A program made the translations under genes and the position numbers. From Algoriphagus sp. TR-M9 (GTDB lineage Bacteria > Bacteroidota > Bacteroidia > Cytophagales > Cyclobacteriaceae), in the NCBI RefSeq assembly GCF_027594545.1, contig NZ_CP115160.1, positions 1,993,001 through 2,057,000 of the forward strand: a DNA stretch of 64,000 nt, given 5' to 3'. Below, piece by piece: positions 1 to 64,000 of the stretch. Below the pieces are notes generated by a model. That model ran no database searches. It was not told where the DNA came from and worked only from the letters and a program-made list of their open reading frames with translations. The number at the start of each line of letters is the position of its first letter. Position 1 is the first letter of the stretch.

Positions 1-169
1 GGAGCTTTGAACTGCTGCTGTAACTTCCATTTTATGTCCTTGGCGAGCACAGCTAGGCAAAGTCAAACTATTAATTCTGAATCGCCAATTCCGCTAAATC
101 TTTTGAAGTAGTATCTTAATAAATCCGCAGGAGGCACAGGCTTTGCCTTTTCCCCTGTAAAAAGAATAT

Positions 170-1684
170 ATGGCCATCATAGGAAAGCTGGTAAAAGCAG
201 GACTAGACATTACTTCAATCCTCACTTCCGCGGAAGAAAGCCCGCAGCATTCGCAAGAAAAACAGTTGAGAGAACTCTTGGAACAGGCAAAAGAAACTGC
301 ATTTGGGAAGTATTATGGTTTTGCAGAAATTCTGAAAGCTGATGATCCTGTTTCAGCCTTCAGAAGAGAGGTTCCCATTTTCAATTATGAGCAGATGCAT
401 GCGCAATGGTGGTGCAGGCAGGAAAAACTAGCGGATATCACTTGGCCCGGAAAGCCGGATTTCTTTGCACGAAGCAGTGGAACTACCGGTAAAAGCAGCA
501 AGCGAATTCCAATTACGGAGGAGTTTTTGGGGTCCATGAAATCGGTGGGTACATCCATGATCAATTCCTTGCATGATTTTGATTTCCCGGAGACACTATT
601 TGAATCAGAAATTTTAATGCTGAGTAGTTCGGCTAGTTTGGAACACAACGAACAGGGTTTCGAGGAAGGTGAAATCTCCGGTATCAACGTGAGTAATTTC
701 CCCGATTGGTATGACATTTTCTACAGACCGGGAAAAGACATCGCAGCCATTTCCGATTGGGATGAGCGAGTAAACGCCATTGCCGAGCAAGCTCCTGAGT
801 GGAATATTGGAGCTATTGCCGGGATTCCTTCCTGGGTTTTACTGATGCTAAAGCGCATCATCGAGCGGCATCAATTGCAGACTATACATGATATCTGGCC
901 TAATTTTCAAGTTTATGCCTCAGGTGGAGTTGCCTTTGAAACTTACCGGGAGGACTTTGAAGCGCTATGTCAAAAACCAATAACTATTCTGGATACTTAT
1001 TTGGCCTCTGAGGGATTTATAGCCTATACAAGCAGGCCGGAAACCATGGCTATGAAATTGGCACTACACCATGGGTACTTTTTCGAATTTATTCCATTTG
1101 ACCATCGTGGCGTAAATGAAAGAGGAGAGCTGCTGAGCGAACCGATGGTCTTGGGCATAGAGGAGGTAGAGTTGGAGCAGGAATATGCGCTTGTGCTGAG
1201 TTCTTGTGCAGGTGCCTGGAGATATGTGATCGGGGATGTGATTCGCTTTGAAAGCTTGGCTCCGCCACAAATCAAAATTACCGGAAGGACCAAATTCTTC
1301 CTGAACGTGGTAGGGTCTCAGCTTTCCGAAGAAAAGATGGATACGGCCATTTTGGAACTGGCAGAAAGAATGGGTAAAACCATCAATGAATACATGGTCT
1401 CCGCCTTGAAAAATGAGGCCGGAGATTACATCCATCAATGGGTGTTGGTGACTGACCTGGAGTCAAAGGGTTTGGCCGGTCAATTGGATGAACTACTGAA
1501 GTCTGCCAATAAAAATTACGCTGTAGCCCGTACAAAAGCCCTGAAAGGAATAGATGTAAAAGTCATCTCAAAGGCTCAATACACAGCTTTTTTGGCTCAA
1601 ACCAACCAAAAAGGCGGGCAGACTAAAACTCCTAAGGTCATGAAGCCTGAGAAGATGAGAAGCTTACTTGACTTTATAAGTTAA
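170..1684 (+). CDS. GH3 auxin-responsive-promoter family protein (acyl-adenylating enzyme)
   Basis: A 504-residue protein of the GH3 superfamily, which adenylates a carboxylic acid and, in plants, conjugates it to an amino acid. The ATP/AMP-binding loop SSGTTGKSSKRIP lies near residues 104-116, and the C-terminal part is GH3-like with no separate carrier domain. Length is typical for bacterial GH3 homologues. The ATG start follows an A-rich stretch with no strong Shine-Dalgarno, as is usual in Bacteroidota. The 3' end overlaps the convergent next gene by 11 bp. The natural substrate of bacterial GH3 proteins is unknown; no plant-hormone role should be assumed. The family call is firm, the reaction is inferred. 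Confidence 0.88.
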   Translation: MAIIGKLVKAGLDITSILTSAEESPQHSQEKQLRELLEQAKETAFGKYYGFAEILKADDPVSAFRREVPIFNYEQMHAQWWCRQEKLADITWPGKPDFFARSSGTTGKSSKRIPITEEFLGSMKSVGTSMINSLHDFDFPETLFESEILMLSSSASLEHNEQGFEEGEISGINVSNFPDWYDIFYRPGKDIAAISDWDERVNAIAEQAPEWNIGAIAGIPSWVLLMLKRIIERHQLQTIHDIWPNFQVYASGGVAFETYREDFEALCQKPITILDTYLASEGFIAYTSRPETMAMKLALHHGYFFEFIPFDHRGVNERGELLSEPMVLGIEEVELEQEYALVLSSCAGAWRYVIGDVIRFESLAPPQIKITGRTKFFLNVVGSQLSEEKMDTAILELAERMGKTINEYMVSALKNEAGDYIHQWVLVTDLESKGLAGQLDELLKSANKNYAVARTKALKGIDVKVISKAQYTAFLAQTNQKGGQTKTPKVMKPEKMRSLLDFIS

Positions 1685-2339
1685 CCTCAGGCAATACCGG
1701 AATACGTTCATCTGGACATAGTTCGGCACCGCGTACAGACATGTAATATTTCTTGAGTTGTGCCTGGTAAGTAGGGGAGATGAAATCATTGTGGAGCAGG
1801 TATTTCTTCGTGGCGACAATCTCCGCTCTAAACCCATGCCTGATGGCAATGCTATCTGCTTCATGTTCTCGCTGCCTTTTGTATTCATCTGAAAGAGAAT
1901 AACGTATTCCGTAAACTACCATACCCAAGTTAGAGTGGTTTTCATAGTCTATGATATGACCGAGTTCGTGAGCAAACCATCCCTCTAAGACCCGCTCGGG
2001 CAAATCGCTGATCAACAGATCACCTGAATCCAGTACTTTCTCAGCTACATTGATCCTATACCTGCGTTTATTGCTGAATAGGTCGCCTAAATCTATCACA
2101 GGTCTAGCTTCCATAGTGGATGCGCTGAGATGCTTCTGCACCAGTTCGAAACTATAGGAATGGAGCTCCGAGTAATTCTGCCAAACTTTTAAGAAAGCCG
2201 TTTTAACTTTTTGGTTTATTCCTTCAGAGAATGATGGTGAGTCGGTGGCGGGAGATGAACTGTTTTTGATATAATATGAAAACAGCCCTATTAATAGTAA
2301 GGTCAGTGCTCCCGCTAAGATTTTGTATTTGAATTGCAT
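1674..2339 (-). CDS. membrane-anchored zinc-metallopeptidase-like protein
   Basis: A 221-residue protein with one N-terminal hydrophobic segment (about residues 7-23), so probably anchored in or exported across the inner membrane. It carries a zincin motif HELGH (about residues 124-128) inside a hydrophobic helix, followed by D and E residues that could supply a third ligand. Beyond this motif I do not recognise a family; it is shorter than M48 enzymes and has no visible chaperone or repeat domain. It overlaps the convergent GH3 gene by 11 bp. Peptidase activity is inferred from the motif only. Confidence 0.7.
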   Translation of the reverse strand: MQFKYKILAGALTLLLIGLFSYYIKNSSSPATDSPSFSEGINQKVKTAFLKVWQNYSELHSYSFELVQKHLSASTMEARPVIDLGDLFSNKRRYRINVAEKVLDSGDLLISDLPERVLEGWFAHELGHIIDYENHSNLGMVVYGIRYSLSDEYKRQREHEADSIAIRHGFRAEIVATKKYLLHNDFISPTYQAQLKKYYMSVRGAELCPDERIPVLPEVNL

Positions 2340-2406
2340 TAGTCTAAAAAATGCAAAGAGCGTTCCAAGGAAGTGGATATTGATGCTAATCTAAAAAGAT
2401 AGAACA

Positions 2407-3540
2407 TTGGCAATTGCTTATCTAAGCAGATCCTCTTATTTTGAGTCCAATGATTCTCTATCGGCATTGGGGGGTATCCTTAACTCCGTTTATTTTTCAC
2501 TTTACAGTCCAATACTTTATAAAATGTGCGCTACTTACATAGATCCTCCCAGATTGGTTTTTAGAACTCCGGATAAGCATTCAGGAATGATCTTCAGGCA
2601 GGACCCATCTTGGCCCAGGTATTTTTCCGGGATTAAAGGAATTAATTTTTTGGAAGAGGTCTTCGAGTCTGTCCTGTCCACTTTGCCTAGAGGCTTTGTA
2701 GGATTCGCTACCAATGACACCGTGAAAACAGCCTCCTTGCTCTATGACAACGTGGTCCTGGTACATGTGTCCCATTTCAGCAATTTATATTACGATCCTT
2801 TGGATCATGATGTGCCGTATATTCCTTATGAATCCGGGGTCAAACTGATTATTCACCAAATCCGCAATCCAAATTTCGAAACCGGCGGCTCCATAGCCGA
2901 TTATTTTAATGGACCTGACAGCGAGGCCGAAGCTAGAAAGCTCATCGAAAGCCATAGACAGTCTTTAACTGATATTTCAGATTCCTGCTATAAAGCAGCT
3001 AGTTCCAAGCACTTATCCGTAGTTCCTACTTGGAATGATCGATCTGAATTGGATTACTTGCTACCGGAGGAAAATGCAATGGAGGCTTTTTCAGCTTTGA
3101 TGGAAAATGTACCTCAGCTAGATGCCCGTAATACCAGTTGGGAGGTGATCAGCGAATTGAAAAAGGACCAGGAAAGTCTGGAAAAAGTACGTAGAATGAG
3201 GGTTTGGTTTCATACTGAGGTGAAGTCCAAAAGCTTTGCAGCCGCTCAGGATCTGATACTGAGTAATATGGAAGATTACAAAAGCAGTTTGAAGAAACAC
3301 GGGGCCAGTTATAAAGACGGGATACTGGAAGTATTCCTAAAAAAAGAAAACCTGACGGCTTCTATAATTTCCGCACTTGCGGGCGTTCAACTGGCAGGGG
3401 CAATGGAAGGAATAGCAGCGGCTGGTATTCCCATCTTGGGAGACTTAGTGTTGCAGATCAGAAAGTCCAATCGGGAGAAAAAATCCATCCAAAACCATCC
3501 TTTTGCACTACTGACGAAAATAGAGGAAGCTAGTAACTAA
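2407..3540 (+). CDS. conserved hypothetical protein
   Basis: A 377-residue protein with no recognised domain. The open frame begins at a TTG codon and I see no good in-frame ATG near it, so the start is uncertain. The sequence is soluble-looking and mixed alpha/beta, with a charged, probably helical stretch near residues 245-290 and a short Gly/Ala-rich hydrophobic segment near residues 325-350 (around AGVQLAGAMEGIAAAGIPIL) that could be a membrane-associated hairpin. There is no signal peptide. It lies 54 bp upstream of the serine hydrolase gene on the same strand. Function unknown. Confidence 0.68.
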   Translation: MAIAYLSRSSYFESNDSLSALGGILNSVYFSLYSPILYKMCATYIDPPRLVFRTPDKHSGMIFRQDPSWPRYFSGIKGINFLEEVFESVLSTLPRGFVGFATNDTVKTASLLYDNVVLVHVSHFSNLYYDPLDHDVPYIPYESGVKLIIHQIRNPNFETGGSIADYFNGPDSEAEARKLIESHRQSLTDISDSCYKAASSKHLSVVPTWNDRSELDYLLPEENAMEAFSALMENVPQLDARNTSWEVISELKKDQESLEKVRRMRVWFHTEVKSKSFAAAQDLILSNMEDYKSSLKKHGASYKDGILEVFLKKENLTASIISALAGVQLAGAMEGIAAAGIPILGDLVLQIRKSNREKKSIQNHPFALLTKIEEASN

Positions 3541-3593
3541 TTCAGATTGGCAGAAAAGCGGCTATACATTTTAAGGATAAACCATTCTCAAAC

Positions 3594-4892
3594 ATGCAAA
3601 AATTAATCCTTTCGTTTTTCCTCATTACATCAGTAATATCACTAGGTATTGCGAAGCAGGATCTGATCCAAGCCAAGCCATCTGCCTTAGGGTTTGATGA
3701 AGATTACATCAACCTAAAGGTGGATTCTATTATGCAAATGGGCATAGACAGTTTGGCATTTCCGGGAGCACAGGTTTTAGTGGCAAAAAACGACACGGTA
3801 ATTTTTCACAAAGCTTACGGATACCATACTTACGACAAGCTTCAGCCGGTCGCTTTGAATGACTTATACGATTTGGCATCTGTGACCAAAATTGCCGGGC
3901 CATTGCCTGCTTTGATGAAGTTAGTGGACGAAGGAAAGCTTGATCTAGACGCACCATTTAGCAACTATTGGAAGCCCTGGAGAAACCGAAAGGACAAAAA
4001 AGACCTAAGTCTCCGGGAGATTTTGGCGCATCAGGCAGGATTGGTTCCGTACATCGTATTCCTGGATAAAGTGGTTAAGAAAAATGGCAAAATCAAAAAG
4101 CGCTTGGTCCATCAATCTTCCGGCAAAAGATTCCAAAGACAAGTGTACGACGGGCTTTTTATCAAGGATAAGTTCGAACGGAAAATGAACAGGATCATCA
4201 AGCGCTCCAAAGTATCGGATGAAAAGAAATACCTGTACTCTGGCCTCACATTCCTGATTTTTCCTAGTTTGATCGAGCAACTGACTGGGACAGCATACCA
4301 AAGCTATTTGGAGGAGAATTTCTATCAGCCCCTAGGTGCCCATACCTTGGGGTATTTACCTCAGGGCAAAAATTATGTAAACCACATTGTGCCTACCGAG
4401 GTGGATTCCCTATTTAGAAAAACCTTGGTAAAAGGATGGGTTCATGATGAAAACGCTGCTTTAAAAGGAGGAGTTTCGGGCAATGCAGGTTTATTTGCCA
4501 CGGCTGATGACCTAGCCAAACTGATGCTCTTTTACCAAAATTATGGCGAAGTCGATGGAGTGCAACTTATCTCCGCCAAAACGGTGAAAGAGTTTACCGA
4601 AGTACAATTTCCTGCAAACGAAAACCGCCGTGGACTGGGATTTGACAAGCCCTATTTGGATAATACTGAGCTGCCCTTAGCGGAAGCTTATCCTTCACCA
4701 TTGGCCAGCCCAACAAGTTTTGGTCACTCTGGATTTACGGGGACTTTTGTGTGGGCCGATCCGGAGAAAAAACTCACTTTTATCTTTCTGTCCAATCGGG
4801 TTTATCCATCCAGAGACCATCGAAAGTTGTATAGTTTGAAGATTCGGGAGGCCATTCAGGATGTTTTTTATAGGGGGGAAGCAAAGCTTTGA
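3594..4892 (+). CDS. serine hydrolase, class C beta-lactamase fold, exported
   Basis: A 432-residue member of the beta-lactamase/DD-peptidase/esterase family. An N-terminal signal peptide (about residues 1-20) places it in the periplasm or outside. The catalytic SxxK motif is S96-V-T-K99, a YSG triad motif (Y215-S-G) replaces the usual YxN, and an HSG motif (in GHSGFTG) near residue 380 stands for KTG. Such proteins are usually esterases, D-aminopeptidases or peptidoglycan-active enzymes rather than antibiotic-resistance enzymes. It ends just before a tandem repeat and is convergent with the exporter gene. The substrate is not predictable from sequence. Confidence 0.88.
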   Translation: MQKLILSFFLITSVISLGIAKQDLIQAKPSALGFDEDYINLKVDSIMQMGIDSLAFPGAQVLVAKNDTVIFHKAYGYHTYDKLQPVALNDLYDLASVTKIAGPLPALMKLVDEGKLDLDAPFSNYWKPWRNRKDKKDLSLREILAHQAGLVPYIVFLDKVVKKNGKIKKRLVHQSSGKRFQRQVYDGLFIKDKFERKMNRIIKRSKVSDEKKYLYSGLTFLIFPSLIEQLTGTAYQSYLEENFYQPLGAHTLGYLPQGKNYVNHIVPTEVDSLFRKTLVKGWVHDENAALKGGVSGNAGLFATADDLAKLMLFYQNYGEVDGVQLISAKTVKEFTEVQFPANENRRGLGFDKPYLDNTELPLAEAYPSPLASPTSFGHSGFTGTFVWADPEKKLTFIFLSNRVYPSRDHRKLYSLKIREAIQDVFYRGEAKL

Positions 4893-4900
4893 TTTCAAAC

Positions 4901-5035
4901 ACTGTTTTCCTTCTCCAGAAGTAGTACAAATAAGGGAAAGCCTAAAGTTATGCTGCTTTTCCAAAAGCAGCACAATAAGGCAAAGACTCAAGTTATGCTG
5001 CTTCTCCAGAAGCTGCACAAAAGGCAATCAACAAC
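4901..5035. repeat. three tandem 45-bp repeats, each with a palindrome
   Basis: Three imperfect copies of exactly 45 bp (4901-4945, 4946-4990, 4991-5035) fill the gap between two convergent genes. Copy 2 holds a perfect 10-bp inverted repeat with a 2-nt centre (TGCTGCTTTT/AAAAGCAGCA, 4951-4972); copy 3 has the same palindrome with one mismatch (4997-5018); copy 1 is the most degraded. Copies 2 and 3 share most bases. Possible roles are a bidirectional transcription stop, a protein-binding array or a REP-like element; none can be chosen from sequence. Confidence 0.85.
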
Positions 5036-5037
5036 AC

Positions 5038-5793
5038 TTACTTAAACAGAATAATCACAGCTCCCAGAGCCGTCAGGACCAAAATCATTTTTCTAAAAAA
5101 GGCCTCGTTAATCATTTTGACGATTTTGATTCCCAAAATAAACCCGAGAATAATTCCAGGAATCAGTTTCAGATCGAGTAGGAGGGTCTGGGTGGAAATA
5201 GTGTTCCATATAAAGAAATGAAAGGGTAATTTGAACACATTGATGATGAGAAAAAGCCAGGCTGCAGTACCTATAAAGTGGTTTTTCGGCAATCGCATAG
5301 CTAAAAAGTAAATGTTAGAGATGGGACCGGCCAAGTTGCCGACCATGGTGGTAAAGCCTGCCAAAGTCCCCACACCGCTTGCAAAAGCCCAGTGGGTAGG
5401 TACTTTTTTCACTTTTTTACTGTCCCACCAAACGATAAAGGCTATGGTCAGAAAGATGATGATGGCCATGCAGATTTTAAAGGCTTGTTCAGGGAGATCC
5501 ATCCCAAACCAACTGCCCAAAAGTATACCCAGAATCATCCAGGGAAGGAATTTGGCCACGTATTTCCATTGGGTATGTCTGTTGTAATAGATCACCGCAA
5601 ACACATCTGCCACCACCAAAAGTGGCAGTACGATGCCGGTAGATTGCTTAGCTTCGAAAGCAATCGCCATAAAAGTCACATTGATAATGGCGATGCCTTT
5701 GATTCCGGCTTTGGACAGGCCGATAACAAAAGCTGCTAAAAAACTCAAAATCCATGAAGTGGTACTGATCTCTGAGGCAATGGATAAAAACAT
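5038..5793 (-). CDS. TauE/SafE family sulfite exporter-like permease (TSUP)
   Basis: A 251-residue, very hydrophobic protein with about eight predicted membrane segments in the two-half arrangement of the TauE/SafE (TSUP) family. Its N-terminal hydrophobic helix contains the common GLSKAGIKG pattern. Family members move small organic or sulfur-containing anions such as sulfite, sulfoacetate or taurine breakdown products across the inner membrane. Length is normal. It stands alone, convergent with the hydrolase gene across the tandem repeat. The transported compound cannot be assigned. Confidence 0.87.
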   Translation of the reverse strand: MFLSIASEISTTSWILSFLAAFVIGLSKAGIKGIAIINVTFMAIAFEAKQSTGIVLPLLVVADVFAVIYYNRHTQWKYVAKFLPWMILGILLGSWFGMDLPEQAFKICMAIIIFLTIAFIVWWDSKKVKKVPTHWAFASGVGTLAGFTTMVGNLAGPISNIYFLAMRLPKNHFIGTAAWLFLIINVFKLPFHFFIWNTISTQTLLLDLKLIPGIILGFILGIKIVKMINEAFFRKMILVLTALGAVIILFK

Positions 5794-5855
5794 AGGTTGG
5801 GGTCAAAAACGAAATGCAAAAGTATTTTGAATTCGCTAACATAAAAAATCGATGT

Positions 5856-5910
5856 GATTATCCGCTACTTTACCAGGAGGCTTAAATAATGACTTTACAA
5901 GCGGATAATC
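5856..5910. repeat. 11-bp perfect inverted repeat with 33-nt spacer
   Basis: GATTATCCGCT at 5856-5866 and its exact complement AGCGGATAATC at 5900-5910 could form a stem-loop in the interval between the divergently placed exporter and greB 3' region. There is no T-run next to it, so it is not a standard terminator. It lies inside an open reading extension in frame with greB, described under findings. Confidence 0.5.
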
Positions 5911-6036
5911 GTCGACAGTCCATAGGCCACGGTACGTAAATTTGAAATCAACAAGGTGTGATTTATTTGCTGGCAAGAAGCCATCTCTAATGAAGTAGGG
6001 GGATTTAGGGATAAACCTGGGACCAATTTGGCCATC

Positions 6037-6552
6037 CTATTTTTGATACTCTATTTTAAGAATTTTCCATACAAAATCACCCAATTTGGTTTTTACTATC
6101 ACCTCATCTCCAACGGCTTTACCAAGAAGCGATTTCGCCATAGGGGAGTCCATAGAGATATAATCCTTATTACCGATGAGTTCTTCGTAACCCACAATAC
6201 GAAAACGGTTTTGAAGACCTTTCTTTTCGTTTTTAATTTCTACCCAAGCACCAAAATTCACTTTCCCTTCCTGGTTGGGGTGGTAATCAATCACCTTAAA
6301 ATCATCGATACACTTCCGCAAATAGCGTAGGCGATTATCAATTTCACGAAGACGCTTTTTGTTGTAATGGTAATCGGCATTTTCTGATCGATCTCCCAAA
6401 CTGGCGGCCCATGCCACCTTAGCGGTCACGTCTGGACGTTCCACTCGCCACAGGTGATCATGTTCTTCCTTTAACTTTTGCAAGCCTTCAGGAGTAATCA
6501 ATTGTGAGCGGTTGAGTTTGGGTAGCGTTGATTCAGGAATTTTTCGCCTCAT
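6037..6552 (-). CDS. greB: transcription elongation factor GreB-type
   Basis: A 171-residue Gre factor that binds the secondary channel of RNA polymerase and stimulates transcript cleavage in backtracked complexes. The N-terminal half is the antiparallel coiled coil; the tip acidic residues lie in GDRSENADYHYNKKR (about residues 52-66), a GreB-type signature. The C-terminal half is the FKBP-like domain containing SPMAKSLLGKAVGDEV. Length fits GreB. It is monocistronic in this window. Confidence 0.92.
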   Translation of the reverse strand: MRRKIPESTLPKLNRSQLITPEGLQKLKEEHDHLWRVERPDVTAKVAWAASLGDRSENADYHYNKKRLREIDNRLRYLRKCIDDFKVIDYHPNQEGKVNFGAWVEIKNEKKGLQNRFRIVGYEELIGNKDYISMDSPMAKSLLGKAVGDEVIVKTKLGDFVWKILKIEYQK

Positions 6553-6718
6553 GATAAAAGATCTTGTTTTGAAAATTTTCGCAAGATAATATAATGATGG
6601 GAGAGCTTTGTTCCTGCGGCAGAATCAATATCAGTTTTAAAACCTTCCAGCCCCGCATCTGGCTTTGCCGAAACGAATTGTGCTGGCAGGCTCTTCAACT
6701 GACTTGATGTCTTATTTA

Positions 6719-6737
6719 TATCTCACTTCATGAGATA
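6719..6737. promoter_or_regulatory. operator-like palindrome before the restriction operon
   Basis: A perfect 7-bp inverted repeat, TATCTCA (6719-6725) and TGAGATA (6731-6737), separated by 5 nt, lies 48 bp before the ATG of the helix-turn-helix regulator. The size and position fit the operator of a small Cro/C-protein-like regulator that controls its own restriction-modification operon. Seen directly: the palindrome and its position. Inferred: that the first gene binds it. Confidence 0.55.
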
Positions 6738-6784
6738 AATACCTTTCATTTAGTTATATTCGACTTCTTAAAATTTTGGAGAAG

Positions 6785-6979
6785 ATGAACCGCATTAAAG
6801 CAGTTTTAGAAGAAAAGGGAATAAAGCAAACTTGGTTAGCTGAAAAGCTGGAAAAGAGCTATAACATGGTAAATAGCTATGTCCAGAATAGGAGGCAGCC
6901 AAGCCTAGATGATTTGATAAAGATCGCAGATATTCTAGATGTTGATGTGAGAGAATTAATGGTGCAGACAAAGAAGTAA
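6785..6979 (+). CDS. Cro/C1-type helix-turn-helix regulator of the type I RM operon
   Basis: A 64-residue single-domain XRE-type DNA-binding protein; the helix-turn-helix spans about residues 13-36 (QTWLAEKLEKSYNMVNSYVQ). An in-frame TTG exists 9 bp upstream, but the ATG at 6785 is preferred because GGAG sits just upstream and the fold is complete from here. The stop codon shares one base with the hsdM start (TAATG), so the two are translationally coupled. Small regulators of this kind time restriction against methylation in some RM systems. The palindrome at 6719-6737 is the likely binding site. Confidence 0.85.
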   Translation: MNRIKAVLEEKGIKQTWLAEKLEKSYNMVNSYVQNRRQPSLDDLIKIADILDVDVRELMVQTKK

Positions 6980-9102
6980 TGACAAACGAACAACTCAAGG
7001 AATTAGAAGATAAGTTATGGGATTCGGCCAATGCTTTGAGAGCATATGGTGGACTCAAGGCATCCGATTATGCTGTGCCAGTATTGGGATTGATATTCCT
7101 AAAGTTTGCAGAAAACAAATACAGCCAGTATGAATCTGATATTTTGGATGAATATCAAAAGTCTAAAGGCACCAGAATGGAGCAGCCGATTCAAAAGATT
7201 GCGTTAGCCAAGTGTGGGTTTTACTTACCTGACAATGCTCGATTCAATTATTTGCTGAATCTGCCTGGTGAGGATAGCATGGCCAAAGCACTACGGGAAG
7301 CCATGGAAGGCATAGAAAAGCATCAGGATGCTAAGTTTCAGGATGTACTGCCGAAGGAGGCATACTTTGATATTGAAAAGAAAAAGAAGGACATCCTACC
7401 GCAACTTTTAAAGGCATTTTCCGACATACCTCAAGATGCTTCTGGTGATGTGTTTGGGAAGATTTACGAATACTTCTTAGGCAAGTTCGCCATGAGCGAG
7501 GGGCAGAAAGGTGGTGAATTCTTCACGCCAACATCAGTGGTACGTTTCATTGTAGAAGTCATTGAGCCTTACAAGGGAAAAATCTTTGATCCTGCCTGTG
7601 GTTCTGGTGGTATGTTCGTACAATCTGCTCATTTCTTGCAACATGAGAATCATGACCTCAGCGATATCTACGTCTGTGGACAAGAGTATATGGGCGAAAC
7701 AGTACGATTGGCCAAAATGAACCTCATGGTTAACAACCTAAGGGGAGAGATCATAGAAACCAACTCTTACGAGGAAGATCCACATGAGAGCTTTGGGAAG
7801 TTTGACTATGTGATGGCTAATCCGCCATTCAATGTGAAGTCGGTAAAGGAAAGTACAGTTAAGGGAGACAAGCGTTTCTACCACTATGGTTTACCCAAAA
7901 ACCAAGGGAAGAAAGAAGATAAAATCTCAGATGCCAATTATCTCTGGATTTCCCTTTTCGCCACTTCATTAAACAAAACAGGCAGAGCAGGTTTTGTGAT
8001 GCCCAACTCTGCCAGTGATGCCAGAAATTCTGAATATGAGATCAGGAAAAAGATAGTTGACAGTGGCATAGTGGACTGCATGGTCAGTATGCCCTCCAAC
8101 ATGTTCTTTACGGTGACCCTTCCCGCTACCCTTTGGTTTTTTGATAAGCAAAAGGTGAATACCGGTCGCAAAGACAAAATCTTGTTTTTGGATGCGCGAA
8201 ATGTTTACCGACAAATTGACCGAGCCCACAGAGAGTGGACAGAGGAGCATCAGCAAAATCTAGCTGCTATTGTACGGTTGTACCGTGGGGAAACAGATCG
8301 CTTTCTAGAACTCATTCACAACTATATCATCGATGCTGATGAAGCCATCAAAGCGGTATCCCCTGCAAAGGCCGAGCTGGAAAAGGTATTGGAGAAACTT
8401 AGCAAGGGATTGAAAGCCTATGCCGAGGAAACAAAAAATGAAAAGCGCACCCCAGCCAAAAAACAAGCCCTGGAAGAAGCTGATTTTTACAACAAACTGG
8501 CAGAATGGGAGCGAAGCAAACCTGAAAACATAAATCAAAAGGCTCTTTCCCAACCACTGGAAGAAACGCCCCAAGAAAATGCAGCCCAACATCAGGCAAG
8601 CGAGTACCTAAAAGCACTCATTGTACAATACAAAAATGAGGGGGATGCCTTAAAAAAGGATGTGAATTCACTCAGTGAACTCTGGAAACTGGCCGATAAA
8701 CACGCCAAGCTTAAGAATGATAAAGCATGGACTACCAAAGACTTAATCCGTGCTGACAAAGTACTGGAAGCGAAGCTTGAACCTTATTCAGAAGCCGTAG
8801 CGCAAACCACCTACTGGTATGAAAATATCCACTGGCTGCAAAAGCGATTCCCGGATGCCAAGTACCAGGATGTGATCGGACTCTGCAAAATGGCTGATCG
8901 ATCAGAGTATGCAGAGGAGCAGGATTATTCTTTGAATGCAGGAAGGTATGTTGGTGTTGAAATTGAGGCCGACAATATGACTGAAGAAGAATTTAGGAAG
9001 AAGGTTACTGGTAAGCTTATTGAATTAGATGATTTAAATAAAAAATCCCACGGAATAGAAAAACAAATTTACTCTTCTTTAAAATCAGTTCTGAATGCTT
9101 AA
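6979..9102 (+). CDS. hsdM: type I restriction-modification methyltransferase subunit HsdM
   Basis: A 707-residue N6-adenine methyltransferase subunit. It has an N-terminal HsdM helical domain, the S-adenosylmethionine motif DPACGSGGMFVQS (about residues 203-215) and the catalytic NPPF motif (about residues 280-283). After the methylase core there is an extended, charged, coiled-coil-rich C-terminal part (about 430-707), which makes it longer than the classical enterobacterial subunit of about 530 residues but typical of this Bacteroidota subtype. With HsdS it methylates the target sequence; with HsdR it forms the restriction complex. The end overlaps hsdS by 8 bp. Confidence 0.96.
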   Translation: MTNEQLKELEDKLWDSANALRAYGGLKASDYAVPVLGLIFLKFAENKYSQYESDILDEYQKSKGTRMEQPIQKIALAKCGFYLPDNARFNYLLNLPGEDSMAKALREAMEGIEKHQDAKFQDVLPKEAYFDIEKKKKDILPQLLKAFSDIPQDASGDVFGKIYEYFLGKFAMSEGQKGGEFFTPTSVVRFIVEVIEPYKGKIFDPACGSGGMFVQSAHFLQHENHDLSDIYVCGQEYMGETVRLAKMNLMVNNLRGEIIETNSYEEDPHESFGKFDYVMANPPFNVKSVKESTVKGDKRFYHYGLPKNQGKKEDKISDANYLWISLFATSLNKTGRAGFVMPNSASDARNSEYEIRKKIVDSGIVDCMVSMPSNMFFTVTLPATLWFFDKQKVNTGRKDKILFLDARNVYRQIDRAHREWTEEHQQNLAAIVRLYRGETDRFLELIHNYIIDADEAIKAVSPAKAELEKVLEKLSKGLKAYAEETKNEKRTPAKKQALEEADFYNKLAEWERSKPENINQKALSQPLEETPQENAAQHQASEYLKALIVQYKNEGDALKKDVNSLSELWKLADKHAKLKNDKAWTTKDLIRADKVLEAKLEPYSEAVAQTTYWYENIHWLQKRFPDAKYQDVIGLCKMADRSEYAEEQDYSLNAGRYVGVEIEADNMTEEEFRKKVTGKLIELDDLNKKSHGIEKQIYSSLKSVLNA

Positions 9103-10423
9103 GCGAATCAAAATAGGGCAGTTGATTCGTGAGAAAAAAGCACATTCTCAGACAGGACCTTTTGGCACGCAATTGAAAGCTTCTGAATATGTTGATTTTG
9201 GAATTCCAGTAATCAATGTGAGAAATATTGGAATGGGTGATGTCCGTTCTGATAATTTGGAATACCTGAATGATTCAAAAGCTCTAGAGTTAAAATCCCA
9301 TCGACTTAAAAAAGATGATATTGTTTTTGGAAGAAAAGGTGCTGTAGAGAGACACTCATTTATAACCGAAAATGAGAATGGCTGGATTCAAGGATCAGAT
9401 TGTATCAGATTAAGGATTCTTACTGATGAATTTAACCCCAAATTTATTTCTTATTTTTTCAGAACTTATGCACATCAGCAATGGATGATTAACCTTGGCT
9501 CATTTGGAGCCACAATGGGTTCTTTAAATCAGGAAATCATTTCAAAAATTGAAATCCCGGATATTCCACGATCAAAGCAAGATGAAATAACAACAACTCT
9601 CTCCGCCTATGACGACCTGATCGAAAACAACAACCAGCGCATCAAGCTGTTGGAAGAAATGGCCGAGGAAATCTCCAAAGAGTGGTTTGTACGCATGCGT
9701 TTCCCTGCCACGGCAGGCAGGCCAGGTTATCAGGATTGTAAGTTCTTTGATCAAGAGGGTAAAGAAGTGCCGCATGGAACGCCAGGTGCTTTGCCGGAGG
9801 GGTGGAGGGATGGTGTGTTTGGTGATTTGGTTGAGGTAAAAAAGGGACGGAACATTACAGCTTCAACCATTCGAGAAGGGAAAGTTCCAGTTGTTGCTGG
9901 AGGACTAACTCCAGCTTATTATCATGACACTCCAAATACGAAATCACCAACTATTACTGTTAGTGCTTCTGGTGCTAACTCAGGTTATGTAAATCTTTAC
10001 TATGAAGACATTTGGGCTTCTGATTGTTCCTACGTGGATTCTGAAATGACTGACCTCCTTTATTTTCTTTATTCAACTCTAAGGGTCAGACAAAAGGAAG
10101 TTTTTCATTTACAAAAAGGATCAGCGCAGCCACATGTATATCCCAAGGATATTATGGGACTTAAACTGAATTTACCTGAGAATGAGCTTTTAAAGAAATT
10201 TGAAAATTTGATTAATCCATTTTACACCGAAATAGGTGTATTGAAAAATAAAAACCAAATCCTTCAAGAAACCCGAGACTTACTCTTACCACGTTTGATC
10301 AGTGGCAAGCTGGATGTATCAGATTTGGGTATAAATGAACCTGAAAATATGAGCATGGCTGCTGAGCCGGAAGGAACTTATCAAATGGATAACCGAACAG
10401 ACGCATGGCAGATGATCAAATAA
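9095..10423 (+). CDS. hsdS: type I restriction-modification specificity subunit HsdS
   Basis: A 442-residue DNA-recognition subunit with two target recognition domains (about residues 8-165 and 245-385), each followed by a conserved helical spacer; the central one contains YDDLIENNNQRIKLLEEMAE. The two recognition domains are visibly more A+T-rich than the central spacer, the usual sign that such domains are exchanged between hsdS genes. Both halves are intact, so two half-site recognition is expected. It starts within the last codons of hsdM (8-bp overlap) and overlaps the next gene by 19 bp. The recognised DNA sequence cannot be predicted from this alone. Confidence 0.95.
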   Translation: MLKRIKIGQLIREKKAHSQTGPFGTQLKASEYVDFGIPVINVRNIGMGDVRSDNLEYLNDSKALELKSHRLKKDDIVFGRKGAVERHSFITENENGWIQGSDCIRLRILTDEFNPKFISYFFRTYAHQQWMINLGSFGATMGSLNQEIISKIEIPDIPRSKQDEITTTLSAYDDLIENNNQRIKLLEEMAEEISKEWFVRMRFPATAGRPGYQDCKFFDQEGKEVPHGTPGALPEGWRDGVFGDLVEVKKGRNITASTIREGKVPVVAGGLTPAYYHDTPNTKSPTITVSASGANSGYVNLYYEDIWASDCSYVDSEMTDLLYFLYSTLRVRQKEVFHLQKGSAQPHVYPKDIMGLKLNLPENELLKKFENLINPFYTEIGVLKNKNQILQETRDLLLPRLISGKLDVSDLGINEPENMSMAAEPEGTYQMDNRTDAWQMIK

Positions 10424-11454
10424 CCTCAGCGCAAGATTGGTTTGAAGCTATTCAGCACAAAATAGCACAAGCCCAGCAGCAAACTGCACTTACTATCAAT
10501 AAGGACCTGCTTCAGCTCTATTATGAAATAGGTACTTCCATACTGAAAGTGCAGGCAGAAAAAGGCTGGGGCAGTCAAGTCATCGATCAGTTGGCCAAGC
10601 ACATTAAAAAAAGCTTTCCATCATCTACAGGGTTCTCTGTCCGCAATTTGAAATACATGCGGGCTTTTGCGGTTGCCTATCCAGACTTTCCAATTGTGCA
10701 AGTACCACTTGCACAAAATAGCGAAGAGAAAATGCAAGTGTCGCTTGCACAAATTCCCTGGTACCACCACATCAGCTTACTCACCAAGGTCAAAGACGAA
10801 GAAGAGCGTATCTTCTATATCGTAGCTACGGCCAAAAACAACTGGAGCAGAGATACCATGCTTTTGCAGGTCAAATCCAAACTATACCACCGTCAGGGAA
10901 AAGCCATCACCAACTTTGACTCTACTTTGCCCACCCCACAGTCAGACTTGGCTCAGCAAACCATCAAAGACCCCTATGTATTTGATTTTATGGCGCTCAC
11001 AGCGCCTTTTCGAGAAAAAGATATTGAAGACCAACTGGTCAATCATGTCTCTAAATTTTTGCTTGAGCTGGGCAAAGGATTTGCATTCATAGGTAAGCAA
11101 TACCACCTCACTGTTGCTGATCAGGATTATTACTTGGACCTGCTCTTTTACCATGTAGTCCTCAAGTGTTATGTGGTCATCGAGTTGAAAAACACCAAGT
11201 TCACTCCTGAGTATGCCGGCAAACTCAATTTTTACTTGTCTGCCATAGATGATGCACTCAAAACGGATGCTGATCAGCCCTCTATAGGAATCATACTTTG
11301 CAGAGACAAAAACAATTTGGAGGTAGAATTTGCCCTTCGAGGAATGAGTCAACCCATGGGCGTAAGTGAGTTTGCGCTTACAGAAACACTACCCGAATCA
11401 CTTAAAAGTAGCTTACCAACAGTAGAAGAAATTGAAAAAGAACTAGAGCAATAA
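10405..11454 (+). CDS. DUF1016/YhcG-family PD-(D/E)xK nuclease in the RM operon
   Basis: A 349-residue protein with an N-terminal DUF1016-type helical domain (about residues 8-170) and a C-terminal PD-(D/E)xK nuclease fold: YYLDLLFYH near residue 241 supplies the acidic residue and VIELKN (about 259-264) the ExK pair. Family members are often encoded between hsdS and hsdR or beside other defence genes; they resemble Holliday-junction or mobile-element nucleases. It overlaps hsdS by 19 bp and shares one base of its stop with the hsdR start, so it is part of the coupled operon. Its role in restriction is not established. Confidence 0.9.
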   Translation: MADDQITSAQDWFEAIQHKIAQAQQQTALTINKDLLQLYYEIGTSILKVQAEKGWGSQVIDQLAKHIKKSFPSSTGFSVRNLKYMRAFAVAYPDFPIVQVPLAQNSEEKMQVSLAQIPWYHHISLLTKVKDEEERIFYIVATAKNNWSRDTMLLQVKSKLYHRQGKAITNFDSTLPTPQSDLAQQTIKDPYVFDFMALTAPFREKDIEDQLVNHVSKFLLELGKGFAFIGKQYHLTVADQDYYLDLLFYHVVLKCYVVIELKNTKFTPEYAGKLNFYLSAIDDALKTDADQPSIGIILCRDKNNLEVEFALRGMSQPMGVSEFALTETLPESLKSSLPTVEEIEKELEQ

Positions 11455-14400
11455 TGGCCTTTCTGAACGAATCACATATTGAAGAAGCAGATATCCAGTT
11501 TTTCGAATTGATACTGGGCTATGAACACCTCAATGCCTGGGAAAAGAAGTTGGTTGGTAGAGATACGCTTAAAGATGTGGTGCTGAAAAATCGTTTAAGA
11601 GCTAAGCTTTCAGAAATCAATGCTCATCTTCCTGAGGAAAGCATCAATTATGCAGTACAAGAGCTTTGTAAAAGTCGTGCAACGCTGACACCTGTTTTAG
11701 CCAATAAAGAAGTCTATGAATTAATTAAAGGTGGAGTGCCGGTTACTTACTTAAATAAAGCTGGCAGAGAAGAAAATGATTACGTAAAAGTCATTGATGT
11801 CGATGAACCTGCAAACAACGAATTTCTTGTTGTTTCTCAGCTGAGCATAGCATACTTGCAAACAGACAATATCACACGTAGACCGGATCTACTGCTCTAT
11901 GTGAATGGGCTACCGCTGGTGATGATTGAGTTGAAAAATGCCACAGAAAAGGTCAAGGTGGGCTATGACAAAAATCTCAAGGACTATCGTAGAGATATTC
12001 CCCAGCTTTTCTGGTACAATTGTTTTGTCTGCATTTCCAATGGAATTCAAACACGAGTAGGCGCTTTTGATGCTGATTGGGGGCATTTCTTTTCGTGGGT
12101 CAAACTGGAAGACACAGCGGTGACGCATAACCAGATGAATAGGGAAGAGGTAGAAGCTGAAAGTAGAAATGCTAGTAGCCGCTTAAGCCTTGAGTTATTT
12201 GGGCGTGGATTATGTCAAAAGAATAACTTACTCGATTACTTTGAAAATTTTGTCTTGTATCACAAAAACAAGGTTAAAATCATAGCTAAGAACCATCAAT
12301 TCCTTGGAGTTAATAATGCCATTGTTTCCTTAAATAATCGCGAGGGTAAAGGCGGGAAGTTGGGCGTTTTTTGGCATACCCAAGGGTCTGGTAAATCCTA
12401 CTCAATGATCTTCTTTTCAAGAAAGATTCATCGCAAAGTAAATGGAAATTGGTCATTCCTAATTATTACAGACCGCAAAGACTTAGACGATCAAATTTTC
12501 AGGAATTTCTTAGAAACTGAGGCCATCCCCAAAGTCGAAAATCCCAAAAAGAACAAATACCGACCCAAAAACAGAGCCCAATTAAAACTTGATCTGCAAA
12601 GTAACCTGACACATTCCTTTGCTTTGATTCATAAATTTGGAATAGAAAAAGGGAAGACCTATCCAAAACTGACAGACCGAGAAGATTGGATTGTCATCGT
12701 TGATGAGGCGCATCGTACGCAATACAAGGGATTGGCAGAAAATATGCGCATAGCGATACCAAATGCACAATACATTGCTTTTACAGGGACACCATTACTC
12801 AGAAATGAGCAAACAAAAGACTGGTTTGGTCCTTATGTATCGGAGTACAACTTTGCTCAAAGTATAGAAGATGGTGCCACTGTGCCATTGTACTACAAGA
12901 AAAGTGTCCCAAGAGTAGAGCAGGTCAATGAAGACTTGGTAGGTGATGCGGCTGAAATTCTGGAAGAAGAAAATCTAAGTGAGGAACAAAAAAAGAAATT
13001 AGACAAAGAGTATTCTACGTTATTTGAAGTCGTTAGGAGGGAAGACAGGCTTCAGGAAATTGCTAAGCATATTGTGCAGCATTACCCGTATCGTCTTGAT
13101 GTGCTTGATGATAACCAGCATCGCAAACCTATGAAAGCCATGGTGGTTTGTATTGACAAATTTACAGCAGTCAGGACGTTTGAATTTGTTCAAGCCGCTC
13201 AAAAAGAAGAAATTAAAGAACTCCGCAAAAAGATTGTAAAGGAAAAGAATCCTGAGCTAAAGGAACGCTATAAACGCGCAATTGCATTCATGGAGGAAAC
13301 CAGAATGTCAGCTGTAATCAGTCAGGAGGGTTCCGATAAAGAAGAAAAGGAGGTATTTGAAAAAGAAGGGCTCAACATTACACCTCATCGTAATTTGATG
13401 GATTATCCCGATAAAGATGGGAGGAATATTGAAGATTACTTCAAAGACCCAAATAATACCTATAGGATTGTATTTGTAACTGCTATGTGGCTTACTGGAT
13501 TTGATGCTCCTTCAGTGTCTACATTGTACCTTGATAAGCCCCTTCAAAACCATACCTTGATGCAGACCATCGCTCGGGCTAATCGTGTTATGGAGGGTAA
13601 GAAAAACGGATTAGTCATTGACTACTTTGGTGTATTTAGAAACCTTAAAAAAGCACTTGCCGCTTATGCAGAGGGAAGCAAGGGGAAATCGACAGAGGAT
13701 GACTCAGATGAATTTCCAGTTAAGGAGTTTGAAGAGCTCTTAACATTGTTAAAGAATGGGATATCTGAGGCAAAAAGCTATTTTAAGCAACTTGGTGCTG
13801 ATATAGATGAAATTATCAACCTTGGTGAAAGAGGCTTTAAAGAAATTGAGTTATTTCAGGAATTTGCCAATATCATTCTTACAAAGGATGATTACAGTAA
13901 GCAGCTAGGTCTTTTTGTAAACACCATCGCTTCACTTTATGATTCAGCAAAACCTGAAATCTATAATTATCCGGATATTAAGAAGTCAAGAGACGTATTC
14001 GAATACCTGAAGAAAGTAGTTGACAGGCATGTAGACCAGGATGAAGCAATAGAACGAGCTAAGAAGAAAATAGATGCTTTATTAGATTCAAGCGTCTTGG
14101 GTAAGGGCGATTTAGTTGCTGATCCTAAGGTTAATTATCTCATAAAACAAGGAAAGCAAATTGATTTAAGTAAGCTGAACTTTGAACTACTCAGAGCAGA
14201 ATTCCCTGAAAAGAAACATAAAAATATACAGTTTGCTGATTTGCGAGAATTGATGGAAATCAAGCTGAAGCAGATGCTTGCTCAAAACAAAACTCGTGGT
14301 TCATTTTTAGAACGGTTTGAAAAGGTAATTGAAGATTATAATTCAGGCAGTTTATCCATCGAAGAAGCTTATGAAGAGCTGATAAAACAGGCAGAAGATT

Positions 14401-14744
14401 TATCCGAGGAGCTGGAGCGAGCTGCGAAAAATGAGATGGATGAAACTGAATTGGAACTCTTTGATCTTCTTAAAAAGGAAAAACTAACAAAGGAGGAAGA
14501 AAAGAGTGTAAAACTGGCTGCTAGTGGCTTGCTTAAAATTCTCTTCGATGCTAAGAATAGGATCTTAATTCAAGAATGGCATAAGGATAAGAATACGCAG
14601 GAGATAGTTCGTCAGGAAATTATGAGAATTCTGGATCAAACATTGCCAGATAGCTATACGAGAAAGGTTTTTACCGAAAAATCTGAGGTAGTTTTTCAAC
14701 ATTTTTATGAGCAAGCTGAATTAGGAAGAGGTTTTGCAGGGTAA
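11454..14744 (+). CDS. hsdR: type I restriction endonuclease subunit HsdR
   Basis: A 1096-residue restriction and translocation subunit. The N-terminal nuclease domain has RPDLLLY near residue 143 and the ELK catalytic pair near 158-160. The superfamily 2 translocase follows: Walker A TQGSGKS (about 309-315), Walker B/DEAH DEAH (about 415-418) and motif III FTGTP (near 442). The C-terminal 350 residues are helical and bind HsdM. All motifs are intact, so the system is probably active. Translation is coupled to the upstream gene through TAATG. An AT-rich inverted repeat at 14783-14800 lies after the stop but is a weak terminator. Confidence 0.95.
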   Translation: MAFLNESHIEEADIQFFELILGYEHLNAWEKKLVGRDTLKDVVLKNRLRAKLSEINAHLPEESINYAVQELCKSRATLTPVLANKEVYELIKGGVPVTYLNKAGREENDYVKVIDVDEPANNEFLVVSQLSIAYLQTDNITRRPDLLLYVNGLPLVMIELKNATEKVKVGYDKNLKDYRRDIPQLFWYNCFVCISNGIQTRVGAFDADWGHFFSWVKLEDTAVTHNQMNREEVEAESRNASSRLSLELFGRGLCQKNNLLDYFENFVLYHKNKVKIIAKNHQFLGVNNAIVSLNNREGKGGKLGVFWHTQGSGKSYSMIFFSRKIHRKVNGNWSFLIITDRKDLDDQIFRNFLETEAIPKVENPKKNKYRPKNRAQLKLDLQSNLTHSFALIHKFGIEKGKTYPKLTDREDWIVIVDEAHRTQYKGLAENMRIAIPNAQYIAFTGTPLLRNEQTKDWFGPYVSEYNFAQSIEDGATVPLYYKKSVPRVEQVNEDLVGDAAEILEEENLSEEQKKKLDKEYSTLFEVVRREDRLQEIAKHIVQHYPYRLDVLDDNQHRKPMKAMVVCIDKFTAVRTFEFVQAAQKEEIKELRKKIVKEKNPELKERYKRAIAFMEETRMSAVISQEGSDKEEKEVFEKEGLNITPHRNLMDYPDKDGRNIEDYFKDPNNTYRIVFVTAMWLTGFDAPSVSTLYLDKPLQNHTLMQTIARANRVMEGKKNGLVIDYFGVFRNLKKALAAYAEGSKGKSTEDDSDEFPVKEFEELLTLLKNGISEAKSYFKQLGADIDEIINLGERGFKEIELFQEFANIILTKDDYSKQLGLFVNTIASLYDSAKPEIYNYPDIKKSRDVFEYLKKVVDRHVDQDEAIERAKKKIDALLDSSVLGKGDLVADPKVNYLIKQGKQIDLSKLNFELLRAEFPEKKHKNIQFADLRELMEIKLKQMLAQNKTRGSFLERFEKVIEDYNSGSLSIEEAYEELIKQAEDLSEELERAAKNEMDETELELFDLLKKEKLTKEEEKSVKLAASGLLKILFDAKNRILIQEWHKDKNTQEIVRQEIMRILDQTLPDSYTRKVFTEKSEVVFQHFYEQAELGRGFAG

Positions 14745-14826
14745 GAATAATACTTTGTATTACGCAAATCACTAATGTTGTTACATAATTTATATTATGT
14801 TAAATACTATTCCTGATTTATGATTT

Positions 14827-15525
14827 TTACCCCTTCCAATCCTTTATCTCAACTTTCAGTTCTTCTGCTCCCCCCACCACGGCTAATCCGTAATTAGGAA
14901 TAGCACTCAGGTATTTTACTGCGTATATCTGTTTAGGAGGTTTTGAATTATGTTCCCGAATCTCTAGCCAAGGATTTTGATTTACAGAACGAACCAAAAC
15001 CTGATCAAGTGGAAAACTTAATCCTTTACCCAGATACTTTATCAGGGCTTCTTTTATACACCAGTGTTTAAAGAAAACTTCGCTTAGCTTCTTTTCACTG
15101 GAATTTTGGATGATTGAGATTTCTTCAGGCGCGAAAAAATGGGAAGAAATCAATTCTGCTTCCACCTCGGGGTCCAAAAATTCACAGTCCACCCCCAGTT
15201 TTCCCTCACGGGAAAAACCAATGGCTACATGATCACGGGAATGCGAGGAATTGAAATAGAGTTTTTCCTTTGAGAAGGCAATAAATGGTTTTCCCAATGG
15301 GCTATAACCAAAACGAATGGACTTTGGGCTTAGGTCTAGGTATGATGCAGCTAGTTTTCGCAGCATAGTCCGCCTTTTAATAAATAAGTCCCGGTGTTTT
15401 TGGTACACCAATTTTTCCAGCCTTTTGAGTTCATCATTTGAAAGATATTCAGGATTGGTATCCGGAATAGTCGAAAGATTACCTACCCATAGCTCTACTC
15501 TCATACTTATCTGATCTGATCCCAT
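14827..15525 (-). CDS. 4'-phosphopantetheinyl transferase, Sfp type
   Basis: A 232-residue enzyme that transfers phosphopantetheine from CoA to the active serine of carrier domains. The magnesium-binding GVDCEF motif (about residues 114-119) and the WCIKEALIKYLGKG motif (about 150-163) are intact. It overlaps the synthetase gene upstream by 19 bp and is the last gene of the minus arm, so it most likely primes the carrier domains of both synthetases and the free carrier protein in this locus. Confidence 0.95.
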   Translation of the reverse strand: MGSDQISMRVELWVGNLSTIPDTNPEYLSNDELKRLEKLVYQKHRDLFIKRRTMLRKLAASYLDLSPKSIRFGYSPLGKPFIAFSKEKLYFNSSHSRDHVAIGFSREGKLGVDCEFLDPEVEAELISSHFFAPEEISIIQNSSEKKLSEVFFKHWCIKEALIKYLGKGLSFPLDQVLVRSVNQNPWLEIREHNSKPPKQIYAVKYLSAIPNYGLAVVGGAEELKVEIKDWKG

Positions 15526-18500
15526 TTTTCCAGGTTTCTGGCAATGGCAGCATTCATTTGCCCTGTATAAGGCTCACGCATCAATTTCAAGTGTGGTCCC
15601 AAAATCTCCTCATGATCTACGATCTTTACCAAAGGCTCCCAGCCGAAAGCATGCTTAAACTCCCTGGGCGTGGTAATAAGCAAGGTTTCGCAGTCAATTT
15701 TCTCAGGTTTATAAGAGAGCAAATACTTTTTCAACAAACCTGTATCCCGGATCAATACAGGCTGATTTTTATCTTTTTTTACCTTTTTGATCAATTTACT
15801 GATCAGTACTGAAGGTTTATTCCAATAGTCTAAATACTTGAATAATTTTCTATAGCCTCCCTTACCAAACACCCGTGATTTATCGAAAAACAGAGGTGGG
15901 TCTATCATCACCAGATTGACCTTCTCCCCTTCTTGCATTAGTCTTTTAGCTAACTCAAATGCCACCACATTCCCAATAGAATAAGATAAAATCCGATAAG
16001 GGCCATTCTTCTGAATCAATTTGATTTCTTCCAGACAAAGCGCAGCGATCTCTTCTATGCTTCTCGGAACAGAGTCCTTCACCAATTCCGGACTAACCGA
16101 TAAAACCCCATAAACAGGGTATTCAGCAGGTAAATGTCTGGTTAACTGACTATATACGGTTTCATAGTAAAACTCGCTGTGTATGCAGAAAACCGGTAAT
16201 TTATCTCCAGTAGTCTTAACAGGTATGATTCTTTTTATAGGTTTGGAAAGGGATTCAACTAACTCTTTTTTAATTACTATCTTCTTTGAAATATCCTGAA
16301 TTGAATCCGTTAGTTGAATTGGCTTTTGGAATTCATAACTATCATTTAGTTCCTTTTCTACCAACTTCCATTCATATTCAGCCCCTCCATTTTTTTGGAT
16401 ACTATCTTTAACTCCGATCAACTTCTGCCCTAAATACTTCTCCCAAACTTTTAATATCTCCAACTCCAGCAAATTTTCTGGCCGCGCATACTCCTCATGA
16501 TGAAGGGATTTCACTAGAGATTCCACCGTAGAATAGCGAAGAAATTGAGCAGGAGTCACCTTAATACCTATGTTTCTACACCTGGAAATAATGCGAATAC
16601 TTTGCAAAGAATTACCTCCCAGGTCATTAAAGTCTCTGTTGACCGGCACTTCCTCTACTCCCATCACATCTGCCCAGATACCAGCAACTTGGCGTTCCAG
16701 GTAGGTAGATGGCCCTCTAAAGGCTGATTCAGCAGCTTTTGGTTGGGATTGAGCAAGCTCTTGAATGGAGGCTAAATCCACTTTCCCGTTAGGCAAACGC
16801 GGCCAATCATCCAATGCTACAAAGATTTCCGGCACCATATAGTTGGGGAGCTTTTGACGCAAAAACCTGCTCAGCTCACTTTCTTCTAAACCCGCGGATG
16901 TTGAGTAAGCTAAAATTAGCTGAGGTTCCTTAGCTGTGCTAACCAGAGCCACTGCTGTCTGGACAGTAGGGAATTGCAGCGCCAATTCCTGTATTTCACC
17001 CAACTCGATTCGATGACCCCGAATTTTTACCTGATTATCGGTTCTTCCCAGATATTCTATCAAGCCGTCTTTCTGAATGCGAACGAGGTCTCCGGTTCTA
17101 TAAATCCTATCCCAAACCTCTGAATAAGGGTTTTTTAGGAATTTTTCATCGGTTTCACTTTTCGATAAATAGCCTTTTGTCAACCCTGCTCCGGCAATGC
17201 AAAGTTCACCCGAAATCCCTACTGGACTTAACTTTTGCTGCTCATCCAAAACGTAGCCCAAAGCATTGGAAGTTGCCAGACCTATGGGCACTTTATGAAA
17301 TGACTCACCGGCTTTTAGCTCTTGAACAGTACACCAAACCGTTCCTTCGGTAGGCCCATATTCATTAAAAAGCCTTGTTTTCGGCTGTTTTTCAAAATGT
17401 GATGAAATCAATTCATTGGGGAACTCCTCTCCTGCCAATATCACTATTTTAAGAGAATCCCATGAATTTTCACTCCCTTGCATCAATGCCTGATACAGGG
17501 AAGGAAGCATTAGGGTATGACTTACTTTTTCTCTACTAATTAGTGTGGAAAGTGCGGTAGAATCCAGAGTTTCATTGGCCTGAGAAATAACCAATTTTCC
17601 TCCAGTACAGAGTGACCAAAAAATCCCCGCAACCGAACTATCAAATGAAAAGGAGGACAACAATAAAAAGGCTTCTGGAGACTCTTGATAATAAGCTTTT
17701 CTAGCAGCAACGGATGAATATAAATTTTGATGATTTACGTAAACTCCTTTGGGTTTATTTGTACTTCCCGAAGTGAAAATAAGATAAGCATTTCTATTTT
17801 CAGAAATATTCTTATCAATTTGATTTACAGTATTTTGATTGTAATCAAGTGAATCAATTTCTAGAGAATGGATGGACTCTTTTATAGAGGTTTTGGAAGC
17901 TAATAATCCTCGGTGAGTAAGCACATATTTGGCTCCGGATTCTGCCAAATAGTGAATAATTCTATCGTCAGGATATTCTGGATCCAGCGGCAAATATGCT
18001 CCTCCAAATTTCATAATTGCCAATAGGGAAACAAGGAAATCAACGGACCTTTCCATATAGATTCCTATCGGTAACTCAGGGTCTAGATTAAGCTTTTCAA
18101 GTTCCTTGGAAATGATAGCACTTCTATGTCCCAATTCTCCATAAGTCAAGCGCTCCGATCCGCAAACCACAGCGACTTGATCTCTTTTATTTTGCAGGTT
18201 ATCAAGAATCGCTGTTAAAACCGTTCCTTCATTTTCGGGATGAAAATCCGGGCTTAAACCTGAAGTTAAAAAGCTTCTTTCCTCTTCTGAGATCAGAGAA
18301 TAAGCGTGGATAGGCAAATCTGGATGATCACAAATCTCCTTGAGGAGGGTTGCAAAATGCCTATTCATACGATCCGCAAAGACGGTGGAGAACAAATCTT
18401 GGCTAAATTCTATCCCAATTTGATAAGCCCCATCTTTCAACCCAAAATGATGTAAAGTCAAGTCAAACTTAGAAACATCCAGATCCAGGACTTCAAAATC

Positions 18501-19694
18501 AACAGGGATACCCAACTCTTGGAAAGGATTTTCTCCGCTTGAATGCCCTACGAACATGGCTTGAAAGATTGGATTATAGCTCTGATCTTTTGATGCTTTA
18601 CTTGCTAGTAACAGTTGTTCATAGCTGGGTTTTTGTGAAGAAATGGCTTTCAGTACATCGGTTTTTACCTCGGCAATGAGTTCATCAAATTTCTTTGAAT
18701 CATTCAGTTCAGCAGCAATCACCTGAGTATCTACAAAATAGCCAACCATGGACTTAAACTCTTCCCTATCTCTATTGAGAACAGGAATGCCCACATTCAC
18801 ATTCTTACTTTTCCCATATCGGCCAAGCAAAACCTGAAAAGCAGCCAGAAATAAATTGAAATCTGTGGTTTGAAAGGTTTTAAGTAGCCCTCCAATTTTT
18901 GGAGTAAGACTTTTAGGCAGTGAAAACCGAAGCAATTGACCTCGGTAACTCGGCCTAGCGGGTCTAGCATAATCCAAAGGAAGTTCCAAAAAAGAGTCCA
19001 TAAAATCTTGGGATGGATTCACTAGAGCAATATCTTTTGGCTGTTCCTTTAGCCAATGGGAATAATCCGAGTACTGTAACTCAGTATTTCTTAACTCAAT
19101 TTTTTGACTTTCCTCTTTACCATTTAATTCCTTATAAAAAGCAGCAAAATCAGACCTCAAAATCCCTATGGACCAGGCATCTATGATGATGTGATGAAAA
19201 GTAATTCCTATGGAATACTCCCCATTTTCCAATGGAAAAATTCCTATCCGAATTAAAGGATCTGACTCTAGTCTAAAGGCTTTGCTGGCTAATTCCTTTT
19301 GTTTTTGTCTAGCTTCCTCTACACTAAACTCTTGATCGTGTACCTGAAGGCTGAAACTATTCTCATCCCGAAAGACCATTACGGCTTCTTCCTCAAGAAT
19401 AATGTAATTGCTGGCTAAAACACGGTGTTTTTCAACAAGGCGGTCTAGGGCTTTGGTAAATGTCTCCAGATGAAAGGCCCCTTCCTGAAACTTCCAGACT
19501 TCTGAGTAGTTATAAACAGGGCTTTCCGGGTTCTTTTGATAAACAAACCAAAGACGTTGCTGAGCAATCGATAAAGGATAATAGGAAGCCTGGGGAGCTC
19601 TAGGAATCTGCTCCTTATTACTTTCATCAGCCGCTTGTTCAGGTTCACTTAGATTAAGCCACTGATCCAGAAGATCATCCGAATTTTCTTCCAT
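15507..19694 (-). CDS. nonribosomal peptide synthetase, C-A-PCP-PCP*-TE (termination module)
   Basis: A 1395-residue synthetase. Domains in order: condensation (about 38-460; HHIIIDAW at 167-174, A in place of the usual G), adenylation (about 480-985; A3 loop TSGSTNKPKG near 640), an active carrier (serine S1029 in GGNS), a second carrier-like region (about 1070-1130) whose serine position is E1106 (GGAE), so it cannot be primed, and a thioesterase (about 1135-1395; S-Y-S1239-I-G with S in place of the first G of GxSxG). The specificity pocket reads about D-S-A-L-I-A-E-V-W and I cannot match it to an amino acid. It should take the chain from the other synthetase and release it. Confidence 0.95.
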   Translation of the reverse strand: MEENSDDLLDQWLNLSEPEQAADESNKEQIPRAPQASYYPLSIAQQRLWFVYQKNPESPVYNYSEVWKFQEGAFHLETFTKALDRLVEKHRVLASNYIILEEEAVMVFRDENSFSLQVHDQEFSVEEARQKQKELASKAFRLESDPLIRIGIFPLENGEYSIGITFHHIIIDAWSIGILRSDFAAFYKELNGKEESQKIELRNTELQYSDYSHWLKEQPKDIALVNPSQDFMDSFLELPLDYARPARPSYRGQLLRFSLPKSLTPKIGGLLKTFQTTDFNLFLAAFQVLLGRYGKSKNVNVGIPVLNRDREEFKSMVGYFVDTQVIAAELNDSKKFDELIAEVKTDVLKAISSQKPSYEQLLLASKASKDQSYNPIFQAMFVGHSSGENPFQELGIPVDFEVLDLDVSKFDLTLHHFGLKDGAYQIGIEFSQDLFSTVFADRMNRHFATLLKEICDHPDLPIHAYSLISEEERSFLTSGLSPDFHPENEGTVLTAILDNLQNKRDQVAVVCGSERLTYGELGHRSAIISKELEKLNLDPELPIGIYMERSVDFLVSLLAIMKFGGAYLPLDPEYPDDRIIHYLAESGAKYVLTHRGLLASKTSIKESIHSLEIDSLDYNQNTVNQIDKNISENRNAYLIFTSGSTNKPKGVYVNHQNLYSSVAARKAYYQESPEAFLLLSSFSFDSSVAGIFWSLCTGGKLVISQANETLDSTALSTLISREKVSHTLMLPSLYQALMQGSENSWDSLKIVILAGEEFPNELISSHFEKQPKTRLFNEYGPTEGTVWCTVQELKAGESFHKVPIGLATSNALGYVLDEQQKLSPVGISGELCIAGAGLTKGYLSKSETDEKFLKNPYSEVWDRIYRTGDLVRIQKDGLIEYLGRTDNQVKIRGHRIELGEIQELALQFPTVQTAVALVSTAKEPQLILAYSTSAGLEESELSRFLRQKLPNYMVPEIFVALDDWPRLPNGKVDLASIQELAQSQPKAAESAFRGPSTYLERQVAGIWADVMGVEEVPVNRDFNDLGGNSLQSIRIISRCRNIGIKVTPAQFLRYSTVESLVKSLHHEEYARPENLLELEILKVWEKYLGQKLIGVKDSIQKNGGAEYEWKLVEKELNDSYEFQKPIQLTDSIQDISKKIVIKKELVESLSKPIKRIIPVKTTGDKLPVFCIHSEFYYETVYSQLTRHLPAEYPVYGVLSVSPELVKDSVPRSIEEIAALCLEEIKLIQKNGPYRILSYSIGNVVAFELAKRLMQEGEKVNLVMIDPPLFFDKSRVFGKGGYRKLFKYLDYWNKPSVLISKLIKKVKKDKNQPVLIRDTGLLKKYLLSYKPEKIDCETLLITTPREFKHAFGWEPLVKIVDHEEILGPHLKLMREPYTGQMNAAIARNLEKWDQIR

Positions 19695-19705
19695 AAGAAA
19701 AGCTA

Positions 19706-20935
19706 CTAAAGGATTCCTTTTTCAAGCAACCAAGTATGAAGTGTCAAATCATATCCAAAGGCTCTTTCAATGATCCAGTAGGTAGAAATTAAGATTAACA
19801 AGATAGAAAAGCCTACCAAGATGATGTTGTATGCCTTTAATCGACTCAATAGAAAGAGCACCGGAAATGCGACAATGATGATGGCCAATTGTCCGATTTC
19901 AACTCCTAGATTAAAGCCTACCAAGGAATACACAAGGTACTCCCCTCCTCTTGATTGCTCGGCTAAAACTGAGGCAAAGCCAAAGCCATGGAATAGTCCG
20001 AATATTAAAATAATCAGCCATTCGCGTTTATTGAGAAAAGGGACAATGTTATGGAAAGCTGCCATTGCAATAGAAATGGCAATAATGGACTCGACCAGTC
20101 TAGAAGGTAAATTAATCACTCCTAGCGCCGCTAAACTTAAGGTAACCGAGTGCGCCAAAGTGAAAATCGTGATGATTTTAACCACCGATAGAAAAGCGGC
20201 CTTAAAACTAGGCTCGGGTTCAAAATCTGTGTATTTGATCCCTAACCATCTCTTTTTAGGGTTGCTAGAGTTATACACCACTACAGATGGAATCAGCAGG
20301 GCAATTAAAAAGAGAATATGATCTAGACCAATCCAAATGTGATAAATTCCGGATTTGACCATGGCCATAAAACCTGTAAAGACAGATCCCTCTTCAATAT
20401 TCAGGGTCTGAGTAGGATTGGAAGTGCCATAAATCAAGGATGGCAGAGATTCGTTTGCCAGCACACCGGTTTTCCAGTTACGCTCTATGTGTAGCAGAGA
20501 CTCATGGTTATTACCCAATTCCTTAACGAATATCTGATCATATATTTCCAGTTCTGAGGGAACAGGATCCATATTGCTCATCCCAAAATTAAAGAGCAGA
20601 AAATCATCATCCTTTAAGTTTAAAATGTCAATGTTTTCAAAAGTCAAGGCATGTTCCCCAAGCGTTGAACTGAATTTGAGTTGATCTAAAATGTAGGCTA
20701 CCATAGCTTGCACCTCAGGGCTGTTCTCATCAGGAACCTCACCCAGGGCATAAGAATATCCAAAAACTTTTTCTATGTCAGTCTTTTTCAACTCCACACG
20801 GCAGTCCATTTCTCCCTCATAAATACTGAGATAAATATAATTTTGGTTAGGTTTATGAGCGGCGGCCTGGAGCAGGGAAAGAAAAAAGAGGGAAAAAAAT
20901 AAGAAGCAAGCACGATTAAAATTGGTTATTTTCAT
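19706..20935 (-). CDS. HupE/UreJ-family membrane protein
   Basis: A 409-residue protein when started at the ATG ending at 20935; a longer frame reaches 21001, but the shorter start gives a clean signal peptide (about residues 1-25, ending in QAAA before a His). It has an extracytoplasmic N-terminal domain of about 180 residues and then six or seven membrane helices, with HIWIGLDHILFL and GLFHGFGFA histidine motifs characteristic of the HupE/UreJ_2 family. HupE and UreJ are linked to nickel uptake for hydrogenase and urease; here neither enzyme is present. It lies 11 bp upstream of the synthetase, so a metal role tied to the peptide is plausible. Confidence 0.85.
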   Translation of the reverse strand: MKITNFNRACFLFFSLFFLSLLQAAAHKPNQNYIYLSIYEGEMDCRVELKKTDIEKVFGYSYALGEVPDENSPEVQAMVAYILDQLKFSSTLGEHALTFENIDILNLKDDDFLLFNFGMSNMDPVPSELEIYDQIFVKELGNNHESLLHIERNWKTGVLANESLPSLIYGTSNPTQTLNIEEGSVFTGFMAMVKSGIYHIWIGLDHILFLIALLIPSVVVYNSSNPKKRWLGIKYTDFEPEPSFKAAFLSVVKIITIFTLAHSVTLSLAALGVINLPSRLVESIIAISIAMAAFHNIVPFLNKREWLIILIFGLFHGFGFASVLAEQSRGGEYLVYSLVGFNLGVEIGQLAIIIVAFPVLFLLSRLKAYNIILVGFSILLILISTYWIIERAFGYDLTLHTWLLEKGIL

Positions 20936-20985
20936 TGGGTGAAGGTTAGAATTTTTGACAAAATGCATAACAAAAACAAGCTTGG

Positions 20986-20993
20986 TATGTTTG
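20986..20993 (+). promoter_or_regulatory. candidate -7 element for the plus arm of the peptide locus
   Basis: TATGTTTG matches the Bacteroidota -7 consensus TAnnTTTG and lies 69 bp before the first plus-strand gene, in the 127-bp gap between the divergent arms. No TTTG element sits at the preferred spacing (the nearest, 20954-20957, is about 28 bp away), so this is tentative. Confidence 0.3.
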
Positions 20994-21062
20994 ACTTTCA
21001 ACCTAAAAAAGTGAAAATGTCCATTAAATCATAATTAGTGATTTTTATATTTCAAAGTATTA

Positions 21063-22139
21063 ATGTTCAAGAGTAGAGAAACTATAATTATAGACAGCGA
21101 TGCTATAATTCAGATCATCAAGACTATAGGCTTACATCAAGTGATGGAAGATTTGATTTTCGAGCTAAGGGAATCATTGGTCAATTTTTCAGAAAAAGAA
21201 ATCGAAGTTCCGGCTAGATCGGGCTTTAATTATAAAAAACCATTTCTTGGATTAGTAGAATGGATGCCTGTGATGAAAAAAGGGCATGAAGTAATCATCA
21301 AAGTAGTGGGATATCACCCGGATAATCCTAAACTTTTTAAAATCCCCACCATACTATCCACCATATCTTCCTATGATTCGCACACCGGGCATTTAAATTT
21401 CATTGTGGATGGAGTATTGCTTACAGCGCTTCGTACTGGCGCATCCTCTGCTTTGGCTTCTCAATTAATGGCTCATCCGGATTCTACCTCGCTAGGTATT
21501 ATAGGTTGTGGAGCTCAGTCGGTCACCCAGATCCATGCCTTGTCTCGACTATTTGACCTGAAGGAAATCAGGATTTTTGATACTGATCCATCAGCCATGA
21601 AGAGCCTGCAAGCTAGAATTGCTCCCCTCGATCTACCTATCAATCTGGAGTTTTCTGATATAGACGAAATCATTGCTACTTCGGACATAGTCTGCACAGC
21701 TACCTCTATCGCGCCTGAGAAGGGTCCCCTATTCGAGCATTACGAATGCAAACCACATCTGCACATCAATGCCGTAGGCGCAGATTTTCCGGGTAAAATA
21801 GAGCTTCCGCTTTCGTTTTTGAGGAAAGCAAAGGTTTGTCCGGATTTCTTGGAGCAAGCAGTAGTTGAAGGGGAATGCCAGCAACTTGCTCCGGAGGAAA
21901 TAGGACCTTCCTGGGTGAAATTGATGCAATCAAAAGAATCACATACCGCCTACCAGAAATGTTTGAGTGTTTTTGATTCTACGGGCTGGGCTTTGGAGGA
22001 TTTGGTAGTAGCCAACCTTTTTGCGGACTATGCGGAAAAATTGGGTTTGGGAGAAAAAGTGAACCTGGAATCTTACTCGGCCGATGAAAAGAACCCATAT
22101 GGTATGCTTTATTCTTCTGCTAAATCGCTGCAAAAGTAA
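21063..22139 (+). CDS. ornithine cyclodeaminase / mu-crystallin family dehydrogenase
   Basis: A 358-residue NAD(P)-dependent enzyme of the ornithine cyclodeaminase / mu-crystallin family. The Rossmann loop GIIGCGAQSVTQ (about residues 144-155) is intact, and the N-terminal half forms the substrate and dimer domain with TGASSALAS near residues 126-134. Relatives include ornithine cyclodeaminase (giving proline), alanine and ketimine dehydrogenases, and SbnB-type enzymes that make diaminopropionate for siderophores. As first gene of the plus arm it probably makes an unusual amino-acid precursor. Which reaction it catalyses is not predictable here; no SbnA-like partner is present. Confidence 0.86.
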   Translation: MFKSRETIIIDSDAIIQIIKTIGLHQVMEDLIFELRESLVNFSEKEIEVPARSGFNYKKPFLGLVEWMPVMKKGHEVIIKVVGYHPDNPKLFKIPTILSTISSYDSHTGHLNFIVDGVLLTALRTGASSALASQLMAHPDSTSLGIIGCGAQSVTQIHALSRLFDLKEIRIFDTDPSAMKSLQARIAPLDLPINLEFSDIDEIIATSDIVCTATSIAPEKGPLFEHYECKPHLHINAVGADFPGKIELPLSFLRKAKVCPDFLEQAVVEGECQQLAPEEIGPSWVKLMQSKESHTAYQKCLSVFDSTGWALEDLVVANLFADYAEKLGLGEKVNLESYSADEKNPYGMLYSSAKSLQK

Positions 22140-22255
22140 ATAAATATGGTTTTCAACTTCTTTCAAACAATTACAGTTGTACTAAGTTTCATTGTGAATC
22201 AGTACAAATTATCATTTGATAAATATTCTTGAGTTAAAATTTTTAAATCAAATCC

Positions 22256-24496
22256 ATGAAAAAAACGCTACTATTCACGATTTTCCTGCTTTTAGGAGTT
22301 AGTTATTCTAGTCTAGCACAAGCTCTCAAAGGAAGGATTTTAGACCAAACCAGTTCCCCGGTGATTGGGGCTTATGTCATTCATAACGGATCAGAGCACC
22401 ATGCCCATACCAATGGCTCTGGTTATTTTGTTTTACAGGGGGTATCCATAGGTGATTCTATTCAAGTAAGTCACATGGGCTATGAAACTCAAAATTTGAA
22501 AGTAGAAGCACTTGATCGTGAGTTCACTATTAGAATGAGAGAAACGGCGATTGAGCTGGGAGAAGTGGTATTTAGTCAGGATTTAAATCCTCTGAACACC
22601 TTATCCAGGATAGACCTGAGGACCAATCCGGTGAATACTTCGCAAGATATACTTAGGAAGGTACCTGGACTATTTATAGGCCAGCATGCCGGTGGTGGTA
22701 AAGCAGAGCAAATTTTTCTAAGGGGATTTGATATCGATCATGGTACGGATATTAATATTACTGTAGATGGGATGCCAGTCAATATGGTATCTCATGCCCA
22801 CGGCCAGGGTTATTCCGATTTGCACTTTTTAATACCTGAGACGGTAGAGCGAGTGGATTTTGACAAAGGCCCTTACAATGCTGACAAAGGTAATTTTGCT
22901 ACTGCAGGATATGTGAATTTTCAGACCAAAAGAGGCTTAGACAAAAGCTCTGTATCGGTACAGGGTGGTAGTTTTAACACCGTGAGGACAGTAGGACTTT
23001 TTAACTTGATCAATGAGAAAAAGAACAATGCTTACATAGCAGCTGAGTATTTGGCCAGCGATGGGCCATTTGAAGCCAGTCAAAATTTCAACCGAATCAA
23101 CCTTATGGGTAGGTATGGATTGAGTTTGGATGATGGTAGTGATATCAGTTTGATCGCTTCTTACTTTACCAGTAAGTGGGATGCCTCTGGTCAGATCCCT
23201 ATTCGGGCTGTGGAAAGTGGTCAAATTTCAAGATTTGGAGCGCTGGATGATACTGAAGGTGGGTACACCAGCAGAACAAATCTAGGACTAACACATGCCA
23301 AACAGATTAACGATCGACTGTTTATCAAAAACAATGTTTATTACAGCAATTACGACTTCGAACTATTTTCCAATTTCACCTTCTTTTTAGAAGACTCCGT
23401 GAATGGGGATCAAATTCGCCAGCGTGAAAATAGAGCGATCTTTGGGGCAGAATCCCAGCTGACTTATAGCAAGCTGTTTTCCGGCGGGGAGTATGACCTG
23501 CAGTTTGGTGTAGGCTTGAGAAATGACGATATCCGGGACAATGAGTTAGCAGGTACCAAAAATCGGGATAGTGTACGGTTCGTTACTCAGCGGGGAGATA
23601 TTACAGAGTCCAATTACTACACCTATTTGAATTTGAATGTCTCATTTGATAAGTTACGAATTAACCCTGGAGTGCGTGTAGATTATTTCAATTACCTGTA
23701 TCAAGACGAACTGACTCCTGCATACGACCCCAAATCACTCAATGCCGCTGTGGTCAGTCCCAAGCTTAACTTCATCTACACAGCTTCGGACAACGTTCAG
23801 CTGTTTTTGAAGTCGGGAATAGGTTTTCACTCCAATGACACCAGGCTAGTTCTAGAACGACCAAATAACGAATCTATACTACCCAGAGCCTTCGGTGCCG
23901 ATTTGGGAGGAAGTTTCAAATTGATGCCCAGGTTGATCCTGAATTCAGCGCTATGGGTGCTTCGCCTGGAGCAGGAATTCGTGTATGTGGGTGATGCTGG
24001 CATAGTAGAGCCGAGTGGCAGAACTTCAAGAAGAGGAGTTGACTTGGGCTTGAGATGGCAAGCCAATAACTGGATTTATTTAGATGGGGATTTCACTTAT
24101 TCTTATGCCAGAAGTATAGATGATGCTGAGGGAGAAAATTTCATTCCTTTAGCTCCGAGGATCACTACCACAGGTGGACTGAGCTTTGAAAAGGATAGGC
24201 TTTCAGGAGCGCTTAGAGCGAGGTATTTACAGGATAGACCAGCGAATGAGGACAACAGTGTAATCGCAGAAGGTTACACCATTTTGGACCTGAATGCTAA
24301 CTATAGGGTTAATGCATTCACCTTTGGGTTTTTCATAGAAAACCTCCTAAATTCAGAATGGAGGGAAGCACAGTTTGATACTGAATCGCGCATTCGATTG
24401 GCAAATGGACAGTTAGAACCCGAGCCTGTTAGCGAGATTCACTTTACACCAGGTACTCCATTCAATTTCAGAGGGTTTGTAAAGTTTACATTTTAA
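22256..24496 (+). CDS. TonB-dependent outer-membrane receptor
   Basis: A 746-residue outer-membrane transporter. A signal peptide (about 1-21) is followed by a carboxypeptidase-regulatory-like domain (about 22-105), the plug (about 118-235; DILRKVPGLFI and a DINITVDGMPVN segment) and a 22-strand barrel ending in an aromatic residue (F746). The regulatory domain and plug carry His clusters (SEHHAHT near residue 42, MVSHAHGQGYSDLHF near 178-192) that could contact metal. It lies within a peptide synthetase operon, so uptake of the product or its metal complex is likely. TonB energy would come from a transducer elsewhere. Confidence 0.93.
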   Translation: MKKTLLFTIFLLLGVSYSSLAQALKGRILDQTSSPVIGAYVIHNGSEHHAHTNGSGYFVLQGVSIGDSIQVSHMGYETQNLKVEALDREFTIRMRETAIELGEVVFSQDLNPLNTLSRIDLRTNPVNTSQDILRKVPGLFIGQHAGGGKAEQIFLRGFDIDHGTDINITVDGMPVNMVSHAHGQGYSDLHFLIPETVERVDFDKGPYNADKGNFATAGYVNFQTKRGLDKSSVSVQGGSFNTVRTVGLFNLINEKKNNAYIAAEYLASDGPFEASQNFNRINLMGRYGLSLDDGSDISLIASYFTSKWDASGQIPIRAVESGQISRFGALDDTEGGYTSRTNLGLTHAKQINDRLFIKNNVYYSNYDFELFSNFTFFLEDSVNGDQIRQRENRAIFGAESQLTYSKLFSGGEYDLQFGVGLRNDDIRDNELAGTKNRDSVRFVTQRGDITESNYYTYLNLNVSFDKLRINPGVRVDYFNYLYQDELTPAYDPKSLNAAVVSPKLNFIYTASDNVQLFLKSGIGFHSNDTRLVLERPNNESILPRAFGADLGGSFKLMPRLILNSALWVLRLEQEFVYVGDAGIVEPSGRTSRRGVDLGLRWQANNWIYLDGDFTYSYARSIDDAEGENFIPLAPRITTTGGLSFEKDRLSGALRARYLQDRPANEDNSVIAEGYTILDLNANYRVNAFTFGFFIENLLNSEWREAQFDTESRIRLANGQLEPEPVSEIHFTPGTPFNFRGFVKFTF

Positions 24497-24499
24497 TAT

Positions 24500-25645
24500 A
24501 TGAATTTCGGCTGGAGCGAAGCACAATTAGAATTAAAGAAGAAAGCCAAGGATTTTGCTTTAAAGCACCTGAATAGTGAGGTCTCCCAAAAGGAACAGAC
24601 CAATAGTTTTCCTTTGGAAGAATGGCAAAAGTGTGCTGAATTCGGCGTCTTGGGATGGCCTTTTCCAAAGGAATACGGCGGGGCTGGGTATGAAATGTCC
24701 ACCAGCATCTTGATGCTAGAGGGTTTAGGCTTTGGAAGTGAAGATAATGGTCTCCCCTTTTCACTTAACTCTCAGCTGTGGAGTACTCAGATGGCTATCA
24801 ATGCCTTTGGTACGGAGGAGCAAAAACAAAAGTACCTCAAGCCTTTGATAGCTGGTAAAATAGGTGCATTTGGTATTACAGAAGAAGATTCGGGCTCCGA
24901 TACTTACAGTCTTAAAATGTGCGCTGAAAGAGTGGATGGAGGATATGTTTTAAATGGAGAAAAACATTACATCACCCTGGCCCCCATTTGTGACATTGCC
25001 GTAGTTTTTGCCACCACAAATCCTAAACTGGGTAAATGGGGAATTACCGCTTTCATTGTGGATCGATCCTGTGATGGTTTTACGGTCAGTGAGGTGCGAG
25101 AAAAAGTAGGAATGCGCACCACACCCATGGGGAATTTATATTTTAAGGACTGCTTCGTCTCTGAATCTAACCGACTTGGAAAAGAAGGGGCTGGGCTTAG
25201 CCTCTTTTCTTCCGCTATGGAGTCTGAGCGAGGGTATATCTTTGCCAGCCAGGTGGGAAGAATGGAAAAGCAATTAGAAAAAGCAGTCGAATATGCCAAC
25301 TCCCGAAAATCTTTCGGAAAGACTATCGGTACTTTTCAATCTATTTCCAATCGAATTGCCAACATGCGTCTAAGGCTGGAAACCTGCAAAATGCACCTAT
25401 ACAAAGTGGCCTACCTCGATGATCATGACCTACCTTTAATGAAGGAAGCCGCAATGGCAAAGCTCTATATCAGCGAGGCTTTTGTGGAGTCCAGTATGGA
25501 TTTTATCCGGATTTTTGGGGCCAAAGGTGTAGTGACCGAATTTGAAATCGAACGTGATTTAAGAGATGGATTAGGCGGGTTGATTTATTCAGGAACTTCG
25601 GATATCCAGCGAAATATCATCGCTAAACTAGAAGGATTACTGTGA
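24500..25645 (+). CDS. acyl-CoA dehydrogenase-like flavoprotein of the peptide locus
   Basis: A 381-residue acyl-CoA dehydrogenase fold: N-terminal helical, central beta (ITEEDSGSD near 126-134) and C-terminal helical domains with the FAD-binding RKSFGKTIG loop. The medium-chain-type catalytic glutamate of YEGTS is serine here (IYSGTSDIQ, near 366-374), but E243 in ESERG aligns with the alternative base used by isovaleryl-CoA dehydrogenase, so activity is plausible. It starts 3 bp after the receptor gene and overlaps the adenylation gene by 4 bp (GTGA). Comparable enzymes desaturate aminoacyl groups held on carrier proteins; that is the inferred role. Confidence 0.93.
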   Translation: MNFGWSEAQLELKKKAKDFALKHLNSEVSQKEQTNSFPLEEWQKCAEFGVLGWPFPKEYGGAGYEMSTSILMLEGLGFGSEDNGLPFSLNSQLWSTQMAINAFGTEEQKQKYLKPLIAGKIGAFGITEEDSGSDTYSLKMCAERVDGGYVLNGEKHYITLAPICDIAVVFATTNPKLGKWGITAFIVDRSCDGFTVSEVREKVGMRTTPMGNLYFKDCFVSESNRLGKEGAGLSLFSSAMESERGYIFASQVGRMEKQLEKAVEYANSRKSFGKTIGTFQSISNRIANMRLRLETCKMHLYKVAYLDDHDLPLMKEAAMAKLYISEAFVESSMDFIRIFGAKGVVTEFEIERDLRDGLGGLIYSGTSDIQRNIIAKLEGLL

Positions 25646-27177
25646 ATCAAAATACAGTCATACTACCCGATATGCTCAGAGTCGCTGCGCAGAAAAATCC
25701 TGATAAGTTAGCGTTTATCTCAAGTGACAGTAAGATCAGCTATAAGGACCTGGACCGAAAAAGCGATCAGCTAGCGCACTGGCTACAGTCAGTAGGAGTC
25801 AAAAAAGGTGATCGTGTAGGCATTTTGATTGAAAAAAATAGCACTGCCGCTTTTGCTGTTTATGGCATTCTCAAGTCAGGAGCCGTATTAGTCACCTTAG
25901 ACCCGGGGCAGCCTTCTCAAAAGCTGAACCGTATCTTATCGGATTGCAATATTGAAGTGATTTTGACCATTTCTGCCCACCAGAGATTGATTGGCGATTT
26001 GATTCATTCAGGGTTAAAAGTACTAGGAGCTTCACCAGGAATTACCTGGGAAGAACTATTTAGTATGGACTCCCCTACTCCTGCACCTATAAACATCGAA
26101 CCCCAGGACCAGGCCTATATACTCTACACGTCAGGATCTACAGGCGAACCAAAAGGAATAGTTCATACACATAGGAGTGGCTTGGCCTATGCCCGTCAAT
26201 CGGTCCGCTTGTACCAAGTTACAGCTGAGGATGTGATCGGAAATGTAGCTTCACTGCATTTTGATCAAAGTACTTTTGGGTATTTCGCGTCAGTCTACGC
26301 TGGGTGTTCTACCTATGTCTTTAGCCCTGGAGAATTGGTAATGCTGGGGAGCTTTTGTGCTGCGATAGCTAAACATGACATCAGCATACTTTATTCTGTT
26401 CCATCCCTGTTTGTTTCCATCTTAGACGGAGGTTTTGACCTAAACTTCCCATCACTCCGATGGATCAAATATGGTGGTGAAAGTTTTCCGCCTAAGAAAT
26501 TGCAAAACCTACTCCGCTCTGTTCCGAATGCAAAAGTTTCTAATGTCTATGGGCCTGCTGAGGTCAATCAATGTACTTACTACCATCTTTCTCATCCGGA
26601 TCAGGTCAACGGAGAAATCCCAATTGGTAAGGTCTGGGAAAATACCGCTTATCAAATCCTGGATGAGGATGGAAAGAATGTGATGCCTGGTGAAAAAGGC
26701 GAATTGGCGATTCACTCTCTCACCATGATGACTGGATATTGGAACAATGAAAAGCTGAACCAAGAAGCTTTTCTTACCGAAATGCGTGATTCTGGTGAAT
26801 TGGTTCAGTATTATAGAACCGGTGATATTGTTTATGAAAACAAGGAGAATTTATTGGTATTTGTGGGTCGAAAAGACAGGCAAATAAAAATAGACGGCAA
26901 ACGTGTGGAGCTTCAGGAAGTAGAGCAGGAATTACTTCAACTGGAAGAAATATTACAAGCAGCAGTTTTCGCCATAAACCTTGCCGGAAAGAAGGAACTC
27001 TGCGCAGCTGTGGTCCCAGATTTAGCTAAATTCGATAAAGCTCAAGTTCTAGGTAAATTGAAGCAAAACCTAGCCAAACATTGCATTCCCAGAAACATTT
27101 TTGAGCTGAAATCACTTCCCCAGTCAGATAATGGAAAGATTCACTACAGAGAACTGGAAAAAATATTTTCGACCTGA
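25642..27177 (+). CDS. stand-alone amino-acid adenylation protein
   Basis: A 511-residue single adenylation domain without carrier or condensation domain. Motifs are intact: A3 YTSGSTGEPKG (about 167-177), A5 VYGPAE, A7 YRTGD, A8 near RQIKIDGKRVE and the catalytic lysine in NGKIHY near the end. It begins at GTG, overlapping the previous stop. The specificity pocket reads about D-Q-F-Y-K-G-V-Q-C, including an unusual lysine, and matches no code I know. It should load the 76-residue carrier protein encoded two genes downstream. DltA-type naming is common for such proteins, but no dlt operon is present. Confidence 0.92.
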   Translation: MNQNTVILPDMLRVAAQKNPDKLAFISSDSKISYKDLDRKSDQLAHWLQSVGVKKGDRVGILIEKNSTAAFAVYGILKSGAVLVTLDPGQPSQKLNRILSDCNIEVILTISAHQRLIGDLIHSGLKVLGASPGITWEELFSMDSPTPAPINIEPQDQAYILYTSGSTGEPKGIVHTHRSGLAYARQSVRLYQVTAEDVIGNVASLHFDQSTFGYFASVYAGCSTYVFSPGELVMLGSFCAAIAKHDISILYSVPSLFVSILDGGFDLNFPSLRWIKYGGESFPPKKLQNLLRSVPNAKVSNVYGPAEVNQCTYYHLSHPDQVNGEIPIGKVWENTAYQILDEDGKNVMPGEKGELAIHSLTMMTGYWNNEKLNQEAFLTEMRDSGELVQYYRTGDIVYENKENLLVFVGRKDRQIKIDGKRVELQEVEQELLQLEEILQAAVFAINLAGKKELCAAVVPDLAKFDKAQVLGKLKQNLAKHCIPRNIFELKSLPQSDNGKIHYRELEKIFST

Positions 27178-27197
27178 ACCAAGTAGCCGAACGATCT

Positions 27198-27962
27198 ATG
27201 ATTACAAAAGAGCAACTTAAGCACTATTCTAGTAAAGGCTATTTAATCCTCCCGAAGATGTACCAAGGGGAAGTTTTGGCAAGCCTGATCACAGCTACAG
27301 AGCGTCTAGAAAAACTGGATGGGCCTGAGTTTTTTAGAGAGAAAAACTCCGGAAAAATCCGGACAGTCTTTGCTCCGGAAAAATTTGACCAGACCATCGC
27401 TAAGCTTATCAACCAGTTGGAACTGAGACAAATTATCTACCAGATTCTGGGAGAGGATTTTTATCTGTTCCAATCTAAGCTTAATACCAAAGCCTGCCTG
27501 GAATCCGGGGTTTGGACCTGGCATCAGGATTTTAAGTTTTGGAAAGAAGATGGAATGTTGCAGGCAAATGCTGTGACTGCTGCTGTGCTGCTTTCCGATG
27601 TGGATATCGCCAATGGACCAATATTGCTCATTCCGGGCACTCATCAGGAAGGTGAAGTCAGTTCCTATCTCAACAATCCAGAAGGAGTGCACGATGAAAA
27701 TCTCAAGTACATGATTCACCCATCCACGCTGTCCAGCATGTGTGAGAAATATGAACCCATAGTCCCACTCCTGGGTAAAGCTGGAGACTTATTGCTTTTC
27801 CATAGCAATGTGCTACATGCCTCCTATCAAAACATGGGGTATCTAGACAGAAAGCTACTGATGCTTACATTTAATCCCATCCGAAACATACAGGAAGTAG
27901 AACATCCCAGACCAGACTATATGGTCAAAAGAAATAAGGCCGTTTTATCCCCTAATTCATGA
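27198..27962 (+). CDS. phytanoyl-CoA dioxygenase (PhyH) family, EctD-like hydroxylase
   Basis: A 254-residue Fe(II)/2-oxoglutarate oxygenase. The iron ligands are H109 and D111 (HQD) and a distal His, probably H207 (VLHAS). The stretch SKLNTKACLESGVWTWHQDF, with DGM just after and GPILLIPGTH further on, resembles ectoine hydroxylase and related free or carrier-bound amino-acid hydroxylases more than phytanoyl-CoA hydroxylase. It lies between the adenylation and carrier genes and overlaps the carrier gene by 4 bp (ATGA), so it likely hydroxylates the building block activated by its neighbours. The exact substrate is inferred. Confidence 0.9.
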   Translation: MITKEQLKHYSSKGYLILPKMYQGEVLASLITATERLEKLDGPEFFREKNSGKIRTVFAPEKFDQTIAKLINQLELRQIIYQILGEDFYLFQSKLNTKACLESGVWTWHQDFKFWKEDGMLQANAVTAAVLLSDVDIANGPILLIPGTHQEGEVSSYLNNPEGVHDENLKYMIHPSTLSSMCEKYEPIVPLLGKAGDLLLFHSNVLHASYQNMGYLDRKLLMLTFNPIRNIQEVEHPRPDYMVKRNKAVLSPNS

Positions 27963-28189
27963 CTCAAGAACTTATTCAATATATCACCAAAGCCATCGAT
28001 CAGCCTATTCAGGCAGATGAAGAATTGTTGAGTACTGGCCTGATTGATAGCATAACTATCATGAAGGTGATTGCCTATCTGGAAGAAACATATCAGGTGA
28101 AAGTGCCCCCTCAAGACATGGTAATAGAGAATTTCAATACCGTCAATTCAATCTCCGATTATGTCACCCAACTGAAGGCAAAACTATAA
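27959..28189 (+). CDS. stand-alone acyl/peptidyl carrier protein
   Basis: A 76-residue four-helix carrier protein. The phosphopantetheine serine is in LIDSITI (S32). Size and the following acidic helix 2 fit stand-alone carriers that accept an amino acid from a separate adenylation enzyme. It overlaps the hydroxylase gene by 4 bp and its stop is immediately followed by the ATG of the second synthetase, whose N-terminal condensation domain is the expected acceptor partner. It is probably primed by the phosphopantetheinyl transferase at 14827-15525. Confidence 0.92.
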   Translation: MTQELIQYITKAIDQPIQADEELLSTGLIDSITIMKVIAYLEETYQVKVPPQDMVIENFNTVNSISDYVTQLKAKL

Positions 28190-31100
28190 ATGTCAGAATT
28201 TACAACCTTTGATTCCCAAAGTTTAACCCAAAGTCAACTTGCCATCTGGACCGGCCAAAAAATGGCTCCGGATTCATGCGCAAACAATCTTCCTCACATC
28301 TTTGAACTGAAAGGGAAAATTGACCCTATTCTGTTTAAAGATGCATTTCAGGGTTTGATTCAGTCCCAGGAAATTTTTAGAACCGTTTTTCTCGAAAATG
28401 AAGATGGGGAGGTTATCCAACAGATCCAGAAGACTACCTCTGATCAATTGGAATTGGTTAGGATTAATGAAGGTGAGTTGGATTCTTACCTAAAAAATCA
28501 AATCAATAAAAGCTTTGACCTTAGCCGATGTTGCTTTGATTCTTCACTCATCGCGATTGACGAAAATAGGTGGATTTGGTATTTATCCATGCACCACATT
28601 GTAGCGGATGCCAGCACGTTCAAAGTACTATTTAATGAAATGGCTGGGCGTTACTTTGCTTTACTGAATCAAATACCCCTTGCACCCTATCAAGCGGCTT
28701 CCTTTCAGGAATTCAGGGCTTATGAAAGTAAACAAGAAGCAGGTAGTTATTGGGACTTGAAAGCCCAAGAGCCTGTTAACACCCCTCAACTTTATGGAAA
28801 CAGCGCTCATAAGGGGAAAAAAAGCGCCCGCAGGGTTCAGCTTTTGCTCACTGAAACCGATAAAAAACAACTTCAGGAAAAGCTGAGCTCAGAGACTTAC
28901 CGGGCATTCAATCAGGATTTAGCTCAATACACCCTTTGGACCTCTTTATTTGCGGCCTTTATAGCCAAAACTTCTGGAGAAAGTAGAATTCGATTAGGAA
29001 GCCCCTATCCTAATCGGAACCTACAAAAGTTCAAACAAACGGCTGGGCTCCTGATCGAAGTATTGCCTCTGGACCTATTTATAGATGAAAATGAAACCTT
29101 TCAAAGCCTATTTCTAAAGGTTAAAAATGAGCTTTTTGACTTTTTCAAATATGGACAAGCCGGTGCCCAATCGCCTGAAAACTCAAGGGGAATCCATTTT
29201 GTGGTCAATTTTATCCCGCTCCATTTTGGAAACTTTGGTGACATTGAATGTAACACGCAGTGGTTATTTCCTGACCAACTGGACTCCGTGCATCATATGC
29301 GTTTGCAGATTTTTGATTTCAATGATGCTACCAATAAAAATTATTATTTGGAGATCAATGAGGAGCATTTGACTGAAAGTCAGGCAAACCTTATTCCCCT
29401 ACATTTTCAAAACCTGCTTCAAGCTTTTTTGGCAAATGATCAATCCTCCTTAGATGAGATTAACCTGATCACAAAGCAGGAAATTCAGGAAACGCTCCAT
29501 GAAAAACCTGAGTCAGAAGAGTTTCAGCCGGAAAGCCTGGTCTTGCAGCTCCGAAAAGGCTTTGAGTTAAATTCAAAAAATATAGCCATCCGCTGCGGGG
29601 ATGAAACCCTCAGCTATGCACAACTTGAGCATAAAATAAAAGCTCAATGCAATATTTTAGCCAACCAGGGCTTGGGCGAGGGTTCTATTTTGGCCATTCA
29701 CCAACCTAGATCCGTTGAGTTTTTACTTACTGTTTTGGCATCTATTCGTTTAGGTATTGTCTTCGTTCCGATTCCTGTAGATCTCCCTCCAAAGCGTATA
29801 GAGTTAATTTTAGGAGAGTTGAAACCAGATGCAGTTGTTACCAATGGGCTAGGCTTTGCTCATAGTTATTTGACTATCGGGAGTGAATCTCCGCGACCAG
29901 TAGAGGTTCAAAGTAGCGCTGAATTATCACCTCATGCTGCTGATCGATTGGCTTATATTCTTTTCACTTCCGGATCCACCGGCAAACCAAAAGGGGTGGA
30001 AGTTTCCCTTCCCGCACTTTCTAATTACATCGCGCAAGCCAAGTCGATTTATCAAGTTGAGCAAAAGATGGTGATGCCATTTTTTACTTCCATAGGCTTT
30101 GATTTGACCATTACCTCCCTCTTTTTGCCCTTAGTCTGTGGAGGAGAAATAGTGATTTTTCCAGAAAAGAAAACAGGTCCAGACTTAGCAGTTTTGGAAA
30201 TATTTAAAAATAAAGACTTGACTACAGTCAAACTGACGCCCTCTCACGCCAGGTTGATTTTGGATTACCAATTAAAAGAATCCGCGGTTTCTACCTTGAT
30301 TTTGGGAGGAGAAAATCTAGAAAGCCAACTTGCTGAAGAGCTCCAGCAGACCTTTGCGCCGGGACTTCGCATATTTAACGAATATGGTCCCACAGAGGCA
30401 ACGGTAGGCTGCATTGTCCACCAATACACCCAGAAAGAAAGTGCTTTGCACTCTGTGCCTATAGGCAAGCCTATCTTAGGCTGTGAAGCTTATCTTTTAG
30501 ACCGAAACCTCAGACCCGTTTCCCAAGGTCTTCCCGGAGAATTGTTTCTGTCGGGAAAGGTATTGGCGCGTGGATATGCTAAGCGTCCTGATTTGACTAA
30601 AAGTTATTTTCTCGAAAATCCTTTCCAAGCCGGCCAAGTCATGTATAAAACTGGTGACATGGCTAGATTAAATTCCTCTGGTAACTTTGAATATCTGGGC
30701 CGCTTGGATGAACAACTCAAAATCAACGGGGTGCGAATAGAATCCGGAGAAATAGAGAAATTACTCAATGAGGTACCAGGAATCGAGGAGGTCCATCTGG
30801 CAGTGGCGCGCAGCAATGAAGATCAATATCATCATCCAGAATATTATTGTAAAAACTGTGGCCTACCTTCAAACTATCCAGACGCCAGTTTCAACGAGAA
30901 TGGCATTTGTAGTCTTTGTGAATCATTTGAGGACTATCAGCGAAATGTCTCCTCTTATTTCAAATCCTACGATAGCCTGAAGTCAGAAATAGTAGCATTG
31001 GGCCAGGGCAGAGACGCAAAATACGATTGCCTGATGCTACTCAGTGGTGGAAAAGACAGCAGCTATGCACTGGCTAAACTGAAAGAACTGGGACTGAATA

Positions 31101-32293
31101 TTTTGGCTTTCACGCTGGATAATGGTTTTATCTCCGATCATGCTAAACAAAATATTCGGAATACTACGGAAAAACTAGGTGTGGATCATATTTATGGTAG
31201 GACTTCAGCCATGAATGCGATTTTTCGGGACAGCATAGAGCGACACCAGAATGTGTGCAACGGCTGCTTCAAGACAGTTTATACCCTAAGTACTCAAGTG
31301 GCTTTGGAAAAAAACATCCCGGTGATTGTGACCGGTTTATCTCGGGGACAATTTTTCGAAACCAGACTTACCGAAGAACTTTTCATCAAGGAAAATTTTG
31401 ATCCCAAAGACATAGATCAGATTATTTTGGAAGCGCGTAAATCCTACCACAGGACCAAAGATGCTGTCAGTCAATATTTGGATGTTTCCATGTTTGAATC
31501 TGATGAGATTTTTGACAAAGTTGCTTTCTTGGATTTTTACAGATTCAGCGATGTGAGTCTGTCTGAGCTGATAGCTTATTTGGAATCCCATATTGGGTGG
31601 AAAAGGCCGCAAGATACCGGCAGAAGTACAAATTGCATCATCAACGACCTGGGGATCTATGTGCATAAGCGGAGAAAAGGCTATCATAATTATGCTTTCC
31701 CTTACAGCTGGGATGTACGGGTAGGGCATAAAAAACGTGAGGAAACCATTCATGAACTCAATGATCACCTGAGCATAGCGGAAATTAAAAACCTGATGCA
31801 GGAAATCGGCTATGATCCTAGGGAAAACTCCCAGGAACTTCGGGCTTATTTCAAAGCCAACCAATCAGTACAAATAGATCAAATAGTCAGTCATCTCCGG
31901 TCACATTTACCTACTACGATGATCCCCTCCTATTTTCAGCAGGTAGATAGTTTTCCTTTATCTCCCAATGGAAAAGTCGATAAAAAAGCCCTTGTAAAAG
32001 AACGCGTAAAGTTGTCGAAAAGTGACACTGAAGTGGTCCAAAAACCCAAGAACAAAATTGAGCAGCTGATCCATGATACCTATAGTGCAGTGCTAAAACT
32101 GGAAGCAATAGACGTGACTGACTCCTTTATTTCCTTAGGAGGAAATTCGCTCGCGGCAATCCGAATCGTTTCATTATTAGGTAAAAAGTTAAACCTAGAC
32201 ATTAGTATTCAGACCTTTTTTGAAAAAGATAGTATCAGGGAGTTGGCAGATGAAGTCACTTTGGAAATCAAAAAACGATTAGGGAAAGCCTAA
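28190..32293 (+). CDS. nonribosomal peptide synthetase C-A-PCP with a PP-loop ATPase inserted in the A domain
   Basis: A 1367-residue synthetase. Condensation domain about 10-430 (HHIVADA at 135-141). Adenylation domain from about 455; A3 FTSGSTGKPKG near 593. Pocket residues D638, L639, T642, K681, I704, G706, E731, V739, G740 and K1262 read as the asparagine code. After motif A8 (near 845) about 335 residues are inserted (about 880-1215): a zinc ribbon (C887, C890, C907, C910), a PP-loop S952-G-G-K-D-S957 and a second CxxC (C1023, C1026), resembling N-acetyl-sugar amidotransferases and tRNA-thiolation enzymes. The A domain then resumes, followed by a carrier (S1320). The insert probably modifies the asparagine amide, to amidine or thioamide; this is inference. 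Confidence 0.94.
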   Translation: MSEFTTFDSQSLTQSQLAIWTGQKMAPDSCANNLPHIFELKGKIDPILFKDAFQGLIQSQEIFRTVFLENEDGEVIQQIQKTTSDQLELVRINEGELDSYLKNQINKSFDLSRCCFDSSLIAIDENRWIWYLSMHHIVADASTFKVLFNEMAGRYFALLNQIPLAPYQAASFQEFRAYESKQEAGSYWDLKAQEPVNTPQLYGNSAHKGKKSARRVQLLLTETDKKQLQEKLSSETYRAFNQDLAQYTLWTSLFAAFIAKTSGESRIRLGSPYPNRNLQKFKQTAGLLIEVLPLDLFIDENETFQSLFLKVKNELFDFFKYGQAGAQSPENSRGIHFVVNFIPLHFGNFGDIECNTQWLFPDQLDSVHHMRLQIFDFNDATNKNYYLEINEEHLTESQANLIPLHFQNLLQAFLANDQSSLDEINLITKQEIQETLHEKPESEEFQPESLVLQLRKGFELNSKNIAIRCGDETLSYAQLEHKIKAQCNILANQGLGEGSILAIHQPRSVEFLLTVLASIRLGIVFVPIPVDLPPKRIELILGELKPDAVVTNGLGFAHSYLTIGSESPRPVEVQSSAELSPHAADRLAYILFTSGSTGKPKGVEVSLPALSNYIAQAKSIYQVEQKMVMPFFTSIGFDLTITSLFLPLVCGGEIVIFPEKKTGPDLAVLEIFKNKDLTTVKLTPSHARLILDYQLKESAVSTLILGGENLESQLAEELQQTFAPGLRIFNEYGPTEATVGCIVHQYTQKESALHSVPIGKPILGCEAYLLDRNLRPVSQGLPGELFLSGKVLARGYAKRPDLTKSYFLENPFQAGQVMYKTGDMARLNSSGNFEYLGRLDEQLKINGVRIESGEIEKLLNEVPGIEEVHLAVARSNEDQYHHPEYYCKNCGLPSNYPDASFNENGICSLCESFEDYQRNVSSYFKSYDSLKSEIVALGQGRDAKYDCLMLLSGGKDSSYALAKLKELGLNILAFTLDNGFISDHAKQNIRNTTEKLGVDHIYGRTSAMNAIFRDSIERHQNVCNGCFKTVYTLSTQVALEKNIPVIVTGLSRGQFFETRLTEELFIKENFDPKDIDQIILEARKSYHRTKDAVSQYLDVSMFESDEIFDKVAFLDFYRFSDVSLSELIAYLESHIGWKRPQDTGRSTNCIINDLGIYVHKRRKGYHNYAFPYSWDVRVGHKKREETIHELNDHLSIAEIKNLMQEIGYDPRENSQELRAYFKANQSVQIDQIVSHLRSHLPTTMIPSYFQQVDSFPLSPNGKVDKKALVKERVKLSKSDTEVVQKPKNKIEQLIHDTYSAVLKLEAIDVTDSFISLGGNSLAAIRIVSLLGKKLNLDISIQTFFEKDSIRELADEVTLEIKKRLGKA

Positions 32294-32386
32294 AATCATC
32301 CTTTTAATCAACCATTTGCCTAGGCTTGATACTCTTATGGTGTAGGGAGCTAAAGGATTTGCTGATTTTTTTTAGCTTTGGTCCCA

Positions 32387-33853
32387 ATGGAAAAAAAAAT
32401 CGCTTGGCTTGGGTTATTTTTAGGGCCTTTGGCATTCTTTTGCATTTACTATTTAGTTCCAATTCCCAGCTTGGAGCCAGCTCCTAAAGCTATGCTGGCC
32501 CTGGCGGCATGGATGGCGATCTGGTGGATTTCCGAAGCAATACCTATAGCTGCTACTGCTTTTTTGCCTTTAATCCTGATGCCCACACTGCAGATTTTAC
32601 CTATTGGGGATGTGTCTGCCAACTATATGCACCCAACTGTAATGCTGTATATGGGCGGTTTTTTGATGGCCACTGGTATAGAAAAGTGGAACCTGCATAG
32701 ACGTATTGCACTAGGCATCATCAATCTGATCGGAACTGATCTTCGGACTATTGTATTAGGATTTATCTGCGCTACCGGTTTGCTCTCCATGTGGATATCC
32801 AATTCTGCTACTTCACTGATGATGCTACCTATAGGGCTAGCAGTGGTCAAGCAATTTCAAAGTCAGTTTGGAGCTGAAAACCAGGCTCTGGGAGAAAAAC
32901 TGGGGAAGAATATCATGCTGGGAATAGCCTACAGTGCCTCTATAGGTGGCCTGGCCACGCTGATCGGGACACCTACCAATACCATATTGGCTGCCGTAGT
33001 TTCAGACTTATATGACTATCAAATCGGCTTTAACGAATGGATGATTTTTGGCTTTCCACTTTCTTTAGTTTTGATTGTTATTTGCTGGTATTATTTGGTG
33101 AATTTTGCCAATCCTCTTCCCAAAAAGTTTGATCTGGAAAATGCCAAAAACATCGTGAAAAATAAGTTAATAGAGCTGGGGAGAATGAGTTATGAGGAGA
33201 TAACTGTTCTTATTGTCTTTTCAATGGTATGTTTAGCCTGGATCAGCAGAAGCTTTTTTTTAGCCAAGTTTATCCCAGAAATCAATGACACCATCATAGT
33301 TTTGACTGGGGTTTTAGTGCTTTTTCTTATACCGGATTCCACCAATACCAAAAGGATTTTGGACTGGAAAACAGCGGAAAAAATTCCTTGGGGTGTTTTG
33401 ATTCTATTTGGAGGGGGATTAGCTCTAGCGGAAGGATTTAAAGAAACGGGTCTGGCTGAATGGATAGGACAGCGCTTTACGCTGATCGAAGGAGTTAGCT
33501 TTGTACTTTTGCTCTTGGTTATTGTGCTTTCTGTAAATTTCCTCACGGAAGTTACTTCTAATGTAGCGACGGCCTCCATGCTGCTGCCGATATTGGCCTC
33601 AGTAGCATTCAAATTAGACCTTCACCCCTTTGGTTTAATGGTTGGGGCTACTTTGGCAGCTTCCTGTGCCTTTATGCTACCAGTGGCTACGCCGCCCAAT
33701 GCGATAGTTTTTGGCTCCGGATTTTTGAAAATGCAGGATATGGTGCGTGCGGGTTTTTGGCTGAACGTTATTTCTGTTTTTCTGGTGACATTGATGGTGT
33801 ATTTTATTCTGCCAGTGGTTTGGGATATCGATTTGTTGGCTAATCCTTTTTGA
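32387..33853 (+). CDS. SLC13/DASS-family sodium-coupled anion transporter
   Basis: A 488-residue inner-membrane transporter with about eleven to thirteen membrane segments. Two family signatures are visible: SNSATSLMMLPIGLAV in the first half and the STSNVATA-like stretch TEVTSNVATASMLLPIL in the second, and ATPPNAIVFGSG near the end. Members import di- or tricarboxylates or sulfate with sodium. A TTG nine bases upstream is open, but the ATG at 32387 gives the normal start. It lies 93 bp after the synthetase; it could be co-transcribed, but nothing ties it to the peptide chemically. Confidence 0.9.
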   Translation: MEKKIAWLGLFLGPLAFFCIYYLVPIPSLEPAPKAMLALAAWMAIWWISEAIPIAATAFLPLILMPTLQILPIGDVSANYMHPTVMLYMGGFLMATGIEKWNLHRRIALGIINLIGTDLRTIVLGFICATGLLSMWISNSATSLMMLPIGLAVVKQFQSQFGAENQALGEKLGKNIMLGIAYSASIGGLATLIGTPTNTILAAVVSDLYDYQIGFNEWMIFGFPLSLVLIVICWYYLVNFANPLPKKFDLENAKNIVKNKLIELGRMSYEEITVLIVFSMVCLAWISRSFFLAKFIPEINDTIIVLTGVLVLFLIPDSTNTKRILDWKTAEKIPWGVLILFGGGLALAEGFKETGLAEWIGQRFTLIEGVSFVLLLLVIVLSVNFLTEVTSNVATASMLLPILASVAFKLDLHPFGLMVGATLAASCAFMLPVATPPNAIVFGSGFLKMQDMVRAGFWLNVISVFLVTLMVYFILPVVWDIDLLANPF

Positions 33854-34009
33854 AAAAGACAAGGTAATTATTGGTGGTAGCATAGGATTGTTTATCCTTA
33901 TTTCTAATTGGTTTCGAGTCCAAATTATTCCTCAGTTATACCTCCTGGATTCGACACAGTACCGCTTCCCCACATTTCATCACATATATCAGGCAATTCG
34001 TCCCATACT

Positions 34010-34041
34010 TTTGAAAAGCCTTTCTAGTTGCCCTAATCTTG
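34010..34041 (+). promoter_or_regulatory. candidate Bacteroidota-type promoter
   Basis: TTTG at 34010-34013 and TAATCTTG at 34034-34041 (one base off TAnnTTTG) are separated by 20 bp, close to the spacing of the Bacteroidota primary sigma promoter. Transcription would begin about 20 bp before the small membrane peptide and continue into the LytS/LytTR pair. The rest of the gap from 33854 shows no gene or repeat. Confidence 0.45.
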
Positions 34042-34065
34042 GTACATCAATTAGAAAGTGAACTG

Positions 34066-34212
34066 ATGAACACTAAGAAAGTCTTTTATTTGCTAATCCT
34101 TTTGGCCGTTATTTACAATATGGTACTGCTGTATTCTGCACCCTCTCAGGATAAGCAGAAGGAAGAAAAGACAACCTTAAACTTTAAAGTAAATCTAATT
34201 GAGCAAGAGTAG
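34066..34212 (+). CDS. small single-span membrane peptide (48 residues)
   Basis: An ATG-started 48-codon frame with a hydrophobic segment of about 20 residues after a short basic start (MNTKKVFYLLILLAVIYNMV), then a Lys/Glu-rich tail. It sits between a candidate promoter and the sensor kinase, 26 bp before the latter. The size and composition are consistent with a small regulatory membrane peptide, for example one modulating the kinase, but there is no family match and it could be a chance frame. Confidence 0.5.
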   Translation: MNTKKVFYLLILLAVIYNMVLLYSAPSQDKQKEEKTTLNFKVNLIEQE

Positions 34213-34238
34213 TTTAACCCATTAATTAACAGCGAAAT

Positions 34239-35636
34239 ATGAAATCAAGAAGATTTGCATTTAGGGAAATAGAATGGTGGATCGCCAGCTTTGTGTTTTT
34301 GGTCATAGTGCTTACCAATATCATGGATGGTATTCGGTATAGTCAGATTGAAAAATTTTTCGGGACGGTTTTCATGCCCATCGCTGTGTATCTGGGGTTT
34401 TATGCGATGCATTTGGTCATTATCCCCAAGTACCTGAAAGACAAGAAAGTTTTACCATTAATACTATTCAGCATACTTACAGCATTGCTGACTATGGCGC
34501 TGGCAGGAGTTTGTGCAGCGGGTATGGACATAGATCCGGAAAAGTTTTTCAGATTTTACTTTTCAGTTTTAGCCTTGTATCCGGGTTACCTGCTTACCTG
34601 CATTTTACTTCAAAAAATGCTTCTGCCCCCGGCATTTAAAGACTATCACCTCTACAACGGTGCCAGGCTCTTTACGATAGTGTTGTTTGTGACAGTTTTT
34701 CTGGTATCCGCTCAGTTATTTGTCAATGTGGGAGTATTTGTCATTTTGTTTATGATTATTCCCGGGATAGTAATTTTCGTGATTTACAATTACTATCTAC
34801 TCTATAGAAATAAGCTTACAGGCAATATCAAAGCCTACCGATGGTTTCTCTGGGGTTTGATGTCCATTATTATATTCATCTTTCTGATTATCGCATTGGA
34901 TGAAAATGTACCTGAGATCATGCTCATAGGAGTTGGGGTGGATCTACTTTTGTTATTTGTGATTTTCCCCTTATCCAATCTGATTTTCAAAAAGTACGAG
35001 GATTATATCGGTAGAATCGATGACCTTTCTACACAAGTCAATCAGAGTTCGGCGAATCTGAGCTTCCTGCGCTCTCAGATCAATCCGCATTTTCTATTCA
35101 ACGCTCTCAATACGCTGTATGGCGCTGCACTGATGGAAAATGCAGAAAAAACCTCGGATGGTATCCAAAAGCTAGGAGATATGATGCGATTTATGCTGCA
35201 TGAAAACCAAATGGACAAAATCCCGCTGGCCCGTGAAATTGATTACCTGAAAAACTACCTGGATTTACAGATGCTTCGCTTCGCAAAAGAAGACCACCTG
35301 GATGTGACTATCCAGCTAAGTGAGGAGCACTGTAAAGGAGACATTGCGCCTATGCTGCTGATTCCTTTTGTGGAAAATGCTTTCAAACATGGCATCAGTA
35401 CCAAAAACAAATCTTGGATTAAAATCAATTTACGCTGCATGCAGGGATCTGTGCATCTGGATGTGGTAAATAGTATTCACCCTAAAAAAACCACAGAGGA
35501 TCCTAAGGACGAGTCCGGAATAGGTCTGGAAAATGTCAAAAACCGTTTAGCTCACTCTTATCCTCAAAAGCACAGCCTGACCTTAGTGGCAAATGATTCG
35601 GAACACTTTGTACATTTAGCTATTCAATTGAGTTAA
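34239..35636 (+). CDS. LytS-type sensor histidine kinase
   Basis: A 465-residue membrane sensor with about seven or eight hydrophobic spans in the first 250 residues and no large extracytoplasmic domain, followed by a His_kinase-type domain. The phosphoacceptor motif is NPHFLFNALNTLYG (about residues 286-299) and the ATP-binding lid contains GIGLENVKNRL near 429-439. These kinases pair with LytTR response regulators; the partner gene follows 3 bp downstream. The signal is unknown; a membrane or wall stress cue is common for the family. Confidence 0.92.
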   Translation: MKSRRFAFREIEWWIASFVFLVIVLTNIMDGIRYSQIEKFFGTVFMPIAVYLGFYAMHLVIIPKYLKDKKVLPLILFSILTALLTMALAGVCAAGMDIDPEKFFRFYFSVLALYPGYLLTCILLQKMLLPPAFKDYHLYNGARLFTIVLFVTVFLVSAQLFVNVGVFVILFMIIPGIVIFVIYNYYLLYRNKLTGNIKAYRWFLWGLMSIIIFIFLIIALDENVPEIMLIGVGVDLLLLFVIFPLSNLIFKKYEDYIGRIDDLSTQVNQSSANLSFLRSQINPHFLFNALNTLYGAALMENAEKTSDGIQKLGDMMRFMLHENQMDKIPLAREIDYLKNYLDLQMLRFAKEDHLDVTIQLSEEHCKGDIAPMLLIPFVENAFKHGISTKNKSWIKINLRCMQGSVHLDVVNSIHPKKTTEDPKDESGIGLENVKNRLAHSYPQKHSLTLVANDSEHFVHLAIQLS

Positions 35637-35639
35637 CCT

Positions 35640-36320
35640 ATGCTGAAAGCAATCGCAATAGACGATGAAAATATGGCCTTGGAAGTGATCAAGTCCCACG
35701 CTTCCAAAGTTCCCTTTTTGGAATTAGAACAAGTTTTTACAGATGCTATTGACGCTTTGGAGTACCTCAAGTGTCATGCGATAGATCTGATTTTTCTGGA
35801 TATCAATATGCCGGATATTTCGGGAATTGACTTTGCTGGCCTGGTGCCGGGTGAGACTATGGTAATCTTTACCACTGCCTACTCTGACTATGCGGTGAAA
35901 GGGTTTGAACTGGACGCTATCGATTACCTACTCAAACCTTTCAACTTGGGTAGGTTTCTGAAAGCTTGCCAAAAAGCCCAGGAATGGTCCGAGTTGCGTC
36001 CAGGAAATGAATCTCTATTCATGTACCTGAAAACTTCCGAAGGCCAGCAGAAGATCAAATTCTCCGAGCTACTCTGCTGCGAGGCTACAGGAAACTATGT
36101 GACTTTTCACCTGAGAAATGAAAAAGTGCTCAGTAGGGTCACCTTGGCAGAAATAGAAAAGTCCCTACCCTCCTCTTTTATCCGGACCCATCGCTCCTAT
36201 ATAGTCAATGCTGCTTTGGTGGATAAGGTAGAAAGGCATCAGCTGATCGCAGAAAACCAAAATTTCCCCGTGAGTCTTTCCTTTATGGACCAGGTGGCAG
36301 GCTTCTTCGAAAAGCGCTGA
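35640..36320 (+). CDS. LytTR-family response regulator
   Basis: A 226-residue regulator with a receiver domain (about 1-118; acidic pair D8-D9, phosphoacceptor D54 in FLDINMPDI, K105-equivalent in LLKPF) and a C-terminal LytTR DNA-binding domain (about 130-226; LLCCEATGNYVTFH and FIRTHRSYIVN). It forms an operon with the kinase gene, 3 bp upstream. LytTR proteins bind paired short repeats upstream of their targets; no such site is obvious nearby. Confidence 0.93.
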   Translation: MLKAIAIDDENMALEVIKSHASKVPFLELEQVFTDAIDALEYLKCHAIDLIFLDINMPDISGIDFAGLVPGETMVIFTTAYSDYAVKGFELDAIDYLLKPFNLGRFLKACQKAQEWSELRPGNESLFMYLKTSEGQQKIKFSELLCCEATGNYVTFHLRNEKVLSRVTLAEIEKSLPSSFIRTHRSYIVNAALVDKVERHQLIAENQNFPVSLSFMDQVAGFFEKR

Positions 36321-36321
36321 A

Positions 36322-37197
36322 CTATTCAAATGTGTCCATGTATTCCTTTTTATAGGCCAAGGGAGTCTTTCCAGTTCTGTCTTTAAACTGCTTATTGAAA
36401 TTAGAGAGCGTAGGAAAACCACTTTCAAAGCAAACCTGACTGACGTTCAAGTCTTCATCATGCAGAAGTTTACGCGCATTGCTGATACGGACATCCCCTA
36501 AGAAATCTGAGAAGGATTTATTGACTCTGGATTTAAAATACCTACTAAAGGCACTTTCCGACATGCTGGCCATGGCGGCTACATCCTGCAGGGTGATTTT
36601 ATCCTTGAAGTTTTTCAGGACATATTCTAGAATCTCTGATATTTTATCTTTCTCATTTGCGGCGTAGTTATTTTTATAACCGAGTTGAGTAATAGGCGAA
36701 AGATCTGAGGAGTGAGCCAGGAGATCCAGAATCTGAAGTAGTCCTACTATCCTGGAAGTTCCTCGTTTGTCCAATAGCTCTTTCATCATCTTGGTCACTT
36801 GGCGATTGGTAGGCCCAGTGATCTCGAGGCCCCTGTTAGCCCGGGACAGTAATTTTTCAATATCCTCATACTCTTCTTTCATAAAGGCGTTTTCGCCGAG
36901 AAAGTTTTCGGGGAAGTAAATTACGATATCATGGGTTTCAAGGCCGTTTTCCACATCAAAATAGATATTGTCACTCCGCCAAACATGGGGAAGGTTGGGC
37001 CCGGTGAGTACCATATCACCTTCTTTGAAAGGTTTCATGTGATCCCCTATGTACCGGGTGCCTCTGCCTTTCAATACTACGTTTAATTGATATTCTTCAT
37101 GAGAATGCCAGTATTTGTCCAAATACTGCTCCCTTAATTCCTTGATAACGAACACCTTATTTTCCGGAATTTTGGATTTCTGAAGCGGTTTCTTCAT
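36322..37197 (-). CDS. AraC-family transcriptional regulator
   Basis: A 291-residue regulator: an N-terminal cupin-like ligand-binding domain (about 20-110; HSHEEYQLNVVLKGRG region) and a C-terminal double helix-turn-helix (about 190-288; MASMSESAFSRYFKSR and CFESGFPTLSNFNKQFKDRT). It ends 2 bp from the convergent response regulator and starts 141 bp from the divergent dehydrogenase operon. By the usual AraC arrangement it probably controls that operon in response to a sugar or its oxidised product. Confidence 0.93.
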   Translation of the reverse strand: MKKPLQKSKIPENKVFVIKELREQYLDKYWHSHEEYQLNVVLKGRGTRYIGDHMKPFKEGDMVLTGPNLPHVWRSDNIYFDVENGLETHDIVIYFPENFLGENAFMKEEYEDIEKLLSRANRGLEITGPTNRQVTKMMKELLDKRGTSRIVGLLQILDLLAHSSDLSPITQLGYKNNYAANEKDKISEILEYVLKNFKDKITLQDVAAMASMSESAFSRYFKSRVNKSFSDFLGDVRISNARKLLHDEDLNVSQVCFESGFPTLSNFNKQFKDRTGKTPLAYKKEYMDTFE

Positions 37198-37338
37198 GAT
37201 TTCTATCTGATTTAGTTTATTCTTTAACTCAATATTGCTCGTAATTAATCATAATTCAGTCATTTTTCAAGCTGAAACAGGGAGAATAGCTAGAATATTA
37301 TTTAGACTTTTAATTGATCAAAAATTATAACCCATTAT

Positions 37339-40300
37339 ATGTTTTCTAAAACCCAACAAATAACCCAAAGGGCAGGCTTTTTCTTGCTCTTGATGGTCGT
37401 TTCTATGCTCGTAGCCTGTAATGGCAACAAGAGCAAGAACTTCCTCTCCTCGACCGAACCACGGCGAGTTGAGATATTAGTACTAGGTCATGAAAGTGAG
37501 CATCACAATTCAGAAAAACTGATGATGTACCTGCAGACTCCTTTGTTTCAGCGGGGTATCAACCTCACTTATACTACTGATGTAAATGACCTGAATTCAA
37601 CCAAATTAAATAACTATGACGGATTGATGATTTATGCCAATCATGATGAGATCAGTCCAGAGCAAGAATCAGCACTGAAGGATTACATTCAGAGTGGTAA
37701 GGCTTTGATCCCTATTCATAGTGCATCTTTTTGCTTTAGAAATTCACCTTGGTTTGTAGAAGCCGTAGGTGGTCAGTTCAGTACACATGAGACAGGAGAT
37801 TTCACTGCTGAGATCGTAGATGCGGATCATCCGGCTATGCAGGGGATTTCTGAATTCGAGACATGGGATGAAACCTACGTTCATTCACAGGTAAATCCAG
37901 ACATGCAGGTATTGATGGAGCGTGTAGAAGGTGACCACAGAGAGCCTTACACCTGGGTAAGAGATGAAGGAAAAGGCCGGGTATTCTATACCGCTTATGG
38001 TCATAATGAAAAAACCTGGGAAAAAGATGAGTTCCAGCAGTTGATCGCTAATGGTATACTTTGGGCCGTTGGAAATGAGGTCAACAAGCAGCTGATTGCT
38101 TATGATATTCCTCAGCCACAGTTTGAGGATGCAGATATTCCTAATTATGAGCAGAGGGACCCAGCTCCAAGGTATCAATTACCACTGTCGCCTGAGGAGT
38201 CAATGAAGCTGGTACAAGTACCCGTAGGTTTTGAATTGGAGCTATTCGCTTCTGAACCTATGATTATTAATCCCATCGCGTTCACCTGGGATGAGAAGGG
38301 AAGATTATTTGTGCTAGAGACCGTGGATTATCCCAACGAAGTCCGCAAAGAAAGCGGAGATGATGTGATTAAAATCCTGGAAGATACCGATGGAGATGGT
38401 AAAGCGGATAAATCAACTGTTTTTGCCGAAGGCTTAAATATTCCTACCTCTATAGTAGCCGTGAATGGCGGTGTGATGGTATCTATGGCTCCTGATTTTG
38501 TGTTCTTCAAAGACACTGATGGAGATGACGTAGCAGATGTGCGCGAAACCGTGATCACAGGATGGGGTACCTATGATACCCATGCCGGCCCGTCCAATTT
38601 AAGATATGGATTTGACAATAAAATATGGGGAGTTTTAGGCTACTCTGGATTCAACGGTACCGTGAGTGGCCAGCAACACAACTTCAGCCAGGGTGTTTAC
38701 AGATTTGATCCGGCAGGAGAAAACATGGAATTCCTTGGTCGTACCAGTAATAACACTTGGGGACTGGGATTCTCTGAAGATTTCGAAACCTTCATTTCCA
38801 CAGCAAATGGTCAGCACTCTGTTTACCTAGCTATGGACAATAAATACCTAAAGCGAACTGTTTATAAAGGCACTCCAAATACTGCTACCGGGATAGACTC
38901 TCACTTTGACATGCCTCACCTCACTCCTTTCCTAAGACAGGTGGACTGGCATGGAAGTTACACCGCTGCTGCGGGACACAATGTATATACTGCGAGAAGC
39001 TTCCCAGAGGAATATTGGAACAAAATGGCTTTTGTGGCTGAGCCGACTGGACGTGTGCTTCATAATGCTCAACTAATCGAAGAAGGATCCGGCTACAGAG
39101 AGAAAAACGCCTTCAATATTTTGGCTAGTTCAGACGAGTGGTTCAGTCCAGTACATGCTGAAGTTGGACCTGATGGTGCACTATGGGTTGCTGATTGGTA
39201 CAACTTTATTATCCAGCACAACCCTACTCCTAGAGGTTTTGAAAACGGAGAAGGAAATGCTTACATCAATCCCCTACGTGATAGCCAGCATGGTAGAATC
39301 TACCGACTATCGTATAAAGGTGGTGAGGCTTCAGAGACTTTTGACTTAACGGATGCCAGTGCGAGTGAATTGCTAGATGCCATGAAAAGTGACAACCTAT
39401 TCTGGAGACTTACTGCGCAGCGATTGATCGTAGAAAGCAAGAATAAGGAAACCTTAGCCGGGCTTTATGAATTGATCAATTCTCAAGAAGTAGACGGAGC
39501 AGGAATCAACGGTCCAGCAATCAATGCCCTTTGGACTTTGAAAGGACTTGGCGAGCTCGAAGGAAACAATGCCCAGGCTCAGGATGTGGTAGAAAAAGCA
39601 CTCTCCCACCCTTCAGCTGCTGTTAGAAAAAATGCAGCGAGAGTAATTCCTAAAAACCAAGAAGCCTTAGACGCTATCATGGCAGCTAATCTGCTGGAGG
39701 ATCCAAGTCTTCAAGTGAGGAAATTTGCGACCTTGGCAGTATCTGAAATGCCAACATCTGATGAGGTTTCTCAGAAGCTATTGGCAATCTCTGAAAATGC
39801 GGATAATGCAGCAGATGAATACATGCCTCAGGCAATATTTGCAGCTGCCCTGACTCACCCATCCGCATTCGAAGGAAGAGCAGTACCTGAAGCTCCTGCC
39901 GAAGGAGTGGAAATGGCAATTGCTGATAGAGTGGCCAAGAGCTTGGTGTCTGAGTTATACTCCTTAAGTCCAAGAAATGCACTCTTATTCCCACCTGATC
40001 CTAGTGGTAAGGAAATCACCATAGATATGGAAATTACGCCAGGCAGAGATGCCTTAGATGGGGTGATCGTGGCCCAAGGAAATGGCACTAACGGATATAG
40101 CTTGTATGTGTATAAGGATGCATTACACTTTGCAGTGGCACAAGATGGAGATGTGAAAATCATCAGTTCGCGCAGAAATCTTCCAAATGAAAAATTTGCG
40201 ATCAATGCCACGCTAAAAGAAGGCGGCAATATGAGCCTGAAGATCAATGACAGTGAAGTAGCCAGCGGTAAAACCAAAGGTTTATTTACTGTTCCTCTAT

Positions 40301-40848
40301 CACCAAATAATGTTCGTGTAGGACAATTTGATTCAGGAAACAAAGTAGGTGACTACGAAGGCAACTGGAGATTTTCTGGCCGTATAGGCAATGATTCAAG
40401 TTTGGATTTGAAAAAACCTTCTTCAGGTGATGCTGGGGCTGTAGCTGCTATCGAGGAAGTAGAAATGGCAAAAGACGGGAAAGTTACCCTGACTGCTGTA
40501 CCCCATGAAATGAGATTTGACAAGTCTACCTTTGCGGTAAACGCTGGCAGCAAGTTGATCTTGGATTTCAAAAATCCAGACTACGTGCAGCATAACCTGA
40601 TCGTAGGTACAGTTGGATCTTTGGAGAAAATCACTGATGCTTCTGTACAAATGGCTCAGGATCTGACGGGGATGGACAGGGGCTTTGTCCCAGAAATCCC
40701 TGAGGTTTTGGCTGCTACTGGTTTGGTGTTCCCAAATACAGAAGATTCAATTATTATGACTGTTCCTTCTGAGAAAGGAGATTATCCTTTCGTTTGCACC
40801 CTTCCAAATCACTGGAAGTCTATGAAGGGAATAATGAAAGTGATATAA
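37339..40848 (+). CDS. lipoprotein with ThuA, PVC-type dehydrogenase and azurin-like copper domains
   Basis: A 1169-residue exported lipoprotein (lipobox LVAC, C27). Order: ThuA-like glutamine-amidotransferase fold (about 46-240), a beta-propeller of the membrane-bound (PVC-type) glucose/sorbosone dehydrogenase family (about 265-660), HEAT-like repeats (about 670-860), a beta-rich region that looks LamG/concanavalin-like (about 865-1030), and a C-terminal cupredoxin with type-1 copper ligands H1085, C1153, H1158 and M1162. Such proteins oxidise sugars and can pass electrons to a cytochrome or copper domain. It starts an operon with a sugar isomerase and an oxidoreductase. The reaction is inferred from the context. 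Confidence 0.9.
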   Translation: MFSKTQQITQRAGFFLLLMVVSMLVACNGNKSKNFLSSTEPRRVEILVLGHESEHHNSEKLMMYLQTPLFQRGINLTYTTDVNDLNSTKLNNYDGLMIYANHDEISPEQESALKDYIQSGKALIPIHSASFCFRNSPWFVEAVGGQFSTHETGDFTAEIVDADHPAMQGISEFETWDETYVHSQVNPDMQVLMERVEGDHREPYTWVRDEGKGRVFYTAYGHNEKTWEKDEFQQLIANGILWAVGNEVNKQLIAYDIPQPQFEDADIPNYEQRDPAPRYQLPLSPEESMKLVQVPVGFELELFASEPMIINPIAFTWDEKGRLFVLETVDYPNEVRKESGDDVIKILEDTDGDGKADKSTVFAEGLNIPTSIVAVNGGVMVSMAPDFVFFKDTDGDDVADVRETVITGWGTYDTHAGPSNLRYGFDNKIWGVLGYSGFNGTVSGQQHNFSQGVYRFDPAGENMEFLGRTSNNTWGLGFSEDFETFISTANGQHSVYLAMDNKYLKRTVYKGTPNTATGIDSHFDMPHLTPFLRQVDWHGSYTAAAGHNVYTARSFPEEYWNKMAFVAEPTGRVLHNAQLIEEGSGYREKNAFNILASSDEWFSPVHAEVGPDGALWVADWYNFIIQHNPTPRGFENGEGNAYINPLRDSQHGRIYRLSYKGGEASETFDLTDASASELLDAMKSDNLFWRLTAQRLIVESKNKETLAGLYELINSQEVDGAGINGPAINALWTLKGLGELEGNNAQAQDVVEKALSHPSAAVRKNAARVIPKNQEALDAIMAANLLEDPSLQVRKFATLAVSEMPTSDEVSQKLLAISENADNAADEYMPQAIFAAALTHPSAFEGRAVPEAPAEGVEMAIADRVAKSLVSELYSLSPRNALLFPPDPSGKEITIDMEITPGRDALDGVIVAQGNGTNGYSLYVYKDALHFAVAQDGDVKIISSRRNLPNEKFAINATLKEGGNMSLKINDSEVASGKTKGLFTVPLSPNNVRVGQFDSGNKVGDYEGNWRFSGRIGNDSSLDLKKPSSGDAGAVAAIEEVEMAKDGKVTLTAVPHEMRFDKSTFAVNAGSKLILDFKNPDYVQHNLIVGTVGSLEKITDASVQMAQDLTGMDRGFVPEIPEVLAATGLVFPNTEDSIIMTVPSEKGDYPFVCTLPNHWKSMKGIMKVI

Positions 40849-40850
40849 GT

Positions 40851-41711
40851 ATGGCGTTAGAGGTAAAATTCGGGGTAAGCACTTGGCTTTGGACATCCCC
40901 ATTTTCAAAAGAAGCGCTATCCTTGCTTCCAAAGATCAAAGAATTTGGATACGATGTGGTGGAAATTCCTGTGGAAGATCCCGCTTTAATCAACATAAAT
41001 GAAGTTAAGCAAGCACTCACAGATAATGGCCTAGAGGCCGTTATCTGTGGGGCCTTTGGCACGAGCAGAGACCTGACCAATGAGGATCCAAGTTTCCATA
41101 AAACCAGCTTTGACTACCTGGATTCCTGTTTCGAGATCGCGGCAGGGCTTGGGACAAAGTTTGTGGCAGGCCCTATGTACTCTGCTGTAGGCAAAGCCCG
41201 CTTGATCTCAGCAGAGCAAAAGAAGGTGGAATGGGATCGTGCAGTAAGTAACCTGAGGATTGTCTGCCAAAATGCGAGAAAATCAGGTTTGGATATTGCA
41301 TTGGAAACCCTGAACAGATTTGAAACAGATCTAATCAATACCTGTGAAGAACTCATGCAGCTGATCGCAGATATCAATGAGCCAGAAGCCAAGGTAATCT
41401 TAGACGGTTTTCATATGAATATTGAGGAACCTGACGTAGAAGCAGCCATTCGCCGAGCAGGTGACAAGTTGATTCATTTGCAGGTTTCAGAAAATTACCG
41501 GGGTACTCCAGGTACCGGGCAAACTCGGTGGGATGCCTACAAGCGCGGGTTAGAGGCTATCAATTACAAAGGTGTAATATCCATTGAAAGCTTCACTCCT
41601 GAGGTGAAAGAATTGGCTGGAGCTGTATGTATTTGGAAACCCTTGGTGCCATCTCAGGATGGATTTGCCAAGGAAGGATTACAGTTCCTGAAAAAGTGGG
41701 CTGCTGAGTAG
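40851..41711 (+). CDS. sugar phosphate isomerase/epimerase family (TIM barrel)
   Basis: A 286-residue AP-endonuclease-2-type TIM barrel of the sugar isomerase/epimerase family. The ATG at 40851, 2 bp after the previous stop, is preferred over an upstream frame that runs into the dehydrogenase gene. Metal-ligand positions are visible in ALETLNRFE (first Glu), LDGFHMN (Asp and His) and SIESFTPE (last Glu). The family includes inosose isomerases, hydroxypyruvate isomerases and tagatose/3-keto-sugar epimerases; which one is meant here cannot be said. It is translationally close-coupled to the dehydrogenase. Confidence 0.9.
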   Translation: MALEVKFGVSTWLWTSPFSKEALSLLPKIKEFGYDVVEIPVEDPALININEVKQALTDNGLEAVICGAFGTSRDLTNEDPSFHKTSFDYLDSCFEIAAGLGTKFVAGPMYSAVGKARLISAEQKKVEWDRAVSNLRIVCQNARKSGLDIALETLNRFETDLINTCEELMQLIADINEPEAKVILDGFHMNIEEPDVEAAIRRAGDKLIHLQVSENYRGTPGTGQTRWDAYKRGLEAINYKGVISIESFTPEVKELAGAVCIWKPLVPSQDGFAKEGLQFLKKWAAE

Positions 41712-41768
41712 TCCAGCTTAAGAAACAACAAACTAGAATAACCTTTTTAAACCCTTTATATTAAAAAC

Positions 41769-42881
41769 ATGAGTAAGAAACCGATCAATATAGCCATCAT
41801 TGGGTTAGGATTTGGAGCTGAATTTATTCCGATTTATCAAAAGCACAAGCTGGCGAATATGTATGCGATCTGCCAGCGAAATAAAGAAAAAGCTGAGGAA
41901 ATCGGGAAAGCATTTGGAATCGAAAAAGTATACACCGACTACGATGAACTACTTAAAGATCCGGAAATCGATGCCGTCCATATCAATACTCCTATTCAAA
42001 ACCACGCCGAGCAATCTCTGAAAGCTTTGAGAGCTGGAAAGCATGTAGCCTGTACGGTTCCTATGGCTACTTCAGTAGAGGATTGTAAGAAAATCGTAGA
42101 GGAAGTACAGCGTACAGGTTTGACTTATATGATGATGGAAACGGTGATCTATAGCCGTGAATTCCTTTTCGTGAAAGAGATGTATGAAAAAGGGGAACTG
42201 GGCAAAATCCAGTTTTTGCGTGCTTCGCATCAGCAGGAAATGGCCGGATGGCCAGGCTATTGGGAAGGCCTCCCTCCTATGCATTACGCTACACACTGTG
42301 TGGGGCCGGTATTGGCTTTGCCAAAGGCACAGGCAGAATATGTTTCTTGCCTGGGCTCTGGTACAATTGATGAGAAACTAATCCCGAAATATGGATCTCC
42401 ATTTGCAATAGAAACCTGTCACATCAAGTTTAAAGACTCTGATTTGGCAGCAGAGGTGACCAGATCTCTTTTCAATACTGCAAGACAGTACCGGGAGAGT
42501 TTTGATGTCTATGGATCTGAAAAGTCCTTTGAATGGACACTGATTGAGCATGAAGATTCAGTGATCCATACCGGAGAGACTCCAGAGCGAGTGAAAATCC
42601 CGGATTATGCACATTTGCTACCTGAGGAAATCGCGCCATTCACCACTGCCGGTGTATATGACGGAGATGACAATCAGCACCTTTCCTTCATCCAAGGAGC
42701 AGGTCATGGTGGATCTCACCCGCATTTGGTGAATGAATTTCTGAATGCACTGCATGAGGAGCGTGCACCTTACCCAGATGCCAAACAGTCAGCAAACATT
42801 ACTTGCGTTGGAATTTTGGCACATGAATCTGCAATGGCCGGAGGAAAAATTATTCCGTTGCCTGAATTCACACTAGAATAA
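41769..42881 (+). CDS. Gfo/Idh/MocA-family oxidoreductase
   Basis: A 370-residue NAD(P)-dependent sugar oxidoreductase: Rossmann domain with GLGFGAEFIPIY loop (about 12-23), the family-typical conserved Lys in GKHVACTVPMA (near residue 92), and a C-terminal alpha/beta domain of the GFO/IDH/MocA type. It follows the isomerase by 57 bp. With the isomerase and the secreted dehydrogenase it forms a plausible keto-sugar or inositol-like sugar catabolic set. The substrate is not predictable. Confidence 0.93.
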   Translation: MSKKPINIAIIGLGFGAEFIPIYQKHKLANMYAICQRNKEKAEEIGKAFGIEKVYTDYDELLKDPEIDAVHINTPIQNHAEQSLKALRAGKHVACTVPMATSVEDCKKIVEEVQRTGLTYMMMETVIYSREFLFVKEMYEKGELGKIQFLRASHQQEMAGWPGYWEGLPPMHYATHCVGPVLALPKAQAEYVSCLGSGTIDEKLIPKYGSPFAIETCHIKFKDSDLAAEVTRSLFNTARQYRESFDVYGSEKSFEWTLIEHEDSVIHTGETPERVKIPDYAHLLPEEIAPFTTAGVYDGDDNQHLSFIQGAGHGGSHPHLVNEFLNALHEERAPYPDAKQSANITCVGILAHESAMAGGKIIPLPEFTLE

Positions 42882-42895
42882 AATCAGCTATAATA

Positions 42896-42928
42896 AAATG
42901 GGGGTAGTACATTTTGCTATCCCCATTT
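42896..42928 (+). terminator. hairpin after the sugar-oxidation operon
   Basis: A 12-bp near-perfect stem (AAATGGGGGTAG with CTATCCCCATTT, one G-T pair) with a 9-nt loop, 15 bp after the oxidoreductase stop. The T-run behind it is weak. Confidence 0.5.
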
Positions 42929-43019
42929 ATCCAAAATAATGTGAAAAATCATGATTAATCTTCTAAACGATACCGAGTTTTGATGAAATTTACCGTTTAG
43001 ATATTAATACCAGAATAGA

Positions 43020-43463
43020 ATGAAAATTACAAACCTATCAAAGTTAGCAACCGTAGTATTGGCTGTGGCGCTATTTTCATGTGGCGGTGGCGGAAATTCT
43101 TCCAGTGAAGAAGTCGTAATGGCAACTAAACCTGCCGATGTACAGACCCCTGCACCTGAACCAGAACCTGTAGAAGAAAGTACTGAAGCAGTAGCAAGCG
43201 CGGAGAGTAATGCCCTTCCAGGAAAGGCAAAAATGGAAAGTTCAGATTGTATGTCCTGCCATCTTATGGAACGAAAAGTTATTGGTCCATCATTTTTGGA
43301 CATCGCTGCTGAATACGAAAACACGGATGAAAATGTGACCAAGCTTGCCGGAAAAGTAATTAACGGTGGTGCTGGTGTATGGGGAGAGGCAGCTATGGCT
43401 CCACACCCATCATTAAGCGAAGAAGACGCAAAAGATATGGTAAGATATATCTTGAGCCTTTAA
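43020..43463 (+). CDS. lipoprotein mono-haem cytochrome c
   Basis: A 147-residue cytochrome c anchored by a lipid: lipobox LFSC (C21), a Pro/Glu/Ala-rich linker (about 25-65) and one haem site C77-M-S-C80-H81, with a methionine ligand in AAMAPHP near residue 127. This fits the small lipoprotein cytochromes c of Bacteroidota. It probably takes electrons from exported dehydrogenases such as the ThuA/azurin lipoprotein just upstream. A strong terminator follows. Confidence 0.93.
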   Translation: MKITNLSKLATVVLAVALFSCGGGGNSSSEEVVMATKPADVQTPAPEPEPVEESTEAVASAESNALPGKAKMESSDCMSCHLMERKVIGPSFLDIAAEYENTDENVTKLAGKVINGGAGVWGEAAMAPHPSLSEEDAKDMVRYILSL

Positions 43464-43516
43464 CAGGCCTTAGAAAACAAGTAATAGTAAAATAGATTGG
43501 GTTACAAGACTAAAAA

Positions 43517-43540
43517 AGTTGGCTGAACGTTCAGCCAACT
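43517..43540. terminator. bidirectional intrinsic terminator
   Basis: A perfect 24-bp palindrome (AGTTGGCTGA with TCAGCCAACT around ACGT) flanked by an A-run on the left and a T-run on the right. It lies between the cytochrome gene and a convergent gene and can stop both. Confidence 0.9.
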
Positions 43541-43572
43541 TTTTTTATTTTATAGATAGATTGGGTAATGAT

Positions 43573-43947
43573 TTATTTCACTCGGGTACCTTCTGCATCG
43601 AACATCCCCATTAAGTCGCCTTTGACCGTATCTTCGTCTACTTTTTTAAGGGAAAGGGTGACATCATAGCCACTGATCGTAAAGGCAGTGTTGATCACAT
43701 CTCCATTGATGGTCACAGAACTCATTTTTTTCTCTTCTGCGACGCCTTCTTCCATAAAATAACCTGAGGTTTTCCCATCCTTGGTTTCGAACCTTACAGG
43801 AATGGTAGCGTCACCATTGGGGGTTCCTGTCACTAGAACATTCCACTTACCTTCAAAGTACGCTTCAGAAGGTTGTGAAGAGGCCTGGACTAGCATTACA
43901 GAAAGCAAGCAAAAGATACCGGCTAAAATTAATTTGGTTGATGTCAT
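43573..43947 (-). CDS. small secreted protein of unknown function
   Basis: A 124-residue protein with a clear signal peptide (about 1-22, ending VQASS). The mature part of about 100 residues is beta-rich (alternating pattern with GKWNVLVTG, TSGYFMEEG, INTAFTISGYDVTLS), which suggests a small lipocalin-like or beta-barrel periplasmic protein. It opens with its own start after a short gap and is convergent with the cytochrome. I recognise no named family. Confidence 0.8.
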   Translation of the reverse strand: MTSTKLILAGIFCLLSVMLVQASSQPSEAYFEGKWNVLVTGTPNGDATIPVRFETKDGKTSGYFMEEGVAEEKKMSSVTINGDVINTAFTISGYDVTLSLKKVDEDTVKGDLMGMFDAEGTRVK

Positions 43948-44070
43948 TTATTTTGGGTTTGGTACGCTTAAATATAATTATTGTTTTGAGATGACACAAT
44001 ATGATAGAACTTATAAAAAGCCAGGCAATACCCTACGACTCTTGCACCCAATCAGGGAATCTATACCTTT

Positions 44071-44337
44071 TTAATCCTTGAACCACTTTCTTTTTTAAAT
44101 GTTCAGAAAACACGCTTTACTGCGCAACGGAAAATCTTCAATGCTTACCTCATCATAAAAACCCTTTGAGGTAAGTCTCGAACCCTGAAGATGCTCGGGA
44201 TGAATATTGAGCTCTTCCAGATAAATTTGGTAAGCATAGTCTTTGAGCGACGCTGAAGTAACCTTGAAAAATTCAAGCAGGCCCTGAGGCAAAAGTAATC
44301 TGAGGTAGTCTTTTTCTTCCAATTCTTTTTTCAGCAA
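44071..44337 (-). pseudogene. ISAon1-type transposase N-region relic, interrupted by a nonsense codon
   Basis: The 80-codon open part resembles the N-region protein of ISAon1-like insertion sequences: LLLPQGLLEFFKVT at the start and SKGFYDEVSIEDFPLRSKA near the end. The conserved downstream element normally reads IKRRRW; here the frame reads NI, then a TAA at 44095-44097, then KRKWFKD before a second stop at 44071-44073. The rest of the transposase and any terminal repeats are absent, so this is a dead fragment. Confidence 0.65.
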
Positions 44338-44428
44338 AGAAGATAGATTCGATCAATTCCCCCAACTATTAAGACTGATTCACTTTTAGGACTGATCCCT
44401 GATCCAAGAAAAAAATACCCCAAAACGC

Positions 44429-44458
44429 AAAAAGAGAAACATTTCTGTTTCTCTTTTT
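44429..44458 (-). terminator. intrinsic terminator of tRNA-Thr
   Basis: A perfect 13-bp stem (AAAAAGAGAAACA with TGTTTCTCTTTTT, 4-nt loop) directly after the tRNA on the minus strand, with a T-run. Confidence 0.85.
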
Positions 44459-44459
44459 G

Positions 44460-44532
<73 letters not shown>

Positions 44533-44631
44533 TTATTCCGTATTGGTGATGCAAATATAGAGGTTCACTTTATTCACTCCAAACACTCAGAAAAGAAAAA
44601 TCCTATCTTCCTTATTCTGAGAGAGAAAAAT

Positions 44632-46659
44632 TTAAAACTCTCTCAGAATTGATAGTTTGCTCTTTAGTTTTTGGATTTCCTCTTCTGCCTTTTGAATCTT
44701 CACATCAAACTGATCTTTCAATTTATCGGCTGTACGCGACGAAGCGAAAAACTCCAGATTGTTTTTCCACAGTGTAATATTGTTTTCCAATTCCGTGATC
44801 TGCTTTCTGATCCCGTGCTCCTTCTTATTTAGCGTCTTCACAGCATTAGGATCAGATTGGATTCTATTCAGGTTCAAACGGAACAAGAAATCCTCTCTAC
44901 CTTCACCCTGTGGATCCAATTTCTCTAGGTACACATCCACGGCTTCTTTGAAAGTCGCTTGAATCTCTTTCATGGCTTTCCTAGGCACAAATCCAATCTC
45001 GTTGAATTCCGCTACCATAGCAGTCAGTTCCTCCTCTTTGACCTCATCTTTTGACGCTGCTTCAGTTATTTTCTTACAAAGCTCCTGCTTCTTCACCAGG
45101 TTCTCTTCAAATTCTGCATTAGACTGCTTGTTGGCATTCCTTCTATTCTCAAAGAAGAAATCACAGGCTCCTTTAAACTGCCGGTACAGTGCATCCCTGC
45201 TCTTCTCAGGTGTAGGACCAAGTTTTTTCCAATCTTGCTGTAGTTTAACCAAGGCGTTGGCAGTATTTTGCCAATCCGTGTTATTTTTCAGTTCTTCAGC
45301 TTTGGCAATCAATTCCTCAGCTTTAGTCTGATTAGTAGCTCTGATTTCGTCCAGCTCTTTGAAGAATAAGTTTTTATTGTGGAAAAACTGCTTGAAAGCC
45401 GCCCAAAAAGATTTATTGATTTCTTTTCCTGACTCCCGAGGTACCGGACCTATTTTTTCCCAAGCCTTCTGAATCTCTAGAATCTCTTTGGTTTTGTTAT
45501 TCCAGTCTCTGATGCGGCTCGCTTTAAATTCTACAAACTCACTCAAAGAGGCGATTAAGGCTTCTTTCTTTTCTTGGTTCTCCTTATAAACTTCTTTTTG
45601 ACCTTCATAGAAGTCTTTTCTACGATCATATACTGCATCAGAAGCAGCTTTGAACTTTTGCCACAATGCTTCCTGCTCGTCTCTAGGTACTGGACCGATG
45701 TGTTTGAACTCCTCGTGCAGTTCGTTGAGCATTTTAATCGCCGCTTTCAGATCCTTTACCTCCTTCAAGGCTTCTGCTTTTTCAACTAACTCTAATTTGC
45801 TCTCCAGATTCTTCTTTCTGTCTAGCTCTTTTAGCTCAAAATAGATACTACGGTTATCGTAGAACCTATCCATCAGGGCGTTATAACTAGCCCAAAGACT
45901 TCTGTTCTGGGAGGAAGGTACGGCGCCTATACTTTTCCATTCTTCCTGTATGGATTTGATAGCCGACATGCTAAGCGTAGTCTCTTCACCATCTACTAGT
46001 TCCCGCAGTTTATTAAGCAAGTCTGTTTTAGCTTGGAGATTGGACTCTTTTTGCTGTTCAGCTTCTTTTCGCAGCGTATTGAGCTGCTTTTTGAATTCGT
46101 AATAGTGAACATTGAATTCCTTTTCTTCTTCACTTGGACGGAAGTCAAAATCGTCCTCTACCCCACCTTCAGCTTTAAATTTTTCTAAAGCTTCATCCTT
46201 TTCTTTATTGGTAAACTCATCAAAGGCTGCTTTGATATCATGAATAAGCTTATCTACCCGTTGAGGCTTATCAGCCTTTACCTTACTCTTCAGTAGGCTG
46301 AGCAGCTCAACTTTACTCATGACTGAAAGATCTATTTCTTCTTCATGCTCCTCATCCTCCTCCTCTTCATCGGAAGAATCATCGTGAATGTCTTCTTCCT
46401 GAGCAGCAGATTTTTCAGTTTCAGCTTCAGTTTGGACCTCCTCATCGTTGGTAGCTGTGGCTTCATCCTTTTGAGCCGATTCAGCGTTATCCCCTTCGGG
46501 TTCAGCGCTTTTTGATGCAGGAGTTTCCACCTCTTCCTCTTTAGAATCAGAGCTTTCGGTGTTTACATTCTCTTTCTTTTCGATACTCTTTTCTTCCGCT
46601 GATTGGGAAGTTGGAGTCACCTTATCCTTGTCGGATAAATCATTACTTTTCTCAGTCAT
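44632..46659 (-). CDS. DUF349-repeat protein
   Basis: A 675-residue protein. The first 115 residues are low-complexity and very acidic (Glu/Asp/Ser-rich); the rest is helical, made of about five to six DUF349 repeats marked by W-K-x-I/L-G-P-V/T-P patterns (for example KSIGAVPSSQNRSLW near 247, FKHIGPVPRDE near 326 and KKLGPTPEKSRDALY near 480). Cytoplasmic DUF349 proteins are widespread in Bacteroidota; their function is unknown. No signal peptide. Length is typical. Confidence 0.92.
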   Translation of the reverse strand: MTEKSNDLSDKDKVTPTSQSAEEKSIEKKENVNTESSDSKEEEVETPASKSAEPEGDNAESAQKDEATATNDEEVQTEAETEKSAAQEEDIHDDSSDEEEEDEEHEEEIDLSVMSKVELLSLLKSKVKADKPQRVDKLIHDIKAAFDEFTNKEKDEALEKFKAEGGVEDDFDFRPSEEEKEFNVHYYEFKKQLNTLRKEAEQQKESNLQAKTDLLNKLRELVDGEETTLSMSAIKSIQEEWKSIGAVPSSQNRSLWASYNALMDRFYDNRSIYFELKELDRKKNLESKLELVEKAEALKEVKDLKAAIKMLNELHEEFKHIGPVPRDEQEALWQKFKAASDAVYDRRKDFYEGQKEVYKENQEKKEALIASLSEFVEFKASRIRDWNNKTKEILEIQKAWEKIGPVPRESGKEINKSFWAAFKQFFHNKNLFFKELDEIRATNQTKAEELIAKAEELKNNTDWQNTANALVKLQQDWKKLGPTPEKSRDALYRQFKGACDFFFENRRNANKQSNAEFEENLVKKQELCKKITEAASKDEVKEEELTAMVAEFNEIGFVPRKAMKEIQATFKEAVDVYLEKLDPQGEGREDFLFRLNLNRIQSDPNAVKTLNKKEHGIRKQITELENNITLWKNNLEFFASSRTADKLKDQFDVKIQKAEEEIQKLKSKLSILREF

Positions 46660-46708
46660 AAAAAACGGTACTATTTCAAGGCAATATGGACAAAAGTAGG
46701 GATTTTGC

Positions 46709-47278
46709 CTAATTTAATCTCGGGTCCAAAGGATAATTTGCGATTACTTTAAACTCTCCCCCCATGTTTTTAAGTAAACTTTTCCAGAGCTCCTCAGGAG
46801 TCAATTTCAGCGTCTGCTCGTTTAGATTTTCTCGGCAGATTATCCAGGTTTCATCGTCAAGTTCCTCTTTCAGCTGATCAGTCCCCCAGCCAGAATACCC
46901 TAGGAAAAACCGCACAGAATCAGGATCTAGCAGCCCCAACTTGAGCTTATCCACTAAGGATTCATAATCTCCTCCCCACCAAATATGGTCGCCCAGGGAA
47001 ACACTACCGTCCAGAACCTGCTCACCTGTATATATAAAGTGAAGTGTATTTTGCTCTACTGGCCCCCCTACGAAGACTTCCTTTTCCAGAAAATCCAGGG
47101 CTTGAACGAGCTCATTGAGTTTCAGAATGGAGGGTTTGTTAATCACCAAACCAAAACTACCTTCCTCTGAGTGTTCACAGAGTAGAACAACAGACCTGAC
47201 AAAATTTTCATCTTGTAAAAAAGGCTCAGAAATCAGTAAGTCGCCCGCTTTAGGAATTTTTAGTTTGTTTTTATTCAT
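46709..47278 (-). CDS. YqgE/AlgH family protein
   Basis: A 189-residue member of the YqgE/AlgH family (DUF179). Characteristic signatures are the N-terminal GDLLISEP, FGLVINKPS in the centre, VFVGGPVE and RFFLGYSGWG. The family is cytoplasmic and its biochemical role is unclear, although AlgH has been linked to alginate regulation. Length is normal. It lies on the minus strand with DUF349 and diverges from pdxH. Confidence 0.93.
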   Translation of the reverse strand: MNKNKLKIPKAGDLLISEPFLQDENFVRSVVLLCEHSEEGSFGLVINKPSILKLNELVQALDFLEKEVFVGGPVEQNTLHFIYTGEQVLDGSVSLGDHIWWGGDYESLVDKLKLGLLDPDSVRFFLGYSGWGTDQLKEELDDETWIICRENLNEQTLKLTPEELWKSLLKNMGGEFKVIANYPLDPRLN

Positions 47279-47380
47279 CCATGCTTATTTCTAATTGATT
47301 GAAAAATATAGATCATAATTTTTTAAATGCAATGCCAATGGTATTTTTATCCCAAAGAAAAATAATTTGACACGGGCACA

Positions 47381-48013
47381 ATGGATATTTCAGCTATACG
47401 TAAAGACTACACTCTTAAATCACTAAATATCAGTGATGTAAACACTGATCCACTTGATCAGTTTAGGGCCTGGTTTGAAGAGGCAGTAGCAGCCCAAGTA
47501 TTGGAAGTGAATGCCATGTGCATTTCTACCCTAGGACTGGACGGAAACCCAAATGCCAGAATTGTGCTTTTGAAAGAATTGGATCATGGTTTTGTGTTTT
47601 TCACCAATTATGAGAGTGAAAAGGGCCAGGAAATCCAACAATCCAATGCAGGCGCCATTACGTTTTTTTGGCCGGAACTAGAACGACAGGTCCGCATCAA
47701 GGGCAAAATAGAAAAAGTGAGTCCTGAAGAATCAGATAAATATTTCTTCTCCCGGCCTTTTGGCTCGCAGATAGGTGCCTGGGTTTCTCCACAGAGCAGG
47801 GTACTTTCATCCAAGGAAGAATTAAGTCTAAGGCAAATAGAAGTAGAGCGAAAATTCTTGGATGAACCTATGCAACGACCCAGACATTGGGGTGGCTACA
47901 GGCTTTTACCCCATTCAATTGAGTTTTGGCAAGGCCGGCCGAGCAGACTTCACGACCGTGTCAAGTACGAGCTTAAAGGAGAAAATTGGGAAATTTCTAT
48001 TCTGGCTCCCTGA
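47381..48013 (+). CDS. pdxH: pyridoxamine 5'-phosphate oxidase
   Basis: A 210-residue FMN enzyme that oxidises pyridoxamine or pyridoxine 5'-phosphate to pyridoxal 5'-phosphate. FMN- and substrate-binding motifs are present: NARIVLLKELDHGFVFFTNY (about 48-67), RQVRIKGKIEKV, SRPFGSQIGAW and the C-terminal WQGRPSRLHDR with its Arg and His substrate ligands. Full length. It ends 1 bp before the convergent bshB1. Confidence 0.97.
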   Translation: MDISAIRKDYTLKSLNISDVNTDPLDQFRAWFEEAVAAQVLEVNAMCISTLGLDGNPNARIVLLKELDHGFVFFTNYESEKGQEIQQSNAGAITFFWPELERQVRIKGKIEKVSPEESDKYFFSRPFGSQIGAWVSPQSRVLSSKEELSLRQIEVERKFLDEPMQRPRHWGGYRLLPHSIEFWQGRPSRLHDRVKYELKGENWEISILAP

Positions 48014-48014
48014 A

Positions 48015-48734
48015 TTATTTGAGGTCAAACAGGTCGTCTGTACCGATCATTCGCTCCACGGTAAACCCTTCTGCATAAGTACACAATATTTTGTGTCCAA
48101 ATTCTCGAGCTCTGGATTCGATAAATGGTAGAAAATCAGGATCAGAAATAAAGCTCTTCGGTTCTTTGCTGCTAGGATCGTAAAACTGCGACTTGTAAGC
48201 CATGATACTATCGATTTTGGTTTGCCAAAAAGGCGTAATATCCATCACAAAATCAGGCTCGATGTAGTTGTTCTGAATGTAGTGGTAAACAAACTTCGGT
48301 CTCCAAGCTTCTTGAGCTTTACCGTCTAGCTCGGTTTCGATCATTCGCAATCCGCTCATAAAACAAGCATCGGTAGCTAAACTACCACCCTTACCATGAT
48401 CAGGGTGCCTGTCCTGTACTGCATTGGCTAGGACGACTTCAGGTCTGTATTTCCTGATCATCTTGATCAGCTCAAGTTGATGTTCTTGGTCGTTTTTAAA
48501 AAATATATCCTTAAACCCTAGATTTTCTCTTGCTGACAACTGGAGAATTTCTCCTGCTTTTTGAGCTTCCTGGAGCCTAATCTCAGGTGTACCTCGGGTT
48601 CCCATTTCACCTTGGGTAAAATCCACTATACCCACTTTATGTCCTTTAGCTACATGTGCGGCAATGGTTCCGGAACAGCCTAACTCTGCATCATCAGGAT
48701 GCGCAGCAAATACTAAAATATCTAATTTGTTCAT
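48015..48734 (-). CDS. bshB1: bacillithiol biosynthesis deacetylase BshB1
   Basis: A 239-residue zinc deacetylase of the LmbE/PIG-L family that removes the acetyl group from N-acetylglucosaminyl-malate in bacillithiol synthesis. The zinc motif AHPDDAELGCSG is at about residues 10-21 and the second His in DRHPDHGKGG near 108-117. The closest family type is the Bacteroidota/Bacillus BshB1 group. It runs into convergent pdxH and is followed upstream by the M23 peptidase and trxB genes, a small thiol-redox neighbourhood. Confidence 0.92.
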   Translation of the reverse strand: MNKLDILVFAAHPDDAELGCSGTIAAHVAKGHKVGIVDFTQGEMGTRGTPEIRLQEAQKAGEILQLSARENLGFKDIFFKNDQEHQLELIKMIRKYRPEVVLANAVQDRHPDHGKGGSLATDACFMSGLRMIETELDGKAQEAWRPKFVYHYIQNNYIEPDFVMDITPFWQTKIDSIMAYKSQFYDPSSKEPKSFISDPDFLPFIESRAREFGHKILCTYAEGFTVERMIGTDDLFDLK

Positions 48735-48743
48735 TTTATTCTT

Positions 48744-49787
48744 TTACCTAACTCTCAGGTTTTGGCCTATTCTTAAGATGGATCTGGTGGAGATTCCATT
48801 CAACCTAGTCAAAGTACTGACAGAAACTCCGTATTTCCTGGCAATAGATCCTAGGTTTTCTCCTTTTCTTACGCGGTGATATGCGCTTGTCCTGGCTTTG
48901 ACTATGTGGCCAAATAAATCCGGCGTAATGGAAAAGGTAGGTCCTAGAATTTTGTAAGCTGGGAAGTCGTATACTTTTTCAGCATCAAAAGCCAGACCTC
49001 TATATCTCAATTCATAATGTAAATGAGAACCTGTGCTCCTTCCCGTATTTCCTCCTTTAGCTATTAAATCCCCCGCTCTTACTTCATCGCCCACATCTAC
49101 TAATTGTTTGGAAAGGTGTCCGTATAAGGTCTCAAGTCCATTTTTATGCCGAATGACTATGTAATAACCATAGCCATAGCGATCAAAACTTTTCACTCGC
49201 ACTATTCCGTCAAAACCACTATAAACAGGATCACCCGTCTGTAAGTCCAGGTCTGTACCATAGTGCCACCTTCTCCATCTGTATCCATATCCAGATGTCA
49301 CAGGGGTAGTTTCTAAAGGCATCTTCCAGTCATACCCAAAAAATTCGTCATACAGTCTAATATTCACCGTATCAGAAAAGGTCTTTGGGTCAAAGTTATA
49401 AATGTCTATTTTGTTAGAATCCCAGGATGAATAATATTCATAGGCAGTCACCCAAATACTATCGATCTGGATTTGCTCAGACACTTTGATCAGCTGATTG
49501 GTAGGTGCCCAGATCATGATGTCCTGATCTTCACTGATGATAGACCGCACTCTGCCCAGGTTCACATTATTATCAAAAATAATGGAGTCAGTTCTGCTAG
49601 TAAGCGTCTGCAAGTAGGAATCCTGATCGAAACCTCTCAGCTCAATATTCCTCCGGTCCTGATTAGTAGTGGTGGATTGAGTAGTAGTATTTTTCTTAAT
49701 TATCTTAGGAAAAATTTGAGCATTGGCATTCAATACGCCAATGCTCAAGTTTAAACTAAAGACAATTATTAGAATCAGATTCCTCAT
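48744..49787 (-). CDS. M23-family peptidase with C-terminal LysM domain
   Basis: A 347-residue exported protein: a signal peptide (about 1-23), a linker, an M23/LytM domain (about 150-265) with zinc ligands in HYGTDLDL (H and D) and HLHYELR (H-x-H), and a LysM domain at the C-terminus (about 300-347; HRVRKGENLGSIARKYGVS). It should cleave or help cleave peptidoglycan cross-links or activate amidases at the cell wall. Intact catalytic residues suggest an active peptidase. It starts 9 bp after the trxB stop on the minus strand. Confidence 0.94.
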   Translation of the reverse strand: MRNLILIIVFSLNLSIGVLNANAQIFPKIIKKNTTTQSTTTNQDRRNIELRGFDQDSYLQTLTSRTDSIIFDNNVNLGRVRSIISEDQDIMIWAPTNQLIKVSEQIQIDSIWVTAYEYYSSWDSNKIDIYNFDPKTFSDTVNIRLYDEFFGYDWKMPLETTPVTSGYGYRWRRWHYGTDLDLQTGDPVYSGFDGIVRVKSFDRYGYGYYIVIRHKNGLETLYGHLSKQLVDVGDEVRAGDLIAKGGNTGRSTGSHLHYELRYRGLAFDAEKVYDFPAYKILGPTFSITPDLFGHIVKARTSAYHRVRKGENLGSIARKYGVSVSTLTRLNGISTRSILRIGQNLRVR

Positions 49788-49796
49788 TTACGGATT

Positions 49797-50741
49797 TTAG
49801 TCATTCTCACACTCAGCCAAATAACGCTCAGCATCCAGAGCAGCCATACAGCCAGTACCTGCAGCTGTGACGGCTTGTCTGTAGATATTATCTTGGGCAT
49901 CGCCACAGGCAAAAACACCCTCAACGTTCGTTTTGGTACTTCCTGGAATGGTTTTGATATAACCCGCATCGTCCATGTGAATGTAATCTTGGAAGATACC
50001 GGTGTTTGGCTGATGTCCAATAGCAACAAAGAAGCCAGAAATTGCGATTTCTGATTTTTCTCCGGTTTTGTTGTTATAAATTCTCACCCCATTTACTTCT
50101 TCATCCCCTAGTATTTCGTCAGTTTCAGTACTCCAAAGCACCTCAATTTTTGGATTATTCAATACACGCTTTTGCATGATTTGAGAGGCTCTCATTTCTT
50201 CTCTTCGTACCAGCATGTAGACCTTGCTACAGATATTGGAGAGGTATGATGCTTCTTCACAAGCTGTATCCCCTGCTCCTACTATGGCTACTTCCTGACC
50301 TCTAAAAAAGAATCCATCGCAAACCGCGCAGGCAGAAACTCCTTTGCCATTTAGTCTAGTTTCACTGGCTAAACCTAGCCATTTTGCCGAAGCACCGGTA
50401 GAAATAATCACAGTGTCAGCATGTATAGTCACTTGCTCATCTATTACCACTGTACGGGGTGTAGTGCTGAAGTCCACTGAAGTTGCCAAACCATATCTGA
50501 CCTGGGTACCAAATCGCTCAGCCTGTTTGCGGAAATCTTCCATCATCTCTGGCCCCATCACACCATCCGGGTATCCAGGATAGTTTTCTACATCATTTGT
50601 AATCGTCAGCTGACCGCCAGGCTGACCTCCTGTATATAAAACTGGTGACAAGCCAGCTCTTGAAGCATAAATAGCTGCAGTATAACCTGCTGGTCCTGAA
50701 CCTATAATTAAGACCTTTACTTTTTCGATTTCTGGTTTCAT
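49797..50741 (-). CDS. trxB: thioredoxin-disulfide reductase
   Basis: A 314-residue flavoprotein that reduces thioredoxin with NADPH. FAD motif GSGPAGYTAAIYASRAG (about 14-30), redox pair CAVC in SACAVCDGFFF (about 137-147), NADPH motif VGAGDTACEEA and the C-terminal GDAQDNIYRQA (FAD) are intact. Full length. It is the upstream gene of an operon that may include the M23 peptidase. Confidence 0.97.
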   Translation of the reverse strand: MKPEIEKVKVLIIGSGPAGYTAAIYASRAGLSPVLYTGGQPGGQLTITNDVENYPGYPDGVMGPEMMEDFRKQAERFGTQVRYGLATSVDFSTTPRTVVIDEQVTIHADTVIISTGASAKWLGLASETRLNGKGVSACAVCDGFFFRGQEVAIVGAGDTACEEASYLSNICSKVYMLVRREEMRASQIMQKRVLNNPKIEVLWSTETDEILGDEEVNGVRIYNNKTGEKSEIAISGFFVAIGHQPNTGIFQDYIHMDDAGYIKTIPGSTKTNVEGVFACGDAQDNIYRQAVTAAGTGCMAALDAERYLAECEND

Positions 50742-50764
50742 TAATAATGATTAATTAAATCTGG

Positions 50765-50795
50765 CAAATTTTATGATTTCTGCTTTAGTAACAAA
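50765..50795 (-). promoter_or_regulatory. candidate promoter of trxB
   Basis: On the minus strand TTTG (50795-50792) is followed after about 18 bp by TAAAATTTG (50773-50765), one base longer than the Bacteroidota consensus TAnnTTTG. It precedes trxB by about 25 bp. Confidence 0.3.
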
Positions 50796-50876
50796 GTTGC
50801 ATGTTGTTAAAATTCCCTAAGCTTAGGAGCCTAAGGAATCCGGGTTTGCTATTTTATCCAAATAGCTTAAAACTAA

Positions 50877-50900
50877 AAAAGGGGGTTAAAAACCCCCTTT
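50877..50900 (-). terminator. intrinsic terminator after rpoD
   Basis: A 9-bp stem of GGGGG/CCCCC extended by A-T pairs (AAAAGGGGG with CCCCCTTTT) and a 6-nt loop, 13 bp after the rpoD stop, with a T-run on the minus strand. Confidence 0.88.
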
Positions 50901-50912
50901 TATGTAGTATTT

Positions 50913-51776
50913 CTATCCAAGGTAAGGTTTCAGCGTCTTACTCCTAGATGTGTGTCTAAGTCGACGAATGGCCTTTTCTTTGATTTGCCTTACCCGTTCT
51001 CTGGTTAGGTTGAATTTTTCTCCTATTTCTTCCAAGGTCATCGCGTGCTCCCCATTCAAGCCAAAGTAAAGTGTGATTACATCCGCTTCACGTTGGGTCA
51101 AGGTAGATAGTGCGCGCTGTACTTCTCTACGAAGAGAATCATTCATTAGCCCATCATCTGGCTTTTCATCCCCATCATTTTCCAAAACATCCAAAAGGCT
51201 ATTTTCTTCACCTTGGACAAATGGAGCATCCATGGAGACGTGACGGCCAGAAATCTTCATGGTGTCCACTACTTCATTAGCAGTCACCTCAAGCACTTCT
51301 GCAAGTTCCTCTGGAGATGGCTCACGCTCGAATTTTTGCTCTAATTCGCTAAATGTTTTGCTGATTTTATTCAAGGATCCTACTCTGTTCAGCGGAAGAC
51401 GTACAATTCTGGATTGCTCGGCTAGTGCCTGAAGGATGGATTGTCTGATCCACCATACTGCATAGGAGATAAATTTAAACCCACGAGTCTCATCAAATCG
51501 CTGCGCAGCTTTGATCAATCCTAGATTACCTTCATTGATCAAATCTCCCAAGGAAAGTCCTTGATTTTGGTATTGCTTGGCAACTGATACTACAAAACGA
51601 AGGTTGGCTTTGGTGAGTTTTTCAAGGGCCAACTGGTCACCTTCTCTAATTCTCTTAGCCAAAACTACTTCTTCATCTGCTGTCAACAGGTCTACCTTTC
51701 CTATCTCTTGAAGGTATTTATCAAGGGACTGGCTTTCTCTGTTGGTAATCTGTTTGCTAATTTTTAGCTGCCTCAT
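50913..51776 (-). CDS. rpoD: primary RNA polymerase sigma factor (Bacteroidota type)
   Basis: A 287-residue sigma-70 factor. Region 1.1 is absent, as is usual for the Bacteroidota primary factor. Regions 1.2/2 ([38 protein letters not shown]), 3 and 4 ([29 protein letters not shown]) are complete. This factor recognises TAnnTTTG-type -7 elements. It sits alone between trxB and pnp and has a strong terminator. Confidence 0.96.
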
Positions 51777-51843
51777 TCAGGATAATGATTTGTGAAATTT
51801 AATATTTTTAATAGATCAAAATAATCAATTGTTTCGGATTACC

Positions 51844-53985
51844 TTATGCTTTTGGTGCAGGTTTTTCCGGCTTTGGCAATAAAGCCTTTCTTGAAAGCTT
51901 GAATTTGCCAGTTTTCTTATCGATATCGATCAATTTAACCATAATTTCTTCTCCTGGCTCTAACACGCCGTCCATAGACTCTACGCGCTCATGCTTGATC
52001 TCGGAGATATGAAGTAAACCATCCTTACCCGGCATAAATTCCACAAATGCGCCAAAAGGTTGAATATTTTTCACTTTTCCGGTATAAGTCTCTCCGATTT
52101 CAGGCTGCGCCACGATCGCCTTGATACGGGAAAGTGCGGCGTTAAGTTTATCCTGATTGGCTGAGAATATATTGATTTTACCTTGATTGTCGATCTCTTC
52201 GATGACGATAGTTGCTCCGGTATCCTTTTGGATTTCCTGAATTACTTTTCCGCCTGGGCCGATCACTGCACCTATCAATTCCTTAGGAATATACATGATG
52301 AATGATCTAGGGGTATGAGGTTTCAAGTCAGGTTTAGGAGCTGCCAGAGTCTTGGTAATTTCATCCAGAATATGAAGTCTTCCTTCTTTGGCCTGATATA
52401 AAGCTTCCTTCAACACGGCATAATCTAAGCCTTCTACTTTCAAGTCCATCTGGCAGGCGGTGATACCTTTTGATGTACCTGTTACTTTAAAGTCCATATC
52501 TCCTAGGTGATCCTCGTCTCCCAAAATATCCGAAAGTATGGAATACTTACCGGTCTTAGCATCGGAGATCATTCCCATCGCGATTCCAGTCACCGCAGAT
52601 CTAATCGGTATACCAGCATCCATCAATGCCAGTGAACCAGCACAAACAGTTGCCATGGAAGAAGATCCGTTAGATTCCAGGATATCAGAAACTATACGAA
52701 TGGTGTATGGGTTCTCGGTGTCTGCCGGAAGCACTTTTTTCAAAGCTCTCATGGCTAGGTTGCCATGACCTACTTCTCTTCTACCCGGTCCTCTATTTGG
52801 TTTTACCTCACCAGTTGAAAATCCAGGGAAATTATAGTGCAGATAGAATTTATTGTATCCGGAGATTGTAGCTCCATCTACCATCATCTCATCCATCTTG
52901 GTACCAAGTGTACAAGTGGTCAATGACTGCGTTTCTCCTCTGGTGAAAACTGCTGAACCATGAGCGGAAGGCAAATAATCAACTACAGACCAGATAGGAC
53001 GTACTTCATTTAGCTTTCTGCCATCTAGTCGCTTCTTTTCGTCCAGTGTCAGGTTTCTCGCAGCTTCTTTATGGATTTTGCTGAAATATGGCCCAATTAG
53101 ACTTGCTTCATATTCATGCTCTTCTCCCAGGCTTTCTACAAAAGCTTCTTTGATTTCTTTTACCAATGCAGAACGCTCTGACTTATTCGGGATTTGCTTG
53201 CTTACAACGTCATAAAGCTTGTCATAAAGCTCAGCTTTCATTTTATCAAAAAGTGCTGGATCAGACTTCTCGTGATTGTATTCTCTTTTTACTTCCTTAC
53301 CTACCATTTTGGTAAGCTCGATTTGAGCCTGGCAATGTCTCTTGATCTCTTCATGAGCATATTGCATGGCTTCCACCATTTCATCTTCTTGGATCTCGTC
53401 GGCCTCACCCTCTACCATCAAGATAAAGTCCAAGGAGCCTGCTACGATAAATTCCAAAGAGGCATTTTCCAACTCTGTAGGAGTAGGATTGATTTTCAGT
53501 TTGCCGTCGATCTTCGCTACTCTCACTTCAGAGATAGGTCCATTGAACGGAATGTCGGAAACGGCCAATGCTGCAGATGCTGCAAGCCCTGCCAATGCGT
53601 CTGGAAGCACATCTTCATCTCCTGATACTAATGTGATAGCGATCTGCGTATCGGCATGGTAATCATCTGGGAAAATAGGTCGTATCGCTCTATCTACGAT
53701 ACGGCTGATCAAAATTTCATAGTCGGAAAGTCTTCCTTCTCTTTTCAAAAATCCTCCAGGGATTTTACCCGAGGAGGCAAATTTTTCCTGATAATCTACA
53801 GACATCGGTAAAAAGTCCACCCCTTCTCCAGCTTCTTTTTTGGATACCACGGTAGCCAAAAGCATAGCTTTGCCCATCTTCACTACTACTGAACCATCAG
53901 CCTGCTTAGCCAAGGCGCCAGTTTCTATTGTAATTTCTCTGCCATCTTCTAGCGTGATGGTCTTGGTGATTAAATTCGGTAACAT
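51844..53985 (-). CDS. pnp: polyribonucleotide nucleotidyltransferase
   Basis: A 713-residue 3'-5' exoribonuclease/polymerase. It has two RNase PH domains (about 10-230 and 320-550), a KH domain (near 556-620; [19 protein letters not shown]) and a C-terminal S1 domain (about 630-700; [20 protein letters not shown]). Phosphate-binding and catalytic Asp residues lie in the second RNase PH domain ([13 protein letters not shown]). It follows rpsO across a terminator-like hairpin, the arrangement seen in many bacteria. Confidence 0.98.
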
Positions 53986-54049
53986 AAATAATTGTTAGTT
54001 TTTGCGTCGTTAGTGATAAAAGTATTCTGATAACCTTAAAAATGAAAAA

Positions 54050-54079
54050 AGTAAGGTTCTCCATCAAGAGAACCTTACT
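54050..54079 (-). terminator. intrinsic terminator/attenuator between rpsO and pnp
   Basis: A perfect 12-bp stem (AGTAAGGTTCTC with GAGAACCTTACT) with a 6-nt loop and a T-run on the minus strand, 8 bp after the rpsO stop. Read-through would still allow pnp expression. Confidence 0.9.
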
Positions 54080-54086
54080 AAATTGG

Positions 54087-54362
54087 TTATTTTCTGATTC
54101 CTAGCTCGGCGATAATTGATCTGTATCGCTCGATGTCATTTTTGTGAAGGTAGTCCAATAGGCTTCTTCTCTTACCTACCAGCTTCAACAAACCAAGTCT
54201 TGAGGAGTGATCCTTCTTATTTGACTTCAAATGCTCAGTCAAATGCTTGATTCTGTGTGAAAAGAGGGCAATCTGAGACTCAGGAGATCCTGTGTCAGTA
54301 GCAGATTTTAACCGTCCATGATTCTTGAATAACTCTTGTTTCTTCTCTGAGGATAAATACAT
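54087..54362 (-). CDS. rpsO: 30S ribosomal protein S15
   Basis: A 91-residue ribosomal protein with the S15 signature: [20 protein letters not shown] (about 27-46) and [19 protein letters not shown] (about 60-78). Full length. It is upstream of pnp, as commonly observed. Confidence 0.98.
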
Positions 54363-54422
54363 GTTTAGCTAAATTTTATAAAACAACCACAAAGGTAGCG
54401 TTAAATTTGAAATAATAAAAAC

Positions 54423-56207
54423 CTATTTCTCTTTTGACTGAAGAAGTTTTACCCGCTTCCGTATGCTGTTCCAAATGTTGACATAAAAGTCAGGTTCAAA
54501 GAGTCTGGCATCCTTTCTGGCTTGTTTCACAAAAAACAACCCAAACGGCAATAAGCAGAGATTTGAAAATGCAGTTCCAAAGAAAGAGTCCACCATTCCT
54601 TCTTTGGCCCATTTCTCTCCCGTAATGGTAAGCATGTAATACACTATAAAAAAGATAATGGATACCAATACAGGCATGCCCAATCCCCCTTTTTTGATAA
54701 TAGCCCCTAAAGGCGCTCCGATCAGGAACATGGCAAAGCAAGCAAAGGCCTGGGTGTATTTTTGGAACCAGGCAATCTCATACCTTCTAAACTCCCGTTG
54801 GTAATTCTCTACTTCCGATTTTTTGATCGCAAAGGTGTTTTTCAAATTGCGGGAGTTCGACAATGCCATATTGATGGCCGTACGCTCATATTCCCTGCTG
54901 GTCACCATGGAATCAAGGGTGGCATATTCAGCAGCAGTGAGCGGGGCAGTTCTTAGCTCTGGCTTTTTCTTGTTTGCGGCAATTCTTTTTATCCTGGCAG
55001 AATCAGCAGCGGTACGTTCAGGCGTGGTCAAATCCTCGTCCTGGAAAAGCGAATCGGTAACGGGTACATCCGCAGCGGCAGTTACAGCATTCGGGCTTTG
55101 CTCAGTAGTTGAAATTCCGCCGGCTAGACGCCTCTCTGCTGGATCGAGTTTGTCATTTTCCAAAGTATCCAATACAGTATCCTCCTCGGCTTCTTGGCTG
55201 TTTTTCTCGAGCAACTCCTTTTCCCGCCTTGACTTTTCGGCTCTTATGGAATCATCCCGCTCTTTTCTGGCTGCTATATGTGGCAGTGGCTTGAGCTTTC
55301 TATCTCTTGTGAAAAATGGATAAATCCCTTCCGCTGTAAGGTAGCTTTGATGCAATTTATCATTGACCAAAGTATTGATGGAGTCTAAGCCTACTCTGAT
55401 TTCGGAAATATTCTTGATGGAGCGATTGGTAGACCAGGCATCTTCGGCAGTTCTATTTAACTTAAATGAATTCAAGTCGAACACAATTTCATTCACATCA
55501 AAGGTGGTACGATTGAATTCAACAGGCTTTTCCCGTATGCCCCTAGACTGGCGGGCCTCCTCGTAATTTTTACCATGATACAAGGTCAGCTTCATGTAGT
55601 TTTCATTGAAAAACGGCTCCATCCTTCCTGAATCTGCCAAAGTTACATTCAGGTTACCTTGCCTACCACTGGAGTGGTTGTAAATGAGGATGTCTTTCAG
55701 CCCATTCTCTCCTACTTTCTCATTGACCTTGATGCTATATCCCGGAATACCTGCATAAAAGACTCCAGCCTTGATGTCCAGCGCAGGTGACTTCATGCGG
55801 ATATCATAGAGCAGACTAAAGGTTTTCAGGTTAACCTTGGGTACCAGATAATTATTGGATAGGTAGGCTGCAAAGGATAAGGTGATCACGAAAATCCCAA
55901 TAGGCTGAAGTGCTCTGAGCAGGGATATCCCGCTACTTTTAATGGCTGTAAGCTCGAAGTGCTCTCCCAGGTTACCAAAGGTCATCAAACTGGATAAGAG
56001 CACCGCTAGGGGAAGTGCCATGGGAGAAATACTGATCACGAAATAACCGATCAGTTCCATGTAAATCCAGAAACTCAGTCCTTTACCAAAAATCTCATCG
56101 AAATACTTCAGCATGTTGACGGTCAACAGGATGAAATCGACGACAATAAAGGTCAATAAAAATGGGCCTAAAAAAGACCCAAGTATAAGTTTATCAAGTT
56201 TCTTCAT
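54423..56207 (-). CDS. LptF/LptG-family permease with a long charged insertion
   Basis: A 594-residue protein with three N-terminal membrane spans (about 12-35, 50-75 and 100-125) and three C-terminal spans (about 480-560) of the YjgP/YjgQ (LptF/G) family, which moves lipopolysaccharide from the inner membrane. The periplasmic beta-jellyroll portion is followed by an unusual charged, Glu/Lys/Asp-rich stretch of about 150 residues (about 305-450) that lengthens the protein well past the usual 350-400 residues. Similar long forms occur in Bacteroidota. Which of LptF or LptG it is cannot be told. Confidence 0.88.
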   Translation of the reverse strand: MKKLDKLILGSFLGPFLLTFIVVDFILLTVNMLKYFDEIFGKGLSFWIYMELIGYFVISISPMALPLAVLLSSLMTFGNLGEHFELTAIKSSGISLLRALQPIGIFVITLSFAAYLSNNYLVPKVNLKTFSLLYDIRMKSPALDIKAGVFYAGIPGYSIKVNEKVGENGLKDILIYNHSSGRQGNLNVTLADSGRMEPFFNENYMKLTLYHGKNYEEARQSRGIREKPVEFNRTTFDVNEIVFDLNSFKLNRTAEDAWSTNRSIKNISEIRVGLDSINTLVNDKLHQSYLTAEGIYPFFTRDRKLKPLPHIAARKERDDSIRAEKSRREKELLEKNSQEAEEDTVLDTLENDKLDPAERRLAGGISTTEQSPNAVTAAADVPVTDSLFQDEDLTTPERTAADSARIKRIAANKKKPELRTAPLTAAEYATLDSMVTSREYERTAINMALSNSRNLKNTFAIKKSEVENYQREFRRYEIAWFQKYTQAFACFAMFLIGAPLGAIIKKGGLGMPVLVSIIFFIVYYMLTITGEKWAKEGMVDSFFGTAFSNLCLLPFGLFFVKQARKDARLFEPDFYVNIWNSIRKRVKLLQSKEK

Positions 56208-56278
56208 TATTCAAACTACTCCTACTGCATTACGTCACAGCTAGAGTCAGAGTTCAAATTTGGTGAATACTATTGAAT

Positions 56279-56674
56279 TTACCCACCAATTATTTCTTTC
56301 AGTTTTCCGATCAGTCCATCCCAGATGGCAATCAGCTCTTCTTCGTCATAGCCATCTGAATAGTCGATCACTTTCAAAAACATAGTCTGGGTGAGTTCAT
56401 TTTCCTCCAGTTTGAATTCTATGTATGCATGATCTGATTCATCGGGTGAGCCGGGGTCGTAAAACTCAAACTTCACGTGGGAATTGGTTCTGATCGATGC
56501 CAATTTAGCGTAATGGTTTTCATTGTCAAAATCGAAAATATAGTGTTTATCCTCGTTGATTCTGACATCATCAGCAAACCACTCCCCCAATCCACTTGCT
56601 GTGCTTAAATATTGGAAAATTATTTTCTTGGAGGCATTGATTTGATAATCAGCTACAAACTTATTTTTGGCCAT
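56279..56674 (-). CDS. START-like/SRPBCC-domain protein
   Basis: A 131-residue single-domain protein with the helix-grip START/SRPBCC fold pattern: an N-terminal strand-helix (VADYQINASKKIIFQYLST), a central beta-sheet and a long C-terminal helix (EEELIAIWDGLIGKLKEIIG). Bacteroidota small START-like proteins of this kind are soluble and may bind hydrophobic ligands; function unknown. Confidence 0.85.
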   Translation of the reverse strand: MAKNKFVADYQINASKKIIFQYLSTASGLGEWFADDVRINEDKHYIFDFDNENHYAKLASIRTNSHVKFEFYDPGSPDESDHAYIEFKLEENELTQTMFLKVIDYSDGYDEEELIAIWDGLIGKLKEIIGG

Positions 56675-56924
56675 GATTTGGGTAATTTCATTAGATAAAA
56701 AATCAAATTTTAAAGAACGTCAACTTGCATTTCACATTACAAGACCTCATATTTGCATTCCCATTCGAAAGGGAGGTTTTCTGAGTTGATGATATACGAT
56801 TATCAGCCATTTTGAATTGTTTTTCGACTGCGCTTTAATATAGGCATTAATTTCAAAAATCAATGCCTGAATAAAGTCAGACCAAAAGGAAACAGTTTGA
56901 ATTCAGTCTATTAAAATATTATTT

Positions 56925-56995
56925 GGCGAGGTATCCCGATGGCTATCGGGAGCAGGATTCATATCCGCCACGGCGGACGGGAGTTCAAATCTCCC
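56925..56995 (+). pseudogene. tRNA-like relic with palindromes in place of D-arm and variable region
   Basis: The stretch starts like the true tRNA 101 bp downstream (GGCGAGGTA) and repeats its GCAGGATTCATA anticodon segment (CAT) and a 5-bp T arm (GGGAG, TTCAAAT, CTCCC at 56979-56995). The D arm is replaced by a perfect palindrome (TCCCGAT/ATCGGGA, 56934-56951), the region after the anticodon holds a second palindrome (TCCGCC/GGCGGA, 56964-56977), and no acceptor 3' strand pairs with GGCGAGG. It cannot be a working tRNA. Confidence 0.6.
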
Positions 56996-57025
56996 AATTG
57001 AAATATTAAAAAGAAATTATAAAAT

Positions 57026-57099
57026 GGCGAGGTAGCTCAGTTGGTTAGAGCGCAGGATTCATAACCCTGAGGTCACGGGTTCAACTCCCGTCTTCGCTA
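57026..57099 (+). tRNA. tRNA with CAT anticodon (tRNA-Met)
   Basis: A 74-nt cloverleaf: acceptor GGCGAGG with CTTCGCT (two G-U pairs), D arm GCTCAGTTGGTTAGAGC, anticodon loop TTCATAA and T arm ACGGGTTCAACTCCCGT. The anticodon stem has one A-C mismatch at its loop end. CAT can be elongator Met, initiator Met or lysidine-modified Ile; G1-U72 argues against a classical initiator. A terminator follows directly. Confidence 0.93.
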
Positions 57100-57100
57100 C

Positions 57101-57130
57101 AAAGGCTTTCGGAAACGGAAGCCTTTTTTT
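57101..57130 (+). terminator. intrinsic terminator of the CAT tRNA
   Basis: Stem AAAGGCTT (57101-57108) with AAGCCTTT (57119-57126) followed by seven T, directly after the tRNA. Confidence 0.85.
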
Positions 57131-57182
57131 GTTTTTAAATATTTATGGAAAACTTGGATTTTCTGAATAAACAAAATCGATC

Positions 57183-59888
57183 CTATCGGATCAAAACAAA
57201 GGCTCCCCTCTTCTCATCCTGTTGGATGGCTCCATTTTGTGAGTAATTATATCGGAGCAGGTAGGCAAAGCTTCCCACAGCAGTCTCTTCCCCGTTTACC
57301 CGTCCATCCCAGCCCTCTGACCCGGAGAACACTAATTGCCCCCACCTATTCCAGATCATCAGTTGAAAAGATATCCCACAGTTAAAAACAGGGAGATAAA
57401 GACCATCTTGAGGAAGAAATCCAGTTGGCATTCTTACCTGAGGGGCAACTTTGGCCAATTCACCCATAGCAGAAATGACACAGCCATTAGAGTCAGTAAC
57501 TGTCAATGAATAGGTTCCAGACGATAGCCCAGTGCGTGTATTAGTAGTGTTTCCATCTTCCCATAAATAACTAATGGGTGCTACACCACCAGTAACTTCA
57601 GCGACCAATTCTCCGTCGCTCGTATCTGGGCAACTTGGGTTTTTCTGAACAAAAGTCACCTGCATGGGTGGCGAACTCTCTAAAAAAATCTCCAATATCT
57701 CAAAATCACAGGAAGAGACGTCACTTACTTCGACTCTATAATTACCGGAACCAAGGCCAATTACAGAACCTGAAGTAAGTTCCGGATCATGATCCCAAGC
57801 AAACTTATAGACTCCTGATCCTCCATTCACACTGATCCGGATCGCTCCATCTGCATTTTCTGCACAGGTGGGCTGATCCACTTCGTATGCTACTTCTATA
57901 GGAGAAGTAATTTCTACACTTACCGTATCCGTACTGTAGTTATTGTCATAGTCAAGCTCAGAATATCCTGATGGAGGAAACACAGTATTTACACTAAGTT
58001 GATTTAAATCTCCAGGCGGAAACTCGATGGGCAGCTCAGTTGTACCTGTATCATTGAACACTATATAAATTTTCGAAAGTGCACGGATATCTGCATTTAT
58101 AAAAGCAGAAAAATCCTCTTTGTCGAATCCATATACAATCTTTGGCAAGTTCCATACCCCAAGCAGGTTTGCACTTGTGGATTGGCTGGGGTCAGCATCG
58201 TAAAATGCCACGGGTGTGTTGACATTAATGGTATCGTAGCCATAGTTGTAAAGTGTAAAGGCAACTTGAAAAGCATCTTCGTTAATACAGCTTACCTCAC
58301 TTATTTCAGGCTTTCCGTCTATGGTGGGGTCATCTACTCTTAGCGGAAAAGTATTGCTCACATCTTCGCAGTTTCCGTTTCTTGCAATCAAAGTGATTTG
58401 ATAATTTCCAGGTTCTCTGAAATAATAGCTCAAATCTGTCTCGTTGGAATAAAAAGTAGGCAGGCTCTGATAAGCTGGGTTGAAATTTTGATGTGAAACC
58501 ACCCACTCATAGGTATCTGCTCCATAAGAACGGTTCGTGAATAACACAGAGTCTGTAAACAAGGCATGCGGCTGTTTGGAAGCGATCAAGCGCTTATCTG
58601 GATAGAATCTGGCATCCACTCCGCAACTGACATCCACATTCATGGAAAATGACACAAAACATGAGCTATTGTCGGCATCCCAAACCTGAAGTGTCACCTT
58701 AAATAAGCCTACCTGAGGAAAGGAATATGTCAAATCTGCTGATCCAGATACCTCACTGGACCCATTATCATTCATTGTCCATTCTCCATCATCTTCAGAC
58801 ACATACCATTTGTAAATCGGATTGATACTATTACCGGAAAGTTCGCTGGTAAACAAAACATTTTCTCCTGGCTTGGGATATTCATTATCAAGGAAGAATT
58901 GCACACTAGCATCATCGTCGCAGGGCAATTCGCACAGTGGATGTGAAGTTCCCCTGGAAAATAATGAAGGGAAGTTTCTTTCAAGGGTAAAGCGCATCCG
59001 CTCTGCCTGTCCCCAAGTGAAATCTATTGGGCAGGGACTATAATCCATAAAATTGCTGCTCATGTCCGGGACATCCGTAAAAAATGTCTGATTACTGAAA
59101 TTCGACAAAACATCTGTATCGCAGGAATTGTCGCCACAGGGCACTGATACACTTTTATCCGGCGGCGTATCACATACCATATCTCCATCCACCAGACAAT
59201 CATCATTTTTGCAATCCATTCCTTCCCAGGTATGTTTTAGGCCAAAATAATGCCCGATTTCATGTGCCAAAAGTCCAGCACCGACAGATTCTACCACTAC
59301 CCCATCACCTGATGCATATCCCGCAACACCAATTCTTGTCCACCAATTTTTCCCTTCGTAGTAGGCTACAGCTTCTCCCGTGATTTCATTGACCAGCCAC
59401 ACATTCAGGTATCTGGTCTCATCCCATTTAGTAGAATGGCTAATCACACCGGCATGATCCAAATCCATATCGGTGTTCTGATAATCACCCGGAATATGAT
59501 TCACTCCAGTGGTCGCTCCTCCATCTGGGGCTGTAGCCACCAAGCAAAATTGAATACTAGTATCCACCCCCTGAGGGGTATTGAAGTTCCCCCGGTTTGC
59601 AAACGCATCATTGAGTTCATTCACGGCATTTTCAAAAACTGAAATAGATGGGGTTCCTTCCTGAAGAACATGAAAGACAATAGGGACAGTCCAAACTTCC
59701 AAATCGGCGCTACTTCCCAAATTGTTTTGTTTGGCACTCCATGATTTGAATTCTTCTGCTAGTGCGATCCTTTCATTTCTGGATAGTGTTTCCCCTTTGA
59801 AATCAGAAAAACCCTTGGAGGAAACTTGTCCATGAGCATTGATTACTAGCGTAAAAAATATAAATAGATATAGTGTTAACCTGCTCAC
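57183..59888 (-). CDS. secreted M43 (pappalysin) protease with PKD/SprB repeats and type IX sorting domain
   Basis: A 901-residue exported protein: signal peptide (about 1-20), M43 zincin domain with HEIGHYFGLKH (about 209-219) and the distal Met-turn region near SSNFMDY, a PKD-like domain (about 330-420), further beta-sandwich modules, two SprB-type repeats (near 665-735 and 745-810; PTCAENADGAIRISVNGG and PSCPDTSDGELVAEVTGG), and a C-terminal gliding-associated sorting domain ending in the NRWGQLVF and GAFVLIR pattern. It is expected to be secreted by the type IX system. It overlaps the TonB gene by 4 bp and is the last gene of that operon. Confidence 0.93.
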   Translation of the reverse strand: MSRLTLYLFIFFTLVINAHGQVSSKGFSDFKGETLSRNERIALAEEFKSWSAKQNNLGSSADLEVWTVPIVFHVLQEGTPSISVFENAVNELNDAFANRGNFNTPQGVDTSIQFCLVATAPDGGATTGVNHIPGDYQNTDMDLDHAGVISHSTKWDETRYLNVWLVNEITGEAVAYYEGKNWWTRIGVAGYASGDGVVVESVGAGLLAHEIGHYFGLKHTWEGMDCKNDDCLVDGDMVCDTPPDKSVSVPCGDNSCDTDVLSNFSNQTFFTDVPDMSSNFMDYSPCPIDFTWGQAERMRFTLERNFPSLFSRGTSHPLCELPCDDDASVQFFLDNEYPKPGENVLFTSELSGNSINPIYKWYVSEDDGEWTMNDNGSSEVSGSADLTYSFPQVGLFKVTLQVWDADNSSCFVSFSMNVDVSCGVDARFYPDKRLIASKQPHALFTDSVLFTNRSYGADTYEWVVSHQNFNPAYQSLPTFYSNETDLSYYFREPGNYQITLIARNGNCEDVSNTFPLRVDDPTIDGKPEISEVSCINEDAFQVAFTLYNYGYDTINVNTPVAFYDADPSQSTSANLLGVWNLPKIVYGFDKEDFSAFINADIRALSKIYIVFNDTGTTELPIEFPPGDLNQLSVNTVFPPSGYSELDYDNNYSTDTVSVEITSPIEVAYEVDQPTCAENADGAIRISVNGGSGVYKFAWDHDPELTSGSVIGLGSGNYRVEVSDVSSCDFEILEIFLESSPPMQVTFVQKNPSCPDTSDGELVAEVTGGVAPISYLWEDGNTTNTRTGLSSGTYSLTVTDSNGCVISAMGELAKVAPQVRMPTGFLPQDGLYLPVFNCGISFQLMIWNRWGQLVFSGSEGWDGRVNGEETAVGSFAYLLRYNYSQNGAIQQDEKRGAFVLIR

Positions 59889-60721
59889 CGTTTTTCCACC
59901 TTGAAACCAATCGGTAAAACAAATCTTTTAGAAAACGGGATTCCGTTTCGTTTCGCTGGCACCCATTTTGGCATGTTTTCTATCAGCCGAATGGCTTCAC
60001 CATCAAAAGCATCTCCTAAGGACTGGGATACGCTGATGCCTGAAATAGTGCTGTCTTCATTGAGCAGAAAAGATACTTTCACAGTACCTTCTATAGCATC
60101 TTTTCTATACTCTTCCGGGTATGTGATGTTCGCCTCAAACCAGGTATATAAATTTTCAAATCCATCAACTGGATAGGCTTCTTCCAGCTTGATTTCTGCA
60201 TTCATTGGATTTTTTACTCCTCCTTTTGAAGTATTGACTTCAGTTTCATCAGGCATGTCCAACAATAATTCTTCAGGAATCTCAATTTCCGGAGATACTA
60301 ATGGAGGAACTTCTATAACTATATCTTCTGGTTCTTCTGTTGCTTTAGTTGAGGATGGATGCTGTCTATCTTGTTGGCTTTTTTCTGGTTTTTTGTTCTT
60401 TTCTTGGCTTATTGAGTCAACCATTATTCTGCTTGAGCGTGATTTTTGCTGATGGTCAGTCTGCAGATCTGTAGGCGGATCCATACTTTGAGAGACTTTA
60501 TCATCCTGTTCTATGTCTTGATCTGTACCGTTTAAAAGCAATAATGCCGTAATGCTGCAAAAGATTAGTGCCAGCAAAGCCCAAAGGAAAGGGCCGCGCC
60601 AATTGAATGACTTTGATTTCATTGCATTATAGTCCCTGAGGATTGCATCAAAATCTTTATGTTTTTCAATATCCAGTTGTTCGAGATAGACTGAATCTAT
60701 AATTTCGACCTTGTTTTTCAT
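59885..60721 (-). CDS. TonB-domain protein with cytoplasmic N-terminus (possible anti-sigma partner)
   Basis: A 278-residue protein with a cytoplasmic N-terminal segment of about 42 residues, one membrane span (about 43-63), a charged, repetitive periplasmic linker (Glu/Lys/Pro/Ser-rich) and a C-terminal TonB domain (about 185-278; ANITYPEEYRKDAIEGTVKV and FSKRFVLPIGFKV). It is the middle gene of a coupled trio (4-bp overlaps on both sides) behind an ECF sigma gene. Its short cytoplasmic end could hold the sigma factor, but it lacks a recognised anti-sigma domain, so this is inference. Confidence 0.85.
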   Translation of the reverse strand: MKNKVEIIDSVYLEQLDIEKHKDFDAILRDYNAMKSKSFNWRGPFLWALLALIFCSITALLLLNGTDQDIEQDDKVSQSMDPPTDLQTDHQQKSRSSRIMVDSISQEKNKKPEKSQQDRQHPSSTKATEEPEDIVIEVPPLVSPEIEIPEELLLDMPDETEVNTSKGGVKNPMNAEIKLEEAYPVDGFENLYTWFEANITYPEEYRKDAIEGTVKVSFLLNEDSTISGISVSQSLGDAFDGEAIRLIENMPKWVPAKRNGIPFSKRFVLPIGFKVEKR

Positions 60722-61320
60722 GACTCTTTTTCTAGTACCTTTTTAATTTTCTTGAGAATCCTATAGGTTCTTACTTTGGCCAGGTTCTCACTGATATTGA
60801 GAATAAACCCGATCTCTTTGAAACTTCTTTTTTCAAAAAACCTAAGCTCTACCATTAAAAGCTCTTCACTGGACAGCTTTTCAAGTGCCTCCTGGAGATT
60901 AGTTAGATCGTCTTCATTAATTGATTTTTCAGTTTCTATTTTTGTGAAAAGAGATGATTGGTCCTGAGCATCAATGGATACATAGCGTACTTTTCTGCTG
61001 TCTCTGAAAAACTGATTACACTCATTTGTAGCTATGCGGTATAAATAGGAAGAAAATGGGATGTTTTTGTAAGTGTAATTTTCCAAACCTATCAGTGCTT
61101 TGAGAAACACTTGCTGGGTGATATCTTTTGAAATCTCCAGCTCTCCCACCCGTCTAACAATAAACCGAAAAATCTCTTCAAAATATAGATCATAAAGTGC
61201 TCGAAAATGAGAGGGATCTGATTTAGCTTGCTTAATCAGAAATTCTTCACTCGTCGAAATTCCACTTTGCATAAAAAGTAACTCATGGTTAGACACATTT
61301 ATATAATGCAACTCTTGCAA
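60718..61320 (-). CDS. ECF-type RNA polymerase sigma factor
   Basis: A 200-residue sigma-70-like factor with regions 2 (FRFIVRRVGELEISKDITQQ, FLKALIGLENYTYKNIPFSS YLYRIATNEC near 68-98) and 4 (LSSEELLMVELRFFEKRSFK, ISENLAKVRTYRILKKIKKV). The ATG at 61320 is used; an in-frame ATG ends at 61272, which would remove 16 residues and may be the real start. Translation is coupled to the TonB gene by a 4-bp overlap. It probably responds to an outer-membrane or periplasmic signal through the TonB-domain partner. Confidence 0.9.
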   Translation of the reverse strand: MQELHYINVSNHELLFMQSGISTSEEFLIKQAKSDPSHFRALYDLYFEEIFRFIVRRVGELEISKDITQQVFLKALIGLENYTYKNIPFSSYLYRIATNECNQFFRDSRKVRYVSIDAQDQSSLFTKIETEKSINEDDLTNLQEALEKLSSEELLMVELRFFEKRSFKEIGFILNISENLAKVRTYRILKKIKKVLEKES

Positions 61321-61452
61321 AAAGATACAGCCAAATGTGAAATAATTTTAAAATATATGTATATCCGCATTTCTGCCAGTAAAGAGACTAAAGCATTATA
61401 GGATTTGGTCAACACTAGCATTGAGGCTACTTCGGTCATCCGTCATCGGTCT

Positions 61453-61626
61453 TCAAGCCAATAAACCAAGGAAAATATGGCCACTGGCATCATTGCGGAT
61501 AATCAGATAAAACATATCTATTTAATCAATCCCTAATCATTTGTGCAAAATTGTGATCCTATCAGCGAAAGAAAATTTAGTACTACTTTCGACCAGACGA
61601 TGAACTCCCAAGGCCATTTTCAGTTT
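61453..61626 (-). pseudogene. possible decayed serpin fragment
   Basis: In the 607-bp gap without intact genes, the minus strand has two short open parts separated by stops. The downstream one (61453-61521) reads MFYLIIRNDASGHIFLGLLA, like the serpin C-terminus (PF, then FLIR, then TG, then ILF and G). The upstream one (61537-61626) reads KLKMALGVHRLVESSTKFSF, like the serpin LGM...F...ADFS region, in the right order but with most of the protein between them missing. The match is by eye only. Confidence 0.35.
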
Positions 61627-61630
61627 TGTT

Positions 61631-61768
61631 TTACAGCATACGCCTGTCTAAAAATGACCGTATTTCCCCGGTATCTGGTCTTGAGGCATTCGGATGAATT
61701 AATTTCCCCATTGGATCAAAAATCAAATACCTTGGCATCCGAGCTACATCCAAAGCTTTCAGAAATAT
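61631..61768 (-). pseudogene. decayed C-terminal fragment of a TlpA-like thioredoxin-fold protein
   Basis: The minus strand reads a stop (61769-61771), then IFLKALDVARMPRYLIFDPM and GKLIHPNASRPDTGEIRSFL before a TAA at 61631-61633. The pattern I/M-P-R-Y/F-L-I-F-D, G-K, N-A-x-R-P matches the C-terminal part of TlpA/redoxin-type proteins of Bacteroidota. There is no CxxC domain upstream, so it is a remnant. The sequence between here and the terminator at 61882 shows nothing else. Confidence 0.5.
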
Positions 61769-61881
61769 TCAAAACCATTACACTATAAAATGCAGCATCA
61801 TATCCGCTACGCCCCAGCACACAGTCAAGAAGGTAGTGGATGATGGTCAACTCACAAATTTGATTTATAGCTCAAAAGCAA

Positions 61882-61907
61882 AAAAGCCTCCCCGAGGGAA
61901 GGCTTTT
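61882..61907 (-). terminator. intrinsic terminator of the thrS-infC-rpmI-rplT operon
   Basis: Stem of AAAAGCCT and AGGCTTTT extended by CCC/GGG with one mismatch and a short GA loop, about 20 bp after the rplT stop, T-run on the minus strand. Confidence 0.85.
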
Positions 61908-61928
61908 ATAAAACAAGGTAGTGCGACC

Positions 61929-62273
61929 TTATTTTACTTTTTCAACAACAGCTTTAAATGCTTCTGGGTGATTCATAGCCAAATCTGCCAAAACCTTACG
62001 GTTTAGCTCGATATCAGCTTTCTTCAATAATCCCATTAATTGTGAGTAAGATACGCCGTGCATTCTTGCACCTGCGTTGATACGCTGAATCCACAAAGCT
62101 CTGAATTCTCTTTTCTTCGCTTTACGGTCTCTGTACGCGTACTGTAAACCTTTCTCATACTTGTTTTTGGCTACGGTCCATACATTGCTACCTCTTCCGA
62201 AGTAACCTCTGGTGGCCTTTAGCACTTTTTTTCTTCTTGCTCTTGACGCTACTGCGTTTACCGATCTAGGCAT
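61929..62273 (-). CDS. rplT: 50S ribosomal protein L20
   Basis: A 114-residue ribosomal protein with the L20 signature ([19 protein letters not shown] at the start, [15 protein letters not shown] and [20 protein letters not shown]). Full length. Last gene of the infC operon. L20 often represses its own operon by binding mRNA; no site was resolved here. Confidence 0.98.
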
Positions 62274-62385
62274 AGTTTTTTGTTTTTTGACACTCGGTGT
62301 CCGGATTTCTCTGGATCTTTAATACCTGGGCGTCTGGTGAATAAATAAACCTTAATTAATTAATTTGTTAAGCTACAGTCGAAAA

Positions 62386-62580
62386 TCAGATTCTCAACAT
62401 GTCTCTTACTCTACCTTCGTCAGACTCATGTACTAGACCAGTTTTGGTCAAGTTATGCTTCCTTTTGGTAGCTTTCTTGGTCAGGATGTGGCTCTTGAAA
62501 GCGTGTTTCCTTTTGATTTTGCCGGTTCCCGTCAATGCGAACCGCTTCTTTGCACTTGATTTGGTTTTTACCTTTGGCAT
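62386..62580 (-). CDS. rpmI: 50S ribosomal protein L35
   Basis: A 64-residue, highly basic L35 ([20 protein letters not shown] at the start, [14 protein letters not shown] in the middle). Full length, between infC and rplT as usual. Confidence 0.97.
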
Positions 62581-62605
62581 TTTGCTGTATTTATTTAGTT
62601 GAAAT

Positions 62606-63214
62606 TTATTTTTTACCCGCCTTCGGTGCGATAAAGATGTTCATTCTTTTTCCTTCCAACTTTGGCAGTTGCTCCACTGCACCATAGTCTTCCAGTGCCT
62701 GGGCAAATTTCAGCAACAACATCTCTCCTCTTTCTTTAAAGACAATGCTCCGGCCTACGAAGTGTACGTATGCTTTTACTTTTGCCCCTTCTTTGAGGAA
62801 GTTGATGGCGTGCTTCAATTTGAAATTGAAATCATGATCATCAGTATTCGGTCCGAATCTGATTTCTTTCAGGACAATCTTTGCAGCATTGGACTTGATC
62901 TCCTTTTGCTTCTTTTTCTGCTCGTACTTAAACTTCGCATAATCAAGAATTTTACAAACTGGAGGATCGACATTCGGAGAAATCTCCACCAGATCCAGAT
63001 CCTGCTCTTTGGCGAGTTTGATTGCTTTGTCTGTAGGAAGAAGCTGATTGCCTCCTTCTACAAAGTCACCCACTACCCTCACTTCGCGAGCTCTGATTTT
63101 CTGGTTTACTTTGTAAGGTTCTTCTTGTCTACCTCTATACGGTTGTCTGTTGTTTCTCAAGTTTGCTTTGATTGTTTTTATGAAATTGGATGCAAATATC
63201 GGAATTATTTCCAA
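62606..63214 (-). CDS. infC: translation initiation factor IF-3
   Basis: A 202-codon frame containing complete IF-3: N-terminal domain ([20 protein letters not shown]), helical linker ([20 protein letters not shown]) and C-terminal domain ([40 protein letters not shown]). No ATG lies near the expected N-terminus. Possible starts are TTG at 63214, ATA at 63175, ATC at 63166 or TTG at 63160. Rare start codons on infC are known to support autoregulation in other bacteria. The coordinates given are the longest frame; the true start is likely nearer 63160-63175. Confidence 0.93.
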
Positions 63215-63245
63215 TTAAGAAAAGTCGGTGCAAATAATACACCTT

Positions 63246-64000
63246 TTACCCTTTGCTCAATGAAACTGAAATAATGTCCTGAAAGTACTTTATAAACTCC
63301 TCCGGTGAGAAGTTACCTTGATCGCCTTCCCCGTGTTTTCTCACTGATAGCTTACGTTCTTCCTGCTCCTTCTCTCCTACAATCAGCATAAAGGGAACTT
63401 TCTTCACCTCTGAATCACGGATTTTACGGCCGATTTTTTCGTCTCTGTTATCGATAGACCCAGTAATCCCGGCTTCTTCCAGAATGGTCTTGATCTCCTC
63501 GGCATAATCTACAAATTTCTCAGAAATAGGTAAAATATTGATCTGCTCCGGTGATAGCCAAAGCGGGAAGTTACCTCCGCAGTGCTCTATCAATACCGCT
63601 ACAAACCGCTCCAATGAACCAAAAGGTGCCCGGTGAATCATTACCGGCCTGTGCTTTTGATTATCGGAACCTATGTATTCCAATTGGAACCGTTCTGGTA
63701 ATTGATAATCTACCTGGATAGTTCCCAACTGCCATTTTCTGCCCAAAGCATCCTTGACCATAAAGTCCAACTTAGGTCCGTAGAAGGCTGCTTCTCCCAG
63801 TTCGGTTACGGTATCTAGACCTTTTTCCTCAGCAGCTTCGATGATGGCAGATTCTGCCTTGTCCCAAGCTTCGTCTCCACCTATATACTTGGATGGGTTT
63901 TCAGGATCTCGCAAGGAAATCTGTGCTGTATAATCCTCAAAACCTAAAGCCTTGAAAACATATAGCACCAAGTCTATCACTTTGATAAACTCTTCTTTCA
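63246..64000 (-). CDS. thrS: threonyl-tRNA synthetase (C-terminal part, cut by window edge)
   Basis: Partial gene; the 5' end lies beyond position 64000. The visible 250 codons hold the end of the class II catalytic domain (motif 3 region [18 protein letters not shown], near the zinc/threonine pocket) and the complete anticodon-binding domain ([40 protein letters not shown]). The frame stays open to the window edge. It heads the thrS-infC-rpmI-rplT cluster, 31 bp before the infC frame. Confidence 0.96.

What the first reader, a model, noticed from the sequence alone, without database searches (positions are those of the whole stretch)
28190..32293. Asparagine-type adenylation domain interrupted by a PP-loop ATP-pyrophosphatase with a zinc ribbon
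The A domain runs normally to motif A8 (near residue 845), then about 335 residues (about 880-1215) intervene before the A10 lysine K1262 and the carrier S1320. The insert carries C887/C890/C907/C910, PP-loop S952-G-G-K-D-S957 and C1023-x-x-C1026, the layout of N-acetyl-sugar amidotransferases (acetamide to acetamidine) and tRNA thiolases. Interrupted A domains usually hold methyltransferases; I know of no described one with a PP-loop enzyme. The pocket (D638, L639, T642, K681, I704, G706, E731, V739, G740, K1262) reads as asparagine, so the insert could act on the side-chain amide of the bound asparagine and give an amidine or thioasparagine.
Basis: partly seen in the sequence, partly recalled or inferred. 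Interest (0 to 1): 0.93.

Follow-up and report, generated by a model that had tools for sequence, protein, structure and literature searches.

The report
Nitrile-making insert in a peptide synthetase
A bacterial peptide-making enzyme carries, inside its asparagine-coded selecting domain, an ATP-using insert that appears to be of a kind already known from two antibiotic pathways and would likely turn asparagine into a nitrile, in a widespread gene cluster predicted to make a metal-scavenging peptide.

Summary
ORF 28190-32293 is a C-A-PCP module whose Asn-coded A domain (DLTKIGEVGK) is interrupted between A8 and A9 by a zinc-ribbon/PP-loop domain. The cysteines and PP-loop are identical in 120 of 120 aligned homologues.

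The claim that none is described is wrong. Albicidin's AlbIV has a 342-aa SGGKD insert, and cystobactamid's CysH has the related AMDH domain. CysH dehydrates carrier-bound Asn to beta-cyanoalanine or isomerises it to isoAsn. So nitrile (-18 Da) or isoAsn is favoured over amidine or thioamide.

New here: (1) C1023xxC1026 plus C1149 are conserved in three homologue sets. The CxxC is absent from 27 of 27 WbuX-type rows and aligns with the CxxC of LarE and TtcA. This predicts an Fe-S cluster, which could explain why CysH is brown. (2) The gene lies in a cluster seen in several phyla: TonB receptor in 62 of 81 loci, HupE/UreJ in 58 of 81, and a His-coded second synthetase (39 of 39 scored). It is probably a metallophore made of a cap, modified Asn and His.

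CysH and AlbIV sequences were not compared, and no product is known.

The parts
28190..32293 (+). NRPS module C-A-[PP-loop/AMDH-like insert]-Asub-PCP, 1367 aa
   Evidence: ORF and translation; Pfam and NCBIfam domains
28217..29170 (+). Condensation domain (residues 10-327 matched)
   Evidence: PF00668, 155.9 bits
29576..30793 (+). A domain core (residues 463-868), pocket D638 L639 T642 K681 I704 G706 E731 V739 G740 = Asn code
   Evidence: PF00501 and TIGR01733; code DLTKIGEVGK in 67 of 77 aligned proteins, the other 10 being conservative variants or a gap at K1262; published code list passage
30836..31834 (+). PP-loop insert (about residues 883-1215) between A8 and A9
   Evidence: WbuX profile 886-1192; AlphaFold pLDDT 92.3; A-domain model aligns with EntF with the insert skipped
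30848..30919 (+). Zinc-ribbon cysteines C887, C890, C907, C910
   Evidence: 120/120 conserved
31043..31060 (+). PP-loop S952-G-G-K-D-S957
   Evidence: 120/120 conserved
31256..31267 (+). C1023-x-x-C1026, predicted Fe-S ligands
   Evidence: 120/120, 77/77, 120/120; aligns with CxxC of LarE (E 9.6e-7) and, weakly, TtuA (E 0.49) and of TtcA; no CxxC in 27 WbuX-type rows
31634..31636 (+). C1149 (DTGRSTNC), predicted third Fe-S ligand
   Evidence: at least 119 of 120, 77/77, 120/120
31973..31975 (+). A10 lysine K1262
   Evidence: 119/120, one gap
32069..32254 (+). Carrier domain (PCP) with S1320
   Evidence: PF00550 residues 1294-1355
15507..19694 (-). Second NRPS, C-A-PCP-TE, code DSALIAEVW (His)
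   Evidence: Pfam; code; published as a His code
14827..15525 (-). 4'-phosphopantetheinyl transferase
   Evidence: PF01648
19706..21001 (-). HupE/UreJ_2 family membrane protein, conserved in the cluster
   Evidence: PF13795 E 1.9e-45; 58 of 81 loci
21063..22139 (+). Ornithine cyclodeaminase/mu-crystallin family, probable proline supply
   Evidence: PF02423; best NCBIfam match is ornithine cyclodeaminase, below its cut-off; 31 of 81 loci
22256..24496 (+). TonB-dependent receptor
   Evidence: PF07715; 62 of 81 loci
24500..25645 (+). Prolyl-carrier dehydrogenase-like protein (PigA type)
   Evidence: PDB 4irn prolyl-ACP dehydrogenase E 2.3e-113; NCBIfam PigA 386.9 bits, below its cut-off of 500; 37 of 81 loci
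25642..27177 (+). Free-standing A domain, probably loads the capping residue
   Evidence: TIGR01733 over cut-off; 56 of 81 loci
27198..27962 (+). PhyH-type dioxygenase, present in 6 of 81 loci
   Evidence: PF05721; counts
27959..28189 (+). Free-standing carrier protein (76 aa)
   Evidence: PF00550; 53 of 81 loci

Best explanation
This is an NRPS module (C-A-PCP) whose asparagine-coded adenylation domain is interrupted by a PP-loop domain that is predicted to be an AMDH/alpha-ANH-type amide dehydratase and would likely turn carrier-bound asparagine into beta-cyanoalanine for what is predicted to be a metal-scavenging peptide. Shown by sequence: the architecture, the conserved motifs, the Asn code, and the conserved neighbouring genes. 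Inferred: the A domain loads Asn on the PCP; the insert uses ATP at SGGKDS to activate the side-chain amide oxygen; loss of the leaving group gives the nitrile. Inferred: C1023, C1026 and C1149 hold an Fe-S cluster near the active site, which could polarise the amide or hold a sulfur nucleophile. Inferred: a free-standing A domain, carrier and prolyl-type dehydrogenase make a proline-derived (dehydroproline or pyrrole) cap, the C domain joins it to the modified Asn, and the His-coded second NRPS adds histidine and releases the peptide through its TE. TonB and HupE/UreJ proteins would bring the metal complex or metal back in.
For: Published precedent: CysH loaded with Asn loses 18 Da (beta-cyanoalanine), and this is not seen when the AMDH domain is removed (PMC7966384 passages). 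AlbIV carries a 342-aa SGGKD insert and the same A code DLTKIGEVGK. The CysH paper says AMDH homologues found by BLAST are all inserted into Asn A domains. Here the Asn code is kept across phyla (67 of 77 identical, the other 10 conservative variants or a gap at K1262), and in 198 of 198 scorable members of the window's clade with variants only at T642, I704 and V739. Three Asn-coded proteins of 928-937 aa that start with the A domain, as AlbIV and CysH are described to do, fall in the same clade at 47-48% identity to the window's insert (P0342, P0356, P0360; Pfam calls a carrier in only one of the three). The triad is conserved, no CxxC is seen in 27 WbuX-type rows, and the CxxC aligns with that of LarE (E 9.6e-7) and TtcA (hhalign E 7.7e-6, probability 84). 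CysH is reported dark brown. Cluster: TonB 62/81, HupE 58/81, carrier 53/81; of 57 loci with both 10-kb flanks, 54 have HupE or TonB and 40 have both. His code in 39 of 39 second NRPSs of over 900 aa.
Against: CysH and AlbIV sequences were not obtained, so membership is inferred from architecture, code, motif and size, not from direct alignment. [quoted passage not shown] CysH also makes isoAsn, and in cells without its hydroxylase it gave Asn, isoAsn and beta-cyanoalanine products, so the outcome in this clade is uncertain. The nearest NCBIfam model is WbuX (amidotransferase), and the Fe-S relatives are sulfur transferases, so amidine or thioamide is not excluded. The TtuA alignment is weak (E 0.49). 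C1149 could not be matched to a third ligand, and one of the three WbuX-type rows that have a residue there also has Cys. No product of this cluster is known. No metal-responsive operator was found. The TonB receptor matches only N-terminal and plug regions of solved receptors and does not name a metal. PigA is present in only 37 of 81 loci, and the free A-domain code differs in most loci where PigA is missing, so the cap is not constant. The nitrile itself has no obvious metal-binding role.
Confidence: 0.55

Rival explanations
1. The insert is an AMDH domain whose main outcome here is isoasparagine (alpha,beta-aminomutation, no mass change) rather than beta-cyanoalanine; the alpha-carboxamide would then be a metal ligand.
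For: CysH gives both isoAsn and beta-cyanoalanine products. Its main natural products carry methoxy-isoAsn or methoxy-Asn after hydroxylation, and deletion of the hydroxylase still left isoAsn next to Asn and beta-cyanoalanine. The window has a PhyH-type dioxygenase next to the module.
Against: Purified CysH without its hydroxylase showed dehydration. PhyH is in only 6 of 81 loci, and CysJ is reported to be SyrP-like, a different oxygenase type as far as I recall. The paper notes that no isoAsn form of albicidin has been found.
Confidence: 0.2
2. The insert is a [4Fe-4S]-dependent sulfur transferase that makes thioasparagine (+16 Da), giving a thioamide ligand for copper or nickel.
Against: The measured reaction of the published Asn-type domain is dehydration. 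Fold matches of similar Z include the nitrile synthetase ArtA (12.9), GMP synthase (13.0) and NAD synthetase (12.9), so the fold does not decide. No sulfur-carrier gene appears among the window proteins scanned, though small ORFs other than the carrier at 27959 were not scanned.
Confidence: 0.13
3. One reading: a WbuX-like amidotransferase that turns the Asn side-chain amide into an amidine (-1 Da).
Against: Score below the curated cut-off (203.2). No CxxC in 27 WbuX-type rows. No glutaminase or HisF-type partner among the 20 window proteins scanned with Pfam. Published homologues dehydrate or isomerise Asn.
Confidence: 0.07

Closest known systems
AMDH domain of CysH (cystobactamid; Gross et al. 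2021, PMC7966384, passages read)
   Same: PP-loop (SGGKD) domain in an Asn-loading stand-alone NRPS module; acts on carrier-bound Asn; BLAST homologues reported to be all in Asn A domains.
   Different: CysH is a free-standing module whose Asn is shuttled by CysB in an antibiotic pathway. Here the domain sits in a C-A-PCP elongation module in a metal-uptake type cluster. The paper reports looking for CxxCxxxC and, in the passages read, proposes no Fe-S site.
alpha-ANH-like insert of AlbIV (albicidin; PMC8949500 and PMC12283262, passages read)
   Same: 342-aa insert with SGGKD, A code DLTKIGEVGK, Asn to beta-cyanoalanine proposed.
   Different: Free-standing A-T module; sequence not compared here.
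WbuX/N-acetyl sugar amidotransferases (TIGR03573, PDB 8wex)
   Same: Zinc ribbon, PP-loop, whole-domain profile match and best fold match.
   Different: Sugar enzymes outside NRPSs; no CxxC at the aligned place in 27 rows; score below cut-off.
[4Fe-4S] PP-loop thiolases and sulfur transferases TtcA, TtuA, NcsA, MmLarE
   Same: PP-loop with CxxC at the same aligned place for LarE, TtuA (weak) and TtcA.
   Different: Act on tRNA or a cofactor, not on carrier-bound amino acids; only about 110-125 residues align by sequence.
Methyltransferase-interrupted A domains (5wmm, AMA4)
   Same: A domain carrying an inserted tailoring domain, aligned.
   Different: Different inserted enzyme and reaction.

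Membership tests
AMDH/alpha-ANH-interrupted Asn A domain (CysH, AlbIV) | Insert of about 340 aa with SGGKD in the C-terminal part of an A domain, before the carrier | tested here: met
   size of the CysH domain not seen
AMDH/alpha-ANH-interrupted Asn A domain (CysH, AlbIV) | Asn-specific pocket code | tested here: met
   DLTKIGEVGK, the code given for AlbIV; a code, not a measured specificity
AMDH/alpha-ANH-interrupted Asn A domain (CysH, AlbIV) | Sequence homology to the CysH or AlbIV insert itself | not tested
   CysH was not reached; AlbIV was not listed by name among the 120 rows and was not pursued further
AMDH/alpha-ANH-interrupted Asn A domain (CysH, AlbIV) | Dehydration or aminomutation of carrier-bound Asn | not testable with these tools
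   Needs enzyme assay
WbuX N-acetyl sugar amidotransferase (TIGR03573) | Score over the curated cut-off (203.2 bits) | tested here: not met
   132.8 bits whole protein, 137.6 bits domain alone
WbuX N-acetyl sugar amidotransferase (TIGR03573) | Zinc ribbon and PP-loop | tested here: met
WbuX N-acetyl sugar amidotransferase (TIGR03573) | HisH/HisF-type ammonia-supplying partner nearby (recalled trait) | tested here: inconclusive
   None among the 20 window proteins scanned with Pfam; a partner elsewhere in the genome was not sought
[4Fe-4S] PP-loop thiolases (TtcA, TtuA, NcsA, LarE) | CxxC after the PP-loop | tested here: met
   hmmsearch alignment to 8cnz (E 9.6e-7) and weakly 5mko (E 0.49); hhalign to six TtcA-family rows, E 7.7e-6
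[4Fe-4S] PP-loop thiolases (TtcA, TtuA, NcsA, LarE) | Third cysteine ligand | tested here: inconclusive
   C1149 conserved, but the alignment to TtcA ends before it
[4Fe-4S] PP-loop thiolases (TtcA, TtuA, NcsA, LarE) | Sulfur transfer | not testable with these tools
   Needs assay
NRPS metallophore cluster | NRPS with TonB receptor and a metal-related transporter gene conserved together | tested here: met
   TonB 62/81, HupE 58/81; 40 of 57 fully flanked loci have both, 3 have neither
NRPS metallophore cluster | A product that binds metal | not testable with these tools
   No product known

The most novel reading that the evidence does not exclude
The interrupted-A-domain asparagine dehydratase is an iron-sulfur enzyme: a PP-loop domain with a conserved CxxC...C [4Fe-4S] site that makes carrier-bound nitriles, which explains the unexplained brown colour and unknown mechanism of CysH. 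Its main natural use is not antibiotics but an undescribed family of small metallophores in several phyla (proline-derived or other cap, modified Asn, His) taken up through TonB and HupE proteins. A sister clade does the same to glutamine.
Probability: 0.4. Interest if true: 0.78.

Novelty: new member of a known kind. Interest (0 to 1): 0.56.

Why it matters
The domain's architecture is already published, but the CysH paper states its mechanism as unknown and its homologues as lying in clusters of unknown function. The conserved cysteine triad makes one mechanism question directly testable: is AMDH an Fe-S enzyme? The conserved His-coded partner and the TonB and HupE genes give the homologues seen here a concrete predicted role in metal acquisition. 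Amide-to-nitrile conversion on a carrier protein would also be a useful biocatalyst.

Tried and rejected
Rejected: 'no described PP-loop-interrupted A domain' (refuted). Rejected as leading product: amidine (see rivals). Considered and kept only as a rival: thioamide; it was my own leading idea until. A search for 'thioasparagine' found no paper; thioamide + NRPS + metallophore found three, none listed as being about this system.

Led nowhere: a shared palindromic operator in 48 HupE-side intergenic regions (7-base exact arms; hits printed for 45 of the 48, none recurring; the commonest shared 8-mers are AT-rich). The class-wide genome scan with the whole protein (1 of 395 at E<=1e-150; only 2 candidates per listed genome were scored, so it says little). 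TonB receptor against solved structures (matches only in the N-terminal and plug part). Mapping C1149 to a third cluster ligand (hhalign ends at model residue 192). In the WbuX alignment, which I had trimmed, 24 of 27 rows have a gap there and the other three have I, V and C.

Novelty searches, all in the held CC-licensed PMC library: interrupted adenylation domain/PP-loop (20 of 39 listed), NRPS + N-acetyl sugar amidotransferase (none), HupE + copper + TonB (15 of 17), thioamide + metallophore, thioasparagine (none), copper + metallophore + Bacteroidota, codes, albicidin/AlbIV/cyanoalanine (20 of 31), AMDH domain, HupE/UreJ + NRPS/metallophore (20 of 296). I saw no description of this cluster in the listings, but subscription papers are not held and most listed papers were seen as titles and abstract starts only. 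Of papers opened I read passages only: PMC9973294, PMC12283262, PMC7966384, PMC12971057 on metallophore mining (the passages do not name this cluster), PMC8949500, PMC11355689 (no mention of albicidin or AMDH). The review of interrupted A domains PMC8341866 is not held.


Full report

Conservation. One search found 1910 proteins with E <= 0.001; the 120 listed (query included) were aligned. The four ribbon cysteines, SGGKDS, C1023 and C1026 are identical in 120/120, and C1149 in at least 119/120. A second set, 76 genome-locus proteins of over 1250 aa plus the query (out of 81 genes carrying SGGKDS), keeps all of these in 77/77. A third set of 120 proteins, the listed best of 232, was seeded with a Streptomyces insert that is 38% identical to the window's. 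It keeps C1023, C1026 and C1149 in 120/120 and the ribbon cysteines and SGGKDS in 118-119 of 120, the rest being gaps.

Which known enzyme it is. A paper on A-domain codes (PMC12283262, passages read) states that DLTKIGEVGK is also compatible with beta-cyanoalanine, found only in albicidin, and that AlbIV's activating domain has a 342-aa alpha-ANH-type insertion suggesting Asn is turned into beta-cyanoalanine there. A review (PMC8949500, passages read) gives the proposed ATP-dependent scheme and places the stretch between A and T. The cystobactamid paper (PMC7966384, passages read) shows that CysH loads Asn and then loses 18 Da, that this is not seen without the AMDH domain, and that the domain is needed for isoAsn and beta-cyanoalanine products. 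It also reports that CysH is dark brown, that no CxxCxxxC motif was found, and that the mechanism is unknown; its BLAST homologues were all in Asn A domains. The window's insert fits this description in place, motif and pocket code, and in size fits AlbIV. I could not compare the CysH or AlbIV sequences themselves. Three Asn-coded proteins of 928-937 aa that begin with the A domain (P0342, P0356, P0360) lie in the same clade at 47-48% identity to the window's insert; Pfam calls a carrier in one of them.

Two clades. A tree of 399 domains of at least 300 aa (of 441 found; some proteins enter twice, as protein hit and as locus gene) splits into a DTGRSTNC-type clade (283) and a GFCS/GLCS-NC clade (116), each without outsiders after midpoint rooting (support 0.93 and 1.00). 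Of the members with enough A domain to score, the first clade has Asn codes in 198/198, while the second has Glu/Gln-like codes in 29/31 and the Asn code in 2. The code paper gives DAQDLGVVDK for both Glu and Gln; Gln is my reading because an amide is needed.

The cluster. The genome-contig scan matched 270 stretches, confirmed 248 and kept 80 loci. Together with the window these 81 loci share a TonB receptor (62), a HupE/UreJ protein (58), a free A domain (56), a free carrier (53), a short exported protein before TonB (41, not in the window), a prolyl-dehydrogenase-like protein (37) and an ornithine-cyclodeaminase-like protein (31). Of 57 loci with both 10-kb flanks, 54 have HupE or TonB and 40 have both; the three with neither are L094, L105 and L119; 46 have a second NRPS. 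The second NRPS has code DSAL[IMV]AEVW in 39 of 39 proteins of over 900 aa; the code paper lists DSALIAEVWK as a His code. The dehydrogenase's closest solved relative is a prolyl-ACP dehydrogenase (4irn). Where PigA is missing, most free A-domain codes differ, so the cap varies while modified Asn and His stay. The short exported protein is often His-rich (32 of 41 have at least 3 His in 10 residues). A paper on CutF-like proteins (PMC9973294, passages read) reports that CutF-like proteins with only His-rich motifs neighbour HupE/UreJ genes and may concern Ni or Co. I read the cluster as a metallophore pathway. A cap-X-His tripeptide could bind Cu or Ni in the manner of amino-terminal Cu/Ni sites (recalled chemistry). 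The metal is not established.

Mechanism and verdict. Best reading: AMDH-type dehydration of carrier-bound Asn to beta-cyanoalanine inside a metallophore assembly line, with isoAsn next, then thioamide, then amidine. The finding is a real and conserved feature, but its kind is published. What I add is the Fe-S prediction, the Asn versus Glu/Gln clade split and the predicted metal role; I saw none of these in the papers and listings named under Tried and rejected.

Noticed in passing
e.g. P0330, P0341, P0350; L124:13074-17124: A sister clade of the insert (116 domains) sits in mostly Glu/Gln-coded A domains (29 of 31 scorable). In Streptomyces sp. NBC_01216 the insert lies in an ORF of its own behind an adjacent NRPS ORF. 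Possible Gln-side-chain counterpart (cyano or cyclic amidine product).
   Followed up: partly
L063:11494-11955 and family F5 in 41 of 81 loci: Short exported, often His-rich protein, usually just upstream of the TonB receptor, with a Pro-Pro motif near the C-terminus in the eight printed. It resembles CutF-like metal-sensing leader proteins; no Pfam match for the one tested.
   Followed up: partly
window 6979-14744: Type I restriction-modification operon (HsdM, HsdS, HsdR) with a YhcG/DUF1016 nuclease gene inside it.
   Followed up: no
window 32378-36320: DASS-type anion symporter followed by a His_kinase/LytTR two-component pair. The symporter and kinase families are in 5 of 81 loci and the regulator family in 7; they are downstream of the synthetase in four relatives.
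   Followed up: no
window 37339-40848: 1169-aa protein with ThuA, PVC-type haem-binding and plastocyanin/azurin-like copper-binding domains near the predicted metal cluster.
   Followed up: no
L096, L104, L109, L123 (Leptolyngbya/Adonisia): In cyanobacteria HupE, OCD, PigA, free A domain and the interrupted NRPS lie in one co-directional run with no TonB gene detected in the stretch held.
   Followed up: no
L125 (Roseovarius pelagicus plasmid): A plasmid-borne relative of the cluster: HupE, carrier, acyl-CoA dehydrogenase, methyltransferase, A domain and one large NRPS.
   Followed up: no
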